From: Beroe forskalii
Taxonomy: Eukaryota; Ctenophora; Nuda; Beroida; Beroidae
Assembly: GCA_011033025.1 (NCBI GenBank)
Contig: WFMF01000017.1
Coordinates: 558,001-622,000, forward strand
Direction of reading: 5' to 3'
Length of the DNA stretch: 64,000 nt
Shown: positions 1 through 64,000 of the stretch, piece by piece
How positions within the stretch are numbered: position 1 is the stretch's first letter
How the letters are laid out: each line of letters starts with the position of its first letter
Position numbers and translations under genes: made by a program
The notes under the pieces: generated by a model
What the model was told of the DNA's origin: nothing
What the model saw: the letters and a program-made list of their open reading frames with translations, nothing else
Database searches by the model: none

Positions 1-2460
1 TGACGTAAGACACATCACTGACACCAGTCTGACATTATATCACTATCATTGACACCCGTCCTACATATCACTGACACCAGTCTGACGTATTATTGAAACC
101 AATCTGGAGTATCACTGACACCAGTCTGATCTACCTTGACACCAGTCTGACGGATTGCTGACACCAGTCTGGCGTATCACTGACACCCCTCTGAGTTATC
201 ACTAACACCATTCTAACAGATCATTGACACCAATCTGACATATTACTGACGTATCATCGGACGTATCATCGACATCAGACACATCACTGCCAACAGTTTG
301 AAGTTAGACGTATCACTGAAACCAGTCTAAAATAAGACGTATCACCGACACCAATGTGACGTATCTCCGATACCAGTCCGGAGTATAACTTACACCGGTC
401 TGACGTATCTCTGACACCTGTCCAGGTATCGCTGACACCGGTCTGATGTATCGCTGACACCAGTCTGAAGTATCACTGACACCTGTCTGATGTATCGCTG
501 ACACCAGTCCAGAGTATCATTGACACCGGTCTGATGTATCGCTGACACCAGTCTGGGTATCACTGACACCAGTCTGAGTATCACTGACACCGGTCTGATG
601 TATCGCTGACACCAGTATGGAGTATCACTGACACCGGTCTGATGTATCGCTGACACCAGTCTGGAGTATCACTGACAACGGTCTGATGTATCTCTGACAC
701 AAGTCTGGGTATCACTGAAGCACTGACACCGGCCTGATTATATATCGCTGACACCAGTCTGGAGTATCACTGACACCGGTCTGATGTATCGCTGACACCA
801 GTATGTAGTATCACTGACACCGGTCTGATGTATCGCTGACACCAGTCTGGAGTATCACTGACACCGGTCTGATGTATCGCTGACACCAGTCCAGAGTATC
901 ACTGACACCGGTCTGATGTATCTCTGACACCAGTCCAGAGTATCACTGACACCGGTCTGATGTATCGCTGACACCAGTCTGGAGTATCACTGACACCGGT
1001 CTGATGTATCGCTGACACCAGTCCAGAGTATCATTGACACCGGTCTGATGTATCGCTGACACCAGTCCGTAGTATCACTGACACCGGTCTGATATATCGC
1101 TGACACCAGTCTGGAGTATCACTGACACCGGTCTGATGAATCGCTGACACCAGTCTGGAGAATCACTGACACCGGTCTGATGTATCGCTGACACCAGTCC
1201 GTAGTATCACTGACACCGGTCTGATATATCGCTGACACCAGTCTGAGTATCACTGACACCGGTCTGATGAATCGCTGACACCAGTCTGGAGAATCACTGA
1301 CACCGGTCTGATGTATCGCTGACACCAGTCCGGAGTATCACTGACACCGGTCTGATGTATCGCTGACACCAGTTCGGGTATCACTGACACCGGTCTGATG
1401 TATCGCTGACACTAGTCTGGAGTATCACTGACACCGGTCTGATGTATCGCCGACACCAGTCCGGAGTAACACTGACACCGGTCTGATGTATCGCTGACAC
1501 CAGTCTGGAGTATCACTGACACCGGTCTGATGTATCGCTGACACCAGTATGGGTATCACTGACACCGGTCTGATGTATCGCTGACACCAGTCTGGGTATC
1601 ACTGACACCGGTCTGATGTATCGCTGACACAAGTTTGGAGTATCACTGAAGCACTGACACCGGCCTGATTATATATCGCTGACACCAGTCTGGACTATCA
1701 CTGACACCGGTCTGATGTATCGCTGACACCAGTATGGAGTATCACTGACACCGGTCTGATGTATCGCTGATACCAGTCTGGAGTATCACTGACACCGGTC
1801 TGATGTATCGCTGACACCAGTCCAGAGTATCACTGACACCGGTCTGATGTATCGCTGACACCAGTCTGGAGTATCACTGACACCGGTCTGATGTATCGCT
1901 GACACCAGTCTGGAGTATCACTGACACCGGTCTGATGTATCGCTGACACCAGTCCAGAGTATCATTGAAACCGGTCTGATGTATCGCTGACACCAGTCCG
2001 TAGTATCACTGACACCGGTCTGATATATCGCTGACACCAGTCTGGACAATCACTGACACCGGTCTGATGAATCGCTGACACCAGTCTGGAGAATCACTGA
2101 CACCGGTCTGATGTATCGCTGACACCAGTCCGGAGTATCACTGACACTGGTCTGATGTATCGCTGACACCAGTCCGGAGTATCACTGACACCGGTCTGAT
2201 GTATCGCTGACACCAGTCTGGAGTATCACTGACACCGGTCTGATGTATCGCCGACACCATTCCGGAGTAACACTGACACCGGTCTGATGTATCGCTGACA
2301 CCAGTCCGGAGTATTACTGAAACTGGTCTGATGTATCGCTGACACCAGTCCGGAGTATCACTGACAATCTGACACCAGTCTGCGCATCACTGACACAAGT
2401 CAGACGTATCACTGTCTCCAGTATGACACATTGCTGACACCAGTCTGACGTATCACTGAC
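1..2460. repeat. 22/44-bp minisatellite array
   Basis: Tandem 22-bp units built on CTGACACCAGTCTG or CTGACACCGGTCTG followed by a GTATCR-type spacer. From about 420 onward two unit types alternate strictly (CCGGTCTGATG type, then CCAGTCTGGAG type), giving a 44-bp higher-order period. The first ~400 bases and the last ~100 are degenerate. The array is cut by the window start. On the opposite strand the unit is the same as that of the array at 27,690-28,290. Open frames across it are by-products of the repeat. Confidence 0.95.
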
Positions 2461-2837
2461 TAGGAAACTGCTTGTAACTGGTTAACCAAACCGTAACAGA
2501 AATAGTGGCTGACTGGACTTTTTTGCCAACTGTAACCGAAACCGTAACCGAATGTTTTTAAATGACTGATCAGGACAAACGGAAGGTTAACCGAACTGCA
2601 ACCGAAAAACGGTTTAACTGGCCCTTTTTGTCAAACCCTAACCGTCTAACCGTCACTGGATTTATTGAAAAAGGTAACCGGTCATTTGCCATCAATGACA
2701 CAATTCTGAATTTAGACGTATCAGTGTCCAGTGATATCAATTACCAGTTTGAACTTTTACGTATCACTGAAGCCAGGTTGAAATTTCACTGATGTGTCTT
2801 TGTCGGTTGATCATATGATTCCGTCGTTGAGGCTATA
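2461..2837. other. Non-genic spacer with AACCG-rich simple repeats
   Basis: Contains scattered ACCGAACCGTAACCG-like short repeats (2,480-2,660). A 76-codon frame is open on the plus strand (2,562-2,792) but resembles nothing I recognise and has no splice or family support. Confidence 0.5.
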
Positions 2838-3140
2838 AACAAGAACTGGTCGATTCAAGCCGAATCAAGCCGAAAAAGCGGAACAAACCACCCGAACCAC
2901 CCCAAAACTTCCCCATATGTAGCCGAAATGATCCGAAACGAGCCGAAACAAGCGAATCAACCCGAGCCAACCCCAACCCTAACCATAACCTGGGTTGATT
3001 TGGGTTGATTCGCTTACAGTTTTGGATTGTTTCGTTTTTTTCGGATTGATTTGCATGTTTCGGTTTGTTTCGGCTTCGGGGAAGTTTTTGGATTGGTTCG
3101 GGGTGGTTTCTGATTGTTACGGCTTGATTTGGATAGTTCC
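2838..3140. repeat. ~300-bp imperfect palindrome (foldback MITE-like)
   Basis: The left half carries AAGCCGAAxx, ACCACCCCAAAACTTCCCC and CGAATCAACCC. The right half carries the reverse complements in mirrored order (GGGTTGATTCG, GGAAGTTTTTGG, GGTTCGGGGTGG, CGGCTTGATTTGG). The centre is near 2,985. No target duplication could be fixed. Confidence 0.6.
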
Positions 3141-3784
3141 CACTTGTAGTATCGACGATTATTCTCTGTAGAGGTCCTAGAGAGGTCATGGTCCTCTGTG
3201 ATGGAGAGATCAAGAAAGAGTGTTTGTTCAGAATGCCGTGGTAATCACTTATAATATAGCCCATCGAACGGAAGAACGGAGTAATGAGCTCTGTACTAAC
3301 AGACAGTAAGTGTAACCAAGCATTCACAGAATTATGCATTATTTTGTTTCCACTTTCATTTTTACTTCCATTTCCACTTTTTGCCTGTCAATGTTCTTCC
3401 ACTAGATAAGTATATAGGCCATATCATGAGGAGTTAATTTCGAAGGAAAATAAGCTACAGTAAGATACCATGGCTATAGTCATATATGATATTGACACTC
3501 AATAGAGTGATTGTTGGATTGCATATTTAACTATGGATGGAATTATAATTGATGAACTCATCCAAAGCTATACAGCTTAAGAGTCGGAAGCAAAAAATGT
3601 CCAATTTTGTCCAATTTTGTCCAAAGTTAACCTCATTTTTGAGAATTGGACAAAAAACCATTGGACAAAATTGGACATAATTGGACAAAATTGGACTTGG
3701 CCCCGCCCCATTGGACATGTCCATTGGACATGATGGATCCAATGGATCCATTGGACAAAAATCACAACTCTTGTGACACTTTTA
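3141..3784. other. Spacer with a clustered ATTGGACAAA motif
   Basis: No gene recognised. Between 3,598 and 3,770 the motif ATTGGACAAA or its reverse complement occurs many times in both orientations, ending in the palindromic stretch TGGATCCAATGGATCCA. The rest shows nothing I can name. Confidence 0.5.
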
Positions 3785-5760
3785 CCGAACAACCCTGCAA
3801 AATTACAGAAATTTCAATGGTGGGAACATGCCAAAATTCGACTTTTGGTCATTTTTGAGCCATTTTCGTCATTATTTCCTTGTGTTTGACATTATATCTC
3901 GAAAATCAGAACATAGACCCTTAATTTTCTTTATGGTTTCTGAAAGATAATGATAAGATGAACATCCCTGCAAAATTTCAGAAATTTCAATGGTGGGTAC
4001 ATGCCCAAAAATCGACTTTTGTCATTTTGAACCACTTTCGTCGGTATTTCTTTGCGTTTGGCATTATATCTCGAAAATTGGCACATCAACCTCCCAAATG
4101 AACATCCCTGCAAAATTTCAGAAAATTTCAATGGTGGGAACATGCCCAAAATCGACTTTTTGTCATTTTTGAACCATTTTCGTTGGTATTTCCTTGCGTG
4201 TGACCTTATTTCTCGATAAAAAGCACGTGGATCCTCAATTTTCTTGACGGTTTCTGAAAGATAATGATAAGATAAACATCCCTACAAATTTTCAGAAAAT
4301 TTAACGGTGCGAACATGCCCAAGAATCGATTTTTTGTCATTTTGCACCACTTTCGTCGGTATTTCCTTGCGTTTGGCATTATATCTCAAAAATTAGCACA
4401 TAAAGCTTCCATTTTCTTGATGGTTTCTGAAGGATAATGATCAAATAAGCATCCCTGCAAAATTTCAGAAATTTCAATTGTGGGTACATGCCCAAATTCG
4501 ACTTTTGGTCATTTTCGAGCCATTTTCGTCAGTAATTCTTTGCGTTTGACATTATATCTCGAAAATGAGAACATAGACCCTCAATTTTCTTTATGGTTTC
4601 TGAAAGATAATGATAAGATGAACATACCTACAAATTTTCAGAAAATTTCAAAGGTGAGAACATGCCCAAAATCGACTTTTTGTCATTTTGAACCACTTTC
4701 GTCGGTATTTCCTTGCGTTTGGCATTATATCACGAAAATTAGCACATAAACCTCCCAAATAAGCATCCCTGCAAATTTCAGAAAATTTCAATGGTGGGAA
4801 CATGCCCAAAATCGACTTTTTGTCATTTTTGAACCATTTTTGTTGGTATTTCCTTGCGTTTGGCATTATATCTCAAAAATTAGCACATAAACCTCCCATT
4901 TTCTTGGTAGTTTCTGAAGGATAATGATCAAATAAGAATCCCTGCAAAATTTCAGAAAATTTCAATGGTGGGAACATGCCCAAAATCGACTTTTTGTCAT
5001 TTTTGAACCATTTTCGTTGGTATTTCCTTGCGTTTGGCATTATATCTCAAAATTAGCATAAACCTCCCATTTTCTTTTTGGTAGTTTCTGAAGGATAATG
5101 ATCAAATAAGAATCCCTGCAAAATTTCAGAAAATTTCAATGGCGGGAACATGCCCAAAATCGACTTTTTGTCATTTTTGAACCATTTTCGTTGGTATTTC
5201 CTTGCGTGTGACCTTATTTCTCGATAAAAGCACATGGATCCTCAATTTTCTTGGTGGTCTTTGAAAGATAATGATAAGATGAACATCCCTACAAATTTTC
5301 AGAAAATTTAACGGTGTGAACATGCCCAAGAATCGATTTTTTGTCATTTTGAACCACTTTCGTCGGTATTTCCTTGCGTTTGGCATTATATCTCAAAAAT
5401 TAGCACATAAACCTCCCATTTTCTTGGTAGTTTCTGAAGGATAATGATCAAATAAGAATCCCTGCAAAATTTCAGAAAATTTCAACGGTGCGAACATGCC
5501 CAAGAATCGATTTTTTGTCATTTTGAACCACTTTCGTCGGTATTTCCTTGCGTTTGACCTTATATCTCGAAAATTAGCTCATAGCCCCCAATTTTCTTGG
5601 TGGTTTCTGAAAGAAAATGATAAAATTAACGTCCCTGCAAAATTTCAGAAAATTTCAATGGTGGGAACATGTCAAAAATCGACTTTTGTCATTTTTGAAC
5701 AATTTCCGTCAGTATTCCCTTGCGTTTGACTTTATATCTCGAAAATTAGTAAAGCACAGA
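3785..5760. repeat. ~170-bp satellite, left arm of giant inverted repeat
   Basis: About 12 tandem monomers. The landmark CATGCCCAAAATCGACTTTT recurs roughly every 170-178 bp, with two deletion variants of about 140 bp. Monomers also share AAATTTCAGAAA and TATATCTCGAAAAT. The array is the reverse complement of the array at 12,600-16,345. Short open frames across it are artefacts of the repeat. Confidence 0.9.
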
Positions 5761-6722
5761 ATAGTTTAGCAATCAAGATTTTAAGATTTGACTGTCAATT
5801 GACATAATTCATAGAACACTGATCCGTGTGTAACAAGCAGCAGAGCATCTTTCGACTCCCGGGAATTTGCCCCACTGGTCACAGAAAATGAGAAAATATT
5901 GACTTGTATGGAAGGCGCCGGACAGCTTATGTCTTACCAATGCCACAAGCTTGTGCATCAAATTTTGTAAAACCCTGGGCGGCGCTAAAAACACGTCAAC
6001 GCCGAAAAGTTACTCAACGCAGATTAGGCTGCGATGTGTATGTCATGAATTCATGACAACAGTTAACATACTTTCGATATTTGTTCCTTGCCATTTATGG
6101 TACCATGTGTGACATCAGACTATCGGAGATGATGCGAAAACACTGGGAGCTAGTAGGGTGCCGTGTGCACTATTTATTGTTGAACATCAACGCACATCTT
6201 TGTTAATTATTGATATTAATTAATTTGGCTCGATGGGCTATGGCCGAGATCATCAATAGAATTACATGCAATTCTGTGTTCTTTTGACTGTTTGAAAGTT
6301 CTCATCTGCTATTTTCTTGTATTTGAAAACGTTATATCTCTCGGTTTCTGGATAGTTTGAAATACTGCCATAAGGGCTTTTGCTTCGTTATTTTACTAAG
6401 ATACTGTGAATGAACACAGCGTGCCTGTGCTTCTTGTGTGGCATAAGAGGCATTACAACAACCTAGAGATATAATTGCCCTCGGCATTTCAAAACCATGA
6501 AGCTTTTATCGGTGTGATATGAAAAACTTTTGAGCAAATGCTGTAGTAATGAGGTTATGAAATATTTAATTCCTTTGAGAATGAAGTTTTCAATCTGTTA
6601 ATTGTCAATTTGATCTACCGAATTACAATCAAAATCGACGTGGCTTTTGATGTAAAATCAATAAATACGCGGATTTTCTCTAAATCTCGTTTGTCGATAG
6701 TTTGAATCTCACCGCGCATTGT
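5760..6722. repeat. Unique inner part of the left inverted-repeat arm
   Basis: About 960 bp of non-tandem sequence that is the reverse complement of 11,630-12,600, with scattered substitutions and small indels. Similarity stops at the shared GCGCATTGT on both sides, at 6,722 and 11,630. The divergence argues against a simple hairpin-read artefact. No gene seen. Confidence 0.88.
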
Positions 6723-6905
6723 TTTGCGCCGCGCGCACGTACGCACAAAACCGGAGCCAGAAATAGGGGTGTCGTATCGACACCCCTGGTTAGGGGAACG
6801 CGCACCCAAATAATAAGACCCTCCAGTGGCGCGCAACACTTATACGCCGCGCTCTGCGCGTGCGCGGCGTATAAGTGCGCTGCGCGTCGGTGGGCCGGGG
6901 CAACT
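6723..6905. other. GC-rich stretch with two near-perfect hairpins
   Basis: Starts exactly where the left inverted-repeat arm ends. Hairpin 1 (6,765-6,787) is AGGGGTGTCG / CGACACCCCT with a 3-nt loop. Hairpin 2 (6,837-6,877) has 16-nt perfect arms, CACTTATACGCCGCGC and its complement, with a 9-nt loop. The bracketing sequence is rich in GCGC. It could be an extruding or regulatory element; no function is shown. Confidence 0.65.
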
Positions 6906-7911
6906 GGGTTCAGTTTAATTGTTAAAATTATAAAAATTATGGGAAAAGGAAAGGAATTATTTTGTTTTGTATTTTAATTGTTTTGTTTTTATAATGTTGA
7001 TAAAAAATAAATTTATTTTTTGAAAATTTCTTTCTCTTGGATGGAGCTTACAGTGCTGTCATTTTGTCTGTTCTTCCTATCAAAAGTTAATAGAGAACTA
7101 ACCGACGATGTTATTGACTCTTTATTAGATAATTTTTTGTTATTCTGACTTACGTGCACTTACAACATTTTAATTCAGATTATTATACTATTATTTGTGT
7201 ATATGTCACAGTACTAAGGGGTCTAAGTGCCCAACCATGGTGAACTCAGTGTAGATCATTGCTGTACGGCATGTTAGACAAGGAATCGAAGCTGAGGGAC
7301 ATTGCCATTGTGACATATGTGGTGATACAGAAAAGATTTAGATTGAATTAAAAAGAAATCTTCCTTCAAGACATCAATCTGCAGGATTAATATTCAGGCA
7401 GGGGGTCACTGCACTTGATGGTGCTATACCCTGGTACCAGGGGGTGACTGCTGGGGGCATACCTCATGAAAAGCTCTCGTAATTTAAACACCCCAAAGCT
7501 AAGGTGTGACACACACTTAGATCCTACTGCTTTCCACATTGCATTACCTAAAGGGATCATGTTGGTGCCTTGAAGGAAGTTTTCTATATGATTTGAATAA
7601 TGCAATGAATAATAATACATTTATGAATGAACTATAAATATATGAACTATAAATATATAAATGAACTATAAATTTTAAACTTAACAACCTACTAATTACA
7701 ATCAAATTTGAGAATGTTGTGTTACACTGTGGAGATCCTGAAGAAGAAATATTTAATTTCGAAACTTGCAGTCGATTAGTGGTATACATAGTGTGTGGGT
7801 TTGATATCATTTTTGAGATTTGTGTTTCACTGCATCAATGATCAATCACTTCAAACTATAAATCATTATAATGATAATCTTTTCCTGATAACTAAGTCAG
7901 CCCAGGTCAAA
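6906..7911. other. AT-rich spacer upstream of PSMB2 exon 1
   Basis: No recognised gene. A tandem 'atgaactataaatat' repeat lies at 7,620-7,675. On the minus strand a frame at 7,387-7,620 is open across a possible exon (acceptor-like AAG at about 7,575, donor-like AGGTATGC near 7,460), but I do not recognise the peptide. Confidence 0.4.
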
Positions 7912-9945
7912 ATGGAATGTTTGATTGGTATTTGTGGAAAAGACTTTGTGGTTGTTGCCTCAGATAACTTAGCTGCACACAGCATAATTGCTATCAAGCA
8001 TGATTCACAAAAGCAGTTTGAGCTGAGTGATAAGATGGTAAGTTGAAAAATAGATGTCTTCCTTTTTATATCTGATTTGTCCACTGAGTCCATTTTTCTG
8101 CAGACAAAACAGACAAAAAATATCTTATTATTAAGGTTTAGCTATAAGCACAGCTTTGTTGAAAGGTCTGTTGTCTGAATATCTGCTTGCAGTCAAAATA
8201 GTCAGAGTAAACAATTTGACCATTTCTGCCTGTGAAGAGAGAGTGAATTGATAAGACAGACATGTCTGTTTTGTACACTCTGACCATTTTGCCTGTAATT
8301 TGCTTTTGAAAAGGAGACAAAGTTCAGACAGTGGACCAAACAGACAAAAATCTCATGTCAGTTTATTCCATGTCATTTTTGATTACTGAAAAACAGATAG
8401 ATCATATTATTGGGATCATTAATATCATAATAATATTGCAGATGATGGCTGTGAGTGGTGATGTTGGTGACATGACATATTATGCTGAATATATACAGAA
8501 GAATCTTAAGCTTTATGGAAATGATACATGGCTATAAACTGATTCCCCCAATGCAGCTGCTAACTTCTCAAGAAAGGTAACCCAGCTGATATCTAAAAAT
8601 AAGAATATACCATAAAATTTGTGATTCTAAATCTATATTTCCTCTTTAATGAATAATGAAACATCTCATTCATCTTTGAAATGTGCACCATGAACTTTCC
8701 TGGCCTCGCCTCTTCAGAATTGGGATGCCTGGGTTATGTTCAAATGTTTAAAGTTGGGTAAATTATTGGGAAAAGGAATTGATCTGATACTGTATTGAAA
8801 ATGGTGATAATAAATCCAGTCAATAACTGCTTATCTCATTTTGCTGTCCAACAGAAATAAAAACACTTTCTTGAAATGTGTTGACCCTTAGGCATTAGCT
8901 GCTCGGAGAATCATCCCTTAATTGATGTTTAGAATCAGTTTATACCTTAACCACAGTGGCTTCACACTGAGGGTATCCACCTTCAACTGTAACCTTCAAC
9001 AGGGCCTTCACCAAACTAAACGTTATAATTCATTTCTTCCTGTCATCCCCCTGACAGCAGTCTTCATGGCAGTCCTGACCAGCATCTCTAAAATTCCAGA
9101 ATTTGCTGCATTCAGCTCTGCCTTTACTTGATCACAGATCACTTTTCTTTACAACAAATCATCCTGGAGTTTGTTTCAGCAGCATTTTCTGGTTCTATAT
9201 CTTAACAAGTCTGTCTCTCATTTCCTACCACCATGCAAAAAGTCACAAAGTTTCAGAATCATTTAGCAGATTTTTCCCAAACAACAGAACAAATAATCTT
9301 ACATGATGCAAATGTTAATATACTAATTCCATTTATGTAAATGTAAGATATAATTATATGCAAACCTGAATTATGTATACAATTTTTGCAGCTGTAAATC
9401 CAAGCTGGTTTGTGTTTACTACACAGTTAATTGCCTGAAGAAGTCATTTATTACATAATGCAAAGTGTGCATCAATTACTCAGTATTCAGGACTTCTAAT
9501 ATCTATTGACAGCAGTTCATTCTATCCAACAGGTGCTAGCTCAAGCTCTTCGATCTCATCCCTATATGGTGAATCTACTTCTTTGCAGGGGGTAGAAGAA
9601 GATGGTACTCCCAGCCTATATACTTGCTGGATTATCTTACAATGGTAAGGTAATTTTGATATGCAGGTAAGGCATTGAATTATCAATTTTTTAACATTCT
9701 TCCAATTTAGTTTAAAAAAAGGTGCCCTCGAATAAAAGACTTTGTCCAGATAGTAACTTGATTCAATACACGTCACAGAAAAGTTCGCTGCCCATGGTTA
9801 TGGCTCTATTCTTCATTCTGTCCACCTTGACAAGTACATTGCCGTGAAAAACATGACGAAAGAGGAGACAGTGGAGCTTCTTAAAATCTGTATAAAGGAA
9901 GTGCAGTCTCGGTTCATTGTCAACCTCAATGCGTTCTCAGTCAAG
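7912..9945 (+). pseudogene. Proteasome subunit beta type-2 (PSMB2/beta-4), broken and 3'-incomplete
   Basis: Four PSMB2 exons lie in order with GT-AG borders: 7,912-8,037 (MECLIGICGKDFVVVASD), 8,442-8,576 (VSGDVGDMTYYAEYIQKN), 9,533-9,644 (RSHPYMVNLLL) and 9,779-9,945 (KFAAHGYG, then EETVELLKICIKEVQSRF). The family is a non-catalytic beta subunit of the 20S core, about 200 residues long. Exons 1 and 4 read cleanly. Exon 2 needs two frame changes around MIHGYKLIP and exon 3 needs at least two more around EEDGTPSLY. The last coding exon (family motif near the C terminus) is not found before the repeats that follow. Introns are kept, so this is not a retrocopy. It sits inside a giant inverted repeat. 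It could be a decayed duplicate or a real gene damaged by sequencing indels; I favour a pseudogene, with caution. Confidence 0.85.
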
Positions 9946-10039
9946 GTAATGGTAACCACTCACCACCATCGTAAAATTTCGATGCATAACATCTAGAAAG
10001 TCAATATGATGTGCCACTGAGCTGACTAAAGCTTTGAGA

Positions 10040-11530
10040 TTCCGTTTTCGTCATTAAAAATTTCCTAAAATTTGAAATGTTTAGTTTTTTGTCTTCAGCA
10101 AAATATCACAAATGCCTATAAAAATTATAGGCTAAAACAGAATAAAACAGTTGAATGAAATTCATAAGGGTTGAATCCCAGCTACTCACACATGGCAGAT
10201 AAAATTACATCTCGAAGAGCAAACTGATATTGATAGCATGAAAACAAGTTATTACTTATTCATCCAACAAAGCAATTAAATGTTTAAAGGTTTAACATAG
10301 CTCGACAGAGGAAGTGTTATAATTTGGGTTATGCATACAAGGCATCAAGAAATAATGAAACTGGAAGAAAGGGTTGAATTAATCTTAGTTGCCCACAAGG
10401 CATGTAAAATGATATCTGATCGATTGATTGATGGATGGTAAAGAAAGAGCAAACTGTTTAATTGATATGGATAGCATGAATGCACATTATTTATCACACA
10501 ACAATATGAATATCACAAAGCAATGGCTCGACAGAGGAAGTGAAATAGAGTAATAATCAATTGAGTTATGCCTACAAGGCATCAAGAAATAACAAACAAA
10601 CAGTTAATCCCAGCTACTCAAAATCACATTAAGGCATGATAAAATGATATCTCAATTGATGGTGGGAGAGGGCAAACTAATATGCATATTAGCAAGCAGC
10701 AAGAAAACATGTTACTTATCACAATATAACTTAGTAACTATTTAACAGAGCAATTTATTGTTTAAGCATTTGGGTTGGTGCATGTAAGATATCACAAATA
10801 ATAACAGGATAAAACAGTTGAATGAAAGTCATGAGGGTTGAATTAATCAAAGCTACTCATAACTCACACATGGCAGATAAAATTACATCTCGAATGATGG
10901 TAGGTAAGAAAAGAGTAAACTTATATTGATAGCATGAAACACATTAATGCAATTTAATGTTTAAAAGTTTGAACATGGCTGGACAGAGGAAGTGTAATAA
11001 TTTGGGTTAAACATAGAAGGCATCAAGAAATGTTACACATATCACAGCAATAAAACTGCCCGATGGCAATGAAAGTAAGGGTTGACTTCATGCCAGTGAG
11101 CTGATCATGAAACGATGATGTCTCGATTGATGACAGGTACAAGGAAAGAGCAAGCTGATATTGATAGCATGAAAACATGAACTATTTATCAAAAAGTCAC
11201 AATAGGAATATCACAAAGCAATTTAATGTTTTAAGTTGAATATTAAAACACTGTAAATATGGCTCGACAAGGAAGCATTATAATTTGGGTTAGGCATCAA
11301 CATACAAGATATAATATCACAATTAATAATTGCAGGATAGAACTGTCGAATGAAATTAAGAGTTGAATTAATCCGAGCTACTCGACCACTCATAAATGAC
11401 ATGATAAAATGATATTTCGATTGATGACAGGTAAGGAAGTAAGGAAAGAGCAAACTGATATTGATATGATGAAAACATGCTTTTCACAAAGCAATTTAAT
11501 GTTTAAACATGGCTCGACAGCAGACAGAGG
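10040..11530. repeat. Diverged ~240-bp tandem repeat
   Basis: Blocks share CTCGACAGAGGAAGTG, GGCATCAAGAAATA, GGGTTGAATTAATC and AAAGAGCAAACTGATATTGA in the same order. The first motif recurs near 10,303, 10,530, 10,980, 11,265 and 11,513. There are five or six unequal copies with many indels. No gene seen. Confidence 0.75.
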
Positions 11531-11612
11531 GACTGGGAGCAATACACTGCACAATACACTGCACAATACACAGCACAATACATGATACACTGCACAATAC
11601 ATAACATTAGTT
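11531..11612. repeat. Short ACACTGCACAAT microsatellite
   Basis: Seven or so imperfect 10-11-bp units of ACACTGCACAAT type, directly before the right inverted-repeat arm. Confidence 0.8.
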
Positions 11613-11629
11613 TACACTCAAGCTTATCC

Positions 11630-12600
11630 AGACAATGCGCGGTGAGATTCAAACTATCGACAAACGAGATTTAGAGAAAATCCGCGTATTCATTGATTTT
11701 ACATCAAAAGCCACCTCAAATTTGATTGTAATTCGGTAGATCAAATTGACAATTAACAGATTGAAAACTTCATTCTCAAAGGAATTAAATATTTCATAAC
11801 CTCATTACTACAGCATTTGCTCAAAAGTTTTTCATATCACACCGATAAAAGCTTCATGGTTTTGAAATGCCGAGGGCAATTATATCTCTAGGTTGTTGTA
11901 ATGCCTCTTATGCCACACAAGAAGCACAGGCACGCTGTGTTCATTCACAGTACCTTAGTAAAATAACGAAGCAAAAGCCCTTATGGCAGTATTTCAAACT
12001 ATCCAGAAACCGAGAGATATAACGTTTTCAAATACAAGAAAATAGCAGATGAGAACTTTCAAACAGTCAAAAGAACACAGAATTGCATGTAATTCTATTG
12101 ATGATCTCGGCCATAGCCCATCGAGCCAAATTAATTAATATCAATAATTAACAAAGATGTGCGTTGATGTTCAACAATAAATAGTGCACACGGCACCCTA
12201 CTAGCTCCCAGTGTTTTCGCATCATCTCTGATAGTCTGATGTCACACATGGTACCATAAATGGCAAGGAACAAATATCGAAAGTATGTTAACTGTTGTCA
12301 TGAATTCATGACATACACATCACAGCCTAATCTGCGTTGAGTAACTTTTCGGCGTTGACGTGTTTTTAGCGCCGCCCAGGGTTTTACAAAATTTGATGCA
12401 CAAGCTTGTGGCATTGGTAAGACATAAGCTGTCCGGCGCCTTCCATACAAGTCAATATTTTCTCATTTTCTGTGACCAGTGGGGCAAATTCCCGGGAGTC
12501 GAAAGATGCTCTGCTGCTTGTTACACACGGATCAGTGTTCTATGAATTATGTCAATTGACAGTCAAATCTTAAAATCTTGATTGCTAAACTATTCTGTGC
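11630..12600. repeat. Unique inner part of the right inverted-repeat arm
   Basis: Reverse complement of 5,760-6,722 with a few substitutions and short indels (for example near 11,710 and 12,228). It starts at ACAATGCGCGGTGAG. No coding potential beyond short chance frames. Confidence 0.88.
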
Positions 12601-15600
12601 TTTACTAATTTTCGAGATATAAAGTCAAACGCAAGGGAATACTGACGGAAATTGTTCAAAAATGACAAAAGTCGATTTTGACATGTTCCCACCATTGAAA
12701 TTTTCTGAAATTTTGCAGGGACGTTCATTTTATCATTTTCTTTCAGAAACCACCAAGAAAATTGAGGGCTATGAGCTAATTTTCGAGATATAAGGTCAAA
12801 CGCAAGGAAATACCGACGAAAGTGGTTGGTTCAAAATGACAAAAATTCGATTTTGGGCATTTTCTCACCATTAAATTTTCTGAAAATTTGTAGGGATGTT
12901 CATCTTATCATAATCTTTCAGAAACCACCAAGAAAATTGAGGATCCATGTGCTTTTTATCGAAATAAGGTCACACGCAAGGAAATACCAACGAAAATGGT
13001 TCAAAAATGACAAAAAGTCGATTTTGGGCATGTTCCCGCCATTGAAATTTTCTGAAATTTTGCAGGGATTCTTATTTGATCATTATCCTTCAGAAACTAC
13101 CAAGAAAATGGGAGGTTTATGTGCTAATTTTTGAGATATAATGCCAAACGCAAGGGAATACTGACGGAAATTGTTCAAAATGACAAAAATCGATTCTTGG
13201 GCATGTTCGCACCGTTAAATTTTCTGAAAATTTGTAGGGATGTTCATCTTATCATTATCTTTCAGAAACCACCAAGAAAAATTGGGATCCATGGGCTAAT
13301 TTTCGAGATATAAGGTCAAACGAGAAATTTGGTTCAAAATGACAAAAATCGATTTTGGGCATGTTCTCACCATTGAAATTTCAAAATTTTTGCAGGGATG
13401 TTCATCTTATCATTATCTTTCAGAAACCACCAAGAAAATTGAGGATCCATGTGCTTTTTCGAGATATGATGTCACACGCAAGGAAATACCAACGAAAGTG
13501 GTTCAAAAATGACAAAAAGTCGATTTTGGGCATGTTCCCGCCATTGAAATTTTCTGAAATTTTGCAGGGATTCTTATTTGATCATTATCCTTCAGAAACT
13601 ACCAAGAAAATGGGAGGTTTATGTGCTAATTTTTGAGATATAATGCCAAACGCAAGGAAATACCAACGAAATGGTTCAAAAATGACAAAAAGTCGATTTT
13701 GGGCATGTTCCCACCATTGAAATTTTCTGAAATTTTGCAGGGATTCTTATTTGATCATTATCCTTCAGAAACCACCAAGAAAATGGGGTTTATGTGCTAA
13801 TTTTGAGATATAATGCCAAACGCAAGGAAATACCGACGAAAGTGGTTCAAAATGACAAAAATCGATTCTTGGGCATGTTCGCACCGTTAAATTTTCTGAA
13901 AATTTGTAGGGATGTTCATCTTATCATTATCTTTCAAAGACCACCAAGAAAATTGAGGATCCATGTGCTTTTATCGAGAAATAAGGTCACACGCAAGGAA
14001 ATACCAACGAAAATGGTTCAAAAATGACAAAAAGTCGATTTTGGGCATGTTCCCGCCATTGAAATTTTCTGAAATTTTGCAGGGATTCTTATTTGATCAT
14101 TATCCTTCAGAAACTACCAAGAAAATGGGAGGTTTATGTGCTAATTTTTGAGATATAATGCCAAACGCAAGGAAATACCGACGAAAGTGGTTCAAAATGA
14201 CAAAAAATCGATTCTTGGGCATGTTCGCACCGTTAAATTTTCTGAAAATTTGTAGGGATGTTCATCTTATCATTATCTTTCAAAGACCACCAAGAAAATT
14301 GAGGATCCATGTGCTTTTATCGAGAAATAAGGTCACACGCAAGGAAATACCAACGAAAATGGTTCAAAAATGACAAAAAGTCGATTTTGGGCATGTTCCC
14401 ACCATTGAAATTTTCTGAAATTTGCAGGGATGCTTATTTGGGAGGTTTATGTGCTAATTTTTGAGATATAATGCCTAACGCAAGGAAATACCGACGAAAG
14501 TGGTTCAAAATGACAAAAAGTCAATTTTGGGCATGTTCCCACCATTGAAATTTTCTGAAATTTTGTAGGGATGTTCATCTTATCATTATCTTTCAGAAAC
14601 CATAAAGAAAATTGAGGGTCTATGTTCATTTTCGAGATATAATGCCAAACGCAAAGAAATACCGACGAAAGTGGTTCAAAATGACAAAAGTCGATTTTTG
14701 GGCATGTACCCACCATTGAAATTTCTGAAATTTTGCAGGGATGCTTATTTGATCATTATCCTTCAGAAACCATCAAGAAAATGGAAGCTTTATGTGCTAA
14801 TTTTTGAGATATAATGCCAAACGCAAGGAAATACCGACGAAAGTGGTTCAAAATGACAAAAATCGATTCTTGGGCATGTTCGCACCGTTAAATTTTCTGA
14901 AAATTTGTAGGGATGTTTATCTTATCATTATCTTTCAAAGACCACCAAGAAAATTGAGGATCCATGTGCTTTTTATCGAGAAATAAGGTCACACGCAAGG
15001 AAATACCAACGAAAATGGTTCAAAAATGACAAAAAGTCGATTTTGGGCATGTTCCCGCCATTGAAATTTTCTGAAATTTTGCAGGATTCTTATTTTATCA
15101 TTATCCTTCAGAAACTACCAAGAAAATGGGAGGTTTATGTGCTAATTTTTGAGATATAATGCCAAACGCAAGGGAATACTGACGGAAATTGTTCAAAAAT
15201 GACTAAAGTCGATTTTGGACATGTTCCCACCATTGAAATTTTCTGAAATTTTGCAGGGAAGTTCATTTTATCATTTTCTTTCAGAAACCATCAAAAGAAA
15301 ATTGGGGGTTTATGTGCTAATTTTTCGAGATATAATGCCAAACGCAAGGAAATACCGACGAAAGTGGTTCAAAATGACAAAAAGTCGATTTTTGGGCATG
15401 TTCTCACCTTTGAAATTTTCTGAAAATTTGTAGGTATGTTCATCTTATCATTATCTTTCAGAAACACCAAGAAAATTGAGGATCTATGTGCTTTTTTCGA
15501 GATATAAGGTCACACGCAAGGAAATGCCAACGAAAGTGGTTCAAAAATGACAAAAAGTCGATTTTGGGCATGTTCCCGCCATTGAAATTTTCTGAAATTT

Positions 15601-16345
15601 TGCAGGGATTCTTATTTGATCATTATCCTTCAGAAACCATCAAGAAAATGGGAGGTTTATGTGCTAATTTTTGAGATATAATGCCAAACGCAAGGAAATA
15701 CCGACGAAAGTGGTTCAAAATGACAAAAAATCGATTCTTGGGCATGTTCGCACCGTTAAATTTTCTGAAAATTTGTAGGGATGTTCATCTTATCATTATC
15801 TTTCAAAGACCACCAAGAAAATTGAGGATCCATGTGCTTTTATCGAGAAATAAGGTCACACGCAAGGAAATACCAACGAAAATGGTTCAAAAATGACAAA
15901 AAGTCGATTTTGGGCATGTTCCCACCATTGAAATTTTCTGAAATTTGCAGGGATGCTTATTTGGGAGGTTTATGTGCTAATTTTCGAGATATAATGCCAA
16001 ACGCAAGGAAATACCGACGAAAGTGGTTCAAAATGACAAAAAGTCGATTTTTGGGCATGTTCTCACCTTTGAAATTTTCTGAAAATTTGTAGGTATGTTC
16101 ATCTTATCATTATCTTTCAGAAACCATATAAAGAAAATTGAGGGTCTATGTTCTCATTTTCGAGATATAATGTCAAACGCAAAGAATTACTGACGAAAAT
16201 GGCTCAAAATGACCAAAAGTCGAATTTGGGCATGTTCCCACCATTGAAATTTCTGTAATTTTGCAGGGATGCTTATTTGATCATTATCTTCAGAAACCAT
16301 CAAGAAAATGGAAGCTTTATGTGCTATTTTTGAGATATAATTTTG
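12600..16345. repeat. ~170-bp satellite, right arm of giant inverted repeat
   Basis: About 22 monomers in reverse orientation to the array at 3,785-5,760. Two monomer types, GTTCGCACCGTTAAA and GTTCCCGCCATTGAAA, tend to alternate and form ~345-bp dimers (for example 13,790-14,445 and 15,660-15,950). The arm is nearly twice as long as its partner. Confidence 0.9.
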
Positions 16346-18889
16346 AAAATAAGTAAAATATAATAACGCAGATTTATGAGCACGATTTGGTTCACTTTTG
16401 GTCGAAATTCTTACTGACCGAAAGCAATTAAAGACCGAAAGCACAATCTGAATCTGCCGTCTGTGTCGTCTGTCAGACTCGAAAGGACTCTTCTGTCGAC
16501 AACATCAACATAATCATCTGAAAGTAACTTTTATCAATATTATTCAAAAGCTGTACCTCAACAGAGCAGTTCAGTAAATAAATTATTATGATGATTTAAT
16601 TAGAATTTTAATTTTACGGATTTCTCAAAATATCCATGAATGGCATACGCCTATTATACAGGGTGTCCCAAGACTCATGAACACATTTTAAATAGCCTCA
16701 TTTTTATGAAACAGCAAATACACAGAATGATTTTGTGTTTTGAGATGTTAAATATTCCGATTTACGTTCCAAAAATAAAATTATATTATTACTTCTAAAT
16801 TGTTTCAGTTAGGTTCATTTCTTGGGAGTTAGGAGCAGGCCTTACACATTTGAAAAATGGCATTGCTGATTCTATCGAATCAAGATTGAGCTATTTCACT
16901 TTGCAAAATAAAATTTTGACTGCTTAAATTTGGACACGTGTCTTGGGTTACCTTGTAAAGTTATCATTTTCTCAATTTGTTTTCAATAAATAATTTCAGT
17001 CGATAGTCAATACAAGCAATACAAACATTCGAAATGTAGAATATTGTCACAATCGAAACTTGAAAATTCAACTCACGTGTCATGGTATCATTAATTCGGG
17101 AAGTGAGGTTTGGTGGGGTCAGATCGATGGATCACTTCTCTATTTCCCTTCTACCGAATCCAAGAAAAGAAAAGGATGCTCCACTTGTACTTCTCCACTT
17201 GCATCTTGCAATTTGCACGCGGAGTTCGGGGCTCGTCTGCAATTACAATTTTTATCAAATTATATTTGAGGGGAGATATGATATGGGGATTGGGGAATAG
17301 ACACAAACGTGTTGAACATTTATTTAAACAACCTTATTACAACGTCATGTTTAATGCCTCATATCTGAGAATCGTGAATATTTAAAAAGTTAGATCTTGT
17401 TTAATATGTTCTGCTGTTGTATGTTGGACCACAGTTAATTTATTAATCATAAATGTTATCACTCCTCGTTAAAATAGACCATAACCGAAAGTATAGCTTT
17501 TATAAGAAAAGGTAATAATGAAGCAAGTGACATATTTTGGGTCTGTTGATTACTTTTATTTTGTCAAACTTAGTTAAAACTAGTATACCATTTCATAAAT
17601 AGGCATTAGAAGTGTGATTATATCGTTAAAATGGACCATGAAGTTTTCAGTTACAGAATAAGGACAACTATTCTAGAAATACACCACAGGGGAATGTTAA
17701 TGCTACAAGGAAGTCAAATTACGTCACTTAATGATAGAATTGACTTCCTACTTCATATCTCATACTTCTTTTGTTCTTGGTTGCTCTTCTGTGTTAAAAT
17801 AGACCATCTTACGTTGCCCTATGCTTTGTTTCATTTGACCTTCTTAGGCAACATTTAATGATATAAAAGTCTGTAATACCAATTAAATATTGTCTATGAA
17901 TTTGGAAAACCTTTAATGATAGACTTGATTGAGAAATGCTTTTAATTGATAAAATAGACCAATTTTTCAAGGCCATTTTGCAATGGTCTTTTGAACATTT
18001 ATTTTCAACTTGGAACATTCTTTTTAAACCATTTTTTTCACTTTGTATGTATAAATAGCAATTTAAATGTTAGATACTATGATATATGTGATATTATTTG
18101 GAATTTCAATGAGCTTTATATTAACCAGAAACTTTAAATGGACTTTTTAACCACATTTAATACATTTTTTTAAAAGATTTTTTGAACAAGTTGTTTACTT
18201 ATACTGAGATAAGTTTAATTTCTGAACCATAGAATTGTTATATTAGTCTGTAATACCATTTATAAGAGATTTTATATTTTTATACCCAATGGATTGATTT
18301 AACTATAAATTGGTAACATTTATCGATACTTGCAACCTTTAACACTTTTTGAACTCAAAATGATACAACTTAGTGACTCAATTAACTTTGCCTGAAATAG
18401 TTCATTTAAGTGCTTCAAAAATTGCTGAAAAGTTAAAATGGTCCTTTTGACCATAAGTAGAAACTAATAACAATTAAGGTATCATTATTAATTCAATCAT
18501 TTAGGAATACACAAATATACATTATCTGAAAGTTTCGTGGCCAAGGTCCTCAAAATGGTCTTTTTAAACCAAAAAATGTGATTTTTCGAGATTTTCAGAT
18601 TTCCCTAATTTGCTGTGACTAAAAAAACACGTCCATTATTATTTAGTATAATGAATTAATTTCACCTAGAATGGTAATGTCTAGTCCAGTGTCAAGGAAA
18701 ATGCTGTGACGTATGAATTTCAGAGACGCATTGTATCCCGTGAAGTGGTGTCAAGCTTTCGTCATAATGATGACGTATGTCATAGTGGTGTCATAGTGGT
18801 GTCAGCAAACACATTTAAGGTGCTGCTCATCTCCACTGCAGCTGTAGGTGAAGATCTGATAAAAGTAGAAATAAAAACAAGGCTGTTTT
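16346..18889. other. AT-rich non-genic region with weak ~160-bp periodicity
   Basis: No gene recognised. An AAAATRGACC-like motif recurs near 17,468, 17,628, 17,796 and 17,951, then in weaker form near 18,137, 18,436 and 18,552. This may be a decayed tandem repeat. The string CAGGGTGTCCCA at 16,659, often found at DNA-transposon ends, has no matching partner that I could see. Confidence 0.4.
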
Positions 18890-19335
18890 TCTCAATACTG
18901 CTGCAGGTTCTGTCACAAAACTGCGCGGGTTCTATCACAGAACTGCGCGAGTTCGGTCACAGAACTGCGCGGGTTCTGTCACCGTATTGTTCGGGTTTTG
19001 TCACAGTACTGCTGCATGTTCTGTCACAGAACTGTGCGAGTTCGGTCGCAGAATTACGCTGGGCTTTGTCACAGAAATACAAGGGATATGTCACCGAACT
19101 GCAGCAGGGTTCTGTCACCAAACAACCACGTTACAGAACTGCGCACGTCACAGAACTGCGTGGGTTGTGGCAAAACTATACGATTCTGCCACAAAACTGC
19201 AGCATGTTCTGTCTCAAACTGCGTGGGTTCTGTCGACTGTCTCAAAACTACGTTGGTTCTGTCACAAAACTGCACAGCAAGTTCTGTCTCAAAAACTACA
19301 GTGGGTGCTGTCTTAGAACAGGTCTGCAACAGGTT
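18890..19335. repeat. 22-bp minisatellite (GTTCTGTCACAGAACTGCG type)
   Basis: About 18-20 degenerate units of GTTCTGTCACAGAACTGCG plus three variable bases. The repeat keeps frames open on both strands (a 241-codon frame on the plus strand at 18,706-19,431), but the peptide only translates the repeat and I do not call it a gene. Confidence 0.85.
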
Positions 19336-20780
19336 CTGACTCTAGCACAGATCTGTGTTGTTTTCGCACAACGGTGGTGGGTTTGTGTGAACAACATTTC
19401 ATATGTGTCAAGTGGTCTTGGGGTTTGGTGAGATCAGTAAAACAAGAAAATTCAGTAAAACAAGAAAATTAATATTTGCGCCAATCTTTACAGGACAATT
19501 AAATATATAACATAGCACGAAATATAGGCTAGTATGCCTGCACCATCTCAAAGAGCTGTGAACAGCTTAAGGGGCACAAGGGTACTCGTGCTGTTCGCTA
19601 TTGTGTACACCACAACTCAAGCTGTTCCACGTTTTAATTTTGTATAGCAACTTTTATTACTAGGTTTGATTGCTGTTGCTTAGGCAGGTACTTATCTTTG
19701 ATGATGATGCAGACTACTCCAGCATTGATTTTATGGTTCTATTTGAGAAGCCTTTGGACTTGTTTGTAAAGAGGATCATTTTTACTATTTTGTCTTTAAT
19801 ATTCTATCAAATAAAATATAGCAAATCAATTTATTAATCAATCAACAAACAATAAATAATAAAATGGGCAACTAATAAAGATCAAAAATGAGATGAGGGC
19901 CAGTCAACCTCGATACCTACCTAATATTATTGGTTTCATTGGGTGTAGATTCATCATTCACATGAAGGAGCTACAGTCCAACAAAAAGAAAAAAAAAAAA
20001 ATTATGAGAGGCACGCCAGCTTGCCACATTATAATCCTCAGTGCTCCATGAAGTTGGAAGGTCCTTATGCTGAAGCCTAGTAGAAGCTGCTTGAGCCTTG
20101 CACGGATAGAGCTAACATTATCTGAGTAATCAGTTACTTTCAGCTTTTTTACGACAGCATTCCATAAGGCAGATCGATAGATAAATGTTTGAGAAGGTTT
20201 ATCAAGGATTAGTGTGGTCTGCTTCCTCTTGGAAATATTATAGCTTGTGTAAGTGGGATAGGATAATGAAATTTAAGGATCTTAAATATTTCCATTATAC
20301 AGTGATAGGTATAGAGATTGAACAGTGATAGGATATTGTTTGTCTGGAAAAGTGGCTTACTCGGTTCTTTATCAAAAATGAAGAGTCTAATTTTTTGGTC
20401 TTCAAATATTCTGGTTCTAGCACATGTTTTAAATTTGTTCAGAAACTTTTCCCTATCTCCAAAAGAACTCTTATGCAATGCTTCTGGGTAATCCAGAGGG
20501 CTGCAACCTATTACATAGCAGCATCTCCCCATACTGATATACAGTAGGAGAGATGAGACTCAAAGAGAGTATAGTAGAGCTCTCCGGAATAAGTGTTCAG
20601 GAACATTTTCTGTATTCTGTTGAGAATTGATGTTGCATAGGTAAGAGTTCTCTTTAGATTTGCAGTGGGGCTCCCAAGACAGCTTTTCATCTATTATAAC
20701 ACCTAAGAACCTTGTTTGATCAGTTTTCTTGACTGGGATATCATTTAACACAAGATTTTCTTCAGAACCAGTTCCCTTAA

Positions 20781-22659
20781 CCCATATTCTCCCATTGTCC
20801 TATATATAGGACAGGTACTATATAGAAGCCTCATTTTGCAGAGAAACGTTATTTTTACTCAATTTCTTTTGCACTGCATGCCTGAAGGATGTATTGGGTC
20901 GTAGAAACAAACCTGAATGCATGGTTATTTTTTGAATGCATGATATATGCATAGAAAGTGGTACAATTTTCATGATTTCCAATTAACATGACCTAGCGTG
21001 ATATTTCCCAAAATTTGGACCAGCATGAATCTTGTTTTTACCTGTTATCGATAGCCAAGGCATGTGCAAATAATTATGGGCGGTTAAATTTTGTATATAA
21101 GAAATGCATAATTGCATAAAATTCATGCATAATTGAGTGTACTATATATAGTACGTTATTTGAAAATAGACGTACTATATCTGGTACGTCCTATAAGTAG
21201 GACATTATATGAAAATTTATGTCCTAAATATAGCACGTACTATATGTAGGACATTAATTTTTGAATAATGCTCTACATATAGCACGTATCTCGACATATA
21301 AGCCTCAACAGACTCGGCTAAAGCTCACCTGAATATGTTTGGTGGACTTGATTGGGCCTTTAGCACCAAAAAAAGTTTGCTGCAGAGTAAAACCACCATG
21401 GAGTAAAGCCTGTAGTGGAGTTTTAGTCCGTCAATCAATTCTACTGATGGAAGTTGCTAGCAGAATTTGCTCCGCAAGTGAACTCTGCTCCTATATCATG
21501 CATGTGTTCTACATTAGCGAAAAATAGTTCATAACGAACTCCTCAGTCCACCAGCGGAGTCTATTTTGCCCAGGAATCAACATGTATGAAAAACAGTTTA
21601 CATTCTACCAAGTGGTGTCTACATCTATCATATTGTGGTAATATTCGCATTGATTGAGCCTCGTTTCAATGGATAAGGACACTGCCAATTGCCAGCACAG
21701 GGGCCACTGGACATCACCTCGCAAATGCCTGGCGTCTATTTGAACTGCATTTTACAGGAAATTATATCAACTTCCCTCCTCCAAGTTAAAAGTTACTGAA
21801 TGATTAATTTAAATGCCGTGCAAACATGAACTAGTACGTGTATACAAACCCCCAACTGATCCCTCTTGACCACCGTCTGATCACTATTTAAACTGACCAT
21901 TTTCAATCGCTTATCAACATTCTTGTCCATTTATTTAGCCATTGGTACACTTTCATAGGTCAGGAGAGGTTAACCAAGGGGTCAGGAGAGGTTAACCAAG
22001 GGGTCAGGAGAGGTTCATCAGGGGTCAGGAGAGGTTAACCAAGGGGTCAGGAGAGGTTCATCAGGGGTCAGGAGAGGTTAACCAAGGGGTCAGGAGAGGT
22101 TCATCAGGGGTCAGGAGAGGTTAACCAGGGGGTCAGGAGAGGTTCATCAGGGGTCAGGAGAGGTTAACCAAGGGGTCAGGAGAGGTTCATCAGGGGTCAG
22201 GAGAGGTTAACCAAGGGGTCAGGAGAGGTTCATCAGAGGTCAGGAGAGGTTAACCAAGGGGTCAGGAGAGGTTCATCAGGGGTCAGTAGAGGGTTGCCAG
22301 GAGTCAGAGAGTCATTTGTACACTTTCATAGGACCAAAATAAGTTTTTGCTCCAGTTTTTCCTTCAATATGTTTGAAAACATCTGTAAATTTCGCCGGAT
22401 TGTCCACTTATTTACTCCCTACTACGTTTTATGAGACCCGTACTATATATAGTACATCATTTTTGAAATAATGTCCTTTATATAGTACAGCTACGGGTAT
22501 TTTTCAAATAACGTCCTATATATAGTACGGGCCGCCGCGCACGTGCAGAAAATGGTTTTGGCTCAAAACTTTCCTCAAACCTTAGTTAGTGTTATACTAG
22601 TCTTCAGACAAAAAATCAGCTCAAAAGATTGACGTTTTCGAGGTTCGGGAGAATATGGG
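20781..22659. mobile_element. Non-autonomous piggyBac-like element, copy 1
   Basis: Bounded by TTAA at 20,777-20,780 and 22,660-22,663, with 13-bp perfect terminal inverted repeats, CCCATATTCTCCC. TTAA duplication and CCC-starting ends are typical of the piggyBac superfamily. No transposase frame is visible. Both subterminal regions hold near-palindromes of the form GTNCTATATATAGNAC, with about eight in 20,796-21,290 and three in 22,437-22,530. A minisatellite fills 21,957-22,300. The element is inserted in the RT frame of the LINE; leaving it out with one TTAA keeps the RT frame open across the site. Confidence 0.9.
21957..22300. repeat. GGTCAGGAGAGGTTAACCAA minisatellite inside the TTAA element
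   Basis: Units of 20-21 bp alternate between GGTCAGGAGAGGTTAACCAA and GGTCAGGAGAGGTTCATCAG. Copy 2 of the element (55,897-56,410) has a longer array with a different unit order, which accounts for most of the length difference between the two copies. Confidence 0.92.
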
Positions 22660-23057
22660 TTAAAGCTTTTTGGCTTAAAGTGAATGTAGTAGCATTTTGT
22701 CATATTTATGTGAAGTTTATTGAGAACCATGTACCTGTTAAGACAGATTAAAATTTCGTTACCATTCTTAAAAGCCTCTTCTTCAGTTTTGCCTTCAACA
22801 AACAAATTTGTGTCATCTGCAAAGAGTACAAATTTTCCCAGATTAGAACAATTGGTGAGATGATTATATAATCGTCTTTCTTCTCAGATTGCTGGGACAA
22901 TCTTGTAAAATTTCAATGAAAATTGTTTAGAGTGAAGATTGGAAGTGGGGACCTGATTGTTATCATCACAATTTCAATCTTTAACTCCGTCTAGTATCTA
23001 CATTCTACAATGACACTGTATTGTACTTGTTCCCACTTCCCAGCTCTCTCCTTTCAG

Positions 23058-26000
23058 GGATGTGTTTCTTCGGCAAGAAGAAGTATGTGGCCGCTATCAG
23101 TTGTCTGAAGAGAGCCCACTACCTCGCACCATTCGAGTGGAGGACTTGCTACAACCTAGGTGGAGACTTCAGATAAACCACTATTATCTCATTATACCTG
23201 GCGGACTCGATTCCGCCGGGTATAGAGCCGATATTTAACTACGATATATTGCCATGTTTCAACCACAAAATACTCGACATCTCAAAAACAAAACTCGGTT
23301 GTAGCGCCGATATTCATTATGAATAAACTCTGCTAATGATTAAACCCTTATATTTTCAGCTCTCGCAATGATGATTAGCTCTAATCTCTATTTACTTTTA
23401 AAGCCCTATATATTTCCAGGTTTAGCACATCTCACGATGCACCAGTACGCCAGTGCGTTCCACTTCATCAGTGCTGCTATCAACCTTAAACCCAAGTTCG
23501 CTCCTCTCTTTATGCTACTAGGTAAGTATTTACTTATTTACCATCTACAATCTTTAGGTCAAATATGAATAGGTGATATTTGATGACGGTATTGTAATGG
23601 TGTGTGGTAACATAGAGCTTCATGTCCTTAAAACAAAGTTATGCTTTTATCGTATGGGTATTGGGGTACCTTCAAAGTGCTATGTAGTGCTAAAAGTAAA
23701 AGGCCAAAGCAATGGTTTATAAATGGAGATATCAAGTTATGTATATGATATTTGTGTCCAGTGTGTATACTGTATTTGCCTCTGGCAAGTAGCACAGTGT
23801 ACATGTCAACACCCTGCTGTCGCCTTATCCAGCTATCAGGACTACCAAATTCTTATTTTTTAAGGAAATACAGCGCCACGGAATTGTTGTGTAAATAGTT
23901 GATTGGAATTAATTTGAAGGCATTAGTCTGGTGATTCCAGACCCGCCGATGCAGCTGGCTGAGAAGTATGCGCGGCGCGTAAAAACTTCGCGCCAGGGAC
24001 TATCATCGATAGTCAAGAAGGCATTAACAAGGAAGAGAGATCTTTTTGTTTTGAAATCATGGCTCAAGAGATTTTGTTTTGCTTTATAATTCCCTTCAGT
24101 GTCTCAATGAAATAACCTCCAGGTGTTGCATTGACTCACTTAGAGGATGTTAACAATGCCAAACAGGCATACGAACAAGCCATCACCATTCAGTCAGATG
24201 ATCCCATGACGTAAGTTCTAAGTTTCATTTTCCTGAACCGAAGGTTTTATGTACTTTAGAGGCGTAAGACGAACACGCAGACAATATAGAGCCCTGCGCA
24301 AGCAGGGCTCTATATAATATTTAAATGTCGACAGCGTAGCTGGAGACATTTAAATGATTTAGAGTGCGAGGCGAAGCGAAGCTGAGCCGAGTGCTCTAAA
24401 TCATATTTCTGCGGTGAGTCTGAGCCTCCAAAGTACTATAGTAGTCGAACGGTGTACAAAAGACACACCCTGTACACAACAAGCACACATCACCTTATAT
24501 GGTAATAATAAAAATGCTTGTTAACACAAAACAAAAAAAGCGCATAACTCAGCCGTTTTTGAGCAATTTTGATCAAACTTTCAGGATATCACGGGCAAGA
24601 TATGACCAATACATTCCTGGAGTAGCTAACATTTCTGACCCTCAGAAATTGAGATATGACAAATAAACCGGTGTTTTGTTTTAAAGTTACCGCTTAACAA
24701 CTGGCTTTTCGGTCATAACTCCGCTCCTGGAGCTCAAAAATGAATCTAAACTTCACTGAGATGTTGCTTTTATGAAGCTCTGGATATCCTGAAAGTTTCA
24801 TCGGGTTTGCTCAGAAAACCTCGGAGATATGCACATTTTTGTACCGCAAAAGCAAAGGTCGCGTAGATGTGTATTTAAATTGTGTGTCATAACAAACACA
24901 TGATATAAACACCCTGCGCACGTGGGGTGGACACCTTTGCTAGTACTTTGTGCGCAGGTTGCGACGAGTCGCCAATTAGAACAACGTTCCTGTTCGAAAA
25001 ACGACAAAAGAGTCAAAATTTCTCTTAAAACTTGCATGGAATCAATAGAGGAAAGTCTCAGCTATCCAGAGATATAAGAATCATCTGGGAACTCCAATCA
25101 CAGCGTTCGCAATGTCTCATTATGTACAAATGTTGAAAAACGTCGAGTTCCAATTGCGCGTGAACATTGATTGATTGACGAGCTTGTGAGGCCTAATTCA
25201 AAAAAAGAAGATGGACTTTCAGTGTAGAATAGATTTATCTAGGCATTACAAAAAACCCCATGTCGATAGCTCAAAAAATGTAGGAGCCTTAGGGATTGCC
25301 AGTCAATTGTTGGAAAAAAGCACACAGTTGTGCTATTTCGTGGGGTGGACAAGCGTGGGGTGGACAACGCGCGCGCGCAATTTAAAACGCCAGACTCTTG
25401 TTTGACAAAATAGCGAGAGACCCTTGTCCACCCCACCGTCGTTAACATTGATACCATTTCAATTTTCAGATTTCTTGCAACTGTGGCAACCGGCAGTGAT
25501 TTGATAAGGACCAACAAACTTATTCTTGTTTCAACAGTAGTACTGGTGACATTGACAATCAGTATAAAATCAGAGTCAATTTCGTTTTGAAGTTATGTTA
25601 TAAATGAGTACTAACAAGTTATCATATAATATGTACATATACAGCATACACGTCATCACTGGATGGTGATGCAGTGTACCTACTTAGATTTAGAATGTAA
25701 TGTACATTGTACACCCTTTAATACATTAAACAGTGTGGCGGTACTTCAGTACAACATTCATGTTTTTCACAAAACTCAATAGCAGGGTGTTAATCTCGTG
25801 ATTGTACACAACTAATTATGCGATGTAATTATGAAAAGTAACATTTTCAGGCAGGGGTGCCGATGAGCCAATGGGACTTCAACAGCAACGCGATGATGAA
25901 GGTACATTTAAGGCATTTCACATGAATAAGATTACGTACTGAGCAGGCTAGAGGTACAATACACTCTATATAAGGTGAGCAAATGTATATCTATATACAA

Positions 26001-29000
26001 GCATGCTGATCACATGGATTTGTCCCGCATATCATAGGTATATACATCCATAGCAACCACACGAGTTCCCATAGCAACCGACCTCAAAATTATGAAGATT
26101 TTTGGTATTTTTGACATTTAGATCTAGGCCACATTTTCTGTTTTGATTACTCATCATACAGGATAGATATTTCGTTTTTGTGAAAAGTTTCAGTAATCAT
26201 GACCATTCAATGCTGAATTTCGAGATTTTCAGGTTGCTATTCACTTTCTTAGCAACCACACATTGAACCCAATTTTTGTCGATTTGAACTTCAAAATCTA
26301 TCTTGAGATCAAAATTCAATATAATGTTGTGGTTTGTGTACAGCGTGAATGTTGTTCTGAAGTACTGAAACACTGTCACTGTAAAATGTACATCATGTTC
26401 ATTGCATCGCCATCCATTGATGACGTACACACTACACACTTTGGAAGTCAGTACCTACCACGATTGTACCATGTGACCAGCACTGTGTGCATCATTGTAC
26501 ATGCAGACATTCTGCCATCGCCTACCAGTTTACCAATATAGAATTGGTCCATATATTTACACCATGTATTATGTGATATATATCACAGGGTGCGCCAAAA
26601 GTCTTGACCCCTTTTACTTTTTTGATCATTCGAAAAATACAGCCGATATTTCGATTCTGTAAAAATATTTTAAATATAACCAAAGAATGGCGAATTCTGA
26701 GATTTCTAGGTTGCTATGACATCCATAGCAACCACAGGGGTTCCCATAGCAACCGACCTAAAAATTGAAGATTTTTGGCATTCTTGACATTAAGATCTAA
26801 GCCACATTTTCTGTTTTGATAACTCATCATACAGGATAGATATTTCGATTTTGTGAAAAGTTTCAGTAATCATGACCAGTCAACGCTGAATATCGAGATT
26901 TTCAGGTTGCTATGACTTTCATAGCAACCACACAAGTTTCCATAGCAACCGAACTCAAAATGGAAAAATCTGGGTTTCTTTAAGAAATAAAACTCGCTAA
27001 TTGCCATTCATTTCAATGCTATTGTTGATAGAAAGGGTAGTAGACAATACAAAATGTTCAAATACAGTTAATCTAGCTCAATAGGGGTTCAATGCGTGTT
27101 CGATGTAGTCTTCTTGGGACTTATTTAAGTCAAAATCCTTGAATTTTAAATCCGGTTGCTATGGAAACTCGTGTGGTTGCTAAGAAAGTGAATAGCAACC
27201 TGAAAATCTCGAAATTACTGAAATTTTTACTGAAATTTTTACTGAAATTTTTCACAAAATCGAAATATCTATCCTGTATGATGAATAATCAAAACTAGGC
27301 TTTCCATTATCGGTAACAAATTTTTTATCTAGATAAACCGATAATTATTTCGGTTTTATCTAGATAAAATTTTTATCTAGATAAAATCTATCAGTTTTTA
27401 AAAACTGTTTTGCCACTGTCAATCTGGTTACTTTCGCTAAATATACGTCAGTCTGATATCATGGTGATTGTTGATACACCCGACTGGCGTAAGTGAAAAA
27501 TGAGACTGTTGTTATTGATAACACTATGACCAAAAATTGTCAATGATAATTGATACGTAATAGTGGTGCTTCCGATTGGTATCAGAGTTCATTGAGGTTG
27601 ATATCATTGATTTGTCATTGTTATACTGATGCAATTTATCCGTCAGAACGGTATTAGGAATACTATACAGCAGACTAGGTCAGAGATGCGCCCGAAAGGT
27701 ATCAATCATGTATCAGATTGGTGTCAGTGATACGGCAGACTGGTGTCAGTGATAAGTCACACTGCCAGACTGGTGTCAGTGATACGGCAGACTGGTGTCA
27801 GTTATACTGCAGACTAGTGTCAGTGAAACGGCAGACTGGTGTCAGTGATACGGCAGACTGGTGTCAGTGATAAGTCAAACTGCCAGACTGGTGTCATTGA
27901 TACGGCACACTGGTGTCAGTGATAAGTCAGACTGGTGTCAGTGATACGGCAGACTGGTGTCAGTGATGAGGCAGACTGGTGTCATTGATACGGCAGACTG
28001 GTGTCAGTGATAAGTCAGACTGGTGTCAGTGATACGGCAGACTGGTGTCAGTGATAAGGCAGACTGATGTCAGTGATACGGCATACTGGTGTCAGTGATA
28101 CGGCAGGCTGATGTCAATGATACGGCAGACTGGTGTCAGTGATACGGCAGACTGATGTCAGTGATAGGGCAGACTGGTGTCAGTGATACGGCAGACTGGT
28201 GTCAGTGAAACGGCAGACTGGTGTCAGTGATACGGCAGACTGGTGTCAGTGATACTGCAGACTGGTTTCAGTCATTTATAGCAGATTGTTAGTGTCTGTT
28301 ATACGTCTGGCCAATGTTAAATATCTGATGTGTGTCTGTGACACGACAGAATAGTGTCACTGGTGCCAGATTTGTGTCGGTATCAGTTATCCATTAAACA
28401 AGTGGCAGTGATACATCAGGATAGTTTCAACTATACATCAAATAGGTGTCTGTGGTATGTCAGACTGGTGTTGGTGATTGGTAAGAAAGGTACCAGTGCC
28501 ATGCTTGACTGGTGGCAGTGATCCTTCAGACTGGTGAAAGTTGAAACCAGTCCAATTTTACAAGCACTTTTCAACGCTAGCTATTTTGCTATTTTATCTA
28601 GATAAAAATATTTTTTATCTAGATAAACCGATAATTTATTTTGACGAATTATGGGAGATAATTATCGGTTTCGATTATCGGACTGGAAAGCCTAATCAAA
28701 ACAGAAAATGTGGCCTAGATCTAAATGTCAAAAATACCAAAAATTTTCAATTTTGAGGTCGGTTGCTATGGGAACTCGTGTGGTTGCTATGGATGTATAT
28801 ACCTATGATATGCGGGACAAATCCATGTGATCAGCATGCTTGTATATAGATATACATTTGCTCACCTTATATAGAGTGTATTGTAGCTCTAGCCTGCTCT
28901 GTACGTAATCTTATTCATGTGAAATGCCTTGAATGTACCTTCATCACCGCGTTGCTGTTGAAGTCCCATTGGCTCATCGGCACCCCTGCCTGAAAATGTT

Positions 29001-30352
29001 ACTTTTCATAAATACATCGCATAATTAGTTGTGTACAATCACGAGATTAACACCCTGCTATTGAGTTTTGTGAAATAAACATGAATGTTGTACTGAAGTA
29101 CCGCCACACTGTTTATAAATGTACTAAAGGGTGTACATTACATTCTAAATCTAAATAGGTACACTGCATCACCATCCAGTGATGACGTGTGCTGTATATA
29201 CGCATATTATATGATAACTTGTTAGTAGTCATTGATAACATAACTTAAAAATGAAATTGACAAAAAGCATCTACTTCGATTTTATACTCATTGTCAATGT
29301 CACCAGTAGGTACTACTGTTGAAACAAGAATAAGTTTGTTGCTCCTTATCGAATCACTGCCGGTTGCCACAGTTGCAGGAAATCTGAAATGGAATAACTG
29401 TTAACGACGGTGGGGTGGACAAGGGTCTCTCGCTATTTTGGCAAACAAGAGTCTGGCGTTTTAAATCGCGCGCGCGCGTTGTCCACCCCACGCTTGTCCA
29501 CCCCACGAAATAGCACAACTGTGTGCTTTTTTCCGGCAGTTGACTGGCAATCCCTAAGGCTCCTACATTTTTTGAGCTATCGACATGGGGTTTTTTGTAA
29601 TGCCTAGATAAATCTATTCTACACTGAAAGTCCATCTTCTTTTTTTGAATTAGGCCTCACAAGCTCGTCAATCAATCAATGTTCACACGCAATTGGAACT
29701 CGACGTTTTTCAACATTTGTACATAATGAGACATTGCGAACGTTGTGATTGGAGTTCCTAGATGATCCTTATATCTCTGGATAGCTGAGACTTTCCTCTA
29801 TTGATTCCATGCAAGTTTTAAGAGAAATTTTAACTCTTTTGTCGTTTTTCGAACAGGAACGTTGTTCTAATTGGCGACTCGTCACTACCTGCGCACAAAG
29901 TACTAGCAAAGGTGTCCACCCCACGTGCGCAGGGTGATAAAGCGCGTGTAGAACACGACTCTAAGCATATAGTACTACCCTTTAAATCGGTCAAAACTTG
30001 TCGTGAGACTACTATAATTCATTAAGTTACATTTGCTGATGGTGTATCCGCCAATGAAGTCGATGCTACTTCATAAACTTCATTGCTGATATGGTTCATT
30101 CAACAAGAGCTGTTTGTATATTAATTTTGGCTACATGTCAATGTTCATTACAGCCCTTTATCTCTATTCACATGTATGTAAAATGCCAGGTATTTGAACT
30201 ACGCCATAATGCTCCATAACAACGGCGAGAAGTCGCAAGCAGCAGCCCAGTACGCCAAGTTCGAGCTACACAACAAAACCAGAACAACAAATGATCCGGA
30301 TGTCAATGCGCTGGTGGCTAAACTCGGTCCAATACTCCACATGGGATCCTAG
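23058..30352 (+). CDS. BBS4 (Bardet-Biedl syndrome 4) 3' exons, copy 1, 5'-truncated
   Basis: Four exons with consistent phases: 23,058-23,159 ([20 protein letters not shown]), 23,420-23,521 ([18 protein letters not shown]), 24,123-24,210 ([20 protein letters not shown]) and 30,190-30,352 ([20 protein letters not shown], stop TAG). BBS4 is a TPR-repeat subunit of the BBSome, which sorts membrane proteins to cilia; these exons cover the C-terminal TPRs. The upstream exon present in copy 2 is missing: at 19,401 homology begins only at its intron. The intron before exon 1 holds a LINE, and the intron before the last exon is swollen from about 210 to 5,979 bp by a foldback/hAT complex. Exon peptides match copy 2 while introns differ. 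A possible extra 3' exon lies at 30,400-30,485. Probably a fragment, not a working gene. Confidence 0.92.
24251..24436. mobile_element. 186-bp foldback MITE made of three consecutive hairpins
   Basis: Ends are GTACTTTAGAGGC and its near-complement GCCTCCAAAGTAC, flanked by TAT on both sides. Inside are three hairpins: 24,284-24,315 (14-bp arms ATATAGAGCCCTGC, loop GCAA), 24,319-24,355 (11-bp arms ATTTAAATGTC) and 24,353-24,404 (11-bp arms ATGATTTAGAG, loop with GCGAAGCGAAGC). It is absent from the paralogous intron in copy 2. Confidence 0.7.
24437..24909. other. Insert sequence between MITE and foldback arms
   Basis: Part of the DNA present in the copy 1 intron but not in copy 2. It begins with TATAGTAGTC, whose complement GACTACTATA ends the insert at about 30,004-30,013, so a larger TIR element may span 24,437-30,013. 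No coding region seen. Confidence 0.4.
27296..28694. mobile_element. hAT-like non-autonomous element carrying a minisatellite
   Basis: Ends TAGGCTTTCCA and TGGAAAGCCTA, flanked by the 8-bp direct repeat ATCAAAAC (27,288-27,295 and 28,695-28,702). An 8-bp duplication is characteristic of hAT. The homologous left foldback arm (about 26,146) keeps a single GTTTTGAT, i.e. an empty site. Subterminal regions contain five TTTATCTAGATAAA-like palindromes. No transposase is visible. The interior is mainly the 22-bp array at 27,690-28,290. Confidence 0.8.
27690..28290. repeat. 22-bp minisatellite inside the hAT-like element
   Basis: About 27 units with the core CAGACTGGTGTCAG followed by TGATACGG. It is the reverse complement of the unit family that fills 1-2,460, with matching length and spacer, but without the 44-bp alternation. 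Degenerate units continue to about 28,530. Confidence 0.93.
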
Positions 30353-31339
30353 TAGTAAGGTTTAAGAGAAATCCTTGTGTTTTTCTTTCTGTTTTGTAGA
30401 TGAGGGCGAGGTACTGATGGTCACACAGGCAACTTGGAACAGTTTCAGTTTGTTGGTGCAGACAACACCCTATGCTAAAGTGTAAAGTTACCTCTACCAT
30501 GCTATCTAATATCTTTGCTTCACGGAACTGTAACATGAAGTCAGCCTTTTTATTTTCATATGGATTTTTCCAGTTGGTTCCGATTAACTTTAGGTTTAAT
30601 ATTTAGTTTTAAGAAATACCTAAAAGGAATTACCTACCTTCAACTATACAACCTCTCTGCCGAATGGTTCCCAACAGAAACATTCGGCTTGGTAAATAAT
30701 CAATGGTATATTAAGGGACTGTTTTTGGTTTAATAACCACTTGGATTTTGTGTTTACGGCAGCATTTGTTTGATTATCTGATTTCTAAACTTGTACATTT
30801 ATTCACTGATATATTTATTATGTTGTATTTTATTTATTGAAGATGGTATTTAAATGGAGTTTTCATTTGATTTATTTTACCCGGGGGACGAGGGACACAT
30901 AGTGAATAATCCGACGTAGAACAGTGCTGTTTAGGGAAATCTGATCAAACGTAGAACTGGTGTCAGCTATTGCACTTAAAAGGCTAAAGAATGAAATCTA
31001 TACCAGGATTCAAATGCAAGTTGTAATTTATTATTGTATACACATACAGGAATCACTTTGTTTATAAATCCGAAATTAATTGATATTAAATGAAAATTAT
31101 TCAAATCATTTTCTTATGCAAAAGGATCACTATTTGTATATTTTCTGAATCATGCAGTTCTTTAAATAAACCTGTTCCCCAAAGTGAATACATATATCAC
31201 CAATGTAAGGCGATCACTCATATTTTAATTTCTTCAAGAGTTCTAGGGTTAAAATATAATCAGTGTGAGTTTAAAATGAGTCTCGAGATCGACTATAAAC
31301 GTACAGTGTCTGGATAGGACTTTGTACTCCATACTCTAA
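30353..31339. other. BBS4 / BPI intergenic 3' region, copy 1
   Basis: After the BBS4 stop there is a strong acceptor (TTTTCTTTCTGTTTTGTAG, 30,381-30,399) followed by a frame 30,400-30,485 reading EGEVLMVTQATWNSF. It resembles the EGEAL-type continuation of BBS4 and is also present in copy 2 (42,537-42,622), but no usable donor links it to the last exon. A minus-strand AATAAA (TTTATT at 31,027-31,032) could serve as the poly(A) signal of the BPI gene. Confidence 0.45.
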
Positions 31340-32810
31340 AGCTGCAAGTCCCTTGAAGCCTTGAGATCACTGCTGCAAGTCCCTTGAGATTATTGCTGCA
31401 AGTCCCTTGAGATTATTGCTGCAAGTCCCTTGAGATCACTGCTGCAAGTCCCTTGAGATCACTGCTGCAAGTCCCTTCAAATAACTGCTGCAAGTCCCTT
31501 GAAGCCTTGAGATCACAGCTGCAAGTCCCTTGAAATTACTGCTGCAAGTCCCTTGAAGCCTTGAGATCACTGCTGCAAGTCCCTTGAAGCCTTGAGATCA
31601 CTGCTGCAAGTCCCTTGAAGCCTTTAGCCTTGAGATCACTGCTGCAAGTCCCTTGAGATCATTGCTGCAAGTCCCTTGAGATTACTGCTGCAAGTTCCTT
31701 CAAATAACTGCTGCAAGTCCCTTGAAGCCTTGAGATCACAGCTGCAAGTCCCTTGAAATTACTGCTGCAAGTCCCTTGAAGCCTTGAGATCACTGCTGCA
31801 TGTCCCTTGAAGCCTTGAGATCACTGCTGCAAGTCCCTTGAAGCCTTTAGCCTTGAGATCACTGCTGCAAGTTCCTTGAGATTACTGCTGCAAGTCCCTT
31901 GAGATTACTGCTCCAAGTCCCTTGAGATCACTGCTGCAAGTCCCTTGAGATTACTGCTACAAGTCCCTTGAGATCACTGCTGCAAGTCCCTTTAGATTAC
32001 TGCTGCAAGTCTCTTGAGATCACTGCTGCAAGTCCCTTGAGATTACTGCTCCAAGTCCCTTGAGATCACTGCTGCAAGTCCCTTGAGATTATTGCTGCAA
32101 GTCCCTTGAGATCACTGCTGCAAGTCCCTTCAAATAACTGCTGCAAGTCCCTTGAAGCCTTGAGATCACAGCTGCAAGTCCCTTGAGATTACTGCTCCAA
32201 GTCCCTTGAGATTATTGCTGCAAGTCCCTTGAGATTATTGCTGCAAGTCCCTTGAGATCACTGCTGCAAGTTCCTTGAGATTACTGCTGCAAGTCCCTTG
32301 AGATTACTGCTGCAAGTCTCTTGAGATTACTGTTCCAAGTCCCTTGAGATCACTGCTGCAAGTCCCTTGAGATTATTGCTGCAAGTCCCTTGAGATCACT
32401 GCTGCAAGTCCCTTCAAATAACTGCTGCAAGTCCCTTGAAGCCTTGAGATCACTGCTGCAAGTCCCTTCAAATAACTGCTGCAAGTCCCTTGAAGCCTTG
32501 AGATCACAGCTGCAAGTCCCTTGAAATTACTGCTGCAAGTCCCTTGAAGCCTTGAGATCACTGCTGCAAGTCCCTTGAAGCCTTTAGCCTTGAGATCACT
32601 GCTGCAAGTTCCTTGAGATTACTGCTGCAAGTCCCTTGAGATTACTGCTGCAAGTCTCTTGAGATCACTGCTGCAAGTCCCTTGAGATTACTGCTGCAAG
32701 TCCCTTGAGATCACTGCTGCAAGTTCCTTGAGATTACTGCTGCAAGTCCCTTGAGATTACTGCTGCAAGTCTCTTGAGATCACTGCTGCAAGTCCCTTGA
32801 GATTACTGCT
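31340..32810. repeat. CTGCTGCAAGTCCCTTGAGA minisatellite, 3' end of BPI copy 1
   Basis: About 60 units of 23 bp (CTGCTGCAAGTCCCTTGAGA plus TCA/TTA), mixed with longer variants that contain GAAGCCTTGAG. The array runs straight into the BPI coding sequence and supplies its stop codon (TAA, 32,803-32,805). It therefore lies in the presumed 3' UTR, read on the minus strand. Confidence 0.95.
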
Positions 32811-35000
32811 GCAAGTCGATGGAGATGTCGTCAAGGTGGAGGAGAATGTACTCCTCCTGGTAGCTGATATCTGCTCTTCCCACCGTCAGATACTCCTGTG
32901 GGATGTTCAGGGGGATCCCACTCCTCACGTCCTCCTCTATCATCTCCGCTAGATTCTCCTCCAGCATGCCATTCAGCAGTCGCTCTATCGCATCCAGGAT
33001 CCTGTCCCCCTCGTCCAGCCTCCCCTGGCCAGACTCCTTCATCCCGGCTATGTCAATTCCAGCGTAGAGTTTCACGGCCCAGAGGTCGGCCGAGGCCGTG
33101 ACATTAGGAATAAGAGAGTACCGACCGTCCTTCTTAGCTAGCCTCACAGTTCCCTGCCATTCCGTCAGAGTCTCGAACTCCGTCTTTATCTCCAGCTTGG
33201 GAGAGTCGCTGAACAGCGCGACACGTGCTCGAAGGTTCACCGACACGGAGACCCCGGTCCTGGTGATGCGGACCTTTGGCGGGCCTGTGCTGCTGATCTT
33301 CACCGTCATGCGGGTGAATCCCGACAGGTCGCTCTCCAGGAACTTGACTCGGGTGGTGTTGAGGCGGGTGCCATATCGGCTCACATCAAAACTTACCTCG
33401 CCGCCTGACCTGCTGGTCTCCTCCAGTTCGAACTTTAGTAGGTCCAGATGGTGGAGGTTTTGGATGACTCTAGAGATCAGATCCTCAGTAAGCACGATGG
33501 AGACCCCGCTGTTAGGACCTGGGACTGCGCTGCACCAGTCCCTCGCTTGTCTCCGTCCCTTGCGTGGCTGATCCGTGGTGGGGATGAAAGGTGGTGTGAC
33601 AATCTCTGAAGAACTTGTGTTCTTCCCGCTCACTTCCATTGAAGCAGGACTAGCGATTACAGCACATGTGTCACCTCCGGTTATAGCTGACGGGCTGAAG
33701 TCTACTTTTAGCTCTCCTCCTGTTTCTAGTGGTAGTGAGAATTCCTGGTGAAACATGGCATCGTCAAAGTCTTCTGCTGCTGTGCCGAACACCTTGTTCA
33801 CTCCCTTACACGCATTCTCCTCCATCTTATGCTTTAAATTGCCCTCAAAAAGCCAAACGACTATGTCAAGAATCCAGCTGTACCAAGATCCATTGATGTC
33901 AATGTCAAGGGACCCCATGTCGGCGCTGCAAGAACTCGGCAAATACGAAAAGCCAACCTGTCCGTCCGATTTCTGTCCGAGAATAACGCTAGTACCAATA
34001 CTGAAGCCTCTCGAGCTAACGTCTACCCCTCCGCTCAAAGTGACTGAGTACCACCAGGTTTTCTTGCGCCACCTGAAGAACTCCAGTTGAAATAACAGAC
34101 AGCAATAAGGGATCGTTCACATATTACGAATGATTACGTAGCATACTATTGTAACAAATACAGCATAGTATTGTAACAAATACAATTACTGTAAACTTGA
34201 TAACAAGGGGGAGGGGGTGGAATCGGTTAAAAATTGATTACGTAATATGTGAACGATGACTAAGTAAAATATAAAAGTTAAGGCAGCTAACTTAGTAACA
34301 TGTCAGAGGTTTACATACTAGTATTCTAAGTAAGGGTGCATCAAATTTCAAGTTTTCTAGTACCTCCAGCTGCCGGAAGCTCGGATAGAACCCCCGATTT
34401 TCACGTCAATCACGAGCTGCCCAGTTCCATTTCCGGGGCTGCCGTCGTTCCGTAGGGTGATAGAGGGGTGCAGGTCAAGTCCGTTGGCTCGCACACCCCA
34501 GTAGCTGAACAAACCGCTACTTCCGCTGAATGATTCGCTCTGCAGAGGAGTTTCTCGTAATTGTTATTACCTTAAACTTGCTTTATAATCGCAAGTTAGG
34601 AAAAAAGTTTTTATAAAAGAGGAATGCTGATCAATTAATGTGTATTTATAATTATGTATTTCTAGGTTTGGTTCAAGAAAATGAATTCTTTATGTTGTTG
34701 GCTTGTTATCACTTATCATCCTCGATTTTTAACTATATGGGGCTCTTATCAAGTGGTTAATTAACAATGGAAATTCTCCCAAATTTATTGAGTTTGAAAT
34801 GATCTGTTCTCTCGAATCTATCTAGTAAAAAACACCAACCATACCTTCAAAAGCGTAGACGCTTTATCCGTCACTTCGTCAGCGAAGTCCTGCAGAAATT
34901 CCTCGGAAATCTTGCCGATTACACCTTTGTTTAGTGGGGATACGAGAGTGGTCTGACTCGCCCGGACCAGAAACAGGACTAGAACTAGCTTCACCAGCAT
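32803..35000 (-). CDS. BPI/LBP/CETP-family secreted lipid-binding protein, copy 1
   Basis: Three exons on the minus strand: 34,845-35,000 (start ATG; signal peptide MLVKLVLVLFLVRA), 34,364-34,539 and 32,803-34,072, giving 533 codons with matching phases. The family forms boomerang-shaped extracellular proteins that bind lipids such as lipopolysaccharide; the exact ligand here cannot be read. Family features are the N-terminal barrel with the two Cys of the conserved disulfide (SSCSADMG and ENACKGV), the amphipathic WLFEGNLKHKMEE segment, and the C-terminal stretch LNIPQEYLTVGRADISYQ ending in LLHLDDISIDLQQ. A Pro/Thr-rich linker (about residues 260-280 of the protein) joins the two halves. 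It is convergent with BBS4 and has a near-identical paralog at 44,010-50,055. The stop codon lies in the minisatellite. All frames are intact. Confidence 0.9.
34112..34257. mobile_element. MITE in BPI copy 1 intron 2
   Basis: Terminal inverted repeats ATCGTTCACATATTACG / CGTAATATGTGAACGAT, with a G-rich tract near one end. It is present at the same site in copy 2 (45,322-45,474), so it predates the duplication. Confidence 0.75.
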
Positions 35001-36233
35001 TTCACTTGCAGATTGAGCTCGTTTTGTTCCTATTGCTCTGTTCTATAAGGTGCAGCCCAGAATTAATGCTTTTTCTAATATTGCTAATTTTGTCAGTCAA
35101 ATAAAGATAAAAATTCTGAAGTTGCTTTACAGAATCAATTAGATTTAGATTCAAACATTGCAGAATTACTATTAGGACTACGATATGGGGCAGATATACC
35201 TTCCACATCTATGTGGAAGCCAAACTATGTATAGCCAAGCAATTTTTGGTCTGATAGCTGATCAAAAACTAAAACTCTAACTTTGAAAAAGTCCAGGGCA
35301 AACTAAAATCATCATAAAACGTTTTCTTGATATGCCAAACTCCAAGGAGCTCCAGTAAATTTATAATCTCTATCACGCGTTATCTTAACACCTTTTTGTG
35401 TTGAATATTAAATATTGTGAGTGAGATTGGATGCGGTATTTTTAAAAGATTACTTGATGATTACATTAAATTTCAATGTTATCATCAATAAGCTTTAAAT
35501 AATCTTTGAAAATAATGCATCCAATCTGATCATGAATTTATCACGGCCGCCCAAAATCTAAATATAATATACACAAATAAGCAAAAGTAAGAACTTTCGA
35601 GTTATATAGAATTAAAAATTATCTTACTGTCCCCTAACTGACAATTATTGAGTTAAAGATCGTAGATCCTGTCCCCGGCCAAATTATTCACATTACTGAC
35701 AAATATGCTAGTTTTAATATTAATATGGTGTTTGATGAGTGAGTGTTTGTAATTGCTTCATGCCTTCTCACTCGAAATATTCTTAGCAGTCGAACTGAGA
35801 ATTCATTCAATGAGCAGTTTCTATGCAGTTTTTATTATTTGGAATTTGAACAAGGCAAAAGTGAGAAGTTTCGAGTAATATAAAATTAAAAATTATCTTA
35901 CTGGCCCTAACTGACGTGGCAATGTTCCCAGAAGTTATCAAAAGTTTAGAGCTTAAAAATTAAAAATATTGAAGCTGTTCAAAGATTAGAGAGTATTCTT
36001 TAGTAACATTACTCACAGTAGCTGTTGAAATCAAAAGTGACACACTCAGTTTTTACAGGACCAACTGAAATAAAGTGTCGTAAAACTGCTTTAGGGAAAA
36101 TTGACCCAAGTAGAACTTGTCGGTGAAACGTCATATGAAAGTAATCCTTGTGATCCTTTTAATATGACAGTATGACGTAGAATTGGGTAATTTTTACGTC
36201 GACTTTCTCTGATACACTTTCTTCGGCAGATCG
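35001..36233. other. Upstream region of BPI copy 1
   Basis: Contains the presumed promoter on the minus strand; no clear TATA box could be fixed. A ~104-bp hairpin (35,424-35,527; arms AGATTGGATGC and GCATCCAATCT, plus AAAGATTA / TAATCTTT) is also found in copy 2 at 50,514-50,601. Otherwise AT-rich and non-genic. Confidence 0.5.
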
Positions 36234-36500
36234 CTATTCCCTGACACCAGCACTACGTCAGATTACGTTTCATCGACACCAGCACTACGTCAGATTACGT
36301 TTCATTGACACCAGCAATATGTCAGATTACGTTTCATTGACACCAGCACTACGTAAGATTACGTTTCATTGACACCAGCACTACGTCAGATTACGTTTCA
36401 TTGACACCAGCACTACGTCAGATTTTGTTCATCAACACCAGCAATAAGTAAAATGGTATCATTGAAACGTAATCTGACGTAGTGCTGACACCAGTTTTAG
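36234..36500. repeat. 32-bp minisatellite, copy 1
   Basis: About seven units of TGACACCAGCACTACGTCAG plus ATTACGTTTCAT. One unit is inverted at 36,463-36,492. The paralogous array at 51,296-51,860 has about 17 units. Confidence 0.9.
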
Positions 36501-37718
36501 ACCAGAGTAAGTTCTACGTCTGATGACTTTTCACTGGTAGCAATTAAACTGGTGCCCCAAAACTAAAACTGTTGTCAAGATACGTTTTATATGGCTTAGA
36601 AATGGTGCCAACTTAATCAGTCAAATCTGTTATTAACGATTCGCCATTCGGTTCAGTTGGAACTTGCAGTCTGTGCCCACCCGACAATAACAAATTTGGG
36701 GCAGTCACACTAATAGTAGGTGCTTTAAGTAACGCGCGAAGATATTTTGAAGTAACGACATTTTAATGTTACGCGGCTGTTTAACAAAATTTTCGCGCCG
36801 CGCACGGCAGCGCACGCACACCAGGCCGGCCACCAATTCTGCTGTCTGCTGTGATTGAGTACACGAGGAAAATTTGACGAGACATAACTCAATCAGTCAA
36901 TTAATGATCAGACCAATATTTCTCATGCCAGGTGATTCAACAAAGCTCGACAGGAAGTTTGTATTTGTGGTAATTCGTAAGTGAAATACCTCGTCCAAAT
37001 GAAAGTAATTCCTGGCCTCTTACTTGTACATTGTTTGAGGAAACCCAATCACCCCGATACCACGACCAGTTATTAACTCCTGAGCTAAAACTTCGAACGA
37101 TAGTGTAGAGATGTCATGTAACGTAACGAACGAAATTTTTGCGCGCAGAATAGATTTGATTCCCGCGCTGCCATTCCTAAAATTATATTACAGCGTGTTC
37201 CAATAACGAATGTGCGTTTTTGTCACAAATGGCCCTGACCATTAGACCACACAGATGACAGTTCTATTTGATTTTGGCGGCGTTGTCCATTTGAAACATT
37301 GATAGATATTGAATGTATACATTGTCCTATTTTATTTGTAGAACACAGTAATAATCAACAAATTAAATGATGAAAGTCGAATTTAAAACATTACAATGTT
37401 TAAAAAGTAATTACTTCGATCTTTAAAAAGCCTAATGCCTATCCCTGAATTATCATAAATCTACAGTATGGACTGTCCGAATATTTAAATAATGTTGGAA
37501 GTTTTGAGTCATAGCTTGTAAAAATCGTTAACTTGTAGTGTTCAATTTAAGAACAATGGCTGGCTATTTCCATCCATTTTAAGAATTAACCTATTGAGCA
37601 GATATAACGATAAACAGTATTCAGAACATATCAAAATTTCCCAGGAAAATAAATTACTTAAAAACCGGTCAATAAATAAAACGGGCTGATCAATAATGAA
37701 CTCATGGGTAGGTTGGAA
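36501..37718. other. Non-genic region between array and BMS1
   Basis: Shares sequence with copy 2 up to about 36,733. It then holds a GC-rich stretch (36,725-36,850) with the hairpin-like TAACGCG / CGCGTAA pair, followed by AT-rich DNA that should include the 3' UTR of BMS1. No gene recognised. Confidence 0.5.
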
Positions 37719-40442
37719 TCAGTCTTCTTGGGCAGCCTTGTCCTTCTTTGCATTCTTCTGGTAGAACACTTTCCTTTGTTCCTTAGCTCGAGCTCCTTTC
37801 TTAGCGTCAACTTTGGCTTGCTCTGACGGAATGATTGCGATCATATATCGAAGGACATATATCAATGTCAAGAACAAACATGGCTTATCGGTCATTTCTG
37901 TTTTTCAGAAATAATGGGAACTTATGAAAAATTGTGCCACGTTTTCAGAGGTACTGGTTACGGTGGATACCGGATACGTGATGTCACATTTAAAATCATC
38001 ATCCACTAATTATTCGAAACTATTCGTAGTTCCCCATGCTTACCGGCAAGATATTTCTCCTTTTCCTTCTTTTTCTTCTCCAGTTTCTTCTTGTCACTTT
38101 CCTTCTGTGCAGTGAGTAGCTGCTGCATCAGCGATGTCAATCTTCTTTCACCTGTTGAAAGACAAAGTTGATAATATTTATTTTAAAAAACATCAAGGTA
38201 GCCATTATGAAGAGGAAAATTTTACAATAACTTTCTGGTGATCTCTCTCTTGCTATAATCAGGAATGGAGCTGCAAAACCTGCAATTTCAGCAATATCAT
38301 TTCAATCAAATCATACCTGGCTCGGACACGACAGCGCGTTTCGTCGTGTACAGCTGTTTCTTCCGTTTATTCTCAACTTTGGGTTTCGTCTTGAAGGGCA
38401 GCTCCTTTTGGAGTGATTTCGATACTGCCAGCGGTCGGAACACTTTAGCTCGGCGCTCTATCTCCTTGTAAATCGAGTCTTGGGGACGTTTAGAAACTAA
38501 GCAATGCATTTGGAAATGTCGGAATAAATCCTGAATGTATTGCAAATCATGGAACTGCATTATTTTCACAATTAATTTGAAAAACTGTTCGAAGTTCAAC
38601 CATACTTAGAAACTTCGCAATATTCTTAATATAAGTAAACGACTCCCTGAAAATTATAATACCTGTTTCACGGGTATCATCTCGCCTCGTTCCCTCCGGA
38701 GTTCTCCCACAGTTCGCATGCCACTCCACGCTTTATCCTTACTCAGCAGGTTGATGACTGGAGCGTAGAACCGGGGTACTTCCACACTCACCCAACACCG
38801 CAGAAACACGATGTCAGAGATCTGGATCTGAGGGAAACACGATGTCAGAGATCTGGATCTGAGGGGGAAATACGATGTCAGATATCTGGATCTGAGGAGT
38901 AGTGAGGATGATAAGGGTTCAATGCCGCACATTTTCAATTTCCGCCTGGATATACAGAATCCTCGAATCTCGCCTGGGGTTCTCATTTACGCTTTAATTT
39001 CGCAATTTTGATTAAAGGGCGATTTATAACTTGCCAAAAGCCTAACATACCTTGTCTTCGAATGACGCTCTGAAGGCGCCAGCGGGAGCGGACAGTGCTC
39101 GTTTGATCTGTCCTCTGATTCCACTCACAGTCTTGATCATGGCCCCTTCGAACTTAGACACCTGCGATTTGGCAATGATTCTACAAAATGCTAAAATGCC
39201 GCGATTCTTCATAGCCCCTAGTAAGCGTGGGTCCTGAGGCCAAGGAATTTTGTTCAATGTTTTTTTCTAGCATATTAAATCAATGATTATGGCCGCCATA
39301 CCATAATCTCTATTCCTAACCTCGAGTATTGAAGAAAACATTCCCTTGAGGAAGGCTGTGTTCTTGAAGATCTTGTAGGGGGTGCCGGTGAGTTTCAGCT
39401 TCTTCACAACATCAACGGTTTTGTCAAGTCCCAGCACCACTCCCGTGGCAACAATCCGAAAGGAGGAAGTTTTAGTGGCCGTAGCACCCTGGGAGAATAG
39501 ACCGGACTTAAAGTTATTATTTAATGACGAGTGCAGAAGAATCAGAAGAATATGGACAAACATGAAGCTTGACAACCTTAGAAATAATTGTTCAGTGGGT
39601 TTTGTCAGAGCATTGAAGAATTAATGAAGAATGAATAACTACACCAGCGCACCGCACTCTTTGCCATGACTTGATCAAAAAGGATGTCACTGACTTTGTC
39701 AACAAATAAACCCATTACCCCAAGGTCTGTGGTATACCTGAGTAGCAATGAAGGTAGTGTTGGGTGTCTGAAATAGTTACAATCTACCTGAGTAGCAATG
39801 AAGGTAGTGTTGGGTGGAGCCAGGGGTCCGTAGAACGTAGCGTGACAGTGCATGTGTTCAGGAGTGTACTTCAACATTCGTTGTCTCATGTTGTGGTCCT
39901 GGGAAACGATTGTACAACGCTATAAATTAACGTCACGAACGTTACAAACTCTTGATAATTCTATCGCGCTTAAAAAGTTAAAAAGTCTGAAAATACAAGA
40001 AAACTTTATAAAAATTTCAAAATTTTCAACACGTTCATTTTTCGATTGTTTATAGAATCTTATAAGAAATTTACAAATACTTTACCTGTATTGAGTAGAC
40101 TGGACGTGTCTGGAACCTACGCCATCCCAGGGACACTATGATAGGGTCTTGGTTCTTGAGAATCTTCGGATACCATCTAGCGGGGGATCAAATCAGTGAC
40201 TCGTCACAATTTCCGTTGGTTACCTATTCTCTCCGCTTGTTATTCTCAACATTTTTAATTTTAATTGAAAATACATCATCGTTGAAAATAATGAGGGAGA
40301 GCGTTCCTTGAACAGAAGCAAGAAAAAAAGGCAGATTGAAATATTTTATTCTACACACTAGGTGCATTTCCATAACATATCCCATTATCCTAACCTGTGT
40401 CGCTTGGTACGTGTCTGCAGTATTCCCATCTGATGCTCCAGA
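37719..40442 (-). CDS. BMS1, ribosome biogenesis GTPase, C-terminal exons only
   Basis: Minus-strand exons: about 40,395-40,442 ([11 protein letters not shown]), 40,086-40,176 ([18 protein letters not shown]), 39,788-39,898 ([18 protein letters not shown]), 39,321-39,488 ([18 protein letters not shown]), 39,051-39,161 ([18 protein letters not shown]), 38,663-38,827 ([18 protein letters not shown]), 38,317-38,478 ([13 protein letters not shown]), 38,044-38,151 (Lys-rich coiled coil) and 37,719-37,822 (stop TGA). BMS1 works in the small-subunit processome with RCL1 in the nucleolus. These ~360 codons are the conserved C-terminal third; the GTPase domain is absent, because the next upstream sequence is a BBS4 fragment. 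The phase between the exons ending at 38,663 and starting at 38,478 is off by one base, so a sequencing error or unusual splice site is likely. One acceptor (38,827-38,891) is triplicated. Confidence 0.92.
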
Positions 40443-40568
40443 CTAGCCACCCCATAATAATTCAATACAAACAATTGAAACTTTATAATTATCATATTAC
40501 GATGATTGAATGATTTGAGTTGCCTGTCGCTCCGTCAGCTCGTTTATATCATAGTATCATCTGCCCAG
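40443..40568. other. Junction between BMS1 and BBS4 copy 2
   Basis: About 125 bp separates the last recognisable BMS1 codons (minus) from the first BBS4 exon (plus). Both genes lack their 5' parts at this point, so a rearrangement or assembly breakpoint must lie here or very near. Confidence 0.7.
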
Positions 40569-42489
40569 GTAACGCGATGACGTACGACTCTCAGAACGTT
40601 AAAGCCATCATGGGAGCTGGCAGCATTATCCAGGATCACGGAGATTTCGATGTGGCTCTCACGAAGTACAGAGTGGCTGCTGCAGTCACCCCGGAGTCCC
40701 ATGCCCTGTGGAACAATATCGGTATGTGTCAAGTGGTCTTGGGGTTTGGTGAGATGATTATATAATCTTTCATCGCAGATTGCCGGGACAATCTTGTAAA
40801 ATTTCAATGAAAATTGTAAAGAGTGAGGATTGGAAGTGGGGACCTGATTGTTATGATGAAACGTTTCAAGTCCACAATTTCAATTATCACTCCGTCTAGT
40901 ATATACATTCTACAATGAAACAGTACCTATTGTACTTGTTCCCACTTCCCAGCTCTCTCCTTTCAGGGATGTGTTTCTTCGGCAAGAAGAAGTATGTGGC
41001 CGCTATCAGTTGTCTGAAGAGAGCCCACTACCTCGCACCATTCGAGTGGAGAACTTGCTACAACCTAGGTGCAGACTTCATATAAACCACGATTATGTCA
41101 TTTTACCTGGCGGACTCGCCGGGTATTGGACCGATGTTTTTCTACGATATTTGATATTTCCATGTTCCAACCACAAAAGGCTCGACATCTCAAAAACAAA
41201 ACTCGATTATAGCGCCGATATATGAATAAATTCTGCTGATAATAATGATAAAACCCTTTTATTTCCAGGCCTAGCACACCTCACGATGCACCAGTACGCC
41301 AGTGCTTTCCACTTCATCAGTGCTGCTATCAACCTTAAACCCAAGTTCGCTCCTCTCTTTATGCTACTAGGTGAGTATTAATCATCTAAAATCATAGAAT
41401 CTCGACATCAAGAAACGGATGGGTAGTACTTGGCTACATCATTAAAGCTATAGTTGATACTTCATGGTTTAAGTTGGAAATTATACCGCATTTTTTCATG
41501 TATTAGGATTTTTGAGCTTCATGGAATGATGTTATGCTTCTATCGCTTGGGGTACCTTCAAAGTGCTATGCAGTGCCAAAAATAAAAGCCCAAAGAAATG
41601 GTTTGAATGGAGATATCAAGTTATGTATTATATGTTATTTGTGTCCAGTGTGTACATTGTATTTGCCTCTGGCAAGTAGCACAGTGTACATGTCAACACC
41701 CTGCTGTCGCCTTATCCAGCTATTAGGACTACCAACTTCTTAGTTTTTAAATGAAATACTGCGCCACGGAATTGGTGTATAAATAGTTGATTGGAATTAA
41801 TTTGAAGGCATGTAATTGTTGATACCAGACCCACTGATGCAGACGGCTGAGAAGTATACGTGGCGCGTCAAACTTCGCGCCAGGGACTATCAGCGATAGT
41901 CAAGAAGGCATTTTAAGGAGAGAAAATTCCCAAGGAAGAGAGATCTTTTTGCTTTGAAATTATCAATCAAGAGATTTTGTTTCGCTCTATAATTGCCTTC
42001 AGTGTCTCAATTAAATAACCCTCAGGTGTTGCATTGACTCACTTAGAGGATGTTAATAATGCCAAACAGGCATACGAACAAGCCATCACCATTCAGTCAG
42101 ACGACCCCATGACGTAAGTTCTAAGTGCAATTTTTCTGAACCGAAGGTTTTAATTCATTAAATTACATTTGCTGATGGTGTATCCGCCGATGAAGCAATG
42201 AAGTCGATGCTAAACTTCATTGCTGACAGGGTTCATTCAACAAGAGCTATTTGTATATTAATTTTGGCTACAAGCCAATGTTCATTACAGTCCTTTAACT
42301 CTATTCACATGTATGTAAAATGCCAGGTATTTGAACTACGCCATAATGCTCCATAACAACGGCGAGAAGTCGCAAGCAGCAGCCCAGTACGCCAAGTTCG
42401 AGCTACACAACAAAACCAGGACAACAAATGATCCGGATGTCAATGCGCTGGTGGCTAAACTCGGTCCAATACTCCACATGGGATCCTAA
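40569..42489 (+). CDS. BBS4 (Bardet-Biedl syndrome 4) 3' exons, copy 2, 5'-truncated
   Basis: Five exons with consistent phases: 40,569-40,721 ([20 protein letters not shown], to WNNI), 40,967-41,068, 41,269-41,370, 42,026-42,113 and 42,327-42,489 (stop TAA). BBS4 is a TPR subunit of the ciliary BBSome. The exon set covers the middle and C-terminal TPR repeats. Introns are compact (about 200-655 bp) and represent the state without the insertions seen in copy 1. The start codon and the N-terminal TPR exons are missing: BMS1 lies head-on only ~125 bp upstream. In the exons shared with copy 1 the peptides agree. Likely a duplicated 3' fragment, or a gene split by misassembly. A candidate extra exon is at 42,537-42,622. 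Confidence 0.93.
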
Positions 42490-43774
42490 TAGCGGGGTTT
42501 AAGAGAAATCCTTGTGTTTTTCTTTCTGTTTTGCAGATGAGGGCGAGGCACTGATGGTCACACAGGCAACTTGGAACAGTTTCAGTTTGTTGGTGCAGAC
42601 AACAGCCTATGCTAAAGTGTAAAGTTACCTCTAACATGCTATAATATCTTTGTTCCATGGAACTGTAACATGAAGTCAGCCTTTTTATTTTCATATGGAT
42701 TTTTCCAGTTGGTTCCGATTAACTATAGTTTTAATATGTTAATATTTAGTTTCAAGAAATACCTAAAAGAAATTACCTACCCTCAACTATACAACCTCTG
42801 TGCCGAATGGTTCCCAACAGAAACATTCGGCTCGGTAAATAATCAATGGTATATTAAGGGACTGTTTTTGGTTTAATAACCACTTGGATTTTGTGTTTAT
42901 GGCAGCATTTGTTTGATTATCTGATTTCTAAACTTGTACATTTATTCACTGATATATTTATTATGTTGTATTTTATTTATTGAAGATGGTATTTAAATGA
43001 AGTTTTCATTTTGTTTATTTTACCCGGGGGAAGAGGGACACATAGTGAATAATCCGACGTAGAACTGCTTGAGGGAAATCTGATCAAACGTAGAACTGGT
43101 GTCAGCGAAACAAAATTTGACGTAGAACTGAGTCATAATTGCACTTAAAAGGCTACAGATAGCTTGAATAAAAGATTTGTTGACCTTCCATTCCGAGAGA
43201 AAAATTAGTTTGGTGACGTCATGTGAATATGGTGACCAAGAGCTTACGAATTCTTGTCATTTTCAACCATCAACAAAGTTATTTTCTGATATTTTCATTT
43301 CATAATTTCTGTGATTCCATAATTTCATCATCTTTGATCTGTTAATTAAGAATTCCGATTCTCGCTAGAAGACAGACTTTTAGAAGTTTGGAGTTTCTAA
43401 CGATTCCAAGCTGACTGACGAACTATCTTATTAGCGAAAGAGAACCTTGATCTACGGCGAACTCTTCTGGCATATACTTCGTAGAATGAAATTTAAACCG
43501 GGATTCAAATGCAAGTTTTAATTTATTATTGTATACATACAGGAATCACTTTGTTTATAAATCCGAAATTAATTGATATTAAATGAAAATTATTCAAATC
43601 GTTTTCCTAATGCGAAAGGATTAATATTTGTATATTTTCTGAATCATGCAGTTCTCTAATGAACCTGTTCCCCAAAATGAATATAAATTATAATCAGTGT
43701 GAGTTTAAAATGAGTCTCGAGATCGACTATAAACGTACAGTGTCTGGATAGGACTTTGTACTCCATACTCTAAA
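42490..43774. other. BBS4 / BPI intergenic 3' region, copy 2
   Basis: Mirrors 30,353-31,339, including the candidate BBS4 exon at 42,537-42,622 (EGEALMVTQATWNSF). About 345 bp (43,120-43,470) is absent from copy 1. A minus-strand AATAAA (43,522-43,527) may be the BPI poly(A) signal. Confidence 0.45.
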
Positions 43775-44030
43775 GCTGCGTTGTCTGCAAGTGCAAGTCC
43801 CTCACTGCTGCAAGTCCCTTGAAGCCTTGAGATTATTGCTGCAAGTCGATGGAGATCACTGCTGCAAGTCCCTTGAAGCCTTGAGATTATTGCTGCAAGT
43901 CCCTTGAGATTATTGCTGCAAGTCCCTTGAGATTATTGCTGCAAGTCCCTTGAGATTATTGCTGCAAGTGCAAGTCCCTCACTGCTGCAAGTCCCTTGAA
44001 GCCTTGAGATTATTGCTGCAAGTCGATGGA
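43775..44030. repeat. CTGCTGCAAGTCCCTTGAGA minisatellite, 3' end of BPI copy 2
   Basis: About nine units, against about 60 in copy 1. One internal unit (around 43,847) reads GCAAGTCGATGGAGAT, which is the end of the BPI coding sequence itself. This suggests the array grew from the 3' end of the gene. Confidence 0.93.
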
Positions 44031-47000
44031 GATGTCGTCAAGGTGGAGGAGAATGTACTCCTCCTGGTAGCTGATATCAGCCCTCCCCACCGTCAAATAC
44101 TCCTGTGGGATGTTCAGGGGGATCCCACTCCTCACGTCCTCCTCTATCATCTCCGCTAGATTCTCCTCCAGCATGCCATTCAGCAGTCGCTCTATCGCAT
44201 CCAGGATCCTGTCCCCCTCGTCAATCCTCCCCTGGCCAGACTCCTTCATCCCGGCTATGTCAACTCCGGCGTAGAGTTTCACGGCCCAGAGGTCGGCCGA
44301 GGCCGTGACATGAGGAATAAGAGAGTACCGGCCGTCCTTCTTAGCCAGCCTCACGGTTCCCTGCCATTCCGTCAGAGTCTCGAACTCCGTCTTTATCTCC
44401 AGCTTGGGAGAGTCGCTGAACAGCGCGACACGTGCTCGTAGGTTCACCGACACGGAGACCCCGGTGCTCGTGATGCGGACCTTTGGTGGGCCTGTGCTGC
44501 TGATCTTCACCGTCATGCGGGTGAATCCCGACAGGTCGCTCTCTGGGAACTTGACCTGGGTGGTGTTGAGGCGGGTGCCATATCGGCTCACATCAAAACT
44601 TACCTCGTCGCCTGATCTGCTGCTCTCTTCCAGTTCGAACTTTAGTAGGTTCAGATGGTGGAGGTTTTGGATGACTCTAGAGATCAGATCCTCAGTAAGC
44701 ACGATGGAGACCCCGCTGTTAGGACCTGGGACTGCGCTGCACCAGTCCCTCGCTTGTCTCCGTCCCTTGCGTGGCTGCTGCGTTGGCGGGATGAATGGTG
44801 GTGTCACAATACCTGGAGGAGAACTTGTGTTCTTCCCGCTCACTTCCATTGAAGCAGGAGTAGCGATTACAGCACATGTGTCACCTCCGGTTATAGCTGA
44901 CGGGCTGAAGTCTACTTTTAGCTCTCCTCCTGTTTTTAGTGGTAGCGAGAATTCCTGGTGAAACATGGCATCGTCAAAGTCGTCTGCTGCTGCGCCGAAC
45001 ACCTTGTTCACTCCCTTACACGCATTCTCCTCCATCTTATCCTTTAAATTGCCCTCAAAAAGCCAAACGACTATGTCAAGAATCCAGCTGTACCAAGATC
45101 CATTGATGTCAATGTCAAGGGACCCCATGTCGGCGCTGCAAGAACTCGGCTGATACGAAAAGCCAAACCGTCCGTCCGATTTCTGTCCGAGAATAACGCT
45201 AGTACCAATACTGAAGCCACTCGAACTAACGTCTACCCCTCCGCTCAAAGTTACTGAGTACCACCAGGTTTTCTTGCGCCACCTGAAGTACTTCAGTTGA
45301 AATAACAGAAAGCAATAAGGGATCGTTCACATATTACGTAATCACCTAGGGGGGGGGGATGTTTCCGAATGACTACGTAGCATATTATTGTAACAAATAC
45401 AATTACTGTAAACTTGATAACGAGGGAGAGGGGGTGGAATCGGTTAAAAATTGATTATGTAATATGTGAACGATGACTAAATAAAATATTAAAGTTAACC
45501 CTGCTAAAACTGGCACGAGGTTGATTCCACCTCGCCCTCCTCTTCATTTGGCCATAACTTAGCTGTTACTTAATGTATGAGTTATTGACACACATGTATT
45601 TTAGCAGAATTTTATCTGCTTTAAGACCATATAACTTTTATTTAACTATTATCTTAAAAACATTAAGAAATTTAGTGGTTTTTAAACATAATCAGAAAAA
45701 AATTGGCTGATATAGTGGTTTGTCCCCATTACTCTGCATCCAGAACCCGACCCGAGGTGGAATCAACCTCGCCCTCCCAGACACGCTAATTAGCTTACCT
45801 TAGTGGTAGAAATTATGATGTGTACTTATTATGACGAATGAAATTATGATCGGTACTAATTATGATGAAAAAATTTTGGGATAAAAACAAACATTTTTGG
45901 CGAACAACCAGTGGAATGAAATTTCATTATTTTTGAACCATTTTACCCGGCCGTTTGAACCAAAATTGTCCATAATCCTCCGAAATTTGGTCAAAAGTCA
46001 TGAAACAAGCCTTGATGCCGGCTATTTTCTGACAAAATCATTTCTTTTAGCATGATTTACAATTTTACATCCATAATAGTGCTAACTTTCAACATCATGG
46101 TGATTGGGAAGTTAATGCACAATGCACATTCACATTGTTTTTCGACCGATGTTGTCGGTGTTTTCATTTTGGATCAAATGTAAATTTGGTCTTTGATAAG
46201 GTCTGGCAGTAAGGTAGCTGTTTTCGGTGTTTTCATTTTGGATCAAATGTAAATTTGGTCTTTGATAAGGTCTGGCAGTAAGGTAGCTGTTTTCGGTGTT
46301 TTCATTTTGGATCAAATGTAAATTTGGTCTTTGATAAGGTCTGGCAGTAAGGTAGCTGTTTTCGGTGTTTTCATTTTGGATCAAATGTAAATTTGGTCTT
46401 TGATAAGGTCTGGCAGTAAGGTAGCTGTTTTCGGTGTTTTCATTTTGGATCAAATGTAAATTTGGTCTTTGATATTAAGGTCTGGCAGTAAGGTAGCTGT
46501 TTTCGGTGTTTTCATTTTGGATCAAATGTAAATTTGGTCTTTGATAGGGTCTGGCAGTAAGTTAGCTTATTTAGAGGTTAGGGCATTGGTTATTGGTATC
46601 AAATAAGTTGAGTGAAACTCCGTAATTTATGGAAACTCCATGATATGATAGCACCGCAACCTTTGATTTTGAAAATTTGCTGATTGAAGTTGTATCGCAA
46701 AGATGTGAAAAGGGCCTTGGAGCCAGCCATAATTTTTGGGCAACATGGTCATTGGTCATCCTGGTTGTTTCAACATGCTTTCTTAAAGTCTAAATAATGG
46801 TCGAATTTTGACAAAGTACAAATTATGATCGGTAGAAATTATGATGTGTAGAATTTATGATGCGTACTAATTATGATCATTTTGCGAAAATAATCATAAT
46901 TAGTACGCATCATAATTTCTACCACTAAGGTACTTGCAAGGAGGCGTTCCGTTGCCGTAATTTTGTAGATGTGATCACAGCACGTATCATATATCATAAG

Positions 47001-50000
47001 TTTGTGTGTAATACACCGCAACTCTCGCATACAGCTTACACAAACATCGATGAGTGGATGCTTTGCAACTTGTAATCTTCATTTATTCAGGAAATTGGAA
47101 CCAAGACATTTTACGGCCATTTTCTAATATTTATAAAAAATAAAAAAATAATGAAAATTGAATGATATTTGAATAATATTTGTGAGAATAGAATGATATC
47201 TATCGTCGTTCATTTTTTTGGACTTTCAACATAGGACTTCTTATGCACCTCGGGCCTACGTTTTTACCGTTATGCATTGTAGCGCAATTTTCATTAAAAC
47301 TTGTTATATGGTCGGGTGAAGAATAATAGTTTATTATGGTGCAGTGGATCTGTGCGTGATTTATCACGGTAGGGCAAGTTATTGATAAGTTGATTCATAT
47401 CATAAATTGATAAGTTGATTCATATCATAAATTAATCCAATATATTTCCTTGAGTTCGAAAAATGAAAATACCCTTATTTTAACGGTCAGTGGTCACGAG
47501 TTTCATTAGGTGCGTGACACTGGTGGAACTTGTATGAACAGGTGCGTGACATTGGTAGAACTAGTGTGAACAGGTTCGTGACATTGGTGGAACAAGTGTG
47601 AACAGGTGCGTGACACTGGTGGAAATAGTGTGAACAGGTGCGTGACACTGGTGATACTAGTGTGAACAGGTGCGTGACACTGGTGGAAATAGTGAGAACA
47701 GGGGCGTGACACTGGTAGAACTAGTGTGAACAGGTGCGTGACATTGGTGGAACTAGTGTGAACAGGTGCGTGACATTGGTGGAACTAGTGTGAACAGGTG
47801 CGTGATACTGTTGGAAATAGTGTGAACAGGTGCGTGACACTGGTGAGACAAGTGTGAACAGGTGCGTGACACTGGTGATACTAGTGTGAACAGGTGCGTG
47901 ACACTGGTGGAAATAGTGTGAACAGGTGCGTGACACTGGTAGAACTAGTGTGAACAGGTGCGTGACACTGGTGGAAATAGTGTGAACAGGTGCGTGACAC
48001 TGGTGATACTAGTGTGAACAGGTGCGTGACACTGGTGATACTAGTGTGAACAGGTGCGTGAAACTGGTGGAAATAGTGTGAACAGGTGCGTGACACTGGT
48101 GATACTAGTGTGAACAGGTGCGTCACACTGGTGGGACAAGTGTAAAGTGTAAACAGGTGCGTGACACTGGTGATACTAGTGTGAACAGGTGCGTGACACT
48201 GGTGGAAATAGTGTGAACAGGTGCGTGACACTGGTGAGACAAGTGTGAACAGGTGCGTGACACTGGTGGAAATAGTGTGAACAGGTGCGTGACACTGGTG
48301 GAACTAGTGTGAACAGGTGCGTGACACTGGTGGAAATAGTGAGAACAGGGGCATGGCACTATATCAATGAAGAAAAATAATAGATACCTACCGTGTTTCC
48401 GAGATAAACAGCGTTTTAAGAGCAAAATAATGAACAAAAACACGAGAGACAGAACGTCTACAATTGCTTAATTGAAGAATTGATGTACACAATTATCTCA
48501 GAATTTTGCTTCTCTTCATTTTGATCTAAGATGGCATCACTTCGTAGTTTATAGGTACCTATAAATGATTTGAATTTGACAATTATAAGTAGGTTATATT
48601 TCTTAATTCAGCATAATGTAATTCGTGACATCGTACAAAAGTAGGTACCTATATAGAAACCGAACTTTCAGTGACGAATTGATAGTTTTGACGAAATTTT
48701 CCTGAAAAACGTCGATCATGATATTCCTACCTATGCACATAATTTATTATCATAACTTGTGTCATATTAAGATAGTAAGATGTTATAGGTACCTACAGTG
48801 AATGTAAACTGTGTAATGGAAGTTTAGAGTTTCACAGAATTCTATCCAGTGTACACTGTGCTGACCTACATTGTTTATCTAATAGAATTACACACATTTT
48901 GGTAATTCCCGCTTACACATTTACACATCTATCATCAAGCAAATTAGAAGGCTTGGAAGGGGAGGTAATTAATAAAAACGGAATTGCGCATTCGCCGAGA
49001 AGCAGTCTGCAGATCTGTTCGTAAATTAATTATTGTGTCTAGATAGGGCGAGGTTGTTTCCACCTCGGGTCGGGATCTCGATGCAGGCAAAAAGGTCGGA
49101 TTTAGCAGGGTTAAGGCAGCTAACTTGTCAGAGGTTTACATACTAGTATTCTAAGTAAGGGTGCATCAAATTTCAAGTTTCTAGTACCTCCAGCTGCCGG
49201 AAGCTTGGATAGAACCCCCGATTTTCACGTCAATCACGAGCTGTCCAGTTCCATTTCCGGGGCTGCCGTCGTTCCGTAGGGTGATAGAGGGGTGCAGGTT
49301 CAGTCCGTTGGCTCGCACACCCCAGTAGCTGAACAAACCGCTACTTCCGCTGAATGATTCGCTCTTCAAAAGCGTTTCTCGTAATTGTGATTACCTTAAA
49401 CTTGCTTTATAATCGCAAGTTAGGAAAAAAGTTTTTATAAAAGAGGAATGCTGATCAATAATAATGTGTATGTATAATTAGGTGCATGTAACGTTCGTCG
49501 GTCGATCGAATGGAGTTGGTCGATCGATCAACTTCATTTGATCGACTGATGTGTTTTTAATAGAAAATCTTTAAGCTAGTAGGGAAACAACTAAATATTG
49601 CTCATTTAAACACGATTCAAGTCAACAGGGAGCATTAAAACACATCATTCGTTCAAATGGAGTTGATCGATAGACCAATTCCATTCGATCGACCGACGAA
49701 CGTTACGGGCGCCTCATGTATGTCTAGGTTTGGTTTAAGAAAATGAACTCTTTATGTTGTTGGCTTGTGATCATCCTCGATTTTTAACTATATGGAACTC
49801 TCATCAAGTGGTTAATTAACAATGGAAATTCTCCCAAATTTATTGAGTTTGAAATGATCTGTTCTCACGAATCTATCTAGTAAAAAACACCAACCATACC
49901 TTCAAAAGCGTAGACGCTTTATCCGTCACTTCGTCAGCGAAGTCCTGCAGAAATTCCTCGGAAATCTTGCCGATTACACCTTTGTTTAGTGGGGATACGA

Positions 50001-50055
50001 GAGTGGTCTGACTCGCCCGGACCAGAAACAGGACTAGAACTAGCTTCACCAGCAT
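44010..50055 (-). CDS. BPI/LBP/CETP-family secreted lipid-binding protein, copy 2
   Basis: Same three-exon design as copy 1: 49,900-50,055 (start, signal peptide MLVKLVLVLFLVRA), 49,188-49,363 and 44,010-45,282, giving 534 codons with no frame break. The two conserved Cys (SSCSADMG, ENACKGV) and the amphipathic WLFEGNLKDKMEE segment are kept. Differences from copy 1 are few and cluster in the Pro/Thr linker (IPPTQQPRK against IPTTDQPRK) and near the start of the long exon. Intron 2 is enlarged from 291 to 3,905 bp by the TTAA element. The acceptor of exon 2 differs from copy 1 (TTTTGAAG instead of CTCTGCAG). The family binds lipids outside the cell; the ligand is unknown. Both copies could be expressed. 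Confidence 0.9.
45322..45474. mobile_element. MITE in BPI copy 2 intron 2
   Basis: Same element and site as 34,112-34,257, with ATCGTTCACATATTACG ends and a longer G run (CCTAGGGGGGGGGG). An insertion older than the duplication. Confidence 0.75.
45798..46930. mobile_element. TIR element nested in the 3.6-kb TTAA element
   Basis: Ends CCTTAGTGGTAGAAATTATG and its complement, bounded by TA on both sides. The inverted similarity goes on for about 45 bp (GATGTGTACTTATTATGA against the mirrored GATGCGTACTAATTATGA). TA flanks suggest a Tc1/mariner-type or other TA-targeting family. No transposase seen. Confidence 0.75.
46150..46562. repeat. 69-bp tandem repeat (six units)
   Basis: Near-identical 69-bp units with TTCATTTTGGATCAAATG and GGTCTGGCAGTAAGGTAGC. 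Because 69 is a multiple of three, the minus strand stays open with a 23-residue repeat (IQNENTENSYLTARPYQ...). The units are also nearly identical at third positions, so recent amplification explains the open frame. Confidence 0.92.
46931..47496. other. Interior of the TTAA element, no gene seen
   Basis: AT-rich sequence with two copies of TTGATAAGTTGATTCATATC at 47,380-47,430. No coding region recognised. Confidence 0.4.
47497..48358. repeat. 32-bp minisatellite inside the TTAA element
   Basis: About 27 units of TGTGAACAGGTGCGTGACAC plus TGGTGGAAATAG variants. Frames on the minus strand are repeat translations of a 32-codon period and are not genes. Confidence 0.93.
48359..49080. other. 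Right part of the TTAA element
   Basis: AT-rich, with several TAGGTACCTA palindromes (48,552-48,800). It ends in the subterminal GGCGAGGTTGTTTCCACCTC block. No gene. Confidence 0.4.
49480..49714. mobile_element. ~235-bp MITE in BPI copy 2 intron 1
   Basis: Long inverted repeats: AGGTGC-type end, then TAACGTTCGTCGGTCGATCG and the mirrored complement ending GGGCGCCT. Arms are about 80 bp and rich in CGATCGATC. Copy 1 lacks it (34,660). The target duplication is not clear. Confidence 0.75.
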
Positions 50056-51295
50056 TTCACTTGCAGATTCAGCTCGTTTTGTTCCTATTGCTCTGTTCTA
50101 TAAGGTGCAGCCCAGAATTAATGCTTTTTCTAATATTGCTAATTTTGACAGTCAAATAAAGATAAAAATTCTGAAGTTGCTTTACAGAATCAATTAGATT
50201 TAGATTCAAACATTGCAGAATTACTATTAGGACTACGATTTGGGGCAGATATACCTTCCACAATTCCACATCTATAATTCAAACTATGTATAGCCAAGCA
50301 ATTTTTGGTCATCTGGTAAGCTGATCAAAAACCAAAACTCTAACTTTGAAAAAGTCCAGAGCAAACTAAAATCATCATAAAACGTTTTCTTGAGATGCCA
50401 AACTCCAAGGAGCTCCAATAAATTTATAATCTCCATCACGCGTTATCTTAACATCTTTTTGTGTCCAATATTAAATATTGAACACAAAAAGGTGATAATA
50501 TAACGCGTGAGTGAGATTGGATGCGGTATTATAAATTTTTAAAGATTACTTGATGATTACATTAAATCATCAAATAATCTTTAAAATAATGCATCCAATC
50601 TGGTCATAAATTTATCACGGCCGCCCAAAATCTAAATATATACACAAATAAGCAAAAGTAAGAACTTTCGAGTTATATAGAATTAAAAATTATCTTACTG
50701 TCCCCTAACTGACAAATATTGAGTTAAAGATCGTAGATCCTGTCCCCGGCCAAATTATTCACATAACTAACAAATATGTTAGTTTTAATATTAATATGGT
50801 GTTTGATGAGTGAGTGTTTGTAATTGCTTCATGCCTTCTCACTCGAAATATTCTTAGCAGTCGAACTGAGAATTCATTCAATGAGCAGTTTCTATGCAGT
50901 TTTTATTATTTGGAATTTGAACAAGGCAAAAGTGAGAAGTTTCGAGTAATATAAAATTAGAAATTATCTTTCTGGCCCCTAACTGACGCGGAAATGTTCC
51001 CAGAAGTTATTAAAAGTTTAGAGCTTAAAAAATAAAAATATTGAAGCTGCTCAGAGATTAGAGAGTCTTCTTTAGTAACATGACTCACTGTAGCTGGAAT
51101 CAGAAGTGACACATTCAGTTTCTACAGGAGCAACTGAAATAAAGTGTCGTAAAACTGCTTTAGGGAAAATTGACCCAAGTAGAACTTGTCGGTGAAACGA
51201 CATATGACAGTAATCCTTGTGATACTTGTTATATGACAGTATGACGTGGAATTGGGTCATTTTCTCTGATACACTTTCTTCGGTAGATCGCCATT
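50056..51295. other. Upstream region of BPI copy 2
   Basis: Parallel to 35,001-36,233. It contains a long hairpin at 50,440-50,510 that is absent from copy 1 and the shared hairpin at 50,514-50,601. No gene. Confidence 0.5.
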
Positions 51296-51865
51296 CCCTG
51301 ACACGACATCTACGTCAGATTACGTTTCATTGACACCAGCACTACGTCAGATTACGTTTCATTGACACCAGCACTACGTCAGATTACGTTTCATTGACAC
51401 CAGCACTACGTCAGATCACGTTTCATTGACACCAGCACTACGTCAGATTACGTTTCATTGACACCAGCACTACGTCAGATCACGTTTCATTGGCACCAGC
51501 ACTACGTCAGATTACGTTTCACTGACACCAGCACTGCGTCAGATTACGTTTCATTGACACCAGCACTACGTCAGATTACGTTTCATTGACACCAGCACTA
51601 CGTCAGATTACGTTTTATTGACACCAGCACCACATCAGGTTTCGTTTCATTGACACCAGCACTACGTCAGATTACGTTTCATTGACACCAGCACTACGTC
51701 AGATTACGTTTCATTGACACCAGAACCACCTCAGGTTTCGTTTCATTGACACCAGCACTACGTCAGATTACATTTCATTAACACCAGCACTACGTCAGAT
51801 TCCGCTTCATTGACACAAGCAATACGTCAGATTACGTTCTATTGATACCATTTTACGTCACTGAC
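51296..51865. repeat. 32-bp minisatellite, copy 2
   Basis: About 17 units of TGACACCAGCACTACGTCAG plus ATTACGTTTCAT. Expanded relative to copy 1 (36,234-36,500). Confidence 0.92.
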
Positions 51866-52080
51866 ACCAGTGCATCGTCCTGAAATTACGTTACCCTAGA
51901 ACCAGTATGCAGTGGTGCGTCATTTTAAATTTGATTGACACCAGTTTTAGACCAGAGTATGTTTTCCCGGAACTGACACTGTTATAGTGTTCTACGTCTG
52001 ATAACGTTTCACTGGTGCCCCAAAACTAAAACTGCTATCAAGCAACGTTTGATATGGTTCAGAAATGGTATCAACTTAAT

Positions 52081-52225
52081 CGGAGGATTTACAGGCGTCA
52101 AAAAAACGTACGAACACAATTTTACGCCGCCCCAGATACTCGTATCTCGTATCAGGGTCAAGGGAGACATACCAACTGTATTCAGGGACATGCAGCATGC
52201 AAAACTCGTGGCAGAGTTGCAAAAC
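52081..52225 (+). other. 145-bp insert with an open, protein-like frame
   Basis: Present in copy 2 only. The plus-strand frame reads GGFTGVKKTYEHNF, then IRVKGDIPTVFRDMQHAKLV, and ends shortly after at a stop. The composition looks like real protein, but I do not recognise it. It could be an exon or retrocopy fragment. Confidence 0.35.
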
Positions 52226-52574
52226 TAATTGATAAGATACTCAAATCTGTAATTAATGATTCGGTTTAGTTGGAAATTGCAGTCTGTCTCCACCCGACAA
52301 TTTTGGGGCAGTCACAATTTTGGGGCAGTCACACTGATTTTAGGTATTTTAGTAAGAGTTCATGATTCCGTGAAAGTGGAAGCAAATTGGAAACACTTGG
52401 AAACACATGTGAAAATTTTCACAAAAAATGTGAAAATGGTTTTATGTATTATTTTGAGGGCTGAAATGTGTAAATGGTTCAGACATGTTTGTATAGCGAA
52501 TGCAAGTTACTTAGGATCGTTTTTGGGAGTTTTGAGAAGTTCTGGGTTTCATCGTTTTAATTAGCATAATCTAC
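52226..52574. other. End of duplicated block and spacer before the USF exon
   Basis: GGGGCAGTCACA is repeated in tandem (52,310-52,335). Homology to copy 1 then ends near 52,352. The remainder shows no gene; a 102-codon plus-strand frame (52,256-52,564) has no support. Confidence 0.4.
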
Positions 52575-55500
52575 CTTCGTTGTGGGTTTGTCTGCGTTTT
52601 TCTTCTCTTTCTGTCCGCTGACTGCTCAGAGACGTGTCCCTGAAAGTAAAAGGGGTTATTCTTCAGTCGAAAGGGGGTTACAATCAGGGGGATGGGCTAA
52701 TTGGGGAGAATGGGTTATTCTTGAGTCGAAAAGGAGTTGTAATCAGTGATGAGTCACAGACAAGGTTTAAATAAGGGGTTATAATTAGGATGGGTTTTTG
52801 TTTCCATAATTTAAAAGGAAACGGAGATTCTTTCCATTAAAAAAGGAAGTAGAGATTCTTGAAGCACTATTGTAGTGGAAGTGCATGAGAGTGTAACTAA
52901 TCCGGCAGTGTAATGTTAATAGTGGTGAATTATGTAAATCAACCTCGCCCCCTCAAGAAGAAATGGCCAAACAGCTTCAAATCTTTAAAATCCGGTATAT
53001 TTTCTTTAAAATGACACAAAAATTGATTGTCTTTAAGGAAGTCTCTTGGTGAGATTATTATAGAACGCTGCGTTCTGTAATGCGCAGCTCATGTGAGTGT
53101 CAGAGAGCGGTCTCCTGATTGGTGCATCTGGGTCACGTGACAGCTCCGCACGGCCTCTGATTGGCTGCGCTGAGTCACGTGACAGCCCAGGCCGGCTTTT
53201 CATTGGTCCAGCCACCGCACATGACGTCACGGCTTTGTGTGAGTTGCGGGAGGAGGCCACGTGACCACCCCGCTATGCAATGCAGCTGAGGCAGCGCTGC
53301 TCTCTCATTGGCTGAGCGGTTACTCTGCGCGCTCTGATTGGTCAGAATGTTCCGACAGCTGAGCTACACGCGGCTGCAGCACCGATATAATTACTTGTGT
53401 TGAGTATACCATTGTGCCAGCCAATGGGAGGGCAGCTCCGATCCACCTGACCAATCACAGCACAGAAAAGCAGGTCACGTGACACAGCAGCAACACACCA
53501 CGTGGGCTACAGTAAATGAGTCAGCTCAGTAGGAACATGACACACGTGTGCAGACCCACGTGACTCTTTCCCTGCACGTGGTGCTCAAGCGTTGATTGGC
53601 TTAGCAACGCACGTGGGCGGGTGGTGATTGGCTTAGCAACCCACGTGGGCTGTCACGTGACTTTTCATCACGTGTGGATACACACAGTCCGTCACGAGAG
53701 CTGAACAGCGCGGAGTCTCGTGATGTATTAGAAATCTACTGAGAGAATATAAGCTTCTTAGGGAGGAAGGAGCGTGTATAATGTAGCGTATAAAGTTCTT
53801 AAAGAACCTTAATCAGCTAATTATGAGGAGGTGCTTACACAATTAGTATATCGTGTTTACATAATTATATCGTACTACTCAATTAATTATCAAACAGGAG
53901 CTCGTAGCTTTGATTGAGTGTATATAGCGATTATTGGTGTCAAATTTAATGTTTACTATGGATTAGTGCAGTACCAAGGGATTATATTAACGAACAAGGA
54001 GCGAAGATAAAAACATATATTTACACCGCCGCAAAGATTATATAAGCAGTGCCATATCATTGACATACCACACTAAATCATGATAATGACAAAACTTAAA
54101 ACCATCTTTTGTGAGCTCAATACAGAGCTCTAGGGTTGTCTGTAATCTTCACTAATTAAGTAATTAGAGTGTGTAATTTGGACGATATTATATACTTTTG
54201 TATTGAGCATGGTTCAGGTTTTAATTACACGGAATAGCAATCCTGCGTTCTTTTGAGCAATCTCTGCGGGAGTTTTACAACTATCAACTTTTCTGGTTTT
54301 TATACCAAATTTCTATACGAATTTTATACAAAAATTTTCTATCAGCTCTCAATTCTGAAATTCTATAGAAATAAGAAATTATAACGATAAAATTAGGTGG
54401 AAATCAAAAACCACTTCATTCTAAATGGCCGTTGAGTAGCTCAAAGAAAAGAATAATCTCCTTCTTCTCCAGTCCTACACCCGTTCAAATTACAGCGACA
54501 CAAGGAAGTTAATATTGATGCCATTTTCAGGGCTGAAAGTGGTGAATTGATGATGTCATTATCAGGGCTGAGAGCCGTGAATTGATGACATCTAAAACTC
54601 ACATCTCACGCGCGCAGAATTTGCCATCATCTGCAGATCATTCAGGATATACCTTAGTGTAAAACGTAAAGTCATTGGCTGAAATTAATACACCGCCAAC
54701 AACATAGTGTGCGTTTAACCCATATTCTCCCATTGTCCTATATATAGGACAGGTACTATATAGAAGCCTCATTTTGCAGAGAAACGTTATTTTTACTCAA
54801 TTTCTTTTGCACTGCATGCCTGAAGGATGTATTGGGTCGTAGAAACAAACCTGAATGCATGGTTATTTTTGAATGCATGATATATGCATAGAAAGTGGTA
54901 CAATTTTTCATGATTTCCAATTAACATGACCTAGCGTGATATTTCCCAAAATTTGGACCAGCATGAATCTTGTTTTTACCTGTTATCGATAGCCAAGGCA
55001 TGTGCAAATAATTATGGGCGGTCAAATTTTGTATATAAGAAATGCATAATTGCATAAAATTCATGCATAATTGAGTGTACTATATATAGTACGTTATTTG
55101 AAAATAGACGTACTATATCTGGTACGTCCTATAAGTAGGACATTATATGAAAATTTATGTCCTAAATATAGCACGTACTATATGTAGGACATTAATTTTT
55201 GAATAATGCTCTACATATAGCACGTATCTTGACATATAAGCCTCAACAGACTCGGCTAAAGCTCACTTAAATATGTTTGGTGGACTTGATTGGGCCTTTA
55301 GCACCAAAAAAAGTTTGCTGCAGAGTACAAAACCACCATGGAGTAAAGCCTGTAGTGGAGTTTTAGTCCGTCAATCAATTCTACTGATGGAAGTTGCTAG
55401 CAGAATTTGCTCCGCAAGTGAACTCTGCTCCTATATCATGCATGTGTTCTACATTAGCGAAAAATAGTTCATAACGAACTCCTCAGTCCACCAGCGGAGT

Positions 55501-58500
55501 CTATTTTGCCGAGGAATCAACATGTATGAAAAACAGTTTACATTCTACCAAGTGGTGTCTACATCTATCATATTGTGGTAATATTCGCATTGATTGAGCC
55601 TCGTTTCAATGGATAAGGACACTGCCAATTGCCAGCACAGGGGCCACTGGACATCACCTCGCAAATGCCTGGCGTCTATTTGAACTGCATTTTACAGGAA
55701 ATTATATCAACTTCCCTCCTCCAAGTTAAAAGTTACTGAATGATTAATTTAAATGCCGTGCAAACATGAACTAGTACGTGTATACAAACCCCCAACTGAT
55801 CCCTCTTGACCACCGTCTGATCACTATTTAAACTGACCATTTTCAATCGCTTATCAACACGTCTTGTCCATTTATTTAGCCATTGGTACACTTTTATAGG
55901 TCAGGAGAGGTTAACCAAGGGGTCAGGAGAGGTTAACCAAGGGGTCAGGAGAGGTTAACCTAGGGGTCAGGAGAGGTTAACCAAGGGATCAAGAGAGGTT
56001 AACCAAGGGGTCAGGAGTGGTTATTGGTTAACCAAGGGGTCAGGAGAGGTTAACCAAGGGGTCAGGAGAGGTTAACCAAGGGATCAAGAGAGGTTAACCA
56101 AGGGGTCAGGAGTGGTTAACCAAGGGATCAAGAGAGGTTAACCAAGGGGTCAGGAGCTGGTTAACCAAGGGATCAAGAGAGGTTAACCAAGGGGTCAGGA
56201 GTGGTTATTGGTTAACCAAGGGATCAAGAGAGGTTAACCAAGGGGTCAGGAGAGGTTAACCAAGGGATCAAGAGAGGTTAACCAAGGGGTCAGGAGCTGG
56301 TTAACCAAGGGGTCAGGAGTGGTTATTGGTTAACCAAGGGGTCAGGAGAGGTTAACCAAGGGGTCAGGAGAGGTTAACCAAGGGGTCAGGAGAGGTTCAT
56401 CAGGGGTCAGTAGAGGGTTGCCAGGAGTCAGAGAGTCATTTGTACACTTTCATAGGACCAAAATAAGTTTTTGCTCCAGTTTTTCCTTCAATATGTTTGA
56501 AACCATCTGTAAATTTCGCCTGATTGTCCACTAATTGACTCCCTACTACGTTTTATGAGACCCGTACTATATATAGTACATCATTTTTGAAATAACGTCC
56601 TTTATATAGTACAGCTAACGGTATATTTCAAATAACGTCCTATATATAGTACGGGCCGCCGCGCACGTGCAGAAGATGGTTGGGTCTCAAAACTTTCCTC
56701 AAACCTTAGTTAGGGTTATACTAGTCTTCAGACAAAAAATCAGCTCAAAAGATTGACGTTTTCGAGGTTCGGGAGAATATGGGTTAAATGTGTGACGTGT
56801 GTGCGTGAATTGGACACTGAGTTCAACAACTTCATTCTTGAAAATACTTCATTGTTTGTTCAACTTCATGAAGTTCAACGAATTCATTCTTTAGAACTTA
56901 ACAACTTCATTCTTTGGAACTTGACACAACTGCATTCTTAATGTGCAAAACTTGAACTGACGTGTGTGTGAACTTAACAACTTCATTCTTCAACTTCATA
57001 CAAAACTTTATACAAAACTTCATACAAAACTTCATTCTTCAACTTCATACAAAACGTGAACTGGAACCAGCTACAAGCATGATACCCCTGCATTACGCGA
57101 TGGTATTTGTGTGTTTTAAGGGGTTGAATGCATCGTAGTAATACGGTGAGAAATAAAGCCCCGAACTCCGAAGGGGCCTTTATTACTGACCGTATCACGT
57201 ACTAATACTGCAACCACTAGAAGGGACGAACATATTTTAATTCAAGATTTGTTTCGAAAACCACTCTTTTTTAGCAGTTTTGCAACAAAACTTAAAATGT
57301 GCGTCCTTGCTAGCAGTTGCAGTATTAGGGATTATAAGCAGTGGTGAATAAGGGTTCAATCTGAGTTTTAATTTTAGCATCAGAGCACGTCATGTCATCT
57401 GATTGTTTAAGTTCGCTTCCATTTTAGGCGTAATAAGTAATAATAGAGAGTAAGTCTTACGATACTAAGATCGTCCACTACCACCTTGTTCAGGTAGAAG
57501 GGAACACAGCTGCGAATTGCGATTGATATCGACGGCGAATTCGGGATCCTTCATTGGCCATTGCCGAAGCCGAACCCTTAAAATTGGCCGACGCAAGCTG
57601 AAGCTTCGGTCGATAAATGGGTGTAGCCCGTTAATATTGATTGAAATGAAGTGGTTAAGGAGTAAAATGGGGGGTAAAGTGGTTTAAGAATGACATGTTT
57701 AAGAAAGTAAGAATGGTTTACCGATGTGAAGTGAAGCGGATGATCTGTTCCCCCTCATCAGACAAACAAGGACTCCGAACCAGGGGCGGAACTAAACTGA
57801 TCTCCGTCTCCCTTTTCTCCGTGACTCTGACTTTGGTTGGCATCATGCCAGATACCTTCCCAGACCTTGGCATGATGCCAGACACCTTGTCAGATCTTGG
57901 CATGATTCCAGAAACCTTCCCAGATCTACAGAGGGAAGACACAGAGAAAGTGTCTTCAGTCACTTGGCTGCTGGGTAGGATGTTGCGAGGTGCTCTTGGT
58001 CCTCCTCCACGGGGTCGCTTTCGAGAGGTTTTCTTCTTTGTGGAGAGTTTTTCATTGGCATCCCCGAGTTCTTTCCCATGGTTTTCATCAGAAGAATCAT
58101 AATCTGGGTTCTCCCCATTTTCAGTGATAGCCAGGATATTTTCTTTGTCTTGATGAGCGTTGCTAGGTGACATTGCTCCGTTGCTAGGCAACTGAGTGTG
58201 AAGTCCCGGTGACAGTGCTTGGTTGCTAGGCACCGGTGACAAAGTGACAGGTGTTAAGGAGATAACATCACCCCGGTGACACTGACTGAACTGAGTCTGG
58301 AAGTAGGGTGGTGGCATGAGGAAGTGGGGAGGCATCAGGGGCTGGTGAGGAGGTGAGTAGGGGTGAGGAGGTGAGGCTCTTCTGGGTGGTGAGGAGTGAG
58401 GTGGGCTGCGGGAATAGGGGTGTTTTGAGTGAAAATTACTTAAAATTAGCGTAAATTATTTGAAATTATAGTAATTAGTAACATGTTTCAGTATCATGAC

Positions 58501-59662
58501 GTTGCATGCTAACAAGAATGTTTTAAGTTCTCTCAGACTATATTTTGAAATAGATGAAAATAACAGAATCCATCGTCCAGTGACCAGTCACCAGTGTAAT
58601 CAAGTTTTAACACGATTAAGATATTATGTATAAAAAGAATCAATTATCTCAGCTGCCGAATTTAACTGCCAATATGGATCACACATCATTTTCCTGCATT
58701 ACGAGTTAAATTCTTTGTCTAGAAATTCTGCAGAAACTGCTTGCTCGTGTGCAGTGAGGAATGATAATTAATGAAGGCTGAAGCAGCCTCTAGACTCGCT
58801 CAAGCAACCTCTAGACTTGCTGAAACACCCTCTAGAGTCTAGACTCACGATTACTGACCATGAAGTGCAAATATCGCTTTAAACACGGAGTGAATGATGC
58901 ATGAAATCTACAACTGATGGTTGGTTGGATCAAGTCGCGAGAAAGACGTAATATAATATGAATCACCTTCAAAACATTTGACACGTCTAAGTGTTGCTCA
59001 AAAATAGTCTGGTCGTCGTCCTCAACTTCCATTCATACCATGATATTGACGTCTTCAAAGGCAAAAAAGGATGTGCGAAACCTATTTAAAACCTCTGTAA
59101 AACCCATTTAAAACCTGTGTAAACCTATGTAAAAACCGGTGCAAAGTTGCAAACCTATGTAAAACCTGTGTAAACCTACGTAAAAACCCATTTAAAACCT
59201 GTGTAAACCGATGTAAAAACCGGTGCAAAGTGCAAACCTATGTAAAAACCTGTGTAAACCTATGTACAACCTGTGTAAACCTACTTAAAAACCCATTTAA
59301 AACCCGTGTAAAACCTATGTACAACCTGTGTAAACCTACGTAAAAACCCATTTAAAACCTATTTAAATCCTGTGTAAACCTATGTAAAAACCTGTGTAAA
59401 CCTATATAAAAACCTGCGTAAAACCTATCTAAAAACCTATCTAAAACCTGTGTAAAACCTATTTAAAACCCGTTTAAAAACACATCACACATCACTTACC
59501 CGGCCCCGTGTGCGCGGGGAGCTATCTTCTGGTGGTTCACATCTACTGGCGACTGCGGGATCATCACGTAGAACTGGCCAGCGCCCGCGGGCCCATTCGG
59601 CAGGTTGAGGATCTGCCCGCCAACCCCGGGGTTAGCTGTCCCAAGGTTCAGGATCTGACCCG
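52575..59662 (-). CDS. USF-like bHLH-leucine-zipper transcription factor, partial
   Basis: Three minus-strand exons with matching phases: 59,500-59,662, 57,722-58,405 and 52,575-52,639. Exon 1 holds the USF-specific region GQFYVMIPQSP...QKIAPRAH, preceded by two GQILNL repeats. Exon 2 (228 codons) begins with HPYSP-type residues, is rich in Pro/Ser, has an acidic-to-basic linker (SRKRPRGGGPRAPR) and three 10-11-residue repeats of KVSGIMPRS. Exon 3 gives TEREEKRRQTHNE, the start of the bHLH basic region, including the His and Glu that in this family contact CACGTG. USF proteins are nuclear activators that bind E-boxes as dimers. The helix-loop-helix, zipper and N terminus are not found in the window. 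The linker between USR and bHLH is far longer than in vertebrate USF1/2. Downstream it abuts the duplicated block. Confidence 0.75.
53118..53674. promoter_or_regulatory. Dense CACGTG E-box and CCAAT-box cluster
   Basis: Twelve CACGTG hexamers start at 53,134, 53,176, 53,258, 53,476, 53,499, 53,543, 53,557, 53,575, 53,610, 53,642, 53,654 and 53,669. Four are full GTCACGTGAC palindromes. Nine CCAAT/ATTGG boxes start at 53,118, 53,160, 53,202, 53,307, 53,337, 53,421, 53,451, 53,595 and 53,627. There is one perfect TGACGTCA (53,222) and one TGAGTCA (53,517). A GATTGGCTTAGCAAC + CACGTGGGC module is duplicated at 53,594-53,649. It lies inside the 5.1-kb intron of the USF-like gene. CACGTG is bound by USF, MITF/TFE and MYC-MAX factors; CCAAT by NF-Y. 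It could be an intronic enhancer, an internal promoter, or the promoter of an unseen gene. Confidence 0.85.
53700..54714. other. USF intron between E-box cluster and TTAA element
   Basis: AT-rich, no gene. Two near copies of GGGCTGAAAGTGGTGAATTG / GGGCTGAGAGCCGTGAATTG lie at 54,530-54,590. If the cluster is a plus-strand promoter this would be its leader, but no frame is open. Confidence 0.4.
54719..56783. mobile_element. Non-autonomous piggyBac-like element, copy 2
   Basis: Same family as 20,781-22,659: 13-bp ends CCCATATTCTCCC, flanked by TTAA (54,715-54,718 and 56,784-56,787), with the same subterminal GTNCTATATATAGNAC near-palindromes. It is nearly identical outside the minisatellite, so the family moved recently. 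It sits in the intron of the USF-like gene. Confidence 0.92.
55897..56410. repeat. GGTCAGGAGAGGTTAACCAA minisatellite, element copy 2
   Basis: About 24 units; variants GGGATCAAGAGAGG and GGTCAGGAGTGGTTATTGG are interspersed in a pattern absent from element copy 1. Confidence 0.92.
56790..57721. other. USF intron, 5' part
   Basis: AACTTCATTC and CATACAAAACTT short repeats (56,815-57,055). A small hairpin lies at 57,138-57,192 (arms ACGGTGAGAAATAAAGCCCC and its near complement). No exon was recognised between 57,200 and 57,721. Confidence 0.45.
59080..59485. repeat. AAACCTRTGTAA minisatellite in USF intron 1
   Basis: Roughly 20-24-bp units made of AAACCTATGTAAAAACC and TGTGTAAACC variants; degenerate, about 18 units. 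It ends 15 bp before the donor of exon 1, read on the minus strand. Confidence 0.88.
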
Positions 59663-59880
59663 CTGAAAGAGGCGTATCTGTTGTGATTGAGAAGGGGGGT
59701 TTCGAGATGGAGGGAGGGGGTTAAGAAGGAGGTTTAAAAGGGGGTATCTGTTGTGATTGAGAAGGGGGGTATCAGTCGAGAGGGGTTTCAGAAGACCTTA
59801 TAATGGGGTTTGAGAGGTTGTAGACCGCACACAAACAATAGGCGGTCGAAAGTGCTGTCATTCCCCTGAATTAAACAAGG
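59663..59880. other. G-rich intronic repeat upstream of USF exon
   Basis: TCTGTTGTGATTGAGAAGGG occurs twice (59,678 and 59,747), followed by GGGGTT-rich sequence. The USF N-terminal exons would lie beyond, in the poor sequence or past the gap. Confidence 0.5.
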
Positions 59881-61014
59881 GAATCTATGATACCATTCTG
59901 CCTATTGCTAGCGCGCGGGTTCTTTTGTCGTTGAAAAGGATTCAATGGAAAAGATTTGAGTGGACAGCCATAATATCATTTGTTTTTTTGCTTATTTTGA
60001 TTCTCTTTCTCGGAAAAATCAAAAAAAAAAAAGGGATTTTTCTTTTTTTTAAAAAAAGGGGGTTTATTGTGGTTTATTTATTTACGGTAAATACAAAAAA
60101 TGCCCTGAAATGAACTTATTTTCGGGACAACAAAATTTAATTTTTAATGAAAATTGCCTTTGATGCTTTGCTAAAAATTTTTGATTCTTAAGTGTAAAAC
60201 CATAAAAGGAAGTTTTAAAATTACAGACCCAAGTAAAGTACTTTAAACAGATGGGAAGGAGGGAAAAGAAAATTTGGTTAGAATCAATTTTTTGGTTAAA
60301 CACATTTACTTTTTTGGGCTGACTTTTTCAAAAAAAAAATTTTCAGGGCCTAAAAAAATTTTTCGAAAAATTTTAAAAAGTCAATAAAAAAAAACCTTCC
60401 CTTTGGGTGACACCACCCAAGGGGGGGAGGGGCAATCTGATTTTTTTGGTTTTCCCCAAAGGGCTTTGAAAAAAATTTCCAAACCCAAAGGAAAAATTCC
60501 AAAATATTTTGGTTCAAAAAAATATTTTAATTTGGGGAAATTGGTGAAAAAAAAAGGTAAATTAAAGGAAAAATTTTGGAATTTAAAAACAAAAAGCCCT
60601 TCAATTAAAGGAAATAAAAGGGAACGAAATTAAAGGGAATTTTTTCCCCAGAAAATTCAGGGTTAGGGGAAGAACCCTTTTTTAAAGGCATGGCCCGGGA
60701 AACAAGAATTAATTTATAATGGAAAAGCATTCACTTGAAATTTTCCCGATAAAAAATTAAATTAAGTTTGGGGCCCCCGGGAAAGCTAAACCTTTACAAG
60801 GGAAATTTTCATAACTGGGATGCTCTGTTTAAAATTTTGTAGGGTTTTAATTTTTTGGGTTTAATTTTTATATAGAAAATTGGAAAAATAAAACCCGGGG
60901 AAAAAGGGGAAAAAAAACTATTTCCCCCAAAATCTACGGGTTTTATGGTAAGCACCTTTAGTTACTAGGGCCCGACTGTTCCCTGGCAACTAACCTTGCT
61001 ATTAACAGTACACT
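59880..61014. other. Low-quality contig end
   Basis: From about 59,980 nearly every A, T, G or C tract is a homopolymer run of 4-12 bases and the sequence lacks the texture of the rest of the window. It leads directly into the N gap. It is best read as error-rich consensus; frames here are meaningless. Confidence 0.75.
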
Positions 61015-61114
61015 NNNNNNNNNNNNNNNNNNNNNNNNNNNNNNNNNNNNNNNNNNNNNNNNNNNNNNNNNNNNNNNNNNNNNNNNNNNNNNNNNNNNNN
61101 NNNNNNNNNNNNNN
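61015..61114. other. Assembly gap (100 N)
   Basis: Exactly 100 N, the usual placeholder for a gap of unknown size. Confidence 0.99.
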
Positions 61115-62180
61115 CCAATTGGGGGAGCCCGGAGGAATTATGGGGGAGCCTGAGTTGGGTATGGGGGCCTGAGGTGGTATGGGGCCGAGTTGGAGGTGGG
61201 GGCCTGAGTTAGTGTATGGAGGAGCCCGAGTTAGTATGGGGAGCCCGAGAGTTAGTATGGGGAGCCCTAGTTGGGTATGGGAGTATGGGGAGCCCAAATT
61301 GGTATGGGGATCCCAAGTGGTGGGGAGCCCAAGTTGGTGTGGGGAGCCTGAGTTAGTATAGGGAGCCTGAGTTGATAGGTGGATCCCAAGTTAGTATGGG
61401 GGAGCCCGAGTTATCATAGGGGGAGCCCGAGTTGGTAGGGGGCCCAAAATAAGTGTGGGGAGCCCAAGCTATGGTAGCTCCCAGGATAAGGTGGAGCCAA
61501 GTACGGTGAAGCCCATGTAAGGGTGGCAGAGCCTCGTATGGGCGATCCCATGTTTCAGGGTGAGCCCAAGTTATGGTGGAGCTTCTAGGATTAGGGTTGA
61601 GCCAAGTACGGTAAGCCTAAGGTAAGGGTGAGCCTGGTATGGGTGATCCCATGTTTCAGGGATAGCCCAGAACATCAGTGTAGCCCAGGATAAGGTGGAG
61701 CCAGGTACGGTGGTGAAGCCCAATGTAAGGGTGAGCCTGGTATGGGTGATGCCATGTTTGAGGGTGAGCCCAGAACATCAGTGAAGCCCGAGGTTCGGTG
61801 GAGCCTGGTATGGTGAAGCCCAAGATAAGGGTGAGTCTGGTACGGTGAGTCCCGTATCGGGGTTATCCCAGAACATCCGTGAAGCCGAGGATCGGGTGAG
61901 CCTGGTATGGCGAAGCCCAAGGTAAGGGTGAGCCTGGTGTACGGGTGAGCCCCTGTATCGGGGGTTATCCCAAGGCATTGGTGAAGCCCCGAGGTCCGGT
62001 GGAGCCTGGTATGGTGAAGCCCGGCAATAGGGTGAGTCTGGTATGGGCGAGACCGTGTATAGAGGTGAGCCCCGGACAATCGGGGAGCCCTAGATTAAGG
62101 GGAGCAGTGTACAGGGGGGAGTCCGTGATTAGAGGTGATCCCAGGTTTAGGGAAGCCTCCGTACGGTGAACTCTGTAATT
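61115..62180. repeat. GAGCCCGAGTTAGTATGGGG-type minisatellite
   Basis: Two unit families: 17-21-bp GGGGAGCCCGAGTTAGTAT units up to about 61,440, then ~38-bp units of GGTAAGGGTGAGCCTGGTATGG type. Both are very degenerate. No gene. Confidence 0.85.
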
Positions 62181-62186
62181 TGTGAT

Positions 62187-62229
62187 CCCGGGAATAGGGG
62201 GAGCATTAATGCCTCCCCCTATTCCCGGG
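62187..62229. repeat. 43-bp palindrome
   Basis: Perfect 17-bp arms CCCGGGAATAGGGGGAG / CTCCCCCTATTCCCGGG around CATTAATGC. It marks the end of the minisatellite array, whose last unit is inverted across it. Confidence 0.85.
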
Positions 62230-62287
62230 CTCCCATACTTGCCAACCCCATTTATTTATTGTGATACCAGTCAAAAAGTTAAAAGTA

Positions 62288-63117
62288 CACTCAGTTTTTT
62301 TTATAAGAAACTGTCTATAAGAAACTTAGCCTAGGATTTCCGAAAATTTAAGAAACTTAGCCTAGAATTTCGGAAAAATTAAGAAACTTCACTAATTTAC
62401 AATTAAGAAATTAAGAAACTTCTAGCCTAGAATTTTTGAAATTTGTGTATAAAATCCTATTGCAATTGAAATTCTTTTAACATGATACGTTTGGTTATGG
62501 GGCTGCGCCCCCAGACCCCATTTTTTGATTGTGAACATTCCAAAAACTAATCTAGTACTTTTATTGAACTTCTATTACAGTATTACACTGGATATGTGAT
62601 AATTGATCATAATATAGAATAGAAATTTAGAAAATGAATCTTTCATGATTTTTCGGTTTAAAGTAACACGCCAGATACTAAAGCACAAAACAGAAATTTA
62701 GAAATTGTTGTTGCGACAGGACACTATTACAGTTCCATATCTATTTCCAAAAGTTCCAAGCATTATAGGATTTAGATATTATCTAAATTTCAAAATTTCA
62801 AACTTTTTTGGAAGAACATTTTATGAAGATCCCTGAACATTATTGTATACAGCTGCACAAATCTTTTAAGATAGGTGCATGCTTAAAACTTTAAAAGTGT
62901 ATAATTTAACTGAAAATATCAGAAGGTTCGATTCTAATCCTCAACTACAGTCTACACAGTAGGTTCCTATGTTGGAAATTTCGTAGACATTTTTCGTACG
63001 GTATGTCGGTATGTAGAATTAAGAAACCGATTAAGAAACTTTTAGGCTCAAAATCGTGAAAAAATAAGAAACTTGTAGCCTAGGATTTCAATAAGTTTCT
63101 TATAAAAAAACTGAGTG
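62288..63117. mobile_element. TA-flanked TIR element (Tc1/mariner-type MITE)
   Basis: Ends CACTCAGTTTTTTTTATAAG and the mirrored CTTATAAAAAAACTGAGTG, bounded by TA at 62,286-62,287 and 63,118-63,119. AAGAAACTTAGCCTAGGATTT repeats lie inside both ends in opposite orientation. No transposase frame; AT-rich interior. Confidence 0.78.
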
Positions 63118-63149
63118 TATGAAGCATGGTGTAGTGCTAATCATGTCGT

Positions 63150-63265
63150 CATAGTATAACGCGTGCACACAAGTACAATGTATAGTGTACACATTGTACA
63201 TTGTACAATGTACGCATTGTACACACGAGTGCACAATGTACAATGCACACGAGTGCATAGGTCAT
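63150..63265. repeat. ACAATGTACA palindromic microsatellite
   Basis: Repeated TGTACATTGTACA and CACGAGTGCA motifs, self-complementary over much of the length. The flank to 63,529 shows no gene. Confidence 0.7.
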
Positions 63266-63529
63266 ATAGTAATAAAGGAGTCGCACTACGGCTTGATTAC
63301 ACTGTGTTAACTCTTCCCCAGTGTTACAGTGGTTAGATGACGTCATTATCAGGGCCTGTACTGGTTTGCTGATGTCGGGGGAATACCAGGCATCATTATA
63401 GTGTGACAGTAGTCCATAGCCGGCTTCCTGCAGTTTACTGTGCTTTACTGTGCACGTGCTGCGACCATTTAACCTCCTTATTACCACACATACCATCGAT
63501 CTTACACCACTGCTACAACTTGACAGCAA

Positions 63530-64000
63530 GGTAATAAGGAACATCCTGAAGACTTGTGTTTAGGGAATAGGGAACATCCTAAAGACTTGTGTTTAGGGAA
63601 CATAGGAACATCCTGAAGACTTGTGTTTAGGGAATAGGGAATATCCTGAAGACTTGTGTTTAGGGAATAGGGAACATCCTGAAGACTTGTGTTTTTGTGT
63701 TTAGGGAATAGGGAACATCCTAAAGACTTGTGTTTAGGGAACATAGGAACATCCTGAAGACTTGTGTTTAGGGAATAGGGAATATCCTGAAGACTTGTGT
63801 TTAGGGAATAGGGAATATCCTGAAGACTTGTATTTAGGGAATAGGGAATATCCTGAAGACTTGTATTTAGGGAATAGGGAATATCCTGAAGACTTGTGTT
63901 TAGGGAATAGGGAATATCCTGAAGACTTGTGTTTAGGGAATAGGGAATATCCTGAAAACTGTGTTTAGGGAATAGGGAATATCCTGAAAACTGTGTTTAG
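63530..64000. repeat. 33-bp minisatellite, cut by window end
   Basis: Units of GGGAATATCCTGAAGACTTG plus TGTTTAGGGAATA; 33 bp keeps the plus strand open with an 11-residue repeat (LGNREYPEDLC). Fifteen or so units, continuing past the window. Probably not a gene. Confidence 0.93.

Follow-up and report, generated by a model that had tools for sequence, protein, structure and literature searches.

The window, a 64-kb stretch of DNA (C214:558001-622000), carries part of a minus-strand gene of the USF type, and in an intron of this gene lies a dense cluster of E-boxes and CCAAT boxes (53118..53674, 557 bp) that we propose to be a cis-regulatory element; features given here without a strand are unstranded. 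The cluster sits 5' of the basic-region exon of the gene, DTSLSSQRTEREEKRRQTHNE (52575..52639, minus strand), which stands between AG and GT. Two further minus-strand open frames were assigned to the gene: a proline-rich one at 57718..58455, by position and strand and with exon borders not fixed, and one at 59499..59720 with the USF-type motif GQILNLPNG...GQFYVMIPQ...KIAPR, which was seen, by eye, also beside the bHLH region of another USF gene on contig C405. Pfam returned no match for either frame. A motif search of the window's minus strand found no continuation of the bHLH region, and the USF gene is incomplete in the window.

A second copy of the gene lies on C1033, a 27.7-kb contig (1-27674). 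There the gene continues with a bHLH exon (7101-7181) and a zipper-like frame (6297-6665) that by eye resembles that of the C405 gene; a candidate amino-terminal frame at 15545-16246, with no family match, perhaps belongs to it as well. The C1033 bHLH exon had no second match in the assembly among the matches listed. The basic-region exon encodes an identical protein in both copies, with four synonymous differences. Fused into one query, the basic-region exon of the window (with EKRRQTHNE) and the bHLH exon of C1033 matched USF first among solved structures (1AN4, E 4e-11; 8IA3, E 8e-11), which bears out the earlier note's reading of the host gene as USF-type. Its placing of the cluster within that gene also holds, in an intron, though the window copy is without the rest of the bHLH region.

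The two copies have in common window positions 52546..60093 (8564-13913 in C1033), in pieces that are 74-92% identical; past 52546 and 60093, the window and C1033 have no match that reaches 150 bits. The shared open frames, counted with provisional exon borders, differ more at synonymous sites (pS 0.116, 28/241 sites) than at nonsynonymous ones (pN 0.016, 12/746), on which measure both copies seem to have been under protein constraint. The loss of homology at 52546 and 60093, together with the absence of the bHLH exon, suggests a structural difference between haplotypes, a partial duplication or a misjoin. In our reading, C214 and C1033 are haplotypes of a single gene, and either C214 or C1033 is altered or misassembled at its borders; alternatively, they may represent a partial duplication. 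Within the USF intron, window positions 54719-56899 are an insertion missing from C1033. This insertion and window positions 21139-22292 have in common arrays with a 49-bp period and with a 22/43-bp period (GGTCAGGAGAGGTTAACCAAGG), and on account of these arrays the insertion has the look of an element that is mobile or was duplicated.

Elsewhere in the window there are many other tandem arrays, with units of 22-69 bp, as well as large 172-174-bp tandem-repeat arrays on opposite strands at 3958-5749 and 12608-15962. Two minus-strand open frames (32803-34116 and 44010-45326, the latter matching LBP_BPI_CETP in Pfam, E 1e-8) are very similar and, on that similarity, form a recent duplication. 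An exon of a TSR1/BMS1-type ribosome-biogenesis gene lies on the minus strand at 39267-39617 (RIBIOP_C, E 7e-18). Rfam and tRNA scans of the 64-kb window gave no matches.

The cluster contains 12 CACGTG E-boxes, starting at 53134, 53176, 53258, 53476, 53499, 53543, 53557, 53575, 53610, 53642, 53654 and 53669 (541 bp end to end), nine CCAAT boxes (seven written ATTGG and two CCAAT) and a CRE, TGACGTCA, at 53222..53229. The decamer GTCACGTGAC occurs at 53132, 53174, 53474 and 53652 and nowhere else in the window; the same decamer is the CLEAR element of TFEB/TFE3, which targets lysosomal genes. A recount of positions and a motif search of 53118-53674 reproduced the figures of the earlier note (12 CACGTG in 541 bp, nine CCAAT boxes, four decamers, one CRE), and its expectation of roughly one CACGTG per 4 kb is near the density that we measured in control pieces, 0.195 per kb or roughly one in 5 kb. 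The G+C content of the cluster is 57%, vs. 39.5% for the window.

Local tandem duplication accounts for part of this density. Two duplicated units of 42 bp (about 53116-53199) and two of 32 bp (about 53593-53657) were recognized, and every one of them bears one CCAAT box and one E-box. The 42-bp units form an alternating series at 53118..53206, in the order ATTGG 53118, N11, CACGTG 53134, N20, ATTGG 53160, N11, CACGTG 53176, N20, ATTGG 53202, which has both of the spacings preferred genome-wide (see below). The 32-bp units, ATTGG-N10-CACGTG at 53595/53610 and 53627/53642 (53595..53647), have the first of these spacings, and CCAAT 53451-N20-CACGTG 53476 (53451..53481) has the second.

Shuffling and control sequences indicate how unusual the cluster is. 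The window holds 22 CACGTG, compared to a mean of 8.43 in 100 shuffles (sd 2.95, largest 16), and 2000 dinucleotide shuffles of the 557-bp cluster yielded on average 0.52 CACGTG (maximum 6) and 0.83 CCAAT/ATTGG (maximum 5). No more than 5 CACGTG per 557 bp were found in any of 57 control pieces (271,693 bases, comprising the window after masking of the cluster, 22 further bHLH loci, 4 stretches from the neighbourhood and 30 Ras loci), and no more than 7 in eight clusters taken out of contig C1 (the 7 in L069), in contrast to 12 in the window and C1033 copies alike. Over the whole genome (216 Mb), GTCACGTGAC occurs 4773 times vs. 354 for the reversed word, and three CACGTG in a row with gaps of 5-35 occur 5742 times vs. 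2022 for the control, some of these being plain tandem repeats. A genome search with 601 bp, in which very common words were skipped, returned two matches, the cluster itself and C1033 (97% identical), and a high-copy repeat family is thereby ruled out for the cluster sequence. The earlier note had raised the prospect of a repeat family spread over the genome; since dense E-box clusters are frequent genome-wide, that doubt was right for the class of clusters and wrong for this sequence.

Comparison of the two copies points to constraint on the motifs. Between the window and C1033 the cluster differs at 17 of 557 bases without a single indel, vs. 7 and 11 indel events in the flanks, and the differences fall on none of the 125 motif bases vs. 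17 of the 432 other bases (P 0.018). C1033 retains all 12 E-boxes, all nine CCAAT boxes, the CRE and three of the decamers; the fourth decamer, at 53652, is without its first base there. Divergence in the cluster is lower than at synonymous positions in the frames common to both copies (P 6e-6) and lower than in the left flank (P 0.001). Compared with the right flank it is not lower (P 0.22), so the constraint spans a wider block than the cluster. Unequal histories along the USF locus may be the source of this conservation pattern.

A genome-wide count of E-boxes paired with CCAAT boxes, made on both strands, revealed two preferred spacings, each with its own orientation. ATTGG-N10-13-CACGTG occurs 1601 times (521 for the reversed-word control) and the flipped CCAAT-N10-13-CACGTG 413 times (control 378), while CCAAT-N17-20-CACGTG, the most enriched arrangement counted, occurs 1872 times (control 217) and the flipped ATTGG-N17-20-CACGTG 529 times (control 382). 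These counts (1601 / 413 / 529 / 1872) correspond to an odds ratio of 13.7. Totals for all spacings of N5-30 are 4519 for ATTGG (control 2105) and 4589 for CCAAT (control 1662). The reversed-word control is imperfect, as its own N10-13 count for ATTGG (521 of 2105) exceeds the share of 4 in 26 spacings; swapping the orientation controls better, since CACGTG reads alike on both strands. The spacing classes were picked after the first 100 listed places per orientation, which the whole-genome counts include: in these, 48 of 100 ATTGG-N5-30-CACGTG places fell at N10-13 (4 of 26 spacings, P 2e-14), and 41 of 100 CCAAT-N5-30-CACGTG places fell at N17-20 (P 7e-10), with 10 of 100 at N10-13. The spacer sequences were varied (21 groups among 23 printed spacers at 75% identity), and the spacing rule therefore does not stem from one repeat.

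Under this rule, six of the nine CCAAT boxes and six of the 12 E-boxes in the cluster take part in seven conforming links (53118/53134, 53160/53134, 53160/53176, 53202/53176, 53451/53476, 53595/53610 and 53627/53642). When nine boxes were placed at random relative to these E-boxes, the mean was 1.3 links, and seven or more arose with P 0.0003 (20,000 trials), a value to be read with the tandem units in mind, which leave some of the seven links non-independent.

Human USF1/2 and MITF sites are reported to lie 10-12 bp 5' of CCAAT (PMC7793273), and a second study puts the CCAAT box 17 or 18 bp downstream of the E-box (PMC7046753); if the latter distance is counted centre to centre, it corresponds by our own arithmetic to ATTGG-N12-CACGTG. 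Going by the USF1/2 spacing that these two reports give for human cells, the first geometry is the human NF-Y/USF geometry, which the cluster has at 53118/53134 and 53160/53176 (N11) and at 53595/53610 and 53627/53642 (N10). Single human pairs are described with 10 bp at HoxB4 and 21 bp at HoxB7 (PMC5223348), and human NF-Y and USF promoter clusters are described as almost mutually exclusive (PMC6238301), which counts against a general rule. For the second geometry as a class, CCAAT-N17-20-CACGTG, we found no description in the literature as far as its accessible text goes. No paper on the spacing rule outside vertebrates was found by title or abstract, in a literature mostly without subscription journals.

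The C405 USF gene (L013 and the adjoining L072) has a cluster of its own, with 12 CACGTG within 321 bp; this cluster is some 750 bp upstream of a bHLH-bearing open frame (a coding exon) that matches USF2 (8IA3, E 1e-15). Eight of these E-boxes are in L013, and the rest are in 600 further bases that were added because of the L013 cluster. No CCAAT link in the C405 cluster conforms to the rule, so the two USF elements differ in construction. Nor was homology between the two clusters borne out: the best blastn match spans 35 bases at 80% identity (E 2e-4) and the others are mostly the E-box words, so that common descent is not supported. The 3153-base locus of a third USF-like gene (L016, identified by its match to 8IA3, E 2e-11) contains no CACGTG. 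Thus, the densest clusters seen are in two of the three USF-like genes found. Since the choice of the window was itself due to its cluster, independent evidence comes from C405 only. With the PF00010 profile there were 24 exon-level bHLH matches among the matches listed, a small set reminiscent of sponges; by eye, one bHLH gene (L007) was named MITF/TFE-like and another MAX-like.

Eight clusters were chosen from at least 26 places, all on C1, among the matches listed. Two of them are directly upstream of homeodomain open frames (Pfam PF00046; L068, C1:401400-405400, and L069, C1:519600-523600), one (L070) is directly upstream of an ATG-led open frame with no family above the cut-off, one (L076) is within an open frame lacking a family assignment, and four (L071 and L073-L075) are beside no visible gene, with L073-L076 viewed with less than 0.7 kb of flank per side. 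Given this mixed placing, we make no claim that E-box clusters are generally promoters. Nor was CACGTG supported as a universal core-promoter word: 30 Ras-family loci (100,801 bases), many of them tandem copies and the minus-strand ones counted unturned, hold 17 CACGTG vs. 25 of the reversed word, and TCACGTGA was absent from them.

The density of sites, their place in a USF intron, the unchanged motifs, the second USF cluster and the spacing rule are direct observations. It is very probable that the cluster is a cis-regulatory element, either an intronic enhancer or promoter-like, and we consider it fairly probable that its predicted readers are a USF/MITF-class bHLH protein together with NF-Y. 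As the best explanation of the whole we favour, with somewhat better than even confidence, an intronic USF/NF-Y element that feeds back on the USF gene. CACGTG-reading bHLH-zipper dimers, most likely USF itself, would occupy the E-boxes; NF-Y would sit on the CCAAT boxes in fixed register with them, leading to joint binding; and the USF product would most likely feed back on the USF gene and tune its transcription. Binding, the identity of the bound protein and whether the feedback is positive or negative are the parts of this scheme that we infer. Several observations weigh against the scheme: L016 has no E-box, the C405 cluster has no conforming link, half of the 12 E-boxes take part in no link, the divergence is not below that of the right flank, human NF-Y and USF promoters are described as nearly exclusive of each other, and E-box clusters lie near many other genes. 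For the autoregulation suggested in the earlier note, the case is evenly balanced: the second USF gene with 12 E-boxes, the unchanged motif bases and the human NF-Y/USF geometry speak for it, and the lack of CACGTG at L016 speaks against it.

A general E-box/CCAAT element whose main readers would be bHLH-zipper proteins of the MITF/TFE, MAX or another family, for which the USF host would be coincidental and without self-regulation, is an appreciable though distinctly less likely reading. The genome-wide abundance of the decamer (4773) and of three-fold CACGTG matches (5742) fits it, as do E-box clusters near many other genes, e.g., the homeodomain frames at L068 and L069, and the presence of MITF/TFE-like and MAX-like bHLH genes in the genome. 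A MITF/TFE protein like that of L007 could be the main alternative reader of the sites, as the distance to CCAAT reported for human MITF is that of USF. However, both of the densest clusters seen are those of USF genes, and MYC/MAX alone would not explain the spacing, given that human MYC and MXI1 are reported without a fixed distance to CCAAT (PMC7793273).

We think it unlikely that the cluster is an internal promoter, whether on the minus strand, for a shortened USF that has the bHLH-zipper but lacks most of its amino-terminal part, or on the plus strand, for another transcript. It is a G+C-rich island with promoter words (CCAAT, CRE, E-boxes) and directly precedes the basic-region exon, and E-boxes are reported to be enriched at sponge start sites (PMC4773876). 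But the frame of the basic-region exon is stopped 8 codons upstream of the exon, and there is no donor-like site scoring at least 7/9 between the cluster and the exon, so the internal promoter for a shortened product that the earlier note had put forward gained no positive support. Seven donor-like sites scoring exactly 7/9 are inside the cluster itself, several created by CACGTG. The cluster may house a first exon or give rise to a transcript that is non-coding. The promoter of a plus-strand gene was rejected, as 53601-54718 has one ATG frame of at least 25 aa (25 aa, at 54585) and beyond 54718 lies the insertion missing from C1033.

It is very improbable that there is no regulatory element here but local tandem duplication in a genome made CACGTG-rich by repeat growth or mutational bias: the 42-bp and 32-bp duplications, a window full of tandem arrays, CACGTG arrays that are plain tandem repeats (e.g., C1:891951-892064) and the over-representation of CACGTG (rank 6 among 6-mers and observed/expected 1.84 in the sequence examined) agree with such an origin, but the bases unchanged between the copies are the motif bases, and mutational bias would not yield a fixed, orientation-specific CCAAT distance with varied spacers.

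The favoured USF/NF-Y element most resembles the NF-Y/USF elements described for human cells (PMC7046753, PMC7793273), with the same orientation and the E-box 10-12 bp 5' of CCAAT, that is, ATTGG-N10-12-CACGTG compared to N10-13 in the present genome. Unlike these, it packs many such pairs into 557 bp within a USF gene, and its occupancy is predicted; in the present genome the other geometry, CCAAT-N17-20-CACGTG, outnumbers the human one. In the sponge Amphimedon queenslandica, CACGTG-type E-boxes (G-box) are reported to be enriched around start sites and to be four times more frequent in bidirectional than in unidirectional promoters; the accessible text of that survey does not mention a CCAAT partner, a spacing rule or clusters (PMC4773876). 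The holozoan ribosome-biogenesis E(CG) regulon, described from choanoflagellates to humans, has CACGTG as Myc:Max sites in ribosome-biogenesis promoters, whereas the present host is a USF gene (PMC2570694). Membership in this regulon was rejected on the host gene and on the intronic position of the cluster. The R6 repeat of apple MYB10 is likewise a case of a transcription-factor gene with duplicated sites for its own product, but there a 23-bp unit is present six times in the promoter, with binding and activation demonstrated, while the present cluster has mixed units in an intron, for two factors whose binding is putative (PMC5671642).

The two orientation-specific CCAAT/CACGTG spacings found genome-wide are new, apart from the first, which was already known from human. 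They may tentatively be taken as a strict two-geometry grammar (E-box-N10-13-CCAAT and CCAAT-N17-20-E-box) by which NF-Y and a USF/MITF-type bHLH factor would come together, and whose two forms can alternate in units of about 42 bp, as they do in the cluster, with USF genes holding its densest form as a feedback element, although we rate this below an even chance. If the grammar is true, the first geometry, being the human one, would predate the split of this organism and vertebrates, and the second would be a further class. Given the turnover of regulatory DNA, distance rules between transcription-factor sites have seldom been traced over deep divergences among animals. The small bHLH set suggests an early-branching animal; if the organism is one, simple counts in other genomes could test how old the NF-Y/USF arrangement is, with the flipped orientation as a built-in control. 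The USF cluster also lends itself, as a small natural example, to the question of whether the sites of a transcription factor are densest in the gene that encodes it.

Smaller groups of E-boxes were noted on C1033, with 5 CACGTG at C1033:15435-15576 (L032:5435-5576), beside the putative amino-terminal USF frame, and 4 CACGTG in a further cluster at C1033:23815-24008 (L033:3815-4008). X-box-like words are also present near E-boxes: TTAGCAAC adjoins both 32-bp units (window 53600-53650), and GTTGCCATGGTAAC is in L001:1000-2000. These words may be RFX-type sites.
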